From positions 1-21,573 of IMG/VR virus record IMGVR_UViG_3300025450_001051: a DNA stretch of 21,573 nucleotides; one strand, 5' to 3'. This document shows, piece by piece, positions 1-21,573 of the stretch (the stretch's first letter is position 1; every line of letters starts with the position of its first letter). This DNA is from a virus. Both the position numbers and the translations under genes were made by a program. The notes beneath the pieces were generated by a model. That model saw only the letters and a program-made list of their open reading frames with translations. It was not told the DNA's origin and did not search any database.

Positions 1-274
1 GTCTAGTAGGCAGATAAGAGATAGCCTGAAAAATAGAAGTCACGCTACTATGGCCGCGTCCCTGTTGTTTATCAAAGCAGAGCGCAATTCTTAGTAGAGA
101 AGCGTAAACGATGTTGGGGTGGGTCTCATACCCGTACTCAGCAGCGCGTAGATAGAAAGATACAGCCGATGCTGTCTGATCTATCTTTAGATACTCTTCA
201 CCAATCCAAAAGTTTGTGTTGGGATTAAATGGTTGAAAGGAAGCCCTCTCAATTAGGGTCTTAATAGAGTCCAC
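1..274 (-). CDS. TPR-like protein, N-terminal part, cut by the left edge
   Basis: The frame is open from a GTG at 274-272 to the left edge, giving 91 codons without a stop; the 3' end lies outside the window. A strong ribosome binding site (GAGGAGG, 9 bases before the GTG) sits inside the last codons of the upstream gene, and the two genes overlap by 14 bases. The peptide is helical. Residues about 33-68 (ASAVSFYLRAAEYG followed by YASLLRIALC) have the small/large residue spacing of tetratricopeptide or Sel1-type repeats. From memory, proteins starting this way occur in phage genomes next to glycosyltransferase-like genes, sometimes with a glycosyltransferase domain further on, but that part is not visible here. 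The overlap with the propeller gene suggests co-translation and a shared, perhaps glycan-related, role. The gene's existence is well supported; its function is a guess. Confidence 0.78.
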   Translation of the reverse strand, partial: MDSIKTLIERASFQPFNPNTNFWIGEEYLKIDQTASAVSFYLRAAEYGYETHPNIVYASLLRIALCFDKQQGRGHSSVTSIFQAISYLPTR

Positions 275-1268
275 TGTTCTTTGCCTCCTCAATCATCTCT
301 TCTACAACTGTTTCTGGTACGCGCAGAACAAAAGCACAGTTATCTTGGAAGCCAAATGAGATCAGTAGATCCTTATCTAATACAGCGGCTCCAGCGGCAA
401 ACTCAATGCGCGCATCTAGAAAAGAGAACTCTTGAGGAGATACCCCAATGATATTAAACTCTTTATCCCAGACGATAAGACGATGGCGATAGAAGCCATC
501 TTTTTGGCTAAGGTAATTCTTAAATAGCCCTACCTCATGGGTAACTGATAGGTATACATCCCCATAGGTGACTAGATGAGAGCCCCCGCGCTGGTCAGAG
601 AGCGGGACTCTTTTTTCTTTCTGCACTACAACATCCGTCTTAGGTTTCTTTGGGTCAGCCTTTACAATCTCTGCTGGACTAGTCCACTTAACAAAGTGGT
701 ATGGCTTATCAAGGATTGGGTACCAGTTCTTTTCACAGTACGAGTCATCCTTACCTGGGGCGGGTATGCGAACACGCTTAACTTCTTTAGCGCTCCAGTT
801 CTTCTTATCAATCTTTAACTTGGAGTACTCCATGCGACCTTCGCCATTTTCTTTAGTATCGCGGCGAACACCGATGGCGTAGTAATCGCCTTTCCACTGA
901 ACTAATCGTGCATCCTCTTGACCAACAAACTCCCAGACTGCTGGGGCGTCTAACTCAGAGGTATCTATGCGACAGTAGTCGGTAATGTTAAGGTCTTTAT
1001 CTAGGCGGCATAGGTAGTTAACTGTAACTAGGCGCTGGTCTTTCTCTGGGTGCAGATAAGAAAGAGGGCCCCACTTTGAGGGGAACTTCTGCATATGCTC
1101 GGAGTGATAAAGGGTGTAGTTGACGTGGCGCAAAATACAGAGGATATCTCCGTCATCATCTATAAATATGGAGGGATTCATTAGACCAGTACCCTCGGTC
1201 AAACCCTTTTCAATAATAAGTGGGGCTAATTTGCCGCCGTTTTGCACCGAACGTTGCACCAAATTCAT
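261..1268 (-). CDS. GH130-like five-bladed beta-propeller protein
   Basis: Predicted glycan-binding or glycan-processing protein of the five-bladed propeller superfamily that includes glycoside hydrolase/phosphorylase family 130. Numbered from the upstream GTG at 1286, the visible signatures are NPSIFIDDDGD near 37-47, QEDARLV near 123-129 (compare the EDPR motif of GH130), EKNWYP near 185-190, RGGSHLV near 233-239, EFAAGAAV near 295-302 and SFGFQD near 310-315. These recur at blade-like spacing. At about 335 residues the length fits a single propeller domain. No signal peptide or membrane segment is seen. The start is uncertain: I prefer the ATG at 1268 over the GTG at 1286, but neither has a good ribosome binding site. 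It overlaps the downstream TPR-like gene and is divergent from the cupin gene. Whether it is an active mannoside phosphorylase/hydrolase, a glycosyltransferase partner or only a lectin cannot be told from sequence. Confidence 0.75.
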   Translation of the reverse strand: MNLVQRSVQNGGKLAPLIIEKGLTEGTGLMNPSIFIDDDGDILCILRHVNYTLYHSEHMQKFPSKWGPLSYLHPEKDQRLVTVNYLCRLDKDLNITDYCRIDTSELDAPAVWEFVGQEDARLVQWKGDYYAIGVRRDTKENGEGRMEYSKLKIDKKNWSAKEVKRVRIPAPGKDDSYCEKNWYPILDKPYHFVKWTSPAEIVKADPKKPKTDVVVQKEKRVPLSDQRGGSHLVTYGDVYLSVTHEVGLFKNYLSQKDGFYRHRLIVWDKEFNIIGVSPQEFSFLDARIEFAAGAAVLDKDLLISFGFQDNCAFVLRVPETVVEEMIEEAKNSGLY

Positions 1269-1322
1269 ACCTGAAGTGTACAACACGGGTTAGTACATAC
1301 ATGGCGTAACTACATTTATCTC

Positions 1323-1331
1323 TGCTATTCT
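1323..1331 (+). promoter_or_regulatory. extended -10 promoter of the cupin gene (possibly leaderless)
   Basis: TGC followed directly by TATTCT matches an extended -10 element (TGnTAnnnT). It ends six bases before the cupin ATG at 1338, and no Shine-Dalgarno sequence lies between. A start of transcription at or next to the ATG would give a leaderless mRNA, which is common in Actinobacteria. The upstream ACATTTAT is shared with the candidate promoters at 17038 and 14484. The promoter is inferred from pattern only. Confidence 0.45.
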
Positions 1332-1337
1332 TACGCT

Positions 1338-1673
1338 ATGGAAAAGCGCCCTTGGGGTACCTACGAGGTACTAGCAGAAGATGGTTCATACAAAGTAAAG
1401 CGCATTGTTGTTAAGCCTCAACAGCGCCTCTCATATCAGACTCACGAACAGCGTGTTGAGTATTGGACTATTGTTGAAGGCCATGGTCTTATTACTCTAG
1501 AAGGTGAAGAGACTGCCATTAAGACTGGCGATGCTGTTTACATTGATAAGGGCGATCCGCACCGCATTCAGAATCTTGGTGAGTCGGATCTAGTATTTAT
1601 TGAGGTACAGCTAGGTGATTATCTAGGCGAAGATGACATTGTGCGCTTAGAGGATGACTACAACCGCGCTTAA
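1338..1673 (+). CDS. cupin, phosphomannose isomerase type II C-terminal-like
   Basis: A 111-residue single-domain cupin that closely matches the C-terminal isomerase domain of bifunctional mannose-6-phosphate isomerase/mannose-1-phosphate guanylyltransferase (ManC type). It has PWGTYEVL at 5-12, KRIVVKPQQRLSYQTHEQR at 21-39, the second cupin motif GDPHRIQNLG at 72-81 and the C-terminal FIEVQLGDYLGEDDIVR at 87-103. Likely metal ligands are H36, Q38 (His in most relatives), E41 and H75, so a metal site is plausible. The nucleotidyltransferase domain is absent. Possible roles are sugar-phosphate isomerisation feeding GDP-mannose synthesis, or an unrelated small-molecule cupin function. It is the only gene on the plus strand, has its own promoter, and its stop codon abuts the stop of the converging collagen-like gene. 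This is the layout of a moron gene acquired from a host. The fold is nearly certain; the enzymatic role is not. Confidence 0.88.
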   Translation: MEKRPWGTYEVLAEDGSYKVKRIVVKPQQRLSYQTHEQRVEYWTIVEGHGLITLEGEETAIKTGDAVYIDKGDPHRIQNLGESDLVFIEVQLGDYLGEDDIVRLEDDYNRA

Positions 1674-2132
1674 TTACATCCCACCCAGCATTAAGAAGCT
1701 AACTGTTGGGTCAAAAGCATAAGAGCCTTGAATACCTTGTACACCAAGGTTACCTTGTATACCTGTGGTTCCTTGTAAGCCCTGAATACCTTGTAGACCT
1801 TGTACACCTTGGAAACCAGTAAGCCCTTGTATACCAGTGGTTCCTTGAGAGCCTTGCGCTCCAGTTGTTCCCTGCGTACCAAGTGAGCCCTGAATACCAG
1901 TTGTTCCCTGAATACCTTGTAGGCCTTGTAAACCCTGCGTGCCTTGAGAGCCAGTTATACCTTGTAGACCTGTGGTTCCTTGTGCGCCAGTATTACCTTG
2001 AATACCTTGTACGCCCTGTAACTGAGCATAGCCAAAGCCCTGTAGTCCTTGTGTTCCTTGAGCGCCCTGCGCGCCTACGATCGCTGCAATCCATTGACTG
2101 GAGCCAGTGTCGTAGTACTTAATCTGAGACAT
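1674..2132 (-). CDS. short collagen-like fibre protein
   Basis: A 152-residue protein with three parts. The N-terminal segment (1-19, MSQIKYYDTGSSQWIAAIVG) nearly duplicates the start of the 1028-residue fibre protein encoded at 4630-7716. An uninterrupted Gly-X-Y collagen-like tract (about 20-135) is dominated by Gln in the Y position. A short tail ends in SFLMLGGM. Bacterial and phage Gly-X-Y tracts form triple-helical rods in fibres, so this is probably a minor virion fibre sharing its attachment end with the long fibre. It includes the rare linker GFGYAQLQG, also found in the 426-residue fibre protein. There is no receptor-binding knob, so it may be a reduced paralogue. The ATG has a GAGGT ribosome site five bases upstream and a stem-loop lies just before it. 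Its stop abuts that of the converging cupin gene. Confidence 0.85.
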   Translation of the reverse strand: MSQIKYYDTGSSQWIAAIVGAQGAQGTQGLQGFGYAQLQGVQGIQGNTGAQGTTGLQGITGSQGTQGLQGLQGIQGTTGIQGSLGTQGTTGAQGSQGTTGIQGLTGFQGVQGLQGIQGLQGTTGIQGNLGVQGIQGSYAFDPTVSFLMLGGM

Positions 2133-2143
2133 GAAACCTCACT

Positions 2144-2183
2144 GGGCTTAGGGGAAGGACGCTTTTATTATCCCCTAAAGCCC
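2144..2183 (-). other. stem-loop just upstream of the short collagen-like gene
   Basis: GGGCTTAGGGGA (2144-2155) pairs with TCCCCTAAAGCCC (2171-2183) as a 12-bp stem with one bulged A and a 15-base loop. On the minus-strand transcript it lies after the gene ending at 2205 and only a few bases before the ribosome binding site of the next gene. No run of U follows, so it may be an RNA-processing or mRNA-stability element, or a weak terminator. Confidence 0.5.
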
Positions 2184-2204
2184 GCGCTTAAGAGGGCGAA
2201 ACTG

Positions 2205-2903
2205 CTACTTGTATTCTTTCTTATTCCACCAAAACTTCTTATATCGATCAAAGAAAACACGCAAAAACTTACTGTAATCAGCGGCATGCTTTTTTCTTTC
2301 CTTGTCTCCGCCTAATCTTGATGTCCAAGCTTCTCTTTTAAAAGGAATTATCTGTAAGAAGGGGGTACCAGCGGGGATCATGCCCTCAAAGTTAGGGTCA
2401 CGAAGCTTAAGGAACATATTAAACGGAATAGAAAAGTCGTCTGTGTCAATAATTCCACTGGCGCAGGTAATAGGAGACTGCTCATGATGTTGAGGCTCCA
2501 TAACCATAATAGACCAACCCTTTGGGGTTTTAATAGACCAAGGAATTACAATACGAACAGCGTAGTTAATGTCTCGTGAATACGGATGATTTTGAAACTG
2601 ATCCATATGTTGAAAGACTACAGCCTCCATATGACCCCACTGAAAGTATGGTCCTTCTGGGGTTTGGCGCACATAAATATCGTAGGGAGTTTCCATTATG
2701 TAGCCGGCGGTCATCATGTCCCATACAGGCATGCAGCGCTTAATTGTTGAGCCTGGTACGCCATCTAAAGGAGGTACTTTTTTACCGCTAGGGTCTAAAT
2801 ACGCCTTAGCATCTTTATACCATTGAGGAATGTACTCAGATGCTGGCTTTGGCTTCTCTAGCACACCATCTGGGTTGTAAATATCGGTAAAAATAATCTC
2901 CAT
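2205..2903 (-). CDS. conserved phage protein of unknown function (DUF6065-like pattern)
   Basis: A 232-residue soluble protein starting at the ATG 2903-2901, which has an excellent AAGGAG six bases upstream; a further in-frame start at 2939 lacks one. Residues 16-40 hold EKPKPASEYIPQWYKDA. Residues 119-135 hold VIPWSIKTPKGWSIMVM. A late segment, AGTPFLQIIPFKREAW (178-193), recalls phage and bacterial proteins of the DUF6065 type, in which a Pro-rich beta core ends in a QI/FxxPF motif. No catalytic motif, signal peptide or membrane segment is visible. From memory, relatives occur beside structural genes in many marine and freshwater phages, but their role is unknown. It sits inside the fibre cassette, between the short collagen-like gene and a small tail-associated gene. 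Confidence 0.75.
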   Translation of the reverse strand: MEIIFTDIYNPDGVLEKPKPASEYIPQWYKDAKAYLDPSGKKVPPLDGVPGSTIKRCMPVWDMMTAGYIMETPYDIYVRQTPEGPYFQWGHMEAVVFQHMDQFQNHPYSRDINYAVRIVIPWSIKTPKGWSIMVMEPQHHEQSPITCASGIIDTDDFSIPFNMFLKLRDPNFEGMIPAGTPFLQIIPFKREAWTSRLGGDKERKKHAADYSKFLRVFFDRYKKFWWNKKEYK

Positions 2904-2957
2904 GTAAGGCTCCTTAATTAGATGCCTTAACAGTAGCACATACCCATGCTAGGGATG

Positions 2958-3257
2958 TCAAACGGTAGGTTCTGGCACTTCTTTCCATAGGCAGGTATCT
3001 TCATTAAGCGTAAATTCTTTGCCTTCTACTATTGGCTTTGGTGGGATAAACGCATCACGGCTTTCATCATAGGTAAACCCAATACCCGCATAGTTCTTAC
3101 GAATTTTTGCGTTATACGATGTTCTTACGCACTTCTGTCCACGGAAGTTTCCATACCACTCTTCTGGGCTTAGACCATCAATGAGTTCTGTTTCGTCTTT
3201 ACCAGTAATAACTTCAGTAACAATACTATTTTCATCAAGGAACGCATAGTGTGCCAT
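2958..3257 (-). CDS. small conserved phage protein of the fibre region
   Basis: A 99-residue protein of a type common in phage structural regions. It starts MAHYAFLDENSIVTEVITG, has a central GQKCVRTSYNAKIRKNYAGIG (39-59) and then FTYDESRDAFIPPKP (61-75) and LNEDTCLWKEVPEP (84-97). I recognise this layout from many cyanophage- and pelagiphage-like genomes, where the protein is annotated as hypothetical or as a virion protein, but no function is known to me. Its ATG overlaps the TAA of the upstream adhesin gene as TAATG, so translation is probably coupled to it. No catalytic residues stand out. Confidence 0.82.
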   Translation of the reverse strand: MAHYAFLDENSIVTEVITGKDETELIDGLSPEEWYGNFRGQKCVRTSYNAKIRKNYAGIGFTYDESRDAFIPPKPIVEGKEFTLNEDTCLWKEVPEPTV

Positions 3258-4630
3258 TAGATAGTCACCGTACCTGTTCCCGCTGTGAATGTATAAACTT
3301 TATTGCCTCCAGTATTTACTGGACCTGAATAAGTTAAGCCTGTGATGCTAGTAAGATTAGGATAAGTGTTTGGGTAAGAGATGACAACTACTCCTGAACC
3401 GCCAGAACCACCGCTGCCACCGCCACCGCCGCCAGTGTTTGTTCCGCCATTTTGTGCAGCTATGCCGCAACCTAAGTTTGTGCGACCATTTCCACCGCCG
3501 TATTGACCAGCACCACCTTGTCCATTGGCACCTGAAGACCCGCCACCTCCTCCACCACCATACTGTTGAGAAGAACCAGAAAGGGAAGAGGCGATACCAA
3601 TGCCGCCAACTCCACCGTTAATTACTGTTGATGCAGTGGTTCCTGAACCACCCGCACCACCGCCACCACCACCGCCACCACCTGCTGCTGCGCCACGGGC
3701 ACCTGCAGCGCCGTTTCCTGCACCAGCATAAGGGCCATCACTAACACCAGAGCGTCCGCCTCCACCGCCACCAGCACCTAATGTAGAAGGAGAAGGGCTA
3801 TTTAGGTCGCCACCACCTCCACCACCGCCTACTGCGGTAACAGTATTAAATACTGAACTTGAACCAGTGTTTGCTACGGATGGAGAAAAAGCTCCACCAC
3901 CACCAACAGTTACTGTGTAACCAGTTCCACCAGAAACACTCATAGTCCCTGATAAAACAGCAGCTCCGCCACCACCTCCACTAGTTCCTGCGCCACCACC
4001 ACCTACAACAAGATAGGAGACAGAAGGAGTAGCAAAGGATGATGTGACTGAGTTAGAAGCAGAAGATGCCGCGGATGTACCATTAGCATTAGTTGCAGTC
4101 ACGGTGTATGTGTATGTACCAGCAACCGTTTCATTTACTGTAATAGGAGAAGCCGCACCAGTTCCTGTACGACCAGAAGACGATGTAGCTGTATATCCAG
4201 TGATGGCTGAACCACCAGTTGCTCCAGCGGTAAATGGCACTGATACAACGCCAGATGAACCACCAGAAACTGTACCAATAGTAGGGGCTTGAGGCACTGT
4301 TGTAGCAGTAATTGAGTTAGAAGCAGCAGAAGCAGAAGAAGTACCTTGCGCATCTGTAGCAGTAACCGCAAATGTATAAGATGTAGCGCTCTGTAGACCA
4401 GATACTGTAATAGGGCTAGAAGAAGCCGAACCAGTTAGCGATCCAGGTGTAGATGTGGCAGTAAAGCTAGTGGCTGTACCACCAGATGCTGCTGGAGTAA
4501 ATGTAACCGTAGCCGCGCCATTGTTGTAAGCGCGAGATGTGCCTACGTTAGTAGCTGTACCAATGGTAGGTGGCTGTGGAGTGAAGTACTTATCTCCACC
4601 CGAAGCCGTTGTTCCAAAGATAATTGGCAT
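3257..4630 (-). CDS. fibronectin-type III and glycine-rich tail adhesin
   Basis: A 457-residue predicted receptor-binding protein. After a short N-terminal anchor (1-17), two Ig/fibronectin-III-like domains lie at about 18-112 and 114-198, each ending in a GTS(S/A)ASxASN strand (VTATDAQGTSSASAASNSI and VTATNANGTSAASSASNSV). From SYLVVGGGG (205) to about 425 there is a very glycine-rich region with runs of up to nine Gly. The C-terminal part (426-457) is a beta-hairpin-like cap ending KVYTFTAGTGTVTI. Similar glycine-rich domains form polyglycine-II sandwiches at the tips of some phage tail-fibre adhesins; that role is inferred here by analogy. The ATG overlaps the stop of neither gene fully: its own stop forms TAATG with the next gene, and its start forms TAATG with the long collagen-like gene. 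Confidence 0.85.
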   Translation of the reverse strand: MPIIFGTTASGGDKYFTPQPPTIGTATNVGTSRAYNNGAATVTFTPAASGGTATSFTATSTPGSLTGSASSSPITVSGLQSATSYTFAVTATDAQGTSSASAASNSITATTVPQAPTIGTVSGGSSGVVSVPFTAGATGGSAITGYTATSSSGRTGTGAASPITVNETVAGTYTYTVTATNANGTSAASSASNSVTSSFATPSVSYLVVGGGGAGTSGGGGGAAVLSGTMSVSGGTGYTVTVGGGGAFSPSVANTGSSSVFNTVTAVGGGGGGGDLNSPSPSTLGAGGGGGGRSGVSDGPYAGAGNGAAGARGAAAGGGGGGGGGAGGSGTTASTVINGGVGGIGIASSLSGSSQQYGGGGGGGSSGANGQGGAGQYGGGNGRTNLGCGIAAQNGGTNTGGGGGGSGGSGGSGVVVISYPNTYPNLTSITGLTYSGPVNTGGNKVYTFTAGTGTVTI

Positions 4631-7600
4631 TAGACGATATCTCCTACTACTTGCCAGACATCTGTAGCAACCTTGATACAGGTGGCTGATGAGTTTTGAG
4701 CGCGTAACTTAGGCGTTGCTGAAGTAGCACCAGTTGAGTTAAGCGTTGTTGTACCCGATGTTACAGCAGCGATTGTAATCTGTCCTACACCAGTCTGGAT
4801 GATCGTGATTGAAGATCCGATTGGATAAGCAACTGATGCGTTAGTTGGGATTGAGACCGTAAACGCTGAGCCAGAGCTTGCAGTAATAATTGCCGCAGCA
4901 TCCGCTAGAACAGTTGTGTAAGCACCAGTTTGAGCATTGATGTTGTAGGAAATTGAAGGCGCTACAATTACTGAGTTGTAGGTGTTTGGTGATTGTAGGC
5001 TTAAACCTGATAGGTTTGTTGTCCACTTAACACCTGTTGTTTGTGTTGAGTCGGCTGTGAGGATAGTGTTATTAGCACCAACTGGGAGAGTGGCAAAGGT
5101 TCCTGAGCCAGTTCCCGCAATTGTGTCACCCTTAGCAGTGAAGTTTGCAGAGGAGAGACCGACTACGCCAGTTACTGAGGTATCAAGCCATAGTACGCCC
5201 TGGTTTGCCGGAGCAGTATTTCCTACAGCAAGGCCCTGTACACCGATCTGACCCTGTAGACCTTGTAGTCCCTGTAGGCCTTGAACGCCTTGAGTACCTT
5301 GTACACCCTGTAGACCTTGAGTACCTTGCGCACCAAGACCGAGGGTAATATTCTGGACAACAACAATGTCTCCGGCTACTGCCCCAACCGCTAGAACAAC
5401 AGATGTTCCGTTAGTTGCTGTGTAGTCTGCTGAGCTTAGGCGGACACCATTGAGGAAGACGTTAATGTAACCTGGGTTATAGGTAACGCTAAAGGTTGTC
5501 TGACCAGATGTAGCGGTGAACTCAGTAGTTGTAAATACTGGAGCGTTTGTTACGCCACCCTGGATACCCTGCGTACCTTGGGTACCTTGGATTGACTGAC
5601 CCTGTAGACCCTGGATACCTTGAGTACCTTGTGTACCAGTTAGACCCTGGGTACCAGTTGTGCCTTGAACTCCCTGTAGGCCTTGTAGACCTTGAGTTCC
5701 CTGCGTACCCTGTGTACCGGTAGTTCCTTGGTTACCTTGGGTTCCCTGTACTCCTTGAGTTCCTTGAACTCCCTGAGTGCCCTGAACTCCTTGTGTACCT
5801 TGGGTACCTTGAGTTCCCTGAGGTCCTTGTAGACCCTGAATACCTTGGATTCCCTGGGTGCCTTGGGTTCCCTGTGAACCAGTTGTGCCCTGAACACCTG
5901 CAGTAGAGATTGTCCACTGTGAGAATGTTCCAGAGCCACCGGTGCTTGTTACGTTAACAGTAATGCTTGTATCTGTTGTGATAGATGTGATCTGACCAGA
6001 TACATAGTTAGCAGGTGTTACTGTGTAAGCAACTGTTACAAACTGACCGAGCGCAAAGGCGCCAGAGTTTGCTACGGCAAAGGTTAGTGAACCAGTACCA
6101 ATTGCATTAGAGGTGGTTGAGGTTACGCCAGTGTAAGAGCGTCCCTGAATACCTTGGAGGCCTTGAATACCCTGCGTTCCCTGTGTTCCCTGAGTACCTT
6201 GTACTCCCTGGGTTCCCTGAGTTCCTTGGATACCAGTGGTTCCCTGTACGCCCTGCGTACCCTGAGTTCCTTGTGGTCCCTGTACACCCTGTAGCCCCTG
6301 AACGCCCTGAGTTCCCTGAACTCCCTGGGTTCCTTGAGGACCTTGAATTCCCTGAGTTCCTTGAACTCCCTGGATACCCTGGGTTCCCTGTGTGCCCTGT
6401 AGACCCTGTGTTCCCTGAACACCCTGAGTACCTTGGGCACCAGTTGTACCCTGGTTACCAACAGCAGAGGTCTGAGAGAAGAGAATATTATCGATACCGA
6501 TTTTAATGGTGCCGTTTGTATTAGATCCGAGCTGGTACTGAATCCATGAGGTACCAACGTTAGTTGAACCTGCAACTGTGTATACGTAGTCGCCAGGCTC
6601 TACCTGATCTGCAAGGTGGTTGTCATAGTCAGTTGCGCGAGTAAGTTTCCAAGTAGTAGATGCGCTACCTGCGCTTGTAATTGTATAGATACCGTTTTGA
6701 GTTGAAACTGCTTGGTTCTTAACAAGTACGCGAGTATTTGCTGGTAGTGGTCCAGAGTATGTGTAACCGTCAACTACCAAATAACCGTTAGTTGTTGCTT
6801 GAAGGTAAGCGCCTACACCAAGACCGTTAGAGGCATCTGCTGTTCCTGCAGTGTATGAAGGTGAACCGGCAAGTGCGGTTGTTGTTGTAGTGTAAACAGC
6901 TGCGTGTGCGTTCTGTGAGCCAGCAGCACCTTGCAAACCTTGGAGACCTTGTAGGCCTTGAATTCCTTGGATACCTTGAGTGCCTTGTACACCTTGAGTT
7001 CCCTGAACTCCTTGTGTGCCTTGTGTTCCCTGAATACCGGTTGTGCCTTGAACACCCTGAGTTCCTTGAACTCCTTGTGTTCCCTGCGTACCTTGAATAC
7101 CAGTTGTGCCCTGCACACCCTGTGTTCCTTGAACACCTTGAGTGCCTTGAGTTCCTTGTAGACCAGTTGTTCCTTGTACACCTTGTGTACCTTGAACTCC
7201 TTGAAGTCCTTGAATTCCTTGTGTACCTTGTGAACCAGTTTGACCAATAGTTCCTTGGATACCTTGCGTTCCTTGAACGCCTTGAATTCCTTGAGTACCC
7301 TGATTACCTTGGATACCTTGAATGCCTTGTGTTCCTTGAACACCCTGCGTACCCTGTACGCCCTGTGTGCCCTGCACACCTTGAGTACCTTGAATGCCTT
7401 GCGTACCCTGAACACCTTGTGTTCCTTGTGTACCCTGTGGTCCCTGAATTCCTTGAATACCCTGTGTACCTTGTACACCCTGAGTACCTTGTGTTCCCTG
7501 TAAGCCTTGTGTTCCCTGAACACCTTGGATACCTTGTGTGCCCTGTGTACCTTGTGTTCCAGTTGTACCTTGAACGCCCTGCGTTCCCTGAATACCCTGC

Positions 7601-7716
7601 GTACCTTGTACGCCTTGGGTGCCTTGAATACCTGTTGTTCCTTGAGCGCCTTGTGCGCCAACGATGGCCGCAATCCACTGACCGGATCCGGTGTCATAGT
7701 ATTTTAATTGGGACAT
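4630..7716 (-). CDS. giant collagen-like tail fibre protein with interspersed knob domains
   Basis: A 1028-residue protein, by far the largest in the window. The N-terminal anchor (1-19, MSQLKYYDTGSGQWIAAIVG) is shared with the 152-residue protein at 1674-2132. Four collagen-like tracts (about 20-265, 421-525, 607-720 and 796-828) alternate with non-collagen domains. The domain at 266-420 carries RVLVKNQ, NGIYTITSAG and TRATDYD, a pattern I know from phage fibres. The domain at 526-606 is small and beta-rich. The domain at 721-795 includes GYINVFLNGVRLSSADYT, a common fibre module. The C-terminal domain at 829-1028 begins APANQGVLWLDTS and is presumably the receptor-binding end. X positions are mainly T, I, V or L; Y is nearly always Q, sometimes T; proline is rare. 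A collagen triple helix is inferred. AGGAG precedes the ATG by four bases, and the stop overlaps the next start as TAATG. Confidence 0.92.
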   Translation of the reverse strand: MSQLKYYDTGSGQWIAAIVGAQGAQGTTGIQGTQGVQGTQGIQGTQGVQGTTGTQGTQGTQGIQGVQGTQGLQGTQGTQGVQGTQGIQGIQGPQGTQGTQGVQGTQGIQGTQGVQGTQGVQGTQGVQGTQGIQGIQGNQGTQGIQGVQGTQGIQGTIGQTGSQGTQGIQGLQGVQGTQGVQGTTGLQGTQGTQGVQGTQGVQGTTGIQGTQGTQGVQGTQGVQGTTGIQGTQGTQGVQGTQGVQGTQGIQGIQGLQGLQGLQGAAGSQNAHAAVYTTTTTALAGSPSYTAGTADASNGLGVGAYLQATTNGYLVVDGYTYSGPLPANTRVLVKNQAVSTQNGIYTITSAGSASTTWKLTRATDYDNHLADQVEPGDYVYTVAGSTNVGTSWIQYQLGSNTNGTIKIGIDNILFSQTSAVGNQGTTGAQGTQGVQGTQGLQGTQGTQGIQGVQGTQGIQGPQGTQGVQGTQGVQGLQGVQGPQGTQGTQGVQGTTGIQGTQGTQGVQGTQGTQGTQGIQGLQGIQGRSYTGVTSTTSNAIGTGSLTFAVANSGAFALGQFVTVAYTVTPANYVSGQITSITTDTSITVNVTSTGGSGTFSQWTISTAGVQGTTGSQGTQGTQGIQGIQGLQGPQGTQGTQGTQGVQGTQGVQGTQGVQGTQGNQGTTGTQGTQGTQGLQGLQGVQGTTGTQGLTGTQGTQGIQGLQGQSIQGTQGTQGIQGGVTNAPVFTTTEFTATSGQTTFSVTYNPGYINVFLNGVRLSSADYTATNGTSVVLAVGAVAGDIVVVQNITLGLGAQGTQGLQGVQGTQGVQGLQGLQGLQGQIGVQGLAVGNTAPANQGVLWLDTSVTGVVGLSSANFTAKGDTIAGTGSGTFATLPVGANNTILTADSTQTTGVKWTTNLSGLSLQSPNTYNSVIVAPSISYNINAQTGAYTTVLADAAAIITASSGSAFTVSIPTNASVAYPIGSSITIIQTGVGQITIAAVTSGTTTLNSTGATSATPKLRAQNSSATCIKVATDVWQVVGDIV
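5557..5898 (-). repeat. third collagen-like coding repeat tract of the giant fibre
   Basis: Codes for residues about 607-720 of the 1028-residue fibre as Gly-X-Y triplets, with one break (GQSIQG, near residue 706). The nine-base unit is only approximate at the DNA level, because synonymous codons vary from triplet to triplet. Confidence 0.85.
6142..6456 (-). repeat. second collagen-like coding repeat tract of the giant fibre
   Basis: Codes for residues about 421-525 as 35 consecutive Gly-X-Y triplets without interruption, mostly GTQ, GVQ, GIQ and GLQ. It joins the 266-420 and 526-606 knob domains. Confidence 0.85.
6922..7659 (-). repeat. first and longest collagen-like coding repeat tract
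   Basis: Codes for about 82 Gly-X-Y triplets (residues 20-265) directly after the N-terminal anchor. The period is nine bases, with G fixed, X variable and Y almost always Gln. Both CAA and CAG, and all four Gly codons, are used in a mixed order. The stretch is uninterrupted in frame. Confidence 0.9.
6982..7170 (-). repeat. three tandem 63-base super-repeats within the collagen tract
   Basis: Residues 183-203, 204-224 and 225-245 are three copies of a 21-residue block of pattern TTG(L/I)QGTQGTQGVQGTQGVQG, differing only at the L/I position. The DNA copies have diverged at synonymous sites, so the amino-acid order of X residues looks conserved beyond the basic triplet. Confidence 0.8.
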
Positions 7717-7790
7717 GGCTCTCCTAGGTTGGCTACAGCATTAATGGTAAGTCTTAAATCTATTTTTGTGGTGCTAAATTCCAGTGCCAT
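7704..7790 (-). CDS. 28-codon mini-ORF bridging two collagen-like genes
   Basis: The ATG at 7790-7788 overlaps the TAA of the 426-residue fibre gene as TAATG, the same junction seen at 3257, 4630 and 18085. The frame runs 28 codons (MALEFSTTKIDLRLT to EPCPN) and stops at 7704, overlapping the start of the 1028-residue fibre gene by 13 bases. Its last codons include the AGGAG ribosome site of that gene. It would fill the only sizeable gap between the two fibre genes. It may be a real small protein, or a translational bridge that carries ribosomes to the long gene. The peptide resembles nothing I know. It could also be chance. Confidence 0.35.
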   Translation of the reverse strand: MALEFSTTKIDLRLTINAVANLGEPCPN

Positions 7791-9070
7791 TAGCCCATCA
7801 CAACAACTCTGTAGTTATTAGTTGTCGGTGGGGAAGCAAAGGTCAAAGTTGCAGTATTTACTGTGGAATAGACCAAAGATGAAGGGATAACTACCGCATA
7901 AGTAGTCTGGTTATAGACGGTAACTTCAATATCTCTAGTACCAAGGTTGTGGGTAATGGTGTACGTGGTGTTGGTTCCGTCACCAATTAAGAAGGTGAGC
8001 TTCTGCGTGCCAACAATGCCGCCAACAGAAGTGTCTAACCACAAGACGCCAGTATTAGCTGGGGCTGTAGTTCCAGAGATAATTCCCTGACTTCCGGTAG
8101 TTCCTTGTGTACCTTGTAGCTGGGCATAACCAAATCCTTGGATACCTTGTACACCTTGTGAGCCAGTTGTACCTTGCGCACCTGCACCAGTTGCACCTTG
8201 GAAACCGGTAAACCCTTGAATACCGCTAAAGCCTTGAAGACCAATAAGTCCTTGTAAACCTTGAGCGCCAGTTGTACCTTGTAAACCAGTAAAGCCTTGT
8301 AGACCATTAAAACCTTGTAGACCAATAAGGCCTTGTAATCCTTGAATACCTTGGGCTCCGGTATTTCCTTGAGTACCAATGGCGCCTTGTACACCTTGAA
8401 CACCTTGTAGACCTTGAGCTCCGGTTGTACCTTGATTACCGTAATGTCCTTGAACACCCTGTGTACCCTGCGACCCTTGTACGCCTTGTGTTCCCTGTAA
8501 ACCTTGTAGGCCTTGCGCGCCAGTGTAACCCTGTGTACCAACAGACCCTTGTGTACCAGTTGTTCCTTGATTACCGTAGTAGCCTTGTACACCTTGTGTA
8601 CCTTGCGCGCCAGTTGTTCCTTGCGTTCCAGTTGAACCCTGTATACCAGTTGTTCCTTGTGTACCAGTGTAACCCTGGATACCTTGAACACCTTGACCAG
8701 CAAATTGACCAGCTAGACCTTGAATACCTTGTGTGCCCTGATGACCGTCCGCGCCAATATAACCAGCAGAACCTTGAATACCAAGATGTCCTTGTGTACC
8801 TGTAAAACCTTGAACACCTGTTTGTCCAACGTGTCCTTGTATTCCGTAAGCACCTTGAATACCTTGTGTGCCTTGTATACCGGTTGCGCCTTGTGCGCCA
8901 GTTCCCTGTGAGCCTCCGCCACCAGAACCAGCTGGTCCTTGAATACCCTGAATACCTTGAACACCTTGACCTGGGTTTTGTGGGACGACTGTAATAGCTA
9001 CAGGAGGTTGTGGCACCACTATAATTGGGCAAGTGCACGGCCAGTTGCCGCAGGTATTACAGGTGTTCAC
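7790..9070 (-). CDS. collagen-like fibre protein with N-terminal cysteine cluster
   Basis: A 426-residue fibre protein. Its N-terminus differs from the other two collagen-like proteins: MNTCNTCGNWPCTCP places four cysteines as CxxCxxxxCxC (residues 4, 7, 12 and 14), followed by a Pro/Val-rich stretch to residue 34. Gly-X-Y triplets occupy about 36-329, with more aromatic and varied residues (GFTG, GYTG, GHYG) than the giant fibre and a short GSGGGGS break near 48-54. The C-terminal part (330-426) starts TTAPANTGVLWLDTS, a module shared with the giant fibre, and ends in a beta-rich domain with TYTITHNLGTRDIEVTVYN and NNYRVVVMG. I recognise this ending from phage fibre tips. The GTG start lies one base past the TAG of the upstream neck gene. 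The cysteines could bind metal or form disulphides in the trimer. Confidence 0.88.
   Translation of the reverse strand: MNTCNTCGNWPCTCPIIVVPQPPVAITVVPQNPGQGVQGIQGIQGPAGSGGGGSQGTGAQGATGIQGTQGIQGAYGIQGHVGQTGVQGFTGTQGHLGIQGSAGYIGADGHQGTQGIQGLAGQFAGQGVQGIQGYTGTQGTTGIQGSTGTQGTTGAQGTQGVQGYYGNQGTTGTQGSVGTQGYTGAQGLQGLQGTQGVQGSQGTQGVQGHYGNQGTTGAQGLQGVQGVQGAIGTQGNTGAQGIQGLQGLIGLQGFNGLQGFTGLQGTTGAQGLQGLIGLQGFSGIQGFTGFQGATGAGAQGTTGSQGVQGIQGFGYAQLQGTQGTTGSQGIISGTTAPANTGVLWLDTSVGGIVGTQKLTFLIGDGTNTTYTITHNLGTRDIEVTVYNQTTYAVVIPSSLVYSTVNTATLTFASPPTTNNYRVVVMG
8084..8965 (-). repeat. collagen-like coding repeat tract of the 426-residue fibre
   Basis: Codes for residues about 36-329 as near-continuous Gly-X-Y triplets. 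Compared with the giant fibre, Y positions are more varied (Q, T, G-adjacent V and L) and X positions include F, Y and H. It ends with the linker GFGYAQLQG, which is shared with the protein at 1674-2132. Confidence 0.85.
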
Positions 9071-9073
9071 CTA

Positions 9074-10159
9074 CTACCAACTTCCGTAGGTGCCGACATC
9101 AAGGCTTACAGCCTGAGTCGTAAATACTTGTCCTTTGACGTAAGTTGTAACTTGAGTATCGTCTGTCTTTAATGTGGCTGTTAGATCCCAGAAAGCGCGA
9201 GTAGGTAAATACTCTGTGTCTGTAGGCTGCAAAGTAAGAACCACTTTGCTAAGCGTTGACGAATGAGAAGTTACTGTTATACCAAAGTTAGCGTACAAAG
9301 ATGGTGAATTTGGATAGGTTCTGATCTGAGCAGCCCACGCGTATAGTGAGGCATCAAATGGGAAATCAAACTCAACAGAGAAGTTATTTCCTTGGTAGAG
9401 GATAATGTCGTAGTTCTGTGCGTTAGTAGGCATAGGGCTGCGACCAGTAAGGTTGTTATTGATGTAAACGCGCTCAGGCTTACGAGCGTCATCCACTTCT
9501 TGTCCAATGTAAATTGGGACATACTTGTTAGTGGTACGCGAGGTACGGATAAGCGTACCCATCTCGATCTTCCATAGACCTACATTGAGCTGTGAGCATA
9601 GGGCTTTATACTGTTCCCAGCGTTGCTGAATAATAGCTGAGAGCTGTTGGTAGCGCTGCGCTCTTGGGATCACAACCCCATCAGGAGCAGTAATGTTGAT
9701 ATCAAAAGCGGCGTCTGTAGCAAGGGCCCAAAGCGCCTCAATAGTTGCCAAGATAGCAATAGGGTAGGTCTCAACTGGGGAAATGCTGGCTAGGGTAACT
9801 TGGGTACCGTAGGCGTCTACGCGGTTATATGTGTGCTCTGTAACAGCGTCATTAATAAAAACGCAGAGCTCTGAATCTAGGAAATAACGGTCTTGAACAC
9901 CCTGAATAAAGATGGTTGCCCCAGAAGCTGGAGCATTTGCAAAGGTAATAATCCCTGTGTCTTGCTCCACCGTATAGCCATAAGGATAGCCAATAGGGTT
10001 GCCGTTTTCGGTAACAGTTAGGTTAACAATTTCAATAGGCTTAATGCCTGTAGGAAAGATAGTAGTTGTGCCATCACCAGTAGCAGTAAAGGTAAAGTTC
10101 TTCTGAAGGTCTCCAAGGTCTAACCGAACCCTAGAGAGTATGTCAGATAATACAGCCAC
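9074..10159 (-). CDS. head-tail adaptor-like protein with C-terminal BppU/Ig-like domain
   Basis: A 361-residue protein that appears to be a fusion. The N-terminal part (1-20 and about 92-215) is helical, with SDILSRVRLDLGD, EHTYNRVDAYG and LATIEALWALATDAAFDIN. That pattern is known to me from connector or neck proteins of actinobacteriophage-like genomes. A beta-rich insert at 21-90 (GDGTTTIFP, EQDTGIITFANAPASG) is inserted in it. The C-terminal part (about 248-358) begins YDIILYQGNNFSVEFDF, continues AAQIRTYPNSPSLYANF and resembles the Ig-like N-terminal domain of the BppU baseplate protein. The GTG start has AGGGAG five bases upstream. Sitting between capsid and fibre genes, it is well placed to anchor fibres at the connector. 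The adaptor assignment is moderate; the BppU-like match is from pattern memory. Confidence 0.68.
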   Translation of the reverse strand: MAVLSDILSRVRLDLGDLQKNFTFTATGDGTTTIFPTGIKPIEIVNLTVTENGNPIGYPYGYTVEQDTGIITFANAPASGATIFIQGVQDRYFLDSELCVFINDAVTEHTYNRVDAYGTQVTLASISPVETYPIAILATIEALWALATDAAFDINITAPDGVVIPRAQRYQQLSAIIQQRWEQYKALCSQLNVGLWKIEMGTLIRTSRTTNKYVPIYIGQEVDDARKPERVYINNNLTGRSPMPTNAQNYDIILYQGNNFSVEFDFPFDASLYAWAAQIRTYPNSPSLYANFGITVTSHSSTLSKVVLTLQPTDTEYLPTRAFWDLTATLKTDDTQVTTYVKGQVFTTQAVSLDVGTYGSW

Positions 10160-10224
10160 AGAAACTCCCTACACTACGTTAGATCCAATGATGTCGTACT
10201 ACGGCTAAAAAATCTCTGCATACG

Positions 10225-10250
10225 AAAAGAGCGCCCCTATAAGAGGCGCC
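10225..10250 (-). terminator. probable intrinsic terminator before the neck gene
   Basis: GCGCC (10231-10235) pairs with GGCGC (10245-10249) around a nine-base loop. On the minus strand the stem is followed by CTCTTTTCG. The U tract is short and the stem modest. It lies between the small virion gene at 10269 and the neck gene starting at 10159. Confidence 0.5.
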
Positions 10251-10268
10251 CACTTCGCTAAGTATGCC

Positions 10269-10634
10269 TTAGATAACGCCGGCCAGATAACCTTTTTCCT
10301 TAAGGTGCTGTGCTACTTGCTTTGTAACCTTGTACTTAACTCCAGCCTTAAAGCTGTAGTTATTACCCTTACCTAGAGTCATGTTCTCGAGGTCTTGAAC
10401 AACACGAATCTCAACAGATGAATCGTCTGTGCTTCCAAGAGTCACAGGGTCATCAACAATAACGGTTTGACGGGAAGGCTGTGTAGCATCAATAACTTCG
10501 GTCTCTAGTTTAACCTGGGCTTGAGCTGTTGCCATAGACATTTCAGCTGCACGGTCGTTCATATCAGCGGCTGCTTGTTCTGCAAGCTGCTCACGTACAC
10601 GGCCGGTTACATCAGTGGGCTTTGATTTAGCCAT
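10269..10634 (-). CDS. small putative virion protein next to the major capsid gene
   Basis: A 121-residue protein. Residues 1-50 are Ala/Gln/Glu-rich and probably helical. A middle part has TVIVDDPVTLGSTDDSSVEIRVVQDLEN (57-84). The C-terminal part (92-121) has YSFKAGVKYKVTKQVAQHLKEKGYLAG. The ending G-x-KYKVxxxVAxHLxEKGYL is a pattern I know from small proteins next to capsid genes in actinobacteriophages, where the role is undetermined (decoration, head fibre or connector accessory). It lies between two terminators, so it is probably transcribed partly by read-through from the capsid gene. AGGAG lies seven bases before the ATG. Confidence 0.75.
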   Translation of the reverse strand: MAKSKPTDVTGRVREQLAEQAAADMNDRAAEMSMATAQAQVKLETEVIDATQPSRQTVIVDDPVTLGSTDDSSVEIRVVQDLENMTLGKGNNYSFKAGVKYKVTKQVAQHLKEKGYLAGVI

Positions 10635-10664
10635 TGCATTCTCCTAATTAGTATCTCGATGAAA

Positions 10665-10690
10665 ATGACGGGGGGCCGTTAAGCCCCCCG
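10665..10690 (-). terminator. strong stem-loop after the major capsid gene
   Basis: CGGGGGGC (10669-10676) and GCCCCCCG (10683-10690) form a perfect 8-bp GC stem with a six-base loop (CGTTAA). On the minus strand TCATTTTCATC follows, a weak U tract. Placement 42 bases after the stop of the major capsid gene fits partial termination that leaves capsid mRNA most abundant. Confidence 0.72.
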
Positions 10691-10731
10691 CTTTAAGCTA
10701 TTTAGTTGTAATTAGTCTTATCACAGACCGG

Positions 10732-11805
10732 TTAGTTTGTTTCGATAATTACTACGCTCTGATCAGTAATCAATCCCAAACCGAAGATTGAGTACCAAGC
10801 AAGTGCATGCTCACGACCGAAGTCAAGAATACCGCCATCGCGGAGTTCGACTGGGAGTGAGATAGCGTGACCGAATGCGTTATCACCGATCATGATAGCT
10901 GCATAACGATCTGATCCACCGTTACCTGTGAGGGTAGCAGGGGTTGTGTAGCCTCCGCCAGGTGTGACAACTGGGTTAGCAACAGCTGTATCAGTTGTGT
11001 ATGAAGAACCTGCGCCACCAACAACCTTGAGGACCTGGGTGGTTTCGATGAATACTACGTCGTAGAGACGACCGATTTCACCGAGCATGAAGTTACCTGG
11101 AGCTGCGTACTTTGTGACCTCGATGAATTCAGGGTTGTCACGAAGGGTACGGCTCTGGTGTGGGTGAACGAAGCAGACATAAGTCTCGCCCAACCGTGGG
11201 ATGTTCTTTGTTGCCAAGGTCTCAACTGTGTCCTTGATAACGTGTGGTGTGAGGTAAGCAGCACCTGTCATTGCTGCGCGATTTGCAGCAAAAGTTCCGT
11301 AACCGTACCAGTTGTTAACAGCTGATGAGACTGCTGAGCGATCTTCGCCGTAAAGGACTGAAGATGCTGCATAGAGTGTGTCGCGTGAGAGCTGATCTAG
11401 GTAGATAGCCATGTTACGACCGAGAAGACGTGAGGCTGAGGCCATTACGTCATCAAATGAAGCATTGAGCAAAAGCTCAGATACTGCAAGAGCATAACCA
11501 TGCTCTGTTACAGTGATTGAGAACTGCTGTGCTGTGAGAGCGTTAGTCTGCATACGGACACCTTCAACAAGAGGTGAAGCGAATCCGAGGTTGTTGTAAC
11601 GCATGAAATTGATCTGTAGACCAGGTGCAACACCGAGTTCAGTCTTCTTGACTGCAAACTGCTCAAAGCGAAGGATAGGCATAGCCTGGAACAAGATTTC
11701 CTTGGACCAGATAGTCTGAATCGCCTGAGTTAACTGGGTGTTGGTACCTGAGTACGCTGTAGGTGCTGCGGCTAGATTGCCTGTACCTGTGATACCTGAT
11801 GCCAT
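10732..11805 (-). CDS. major capsid protein, HK97 fold, N4-gp56 family
   Basis: A 357-residue shell-forming protein. The pattern matches the N4-gp56 branch of HK97-fold capsid proteins: a short N-terminal arm, ILFQAMPILRFEQFAVKKTE (37-56), ITVTEHGYALAVSELLLN (96-113) leading into the spine helix, SASRLLGRNMAIYLDQLSRD near 122-141, then the characteristic CFVHPHQSRTLRDNPEF near 209-225 and GEIGRLYDVVFIETT near 240-254. It follows the scaffold gene by 42 bases, as expected. A TACTAT hexamer at 11823-11828 with CTAACA 17 bases further upstream could be a weak promoter inside that gap, but the match is poor. AAGGAG lies ten bases before the ATG. The stem-loop after it at 10669-10690 is consistent with high expression. 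Confidence 0.93.
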   Translation of the reverse strand: MASGITGTGNLAAAPTAYSGTNTQLTQAIQTIWSKEILFQAMPILRFEQFAVKKTELGVAPGLQINFMRYNNLGFASPLVEGVRMQTNALTAQQFSITVTEHGYALAVSELLLNASFDDVMASASRLLGRNMAIYLDQLSRDTLYAASSVLYGEDRSAVSSAVNNWYGYGTFAANRAAMTGAAYLTPHVIKDTVETLATKNIPRLGETYVCFVHPHQSRTLRDNPEFIEVTKYAAPGNFMLGEIGRLYDVVFIETTQVLKVVGGAGSSYTTDTAVANPVVTPGGGYTTPATLTGNGGSDRYAAIMIGDNAFGHAISLPVELRDGGILDFGREHALAWYSIFGLGLITDQSVVIIETN

Positions 11806-11847
11806 TTGGCTTTAACTCCTTGATAGTAGTTTTTAATAGATTAAGTG

Positions 11848-12630
11848 TTAGCCCAATATTCCGCTGGTCTTACCAAGAGCACGGTTGCTCAAGATCTGAG
11901 TGCGGACTTTTGCGTATTCATTCATCGGCATTGACGCAATATCTGCGGCAGTGAACTGACGTGGTTCCGAATTAGTTTCCAAGGGTCCAACGCCTGGCAA
12001 GGTTGCCCTCACTCCCGGCATATCTCTGCGTTGCTGCTGGATAGCAGACTGTGCAGATTCTAGAATACTGTTAGATCGCTCAACCAAACCTGTAATGCTC
12101 TCGTTGATCTCATCTGGGGTATTACCCTGAACGTAATCAATGAGCTGTGGGATGATATTTTCGCGGTTTTGTTCAACAGCTTGTTGACGGTAAGCCTGCA
12201 GTTCTGCAAACTTTCTTTCCTGCTCCAGAAGAGCGAAGGCCGCTTCGCGTTCTTGACGCTCACGTGCCAACTGCTCTCGCAGTTCATCGGCTGTAGCTTT
12301 TGCAAAGTCCTTGGCGTCCAAGTCATTTTCAAGCTTTGCCTTCTCTTCAGCTGCTTTGGCTTCCGCCTCTGCTGCTTTGCGAGCTGCTTTTTCTTCGCGC
12401 TCTTTCTTAAGGAGTGAAACTTCTTCCTTCAATCGATCGATCTCTGGGTAAAGCTTCTCTTTCTCCTGTGAACGAACCTTTGCAAGATCCTCTTCGGTAT
12501 AAAACTTCTGAGTTGGTTCATTCTTTCCAGAGGTAACAGTAGGCGCGTCAACGCCCGACACATTTACTACTGGAGCTGTATTAGCTTCTGCTTCAAAAGC
12601 ATTAGCCATTAGATCTGCAGTTTCTGACAT
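11848..12630 (-). CDS. capsid scaffolding protein
   Basis: A 260-residue, highly charged, mostly helical protein directly before the major capsid gene. Residues about 43-160 form a long Glu/Lys/Ala/Arg-rich coiled-coil region (for example LKEEVSLLKKEREEKAARKA and AKAAEEKAKLE). The N-terminal 40 residues are low-complexity, and the C-terminal part (about 220-260) is a short predicted helix, FTAADIASMPMNEYAKVRTQ, of the kind that contacts capsid subunits. These features and the gene order (portal, scaffold, capsid) identify it as the internal scaffold that guides procapsid assembly. No protease motif is visible, so removal of the scaffold may use another enzyme or exit. AAAGGA lies seven bases before the ATG. 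Confidence 0.87.
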   Translation of the reverse strand: MSETADLMANAFEAEANTAPVVNVSGVDAPTVTSGKNEPTQKFYTEEDLAKVRSQEKEKLYPEIDRLKEEVSLLKKEREEKAARKAAEAEAKAAEEKAKLENDLDAKDFAKATADELREQLARERQEREAAFALLEQERKFAELQAYRQQAVEQNRENIIPQLIDYVQGNTPDEINESITGLVERSNSILESAQSAIQQQRRDMPGVRATLPGVGPLETNSEPRQFTAADIASMPMNEYAKVRTQILSNRALGKTSGILG

Positions 12631-12710
12631 GCGTTTATCCTTTTATCCTAGGGGTCGTTTTACGATGTGGGGGCACAAATGACCTAACGTGGTATTACAG
12701 TATTTATTTT

Positions 12711-12732
12711 GACAATAGATGTCTTAATTGTC
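12711..12732. other. GACAAT/ATTGTC dyad between portal and scaffold genes
   Basis: GACAAT (12711-12716) and ATTGTC (12727-12732) are inverted with a ten-base spacer. The 115-base gap around it is the longest spacer between structural genes. On the minus strand it contains GACATCTATTGTCAAAAT, loosely like the promoter blocks at 14478-14500 and 17032-17054. It could be an operator, a weak promoter or chance. Confidence 0.35.
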
Positions 12733-12745
12733 TGTATAAATCACT

Positions 12746-14458
12746 TTATTTTTGGTAACCGTCTGGGACTCTGCGCTGTGGCAATTGAGTACCGTAGGCT
12801 TCCGTTACTAGCCGAGTGCGTACCTTCTCATCACCCATTTGGGCGGCGATAGTTGCATCATCTAGTAATACTGGCTCTGTTGGGGCCGCAGGTGCTTCTG
12901 CGCTTGGAGCGCCTGGTGCAGAGGAACCACCAGGGCCTGTTTGTGCTGGCATTGACCCTGTAAGGGCCATGATGTCCTGCTCGATCTGAGTCTGAATAAG
13001 CTTAAGTGCTCCATCAGCCATTGCTTCATCTTGAAGCTCTTGACGGATCTCTGAAAGCTTCTCAATAGGGAACTCTTCGCCTAGGATGCGCAATGCGCCT
13101 TCCTTAGACTCAAGGCCAAGTGAGAGCATTGACTGGACTTCGTTGATAGCAATGAGCTTGTCAAGAGGAAGTGGCTGTGGGAAGTGAACATAAGAGCGGA
13201 AAGTAATAGGATCATTTACGTCTAGCTTGGAGACCTGACCCTGCTTTAGTGGGATAGTGCTTGCGTTAGGATCCCAAGTAAAGGTCTCTGGCTCTTTAAG
13301 GGCAAGGTTAAGAAGGATAAGCTCATTTACGCGCTCAAGACCGTGTGCATACTGGACGATCTTCTGGTGATAACGGTTCATCAAAGGCTGGAATTGAATA
13401 GATAGAGCAACACCAGAGGTGTTAGAGATAGGTTGTGCCTGACCAAGAGCGGTCTCAGGAACACCAATCATTTCGTGCATAGACTTCTTCATCATTGCTA
13501 GGAAGTCCATAGCGCCCTTTAGACCCTGTGCGCCACCTTCTAAGTTTTCTACTCGTGCGTCCTTTGGAAGGCCGCCCCATACTTTGTTAGCGCCTTTCTC
13601 AAGCTGAGAAGCTTTGGCGCCAATAATGACCGTAACCGGCGCAGCGTGATAATTAACAATGTCTGCAATATCAGTAGCAGTTTCATTGTAAGCACGATTA
13701 ATATTGATAATGTCATTGCAATCAGAAAGGCCCCAAGGACTACCACTAATACGAACATTCGGGATATGAATAACTGGAATTGTGCCAAGCGGGTTAGGGC
13801 GCGAGTCAATGAGTTCGTCATTGATATATTCCTCGATGATGTCATCTGTGAGGATTTCTGTGTACGTGAATACTTGGCGCGTACCTTCCAAGCTAGTACC
13901 CCAAAAACGGTACTTAAGCTTAAAACGGACAAGGCGTTCGCGGTCGTGTGGATGGAACTCGGGGAAAGCGAAACTAGAGTTAAGAGGCAAAATTCGTACA
14001 CGACCAGGGTGCTTACGGCCAGCAGGATCCACATAAGGCTCTTCATAAGCCACTTTAATAAAGCAGTCACCTGACACCGTACCTTGCTGACCAATTTCCC
14101 AAAGGACTGTGGCCTTGTTGTTATCCACTTCCCAGACGCGCTCTAGTAGGTCTGGAACGATTGCTTCGGTCTCTTTAGGGCTGCGGAAGTTAACACCCTT
14201 ACCAAAGGTAAAGTTAATGATGAAGTCGCTGAATGCGCGATAGTAGTTAAGAACCATCTGTGTCTCACCTGTCTGACGGCGATAAGACCAGTGGTGACCA
14301 AGATACATAGCCCAGTTAAGTGAGTAGCGATTTAGGCGTGGGCCGTGTACTTCAAACTCTTCATCCGCTAGTTCTACTAACCCAAGCGGAGAGATGGAGA
14401 TGGTTAAATCAGAGGAGGCTGCACGATAACTCGGTGGAGAGAAATCCATACCGCTCAC
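12746..14458 (-). CDS. portal protein
   Basis: A 570-residue portal protein, the ring through which DNA enters and leaves the head. The pattern fits SPP1-gp6-like portals: an N-terminal lead (about 40-100) with YSLNWAMYLGHHW and MVLNYYRAFSDFIINFTFG, a beta core with VSGDCFIKVAYEEPY and NPLGTIPVIHIPN, and the long helical stem/crown region with DIININRAYNETATDIADIV, FLAMMKKSMHEMIGVPETALG and GVALSIQFQPLMNRYHQKIV. The C-terminal tail (about 490-570) is Ala/Pro/Gly-rich. The GTG at 14458 is preferred over the ATG nine bases later because GAGG lies six bases before the GTG. A well-formed extended -10 promoter is centred about 30 bases upstream. Portal, scaffold and capsid genes follow in that order. 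Confidence 0.93.
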   Translation of the reverse strand: MSGMDFSPPSYRAASSDLTISISPLGLVELADEEFEVHGPRLNRYSLNWAMYLGHHWSYRRQTGETQMVLNYYRAFSDFIINFTFGKGVNFRSPKETEAIVPDLLERVWEVDNNKATVLWEIGQQGTVSGDCFIKVAYEEPYVDPAGRKHPGRVRILPLNSSFAFPEFHPHDRERLVRFKLKYRFWGTSLEGTRQVFTYTEILTDDIIEEYINDELIDSRPNPLGTIPVIHIPNVRISGSPWGLSDCNDIININRAYNETATDIADIVNYHAAPVTVIIGAKASQLEKGANKVWGGLPKDARVENLEGGAQGLKGAMDFLAMMKKSMHEMIGVPETALGQAQPISNTSGVALSIQFQPLMNRYHQKIVQYAHGLERVNELILLNLALKEPETFTWDPNASTIPLKQGQVSKLDVNDPITFRSYVHFPQPLPLDKLIAINEVQSMLSLGLESKEGALRILGEEFPIEKLSEIRQELQDEAMADGALKLIQTQIEQDIMALTGSMPAQTGPGGSSAPGAPSAEAPAAPTEPVLLDDATIAAQMGDEKVRTRLVTEAYGTQLPQRRVPDGYQK

Positions 14459-14483
14459 TGCTCACCTCTTTCAACTTTAGACA

Positions 14484-14513
14484 ATACTAACATAAATGTC
14501 GACTTATGCACAA
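14484..14513 (-). promoter_or_regulatory. extended -10 promoter before the portal gene
   Basis: On the minus strand TTGTGC (14513-14508), an 18-base spacer ending TGT, and TAGTAT (14489-14484) form a -35/extended -10 pair. Transcription would start near 14477, giving a leader of about 20 bases that includes the portal ribosome site. Bases 14478-14500 match 17032-17054 at 21 of 23 positions, which argues for a real, shared element. Confidence 0.6.
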
Positions 14514-14521
14514 AACGACAC

Positions 14522-14830
14522 TCAGCGGAAACGTTCGCCTCTAATGAGGTTCTGGCCTACCGGCTTAGTTACTACCTTCTTTTGTTCTTTTTCTTTTTTA
14601 TCCTGCGCTTCTTTAGCGTAATCGCGGAAGCGTGGATCTACATCTTTCTCAGATGTTACAAACTTGCCACCCAATTGAACATAGCGGGAGTGAACCCAGT
14701 GAGCAGCTGCAGGAGAAGGGTATGTGCGGAACTTAGAGCGCGCTTGAGTAGTAAGCATGTTCCAAAGCTTTTGATTTGCAGGGATCTGCTTAGGACCCTT
14801 TTTTACTTCTTTACCTGTAATTAATGCCAT
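14522..14830 (-). CDS. small basic phage protein of unknown function
   Basis: A 102-residue, strongly basic protein: MALITGKEVKKGPKQIPANQ at the start, LWNMLTTQARSKFRTYPSPAAAHWVHSRY in the middle (22-50) and a Lys/Glu/Gln-rich end. The central segment is well formed and likely folded; the last 30 residues look disordered. From memory, similar proteins lie between terminase and portal genes of actinobacteriophage-like genomes and are uncharacterised. AAGGA lies six bases before the ATG. Roles in packaging or DNA binding are possible because of charge and position, but nothing in the sequence proves either. Confidence 0.75.
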   Translation of the reverse strand: MALITGKEVKKGPKQIPANQKLWNMLTTQARSKFRTYPSPAAAHWVHSRYVQLGGKFVTSEKDVDPRFRDYAKEAQDKKEKEQKKVVTKPVGQNLIRGERFR

Positions 14831-14854
14831 TAATCATCCTTAGATAGTAACCAG

Positions 14855-14878
14855 CCCTGCCCCGTTAGTGAGGCAGGG
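14855..14878 (-). other. stem-loop between two small genes after the terminase
   Basis: CCCTGCC (14855-14861) and GGCAGGG (14872-14878) form a perfect 7-bp GC stem with a ten-base loop. No U tract follows on the minus strand (CTGGTTACTATC), so this is more likely an mRNA-stability or processing element than a full terminator. Confidence 0.5.
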
Positions 14879-14894
14879 ATGACTTACTTATTTC

Positions 14895-15293
14895 TTAGTC
14901 GTGGACGACTGCAGGATTGCCAGCCTTCTGTGGACCACCGCTGCGGAATGCTTCCTCAATGCGGTTGTCACCGTGGTCTGCAAAACCACCAGCAGCAAAT
15001 TCCTTAAGATGATCTGGAGCTTCTACCCATGCAGCAGAACCAACGTGAGCGCGCTCACGCATTGTCTCTTCTGGAAGCTTCTCAAATACATTCTGATTAC
15101 GGTTTGGACGACCTGCTGCAGGAACGTATCCCTGCATAGCGCCCTTTGTGAATTCCTGTGGGACGTCTGTATCTGTTGCAATGCCTTCTTCAAAACGAAG
15201 TGGGCCGCGCTGACCAGGGGTTGCTGGTGAGACTTTGCGGTCGTAGACAGTGCCAGGACGTTCTGGGAACTTTGGATCTGGTGCAATTGCCAT
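14895..15293 (-). CDS. small hypothetical protein downstream of the terminase
   Basis: A 132-residue protein rich in Gly, Pro, Ala, Glu and Arg and poor in hydrophobic residues, so it is probably extended or disordered. It starts MAIAPDPKFPERPGTVYDRK and has GAMQGYVPAAGRPNRNQNVF (51-70) and AAGGFADHGDNRIEEAFRSG (99-118). I do not recognise a domain. It follows the terminase by 74 bases and precedes the basic 102-residue protein, in a block that looks translated as a unit. AGGAG lies six bases before the ATG. It could be an internal virion protein or a packaging accessory, but neither is shown. Confidence 0.7.
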   Translation of the reverse strand: MAIAPDPKFPERPGTVYDRKVSPATPGQRGPLRFEEGIATDTDVPQEFTKGAMQGYVPAAGRPNRNQNVFEKLPEETMRERAHVGSAAWVEAPDHLKEFAAGGFADHGDNRIEEAFRSGGPQKAGNPAVVHD

Positions 15294-15367
15294 TATTTAC
15301 TCCTATATTAGGTTGAGGACCTCAGTAAAAGTGTGCTACAGAAAGTAGCTACAGTCAGCCTAAAGTC

Positions 15368-16945
15368 TTATCTAAAAAACGGACTGGATGAAACTTCAAT
15401 CTGTGGCATCGTCATTTCGATGGTTAAAGAACAGGCGATAGCCAAAGAGTCTGCGTAGTCATCGTGGGCATGGGCCTCGTCTGGTGCTTTAGCTAGGAAG
15501 TTTGGGCCAGTAAACTTGGTCTCTAAATCCTCAAGCTGCTGCCTAAATCTACGGTAACTACGTAGCTTTCTAGTCTTAGCGTGAGCTGGCCAACTAATAA
15601 GATCTCTGTCCATAAGGGCCTTTAAGTGCTTCCAGCGCTTAGACTGTTCGGGCTGACTGCTACCTACAGAGAATACCTCTGCTCTAGGAAGCAAAAGCTT
15701 CAGCCTCTGAGCCACCGCATCACCGACGCCGTTAGCATCTACCCCAACATACATAACGTTGTAGTTCTCTAAAAACTTTACAATCTGGAAGTACTGATCT
15801 TCCCAGTCGTCCCCTTGCAGCTCCAACCAATTGAGCACTCTATGATCAAAGTAGCCAAACTCATCTGGGCGATCCCAATCAACCCAGACAACGGTTACTA
15901 CAGTAGAGTCAATCTTACGGGCAGGGTCAATGCCTACAACTACTGGGGTTCTATGCCAAGCGCGTTGAATCTCCATAGAGGTATCGCCAAGCCTGTCCAT
16001 GGTTGTAGATGTAACAAACATGCCACGCTCAAGAAGCCACTTACAGTTATACGACATCTGGAACTCATCTGAGTCTTCACCAATACGTAGCTTTTCACGC
16101 TTAATGTGCTTTTCGTAGTTGGAGTTAACTTTAATAACATCTCGCCAAGTCCACTCAAAGTGGTTCTGACGTTTGGTGCGCGCAGTCTGTCGGCGCTTAT
16201 TAAGCATGATGCTGTTGTAAAAGTTATTTTTATGCGTAGTTGGGGTGCCTGTTTTAACCATGGTTCCCGCGTAGTAAGCCAACATAGGCGCAATAGATTT
16301 GGATACTACAAAGTCATCTGCCTCTTGGCACTCATCAATAACAATAAGATGGAACGACTTAGATTCAATCTTTGCTCGTGGGTTAGCGGTCATCATCATT
16401 AGGGATGATCCAGAGTTCTTTAGCTTAATCTGGCGAGTAACTCCTGCTACACGGCCTACGCTGTCATCGATCTCTGGGTCACCCAGGATCTCTAACGCTC
16501 TATCTGATGTTAGGCGGTTTACAGTACGTCCAAACAAAGTTTCTACCTGGCCCTCAACAGGCGCAAACATACCCACCATGATGCCGTCTTTAAAGCGCCC
16601 AAGTAGATCTGGGTACATCTTGGCCAAGCGTGGTAGCAGAACCATAAGGGTAGCTACAGTGTTAGCAATAGTCTCTGATTTACCTGACTGACGAGCTGCC
16701 AAGGCTGTAATTTCTTCACTGTCATTTATAATTACCGACTCAATAATACGGCGAGCAAGAGGCATCTGATATGGATGAAGTTCGTGTCCAACTAAGGCTG
16801 TTTGGAATTCAACGCAGCGATCGATGAGCTTGTTGACAAAAGATTTAGATAGCTCATCAAGCTCTATCTCTTCTTCTTCTACAAACTCTTCGTCTTCTAT
16901 CTCATCAGGATAGAACTCGTCTTCGTCTTCTATTAGTTGGTCCAT
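15368..16945 (-). CDS. terminase large subunit
   Basis: A 525-residue packaging motor ATPase and nuclease. The Walker A loop is ARQSGKSE (84-91), Walker B with the catalytic Glu is LIVIDE (200-205), and a TGTP coupling motif lies at 232-235. The RNase H-like nuclease domain shows VVGIDPA with D340, VGVDANG with D403 and HDDYADS with D495/D496 and D499. All of these motifs look intact. The first 32 residues are an unusual acidic extension with about 20 Asp/Glu. No small terminase was recognised; one of the short genes just upstream (17074-18659) may fill that role. AAAGG precedes the ATG by four bases. A promoter, an 18-bp palindrome and a terminator hairpin all lie in the 128 bases before the gene, so its expression is probably controlled separately from the genes upstream. 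Confidence 0.95.
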   Translation of the reverse strand: MDQLIEDEDEFYPDEIEDEEFVEEEEIELDELSKSFVNKLIDRCVEFQTALVGHELHPYQMPLARRIIESVIINDSEEITALAARQSGKSETIANTVATLMVLLPRLAKMYPDLLGRFKDGIMVGMFAPVEGQVETLFGRTVNRLTSDRALEILGDPEIDDSVGRVAGVTRQIKLKNSGSSLMMMTANPRAKIESKSFHLIVIDECQEADDFVVSKSIAPMLAYYAGTMVKTGTPTTHKNNFYNSIMLNKRRQTARTKRQNHFEWTWRDVIKVNSNYEKHIKREKLRIGEDSDEFQMSYNCKWLLERGMFVTSTTMDRLGDTSMEIQRAWHRTPVVVGIDPARKIDSTVVTVVWVDWDRPDEFGYFDHRVLNWLELQGDDWEDQYFQIVKFLENYNVMYVGVDANGVGDAVAQRLKLLLPRAEVFSVGSSQPEQSKRWKHLKALMDRDLISWPAHAKTRKLRSYRRFRQQLEDLETKFTGPNFLAKAPDEAHAHDDYADSLAIACSLTIEMTMPQIEVSSSPFFR

Positions 16946-16960
16946 ATAACCTTTAGTTTA

Positions 16961-17001
16961 TTTTAAAACAAAGAGCCTAAGTCGTTAAACCTAGGCTCTT
17001 T
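16961..17001 (-). terminator. intrinsic terminator or attenuator before the terminase
   Basis: AAAGAGCCTA (16970-16979) pairs perfectly with TAGGCTCTTT (16992-17001) around a 12-base loop. On the minus strand it is followed by GTTTTAAAATAAAC, a good U-rich tail. It lies 15-56 bases before the terminase ATG and downstream of the candidate promoter at 17038-17067, so transcripts from that promoter must pass it. Confidence 0.78.
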
Positions 17002-17037
17002 GCGCCATCTACGGGGAGAGGAAGAGAGGCGTAGACA

Positions 17038-17067
17038 ATAATAGCATAAATGTCTATTTGTCGACAA
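17038..17067 (-). promoter_or_regulatory. extended -10 promoter before the terminase
   Basis: On the minus strand TTGTCG (17067-17062), an 18-base spacer ending TGC, and TATTAT (17043-17038) form a good -35/extended -10 pair. Transcription would start near 17031. The 23 bases 17032-17054 match the portal promoter region at all but two positions. Confidence 0.62.
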
Positions 17068-17071
17068 ATAG
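17054..17071. promoter_or_regulatory. 18-bp perfect palindrome over the -35 region (operator-like)
   Basis: CTATTTGTCGACAAATAG reads the same on both strands. It covers the whole -35 hexamer of the promoter at 17038-17067 and ends just before the stop of the upstream gene. A perfect palindrome of this length overlapping a promoter is typical of a homodimeric repressor site. The binding protein is unknown. Confidence 0.6.
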
Positions 17072-17073
17072 GT

Positions 17074-17319
17074 TTAACGGCGCGGCGTACGCTTTCTAAG
17101 TTGGTCTACCATGGCATGAAGAGCCTCAGCCCCGTTTAGAGCCTCGTCTAAATAGATGTCCTCTCTACTGCGCTGGTACATAGAAAGGCAACGGCCGATC
17201 TCATAGATAGATTGATCTAACCAGCCCTCAATTTCAGGGGTTTGTAGCCTAGATACTCTCTTAGACACCTTCTCAGAGAATGGCTTGTCCCAGACCTTAT
17301 TCCGAGAAAAAAGTTTCAT
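17074..17319 (-). CDS. small hypothetical protein upstream of the terminase
   Basis: An 81-residue helical protein from the ATG at 17319 (MKLFSRNKVWDKPFSEKVSK). Longer versions start at 17331 or 17349, but the site AGGATGG lies well placed only for 17319. Later parts read LDQSIYEIGRCLSMYQRS and YLDEALNGAEALHAMVDQL and end in a basic RKRTPRR. From memory, it resembles small proteins found just upstream of terminase genes in actinobacteriophage-like genomes. It is a possible small terminase by position and helicity, but no DNA-binding motif is clear. It overlaps the end of the upstream gene by 23 bases, so translation is probably coupled. Confidence 0.72.
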   Translation of the reverse strand: MKLFSRNKVWDKPFSEKVSKRVSRLQTPEIEGWLDQSIYEIGRCLSMYQRSREDIYLDEALNGAEALHAMVDQLRKRTPRR

Positions 17320-17596
17320 TAAATAGTCCATCCTGAGGCTTCCAAGCATCGCGGCCTCTCATAGTCCTGAATAGAAGTGCATCAATAGAGTCTTCGTCAT
17401 CTAAATCAATGTTAGGCTTCTTAAACCAAACACCCAAGTAAAAGCCTGGATGAGTAAATGGTACGCGAAAGACCAAGCACTTTCCAAGCCGATAAGGGCG
17501 ATCTGTCTCTTGGGTGGTTCCCACTTCAATAACCGGTAGTAGGTGTCTGTGCCAGTAATCTAGCTTTCCGCCGTATAGTAGTCCGTATGATTTCAT
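17297..17596 (-). CDS. hypothetical protein, 99 residues
   Basis: A 99-residue protein with many aromatic residues: MKSYGLLYGGKLDYWHRHLL at the start, KCLVFRVPFTHPGFYLGVWF at 39-58 and a C-terminal acidic helix. It looks like a compact beta-rich fold. I do not recognise a family. Its ATG follows the stop of the KTSC-like gene with no gap (TAAATG), and it overlaps the next gene by 23 bases, so it is one member of a tightly packed small-gene operon. Confidence 0.7.
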   Translation of the reverse strand: MKSYGLLYGGKLDYWHRHLLPVIEVGTTQETDRPYRLGKCLVFRVPFTHPGFYLGVWFKKPNIDLDDEDSIDALLFRTMRGRDAWKPQDGLFNETFFSE

Positions 17597-18085
17597 TTAG
17601 TTCTCCTTGAAAAAGTCAAAAGCTCCCCAGTTACGTAGGTCTCCCCGTTGAATTGACGAGGCTCTTGCAGATGAGTCACTTAGTCTAGCCACAGTACCAG
17701 CAGATAGGTTTCTTAACTGAGCAGGCTCGTGTGATGAGCAAGCGGACTCTAGAGTAGGCAAGTAGTCATTAGTAGACTCTGCGTTCTTTAGCCCAAGCCA
17801 GACCTCAGTAGAGACGTCGTTATATTGGTGCCAGTGGTTAGTTCTAAACACAATATAAACAGTCTTTGTATTTGGGTTGTACGCAATAGTTAGCGCCCGT
17901 GGTCTAGATGGTTTTCTAGTTGGGGCGGTTGTTGTCTCAAACCCAACGTTGGTAACATCATTTGGGATAGCAATATCTATATCCGCCTCTTCAGGCTTTG
18001 ATAAATACTCTTTTACAGATTCATTAGACCGCTGGGTCTTAAAGAAGTCATCTGGATTTAACGGCGCTGCTTTTCTACTAGCCAT
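17597..18085 (-). CDS. KTSC-like domain protein
   Basis: A 162-residue protein. The N-terminal 60 residues are charged and probably disordered. Residues 63-110 (RALTIAYNPNTKTVYIVFRT then YNDVSTEVWLGLKNAESTND) match the layout of the KTSC domain: a beta-hairpin, an aromatic-rich strand, and a helix ending in a small residue-Ser turn. In some phages and bacteria this domain sits beside nucleic-acid-related proteins; its exact role is unknown to me. The C-terminal part (110-162) is Ser/Ala-rich and then ends GAFDFFKEN. The ATG overlaps the previous stop as TAATG. Confidence 0.65.
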   Translation of the reverse strand: MASRKAAPLNPDDFFKTQRSNESVKEYLSKPEEADIDIAIPNDVTNVGFETTTAPTRKPSRPRALTIAYNPNTKTVYIVFRTNHWHQYNDVSTEVWLGLKNAESTNDYLPTLESACSSHEPAQLRNLSAGTVARLSDSSARASSIQRGDLRNWGAFDFFKEN

Positions 18086-18426
18086 TAGTCCTCACATACA
18101 TGGTCAGCGGTCTCTGTTTCTAATACACGTACCATACACTCACTGCACCTTAAATACCTAGGCGGCTTAAAATTATTTTGAGTAGTGGCTCCTAGAGGAA
18201 ACTCAGACCCATCTTCATTAAATGCTGGGGTAGCAATAACTATCTTAGGCTCTTTAAGAAGCTCTGGAGAAAATGGACCGTAAGCGTGGGTAACTTTATT
18301 GGGGACTGGGTGCGCTTGTGGGGCGTCAATCCTTGTTATTAAATGTGGAGCTACCAAGTCTAATTCGTCGTCAACTTCTCGGCTTCTAGGTGTGTAGGCG
18401 CCAAAAACCTCGTAGTCAATTCCCAC
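18085..18426 (-). CDS. zinc-knuckle-like small protein
   Basis: A 113-residue protein from a GTG at 18426. Residues 1-85 have no recognised domain; the C-terminal end has CSEC (94-97) followed by HVC (109-111), a possible CxxC-HxC metal site. Pro-rich stretches suggest an extended N-terminal part. It lies two bases past the stop of another cysteine-motif protein and ends in TAATG with the KTSC-like gene. It could bind DNA, RNA or a partner protein through the metal knuckle. No specific function can be given. Confidence 0.68.
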   Translation of the reverse strand: MGIDYEVFGAYTPRSREVDDELDLVAPHLITRIDAPQAHPVPNKVTHAYGPFSPELLKEPKIVIATPAFNEDGSEFPLGATTQNNFKPPRYLRCSECMVRVLETETADHVCED

Positions 18427-18428
18427 GA

Positions 18429-18659
18429 CTACTCCTGAACGTCAGAGCTCTTTGGTGCAGCTTTCTTCTTAGGCTTTTCTTCTACAGGAGTTTCTACAAT
18501 AGATTCTTCAATAGTTTCCATAAGAGGAAAGTGACCTGCATTAGCACGGTCATACAACCAAGCTGGGAGGCAAGATGTGCAGTAGTGAGCGGGATTTACC
18601 CCAGGGTCAGCCGTTGTGTATGAAGCTGGGTTACTGCAGTTGTCGCACTTAATCGCCAT
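18429..18659 (-). CDS. small zinc-ribbon protein
   Basis: A 76-residue protein. Two CxxC pairs (C5/C8 and C27/C30) suggest a small zinc ribbon in the first 35 residues, and the C-terminal 25 residues are Glu then Lys-rich (EEKPKKKAAPKSSDVQE). AGGAGG lies five bases before the ATG, the best ribosome site in the area. It is the first gene after the terminator-promoter junction at 18683-18717, so it starts a transcription unit of five small genes that leads to the terminase. Similar small zinc-ribbon proteins are common in actinobacteriophages but uncharacterised. Confidence 0.78.
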   Translation of the reverse strand: MAIKCDNCSNPASYTTADPGVNPAHYCTSCLPAWLYDRANAGHFPLMETIEESIVETPVEEKPKKKAAPKSSDVQE

Positions 18660-18682
18660 GTAATCCTCCTAAGATCTACAGT

Positions 18683-18691
18683 AGTATAGCA
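18683..18691 (-). promoter_or_regulatory. extended -10 promoter before the zinc-ribbon gene
   Basis: On the minus strand TGC directly followed by TATACT is a full extended -10 element. No clear -35 is seen. Transcription would start near 18676, about 17 bases before the ATG at 18659. The element begins at the end of the U tract of the terminator at 18691-18717. Confidence 0.55.
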
Positions 18692-18717
18692 AAAAGGGCG
18701 CCCCGTAGGATGCCCTT
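18691..18717 (-). terminator. intrinsic terminator at the end of the lysis operon
   Basis: AAGGGC (18694-18699) pairs with GCCCTT (18712-18717) around a 12-base loop. On the minus strand a five-base U run follows (TTTTTGC). It lies 15 bases past the stop of the last small membrane-protein gene and ends the right-hand unit. Confidence 0.7.
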
Positions 18718-18731
18718 CTTGTAGTTACTTA

Positions 18732-19025
18732 TTAAGCAGCAGGTGTAGTAGGCGCTGAAGATGCGGCAGCCTTCTCCGCCTGCGCAAGCTTTGTTGTAAG
18801 GCGCAACGCCAATGGGCTTGCCCATGGATACTTTTCAACAAGCGCACGAGTGGCAGGTGCGGCAACCGCTCCGATTGCAGCATATGCAAATGAAGCTAGA
18901 TTAAACTTTGCGTGTGGTGCTGCGATGTATGCGCGGGCATACTCAACAACAAATGCGGTCTCTACTGCAATAAAAGCGTGCCAGTAAGACTTAATAAGTG
19001 CAGACTGCTTTGGTGAAAGCTTCAT
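18732..19025 (-). CDS. small membrane protein, candidate holin or lysis accessory
   Basis: A 97-residue protein with two hydrophobic segments at about 16-36 (HAFIAVETAFVVEYARAYIA) and 41-58 (FNLASFAYAAIGAVAAPA), and an Ala/Thr-rich, Lys-containing end. Size, two segments and a place just after the endolysin and two further membrane proteins fit a holin, which would permeabilise the inner membrane for lysis. The first segment has a Glu and a Tyr/Arg inside it, so its membrane span is uncertain. GAGGAG, encoded in the last two codons of the upstream gene, lies five bases before the ATG. Confidence 0.62.
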   Translation of the reverse strand: MKLSPKQSALIKSYWHAFIAVETAFVVEYARAYIAAPHAKFNLASFAYAAIGAVAAPATRALVEKYPWASPLALRLTTKLAQAEKAAASSAPTTPAA

Positions 19026-19027
19026 TT

Positions 19028-19255
19028 TTACTCCTCGATGTTATTTGCGTACGGGGTTATTATATGGGATTCAGCAGGGACATTTGGGCTGGATGGGTTC
19101 TCAGCATGGGATGCTACCCCACCAAATCCGGCAAGGACAACTGCCGCAAGATGCTTTGGGTCAGTTGAGTAGCCAGTAGCTGCCCACGTTCCTAGGGCCG
19201 CTGTTCCCCCAAAAGCTACGTGGACTGGGCTACTGAAGTTAAGCTTTATTCCCAC
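19028..19255 (-). CDS. small hydrophobic protein, possible holin
   Basis: A 75-residue Ala/Gly-rich protein with hydrophobic stretches at about 12-28 (HVAFGGTAALGTWAATG) and 36-48 (LAAVVLAGFGGVA) and a polar end. It starts at a GTG with GGAG seven bases upstream and overlaps the end of the DUF1003-like gene by 17 bases. Small hydrophobic proteins in tandem after an endolysin are usually holin, antiholin or pinholin candidates. No family match is certain. Confidence 0.58.
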   Translation of the reverse strand: MGIKLNFSSPVHVAFGGTAALGTWAATGYSTDPKHLAAVVLAGFGGVASHAENPSSPNVPAESHIITPYANNIEE

Positions 19256-19565
19256 GAATGTGCTCCAAAATCTCGTTTACATGCCGGCGGAGTTCCTCAA
19301 TATGGTTATGGGTCTCCTGATCTAGTTTTAGATCTTTAGTAATAATACGCCTGTCTTCATCTCCAGAACGGTTAGTTGCATTCAAAAGTAGACCAGATAG
19401 CAAGATGGACTCTAGAGAAACAATAAGCGTCAAAAGGTTATATGGATACGGATCAAAGTAGGCGATTGTCATCCAGGTAGACCAAAAAATTAGATGAAAG
19501 ATGATAAACCAAGGAGATCCAAAGGCTACAGAGGCCCAGTCAGATATCTTTTGAAAGAACTTCAT
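19239..19565 (-). CDS. DUF1003-like membrane protein
   Basis: A 108-residue protein resembling the DUF1003 family. Two membrane segments lie at about 18-36 and 43-62, joined by the family hallmark FDPYPYNLLTLIVSLES (37-53). Then come NATNRSGDEDRR (62-73) and a coiled-coil end at about 75-104. DUF1003 proteins are integral membrane proteins of unknown biochemical role in many bacteria; some actinobacteriophages carry one near the lysis genes, from memory. In this position it may help holin function or membrane disruption. Its ATG overlaps the endolysin stop as ATGA, so the two are co-translated. Confidence 0.75.
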   Translation of the reverse strand: MKFFQKISDWASVAFGSPWFIIFHLIFWSTWMTIAYFDPYPYNLLTLIVSLESILLSGLLLNATNRSGDEDRRIITKDLKLDQETHNHIEELRRHVNEILEHIRGNKA

Positions 19566-20428
19566 TGATTGGCCTTTGCTACCATAGATGTGTAAGTTGA
19601 TAGATCAATACCTTTGCCTTTAGAAGCTTTAAGACCTGGATATAGCCCTTGATATACAGGTATAAGCGCGATCTCTTCTTCGGTCAATACGTTAGAAACT
19701 AAGCTAGCGGGCATAAGTCCCGCATTTGCTAGCGCTTTTGCTACTACCAGCTCGACATTACCCTCAGCTCCAACCTTAAAAACAGATGAACCTGGGAAGG
19801 GTGGCGCAACAATTACAGTGGGCTTAGTTGTTTGTTTTGGCGCGGTGCTTGTACTGTGGATAACTGCGGCACCCCCACCTGTTAAGGCTGTTGCGCCTGC
19901 AACACCCACTGCCAATGGCTTATTAGTTCCAATAGATTTAGCTGGGGCAGAGCTTCCCGCATAGGCTGGGCGAACAATAGCTAGAACATAAAGGTAGGGA
20001 CGATGACGACGATAGCAGCCATCTCCGTTTGATTGGTTACCTGTGTAGGACTCAGGGCCGGTGTTAAACCCAATAGTAGTTAATCCGTCTTTAGATGCGG
20101 CTTCCACAATCTCTACGTGGTCAGCAACTCCGTTGCCGCTCCAAGAGAAGAAGACAATATCTCCAGGTAGAGCAGAGTACTTGTCAATAACTTGTTTATT
20201 CTTTTGAAACCAAGTGAGTCCAGCAGGACAATAAGAAAATCCTTTAGGTGTTTGAGCAGCTACAAGATGAGAAGCATTTGCTTGGGCAAAGCACCAGCTG
20301 ATACCCATGGCACAGTAAGACTCGTTTGGAATCCCGTACCATGTTCCGTAGGGGTTTTCATTGTTAGGCCCTTCTACAAAGCCCAACTGGGTGCGGGCAA
20401 TGTTGACAATATCAACGCCTGCTGTCAT
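19562..20428 (-). CDS. endolysin with CHAP amidase/endopeptidase domain
   Basis: A 288-residue peptidoglycan hydrolase. The CHAP domain (about 1-150) has the nucleophile in ESYCAMGISWCF (C39), the histidine in ADHVEIVE (H104) and a plausible third residue in GFNTG (N122). Residues about 157-190 form a Gly/Ala-rich, mildly hydrophobic linker, followed by a Thr/Pro-rich spacer. The C-terminal region (about 207-288, FPGSSVFKVGAEGNVELVVAKAL...) loosely resembles peptidoglycan-binding modules of actinobacteriophage endolysins. No signal peptide is seen, so export would depend on a holin. AAAGGA lies six bases before the ATG, which overlaps the HNH stop. Confidence 0.88.
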   Translation of the reverse strand: MTAGVDIVNIARTQLGFVEGPNNENPYGTWYGIPNESYCAMGISWCFAQANASHLVAAQTPKGFSYCPAGLTWFQKNKQVIDKYSALPGDIVFFSWSGNGVADHVEIVEAASKDGLTTIGFNTGPESYTGNQSNGDGCYRRHRPYLYVLAIVRPAYAGSSAPAKSIGTNKPLAVGVAGATALTGGGAAVIHSTSTAPKQTTKPTVIVAPPFPGSSVFKVGAEGNVELVVAKALANAGLMPASLVSNVLTEEEIALIPVYQGLYPGLKASKGKGIDLSTYTSMVAKANQ

Positions 20429-20862
20429 TTGCTTTCCTTTACTACTTCTGCTGCCGCATCTGTATTAGCTCTGCGGTATCTAAAGGTCTCCCAAAGAGGA
20501 GCTGGTATCTCATGAATACCGTATCGGGTTCTATGATGCGCCATGCACAGTACTTCTAGATTACCTGGGCTTTCAATCCACTCTTGAAACTCTTCATCTG
20601 TGGCAAAGTGAGCACCAAAAGCGGCTTCTACTTTATGTGGGTCCATGTTGTTTACCTGTGAGAACTCAATGTGGCTATGATGAAGCTCAGGTTCACCTGA
20701 ACATAGGTCATCGTTTATAGCGCACTTCCATAGACCGGCCTTCTTAATTCTAGATTTAGCCTGATTAAACAGGTGGTAGTGAGGGTCACTCTCACGCGGT
20801 TCATGCTCTGGAATAGAAACAGCCAGATGAAGGTTCATCATCTGCTTGTGAGCGCCTGTCAC
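20425..20862 (-). CDS. HNH-like endonuclease
   Basis: A 145-residue protein with a plausible HNH/zinc-finger core: C47 and C54 in WKCAINDDLCSG, then ELHHSHIEF (59-67) as the first His strand, NLEVLCMAHH (101-110) supplying N101, C106, H109 and H110. This matches the beta-beta-alpha-metal pattern with zinc ligands C47, C54, C106 and H109. The spacing between the His and Asn strands is longer than in classic HNH proteins. In many tailed phages an HNH protein is needed with the terminase for DNA packaging; here it lies in the lysis block instead, so it could also be a host-DNA nuclease. It begins at a GTG overlapping the previous stop. Confidence 0.7.
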   Translation of the reverse strand: MTGAHKQMMNLHLAVSIPEHEPRESDPHYHLFNQAKSRIKKAGLWKCAINDDLCSGEPELHHSHIEFSQVNNMDPHKVEAAFGAHFATDEEFQEWIESPGNLEVLCMAHHRTRYGIHEIPAPLWETFRYRRANTDAAAEVVKESK

Positions 20863-21332
20863 TGGTAGATCAACCTCTCTGCTAGATCGCCTGGAACAAT
20901 CAGATAGTCGGGCTTATTCAGTAGAGCGACCCCTGCTTTGTCATAGGCCTCAGCAACAAGCTCTGAGCAGATAAAGCCATCTTTTTTGGCCAGATAAGTA
21001 AACATAGGTAGGTTTAGCTTAAGGCCCAAGATTCTTAACGCAAGAAGGGCGATAGTAAAGAAGTCATAAGGACGGCCAACAAAAGACAGAGCATTCTTTG
21101 CAATGTGCTCGCGTTGCTCATCAGTCAGCTGCTCGTGTCTGTTCCAAGCAATGTCTTTATAGTCGGCAATGTTTACAAGCTTTACGCCTATAGGATCAGC
21201 ACTAACGGCTCTGCCGTCACCTACGTAGACTATGGCGTGGTTCCAACGGCTGGTGGTGCCAATGCGGATTAACAACCCAAAGAACCCGTTAGTCTTTACT
21301 ACGCCGTAATCGCCTATACGAGGTTCGTACAT
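20859..21332 (-). CDS. YiiX-like permuted NlpC/P60 hydrolase
   Basis: A 157-residue protein whose catalytic residues are in permuted order, as in the YiiX/YebB branch of papain-like NlpC/P60 enzymes. The histidine comes first (RWNHAIVYVGDG, H32), and the cysteine later (GFICSELVAEAYDKAGV, C122 with E124). The start MYEPRIGDYGVV has the usual GD pocket strand, and the late IVPGDLAERL fits the end strand. A hydrophobic helix at about 91-107 is mid-protein, not a signal peptide. Members cleave amide bonds in peptidoglycan or lipids. With the CHAP enzyme close by, this may be a second lysis hydrolase or a virion lysin, but the substrate is unknown. AAGGAG precedes the ATG by five bases. Confidence 0.8.
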   Translation of the reverse strand: MYEPRIGDYGVVKTNGFFGLLIRIGTTSRWNHAIVYVGDGRAVSADPIGVKLVNIADYKDIAWNRHEQLTDEQREHIAKNALSFVGRPYDFFTIALLALRILGLKLNLPMFTYLAKKDGFICSELVAEAYDKAGVALLNKPDYLIVPGDLAERLIYQ

Positions 21333-21341
21333 TGTCTCTCC

Positions 21342-21573
21342 TTACTTACGGGGTTCCTCGATGTGAGCTTGAACCCTGCCTTCTAATCTAGAAAGGTCTT
21401 TAACAATCTCTATCTGATGGGTGCGAAGTTCTTTTACGTCTTCTTTAATCTCTTTGATATCTTCTTTGACGCTTTTGATGATAGGAAGTATCTCCAGCTT
21501 TACAGCGTCATTTAGTGAGCCGCCATGATTAGGCTTTAGCTCCTCCAAGTACTCTTTAAGAGACTCTACTGAG
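21342..21573 (-). CDS. coiled-coil protein, start cut by the right edge
   Basis: The frame is open to the right edge, and no ATG or GTG lies upstream of the only in-window start, a TTG at 21548. The visible part reads SVESLKEYLEELKPNHGGS before the main body, so the true start is probably outside the window. Residues from KLEILPIIKSVKEDIKEIKE onward form a heptad-like coiled coil, ending DLSRLEGRVQAHIEEPRK. Small coiled-coil proteins of this kind occur before endolysin genes in actinobacteriophages and are sometimes called minor tail or lysis accessory proteins. No function is demonstrated. Confidence 0.7.
   Translation of the reverse strand, partial: SVESLKEYLEELKPNHGGSLNDAVKLEILPIIKSVKEDIKEIKEDVKELRTHQIEIVKDLSRLEGRVQAHIEEPRK

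Follow-up and report, generated by a model that had tools for sequence, protein, structure and literature searches.

Paired extended −10 promoters of terL and portal, and a conserved terL leader RNA, in phages probably infecting freshwater Actinobacteria

Introduction

In the T4 middle promoters the −35 is replaced by the MotA box in combination with a strong extended −10, and the sigma-A of Actinobacteria accepts the extended −10 TGnTAnnnT. Late control in lambdoid phages relies on Q, whose loading close to the promoter uses a DNA element and a promoter-proximal pause (PMC7171158). Among the actinobacteria that dominate lakes, and which are the apparent hosts here, viral gene control is nearly uncharted; freshwater actinophages have been recognised by their whiB genes (PMC6802176).

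The DNA analysed here, an IMG/VR fragment of 21.6 kb that is referred to as the window, carries the packaging genes terL (terminase large subunit) and portal. An earlier note on this DNA had drawn attention to two nearly identical blocks in front of these genes and read them as co-regulated late promoters or as binding sites. The features of the region are listed in Table 1.

Results

The two blocks and their surroundings in the window

Positions 14478-14500 read TAGACAATACTAACATAAATGTC and positions 17032-17054 read TAGACAATAATAGCATAAATGTC on the + strand, and they are identical in 21 of 23 bases. Both are intergenic and both are oriented on the − strand, the coding strand of portal and terL, the genes next downstream, where the consensus fitting the two is GACATTTATGNTANTATTGTCTA. 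The window sequence and its open reading frames thereby bear out the description in the earlier note, two differences in 23 intergenic bases. With up to three mismatches allowed, the 23-base motif matched the window at these two places only, and 100 dinucleotide shuffles gave no match.

Also on the − strand of the window, very long collagen-like proteins of 152, 1028 and 426 aa with GTQGVQGTQG repeats are encoded in the tail region (1674-9070), and KTSC-domain, CHAP-domain endolysin-like and C92-type amidase-like proteins are encoded upstream of the packaging genes (17597-18085 and 19562-21332).

Table 1. Features of the packaging region, in window coordinates.
Feature	Position	Strand	Details and evidence
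portal gene	12746-14458	−	PHROG phrog_64, E 2e-36
terL gene	15368-16945	−	PHROG phrog_2, E 5e-34
terL promoter block GACATTTATGCTATTATTGTCTA	17032..17054	−	TG 17046-17045, TATTAT 17043-17038; exact or nearly exact in close relatives, aligned with other terL-upstream sites
Palindrome TATTTGTCGACAAATA with GTCGAC box	17055..17070	.	Box at 17060-17065; its distance from the −10 is 16 bp in the window clade and usually 8 bp
Portal promoter block GACATTTATGTTAGTATTGTCTA	14478..14500	−	TG 14492-14491, TAGTAT 14489-14484; aligned across relatives
Dyad TGTCG-N14-CGACA	14497..14520	.	Includes GTCGAC 14498-14503, just upstream of the portal −10; sequence and portal-upstream alignment
terL leader RNA (predicted)	16965..17033	−	Covariance-model match 84.9 bits; covariation; fold z = −5.4
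Leader 5′ hairpin	17031-17028 with 17006-17003	−	CGCC pairs with GGCG, pyrimidine loop TCTCTTCCTCTCCCCGT; covariance model
Intrinsic terminator hairpin	16969..17002	−	16-bp stem, then TTTGTTTT; between promoter and terL
Promoter-like site of the scaffold-like gene (11848-12630)	12706..12734	−	CAGACA 12734-12729, 17 bp, CAAAAT 12711-12706; separate from the pair

An extended −10 and an upstream box are common to both genes

Since the window is only a fragment, further copies of the motif were sought in relatives. A first TerL search gave 80 loci and three later searches about 100 more, and the comparison set comprises about 150 IMG/VR loci on contigs that are mostly fragments, many of them closely related. 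These relatives are probably phages of freshwater Actinobacteria, the host being assigned from whiB and habitat; WhiB-like genes are frequent among them, which fits an actinobacterial host.

In the closest relatives the 23-mer was found exact or nearly so at both terL and portal. Across the family the core of the aligned upstream regions of both genes is the extended −10, TGnTAnnnT, kept in most relatives, and no conserved −35 hexamer was found in these alignments. The two blocks had been described as sharing a layout of −35, 18-bp spacer and extended −10; such a layout is found at 17032 (TTGTCG-18-TATTAT, 9 of 12 positions) and not at 14478, and its spacing is not kept in relatives. A canonical −35 at 17032 was therefore rejected for lack of conservation. 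The ends GACA...TGTC, suggested as those of a binding site, are limited to the clade of the window and to L009 and L010, and were rejected as the core operator on account of this clade-specificity.

Most lineages carry the box TTTGTCGAC, ending about 8 bp before the −10 hexamer, and at this distance the conserved upstream GTCGAC is too close to act as a −35. In the clade of the window the terL box is placed at 16 bp within a 16-bp palindrome, and the portal box is at the usual distance as one arm of a dyad (Table 1) whose spacing is identical in distant relatives (L014, L018, L020, L060, L027 type). Variants of the box are common to both sites of one genome, namely GTCTAC in L077, TAGACA in L009 and ATCGAC in L023. 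The box was present at both sites in 15 cases, at neither in 11, at terL only in 10 and at portal only in none, a concordant pattern; its presence changes only about four times on the TerL tree, too few independent events for a significant test of whether the sites co-evolve. Some lineages do without the box, as L036, L047 and L068 keep the extended −10 and the leader described below but lack it, so that not every form of the unit requires it.

The two occurrences of GTCGAC in the window are those at the terL and portal promoters. The hexamer is below expectation in the window and in the genomes G001-G006 (in G004, 2 found against about 11 expected), possibly reflecting restriction avoidance.

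The blocks might be chance resemblances or a recent duplication without shared control, leaving two ordinary constitutive promoters. The 23-bp identity itself is indeed clade-limited, but the core is common to both genes in relatives with TerL only about 80% identical, and is found nowhere else. This explanation is highly improbable and is largely refuted by the comparative data.

The element is almost confined to terL and portal

In a PWM scan of four large relatives (56-100 kb) all strong sites belonged to terL or portal. One of the relatives, G003, has ends overlapping by 123 bp and is thus a closed genome of about 97.9 kb, so that the count covers a complete genome; terL and portal carry its only two sites. 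The exact box pattern matched 33 times throughout IMG/VR, and in 32 of these instances the gene directly downstream is terL (22) or portal (10). The 23-mer occurs 28 times across IMG/VR, 26 times before terL or portal, and at the remaining two an HNH gene sits between promoter and portal. In two relatives, L198 (9514-10143) and L195, the insertion of an HNH endonuclease gene falls precisely in the gap from the portal promoter to the start of portal, with the promoter intact.

A genome-wide consensus of late promoters was rejected, because the large relatives carry only the terL and portal sites; two sites per genome define a module of packaging genes. The search of whole genomes proposed in the earlier note has hence yielded further copies in relatives, only at terL and portal and two per genome. 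Its idea of co-regulated late promoters is supported for the portal and terL pair, since relatives repeat the element at these two genes and IMG/VR has it almost nowhere else, and does not extend to a general late set. Such a distribution points to a shared factor that would act in trans at both promoters.

A separate site precedes the scaffold-like gene

The region 12711-12732 had been regarded as a looser version of the same blocks. It turned out to belong to a different element, a separate −35/−10 promoter-like site (Table 1), which in relatives reads CTGACA/CAGACA-17-nAAAAT and has neither an extended −10 nor a GTCGAC box. A second strongly conserved 5′ UTR lies ahead of the scaffold-like gene at 12631-12690 (− strand), with CGTTnGGTCATnyGTGCT...TCGGAAAACGACCCCTAGGAT. 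It holds a variable central hairpin with apparent covariation (CGCC/GGC, CGGGC/GCCC, GAGAT/ATCTC) and GGTC/GACC arms, and it had no Rfam match.

A conserved hairpin-terminator leader between promoter and terL

Between the 17032 promoter and terL lies a conserved leader of about 70 nt that the earlier note had missed. It follows straight upon the terL promoter and consists of a 5′ hairpin followed by an intrinsic terminator and then terL. The unit is shared by all aligned relatives, with YGCC, a pyrimidine loop containing UCUCUUCCUCUCCCCGU, GGCR and the intrinsic terminator ahead of terL, and the order of promoter, terminator and gene is kept across the aligned terL-upstream regions. With a covariance model built from 15 sequences, the leader was recovered ahead of terL at 58 loci of the first set; of 66 further loci outside the model-building set, 63 had it. 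Exact 20-mers of the leader lie upstream of terL in 58 of 60 instances, the other two being at contig ends, and there is one leader per genome. Of the weaker matches of the model elsewhere, those inspected were mostly plain terminators; one, in L035, lies within coding sequence, and none had the pyrimidine leader. A sub-threshold likeness to the threonine operon leader was seen on both strands at L102:13202-13341, where it is probably due to a strong hairpin alone.

In 49 distinct leader sequences 97.3% of the cells are paired, and changes on both sides occur in 7 of 10 pairs. Cells with both-side changes number 26 as against 4.1 in shuffles, in an alignment fitted to the structure and with shuffles that ignore relatedness; sliding the partners abolishes the signal. 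The exchanges GCC/GGC to ACC/GGU and UGCC/GGCA to CGCC/GGCG are visible in the raw sequences. The leader of the window folds 5.4 standard deviations better than shuffles. No match to Rfam 15, and so none to 6C or any other family, was obtained up to E = 5 for window 10500-18500, and no description of the promoter-leader element was found in the literature searched.

With its single copy, its strict position upstream of terL and its strong conservation, the stretch could also be thought of as a DNA element by the terminase gene at which packaging is initiated (pac/cos). This is very unlikely, as both hairpins show compensatory base-pair changes and the terminator has a T-run, features that fit an RNA. 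Moreover, terL is at least 22 kb from the nearer listed record end in cultured Streptomyces relatives, although these are record ends and not mapped DNA ends, in relatives without the leader.

The main rival to a gate on terL is a small RNA. The chief product of the terL promoter would then be a trans-acting sRNA that pairs with mRNAs and is made up of the 5′ hairpin, with its CU-rich loop as the seed, and the terminator; terL would merely lie downstream. The leader is a compact RNA of two hairpins that begins about at the expected promoter start and ends at the terminator, its loop is more conserved than the flanks of the stem, and actinobacterial sRNAs with C-rich loops such as 6C exist (PMC4046766). 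Against this, pairing of the loop with phage ribosome-binding regions in four genomes was no better than for shuffled loops, a comparison that covers phage targets, and antisense action of the loop on phage ribosome-binding sites was dropped as a candidate because shuffled loops matched its best pairing. The leader is also always tied to terL, for which a trans-acting RNA would have no need. The sRNA role is accordingly rather doubtful.

Candidates for a factor acting in trans

The two Q antiterminator families covered by the search, PF03589 and PF06530, were found in 0 of 9 relatives including the closed 97.9-kb genome. No sigma70 domain was found in the nine relatives.

The box may alternatively be bound by a WhiB-like protein of the phage, acting by itself or together with host WhiA, that activates the −35-less promoters. 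WhiB proteins bind region 4 of sigma-A (PMC6282962), and 5 of the 9 relatives have WhiB genes, often on the opposite strand and about 3 kb ahead of terL, as in G003 (8-172), G002 (87267-87449), G005 (14942-15130) and G006 (53025-53207). In a first, smaller sample the box appeared to go together with a WhiB gene near terL, but the association was not significant in a larger one: in 51 dereplicated loci, WhiB was within 4.5 kb in 19 of 35 loci with the box versus 4 of 16 without (p = 0.07). The WhiB adjoining terL, at first a promising partner of the box, was thus not retained. The motif of WhiA is GACAC (PMC3781837), whereas the box TTTGTCGACW has GACA/T followed by A or T and is never fixed as GACAC. 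A role of WhiB or WhiA at the box is on these grounds unlikely. The larger genomes also have a second, different WhiB paralogue elsewhere.

Discussion

The outcome is an exact two-promoter packaging module together with a covarying leader RNA that is absent from Rfam and is a marker of terL in this phage family. The interpretation favoured here, and considered probable from the arrangement of the sequence elements, is that terL and portal have late promoters of the host sigma-A type which are co-controlled through the box, and that terL is in addition gated by the terminator of its leader. At both promoters the extended −10 would be recognised by a host polymerase with a sigma-A-type factor in the absence of a −35, and a factor common to the two would bind the box and set the timing at which the pair fires. 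Transcription from the portal promoter would read directly into portal with no terminator between. The terL promoter would start the leader of about 70 nt, and since the terminator sits after the promoter and before terL, most transcripts should end there at about 70 nt. With terL expressed by read-through alone, the leader would be a gate on terL. If the terminator served only to close the upstream operon, it should lie ahead of the promoter, and here it comes after it. The simplest reading is a gate on terL, and this gate would open late as in lambdoid phages.

A further step may be proposed tentatively. The terL leader could represent a new family of phage RNAs controlling terminase, in which the 5′ hairpin with its invariant pyrimidine loop acts on RNA polymerase, or on a factor of phage or host that the box recruits, and suppresses the adjacent terminator, as a device unrelated to Q, N and put. 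If true, an actinophage antitermination device would couple the expression of terminase to that of portal. This extension is somewhat unlikely.

Among cultured phages the closest TerL, at 52-53% identity, are those of the Borockvirus-like Streptomyces phages BRock, GiJojo and pSt2308, which have the same gene order of terL, small genes and portal. They differ in having neither the leader nor the box upstream of terL, and before portal just an extended −10-like TTGTGGTAAC is kept in GiJojo and pSt2308. With the 6C small RNA of Actinobacteria the leader has in common a C-rich loop and a terminator; it differs in its lack of an Rfam match, in a pyrimidine (CU) loop found in one hairpin only, and in being phage-encoded and tied to terL.

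Both sites and those of the relatives resemble extended −10 promoters of housekeeping sigma factors in having TGnTAnnnT and no conserved −35, with the difference that an extra box stands at a fixed distance in the would-be spacer. An activator-type box in the place of the −35 next to a strong extended −10 is also the design of the T4 middle promoters, whose box has another sequence and a spacing other than the 8 bp from the −10 seen here.

The layout is like that of the lambdoid pR′-tR′-Q system, in which the promoter likewise leads immediately into a short leader that ends in a terminator, and terminase lies beyond it together with further late genes. The window and almost every relative have a promoter-proximal intrinsic terminator ahead of terminase, and the box for the putative factor is close to the −10 (about 8 bp). 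The differences are that no Q-family protein was found in the nine relatives, that the leader has only about 70 nt and a conserved structured loop, that a second promoter with the same box, that of portal, has no terminator, and that the hosts are presumably Actinobacteria. Since the two Q families sought were not found, the likeness is one of layout alone and membership of the lambdoid system is not claimed. If the gate is real, it would point to a trans-factor and would provide an actinobacterial case of terminase control close to the promoter, for which lambdoid phages are the best-known example to date.
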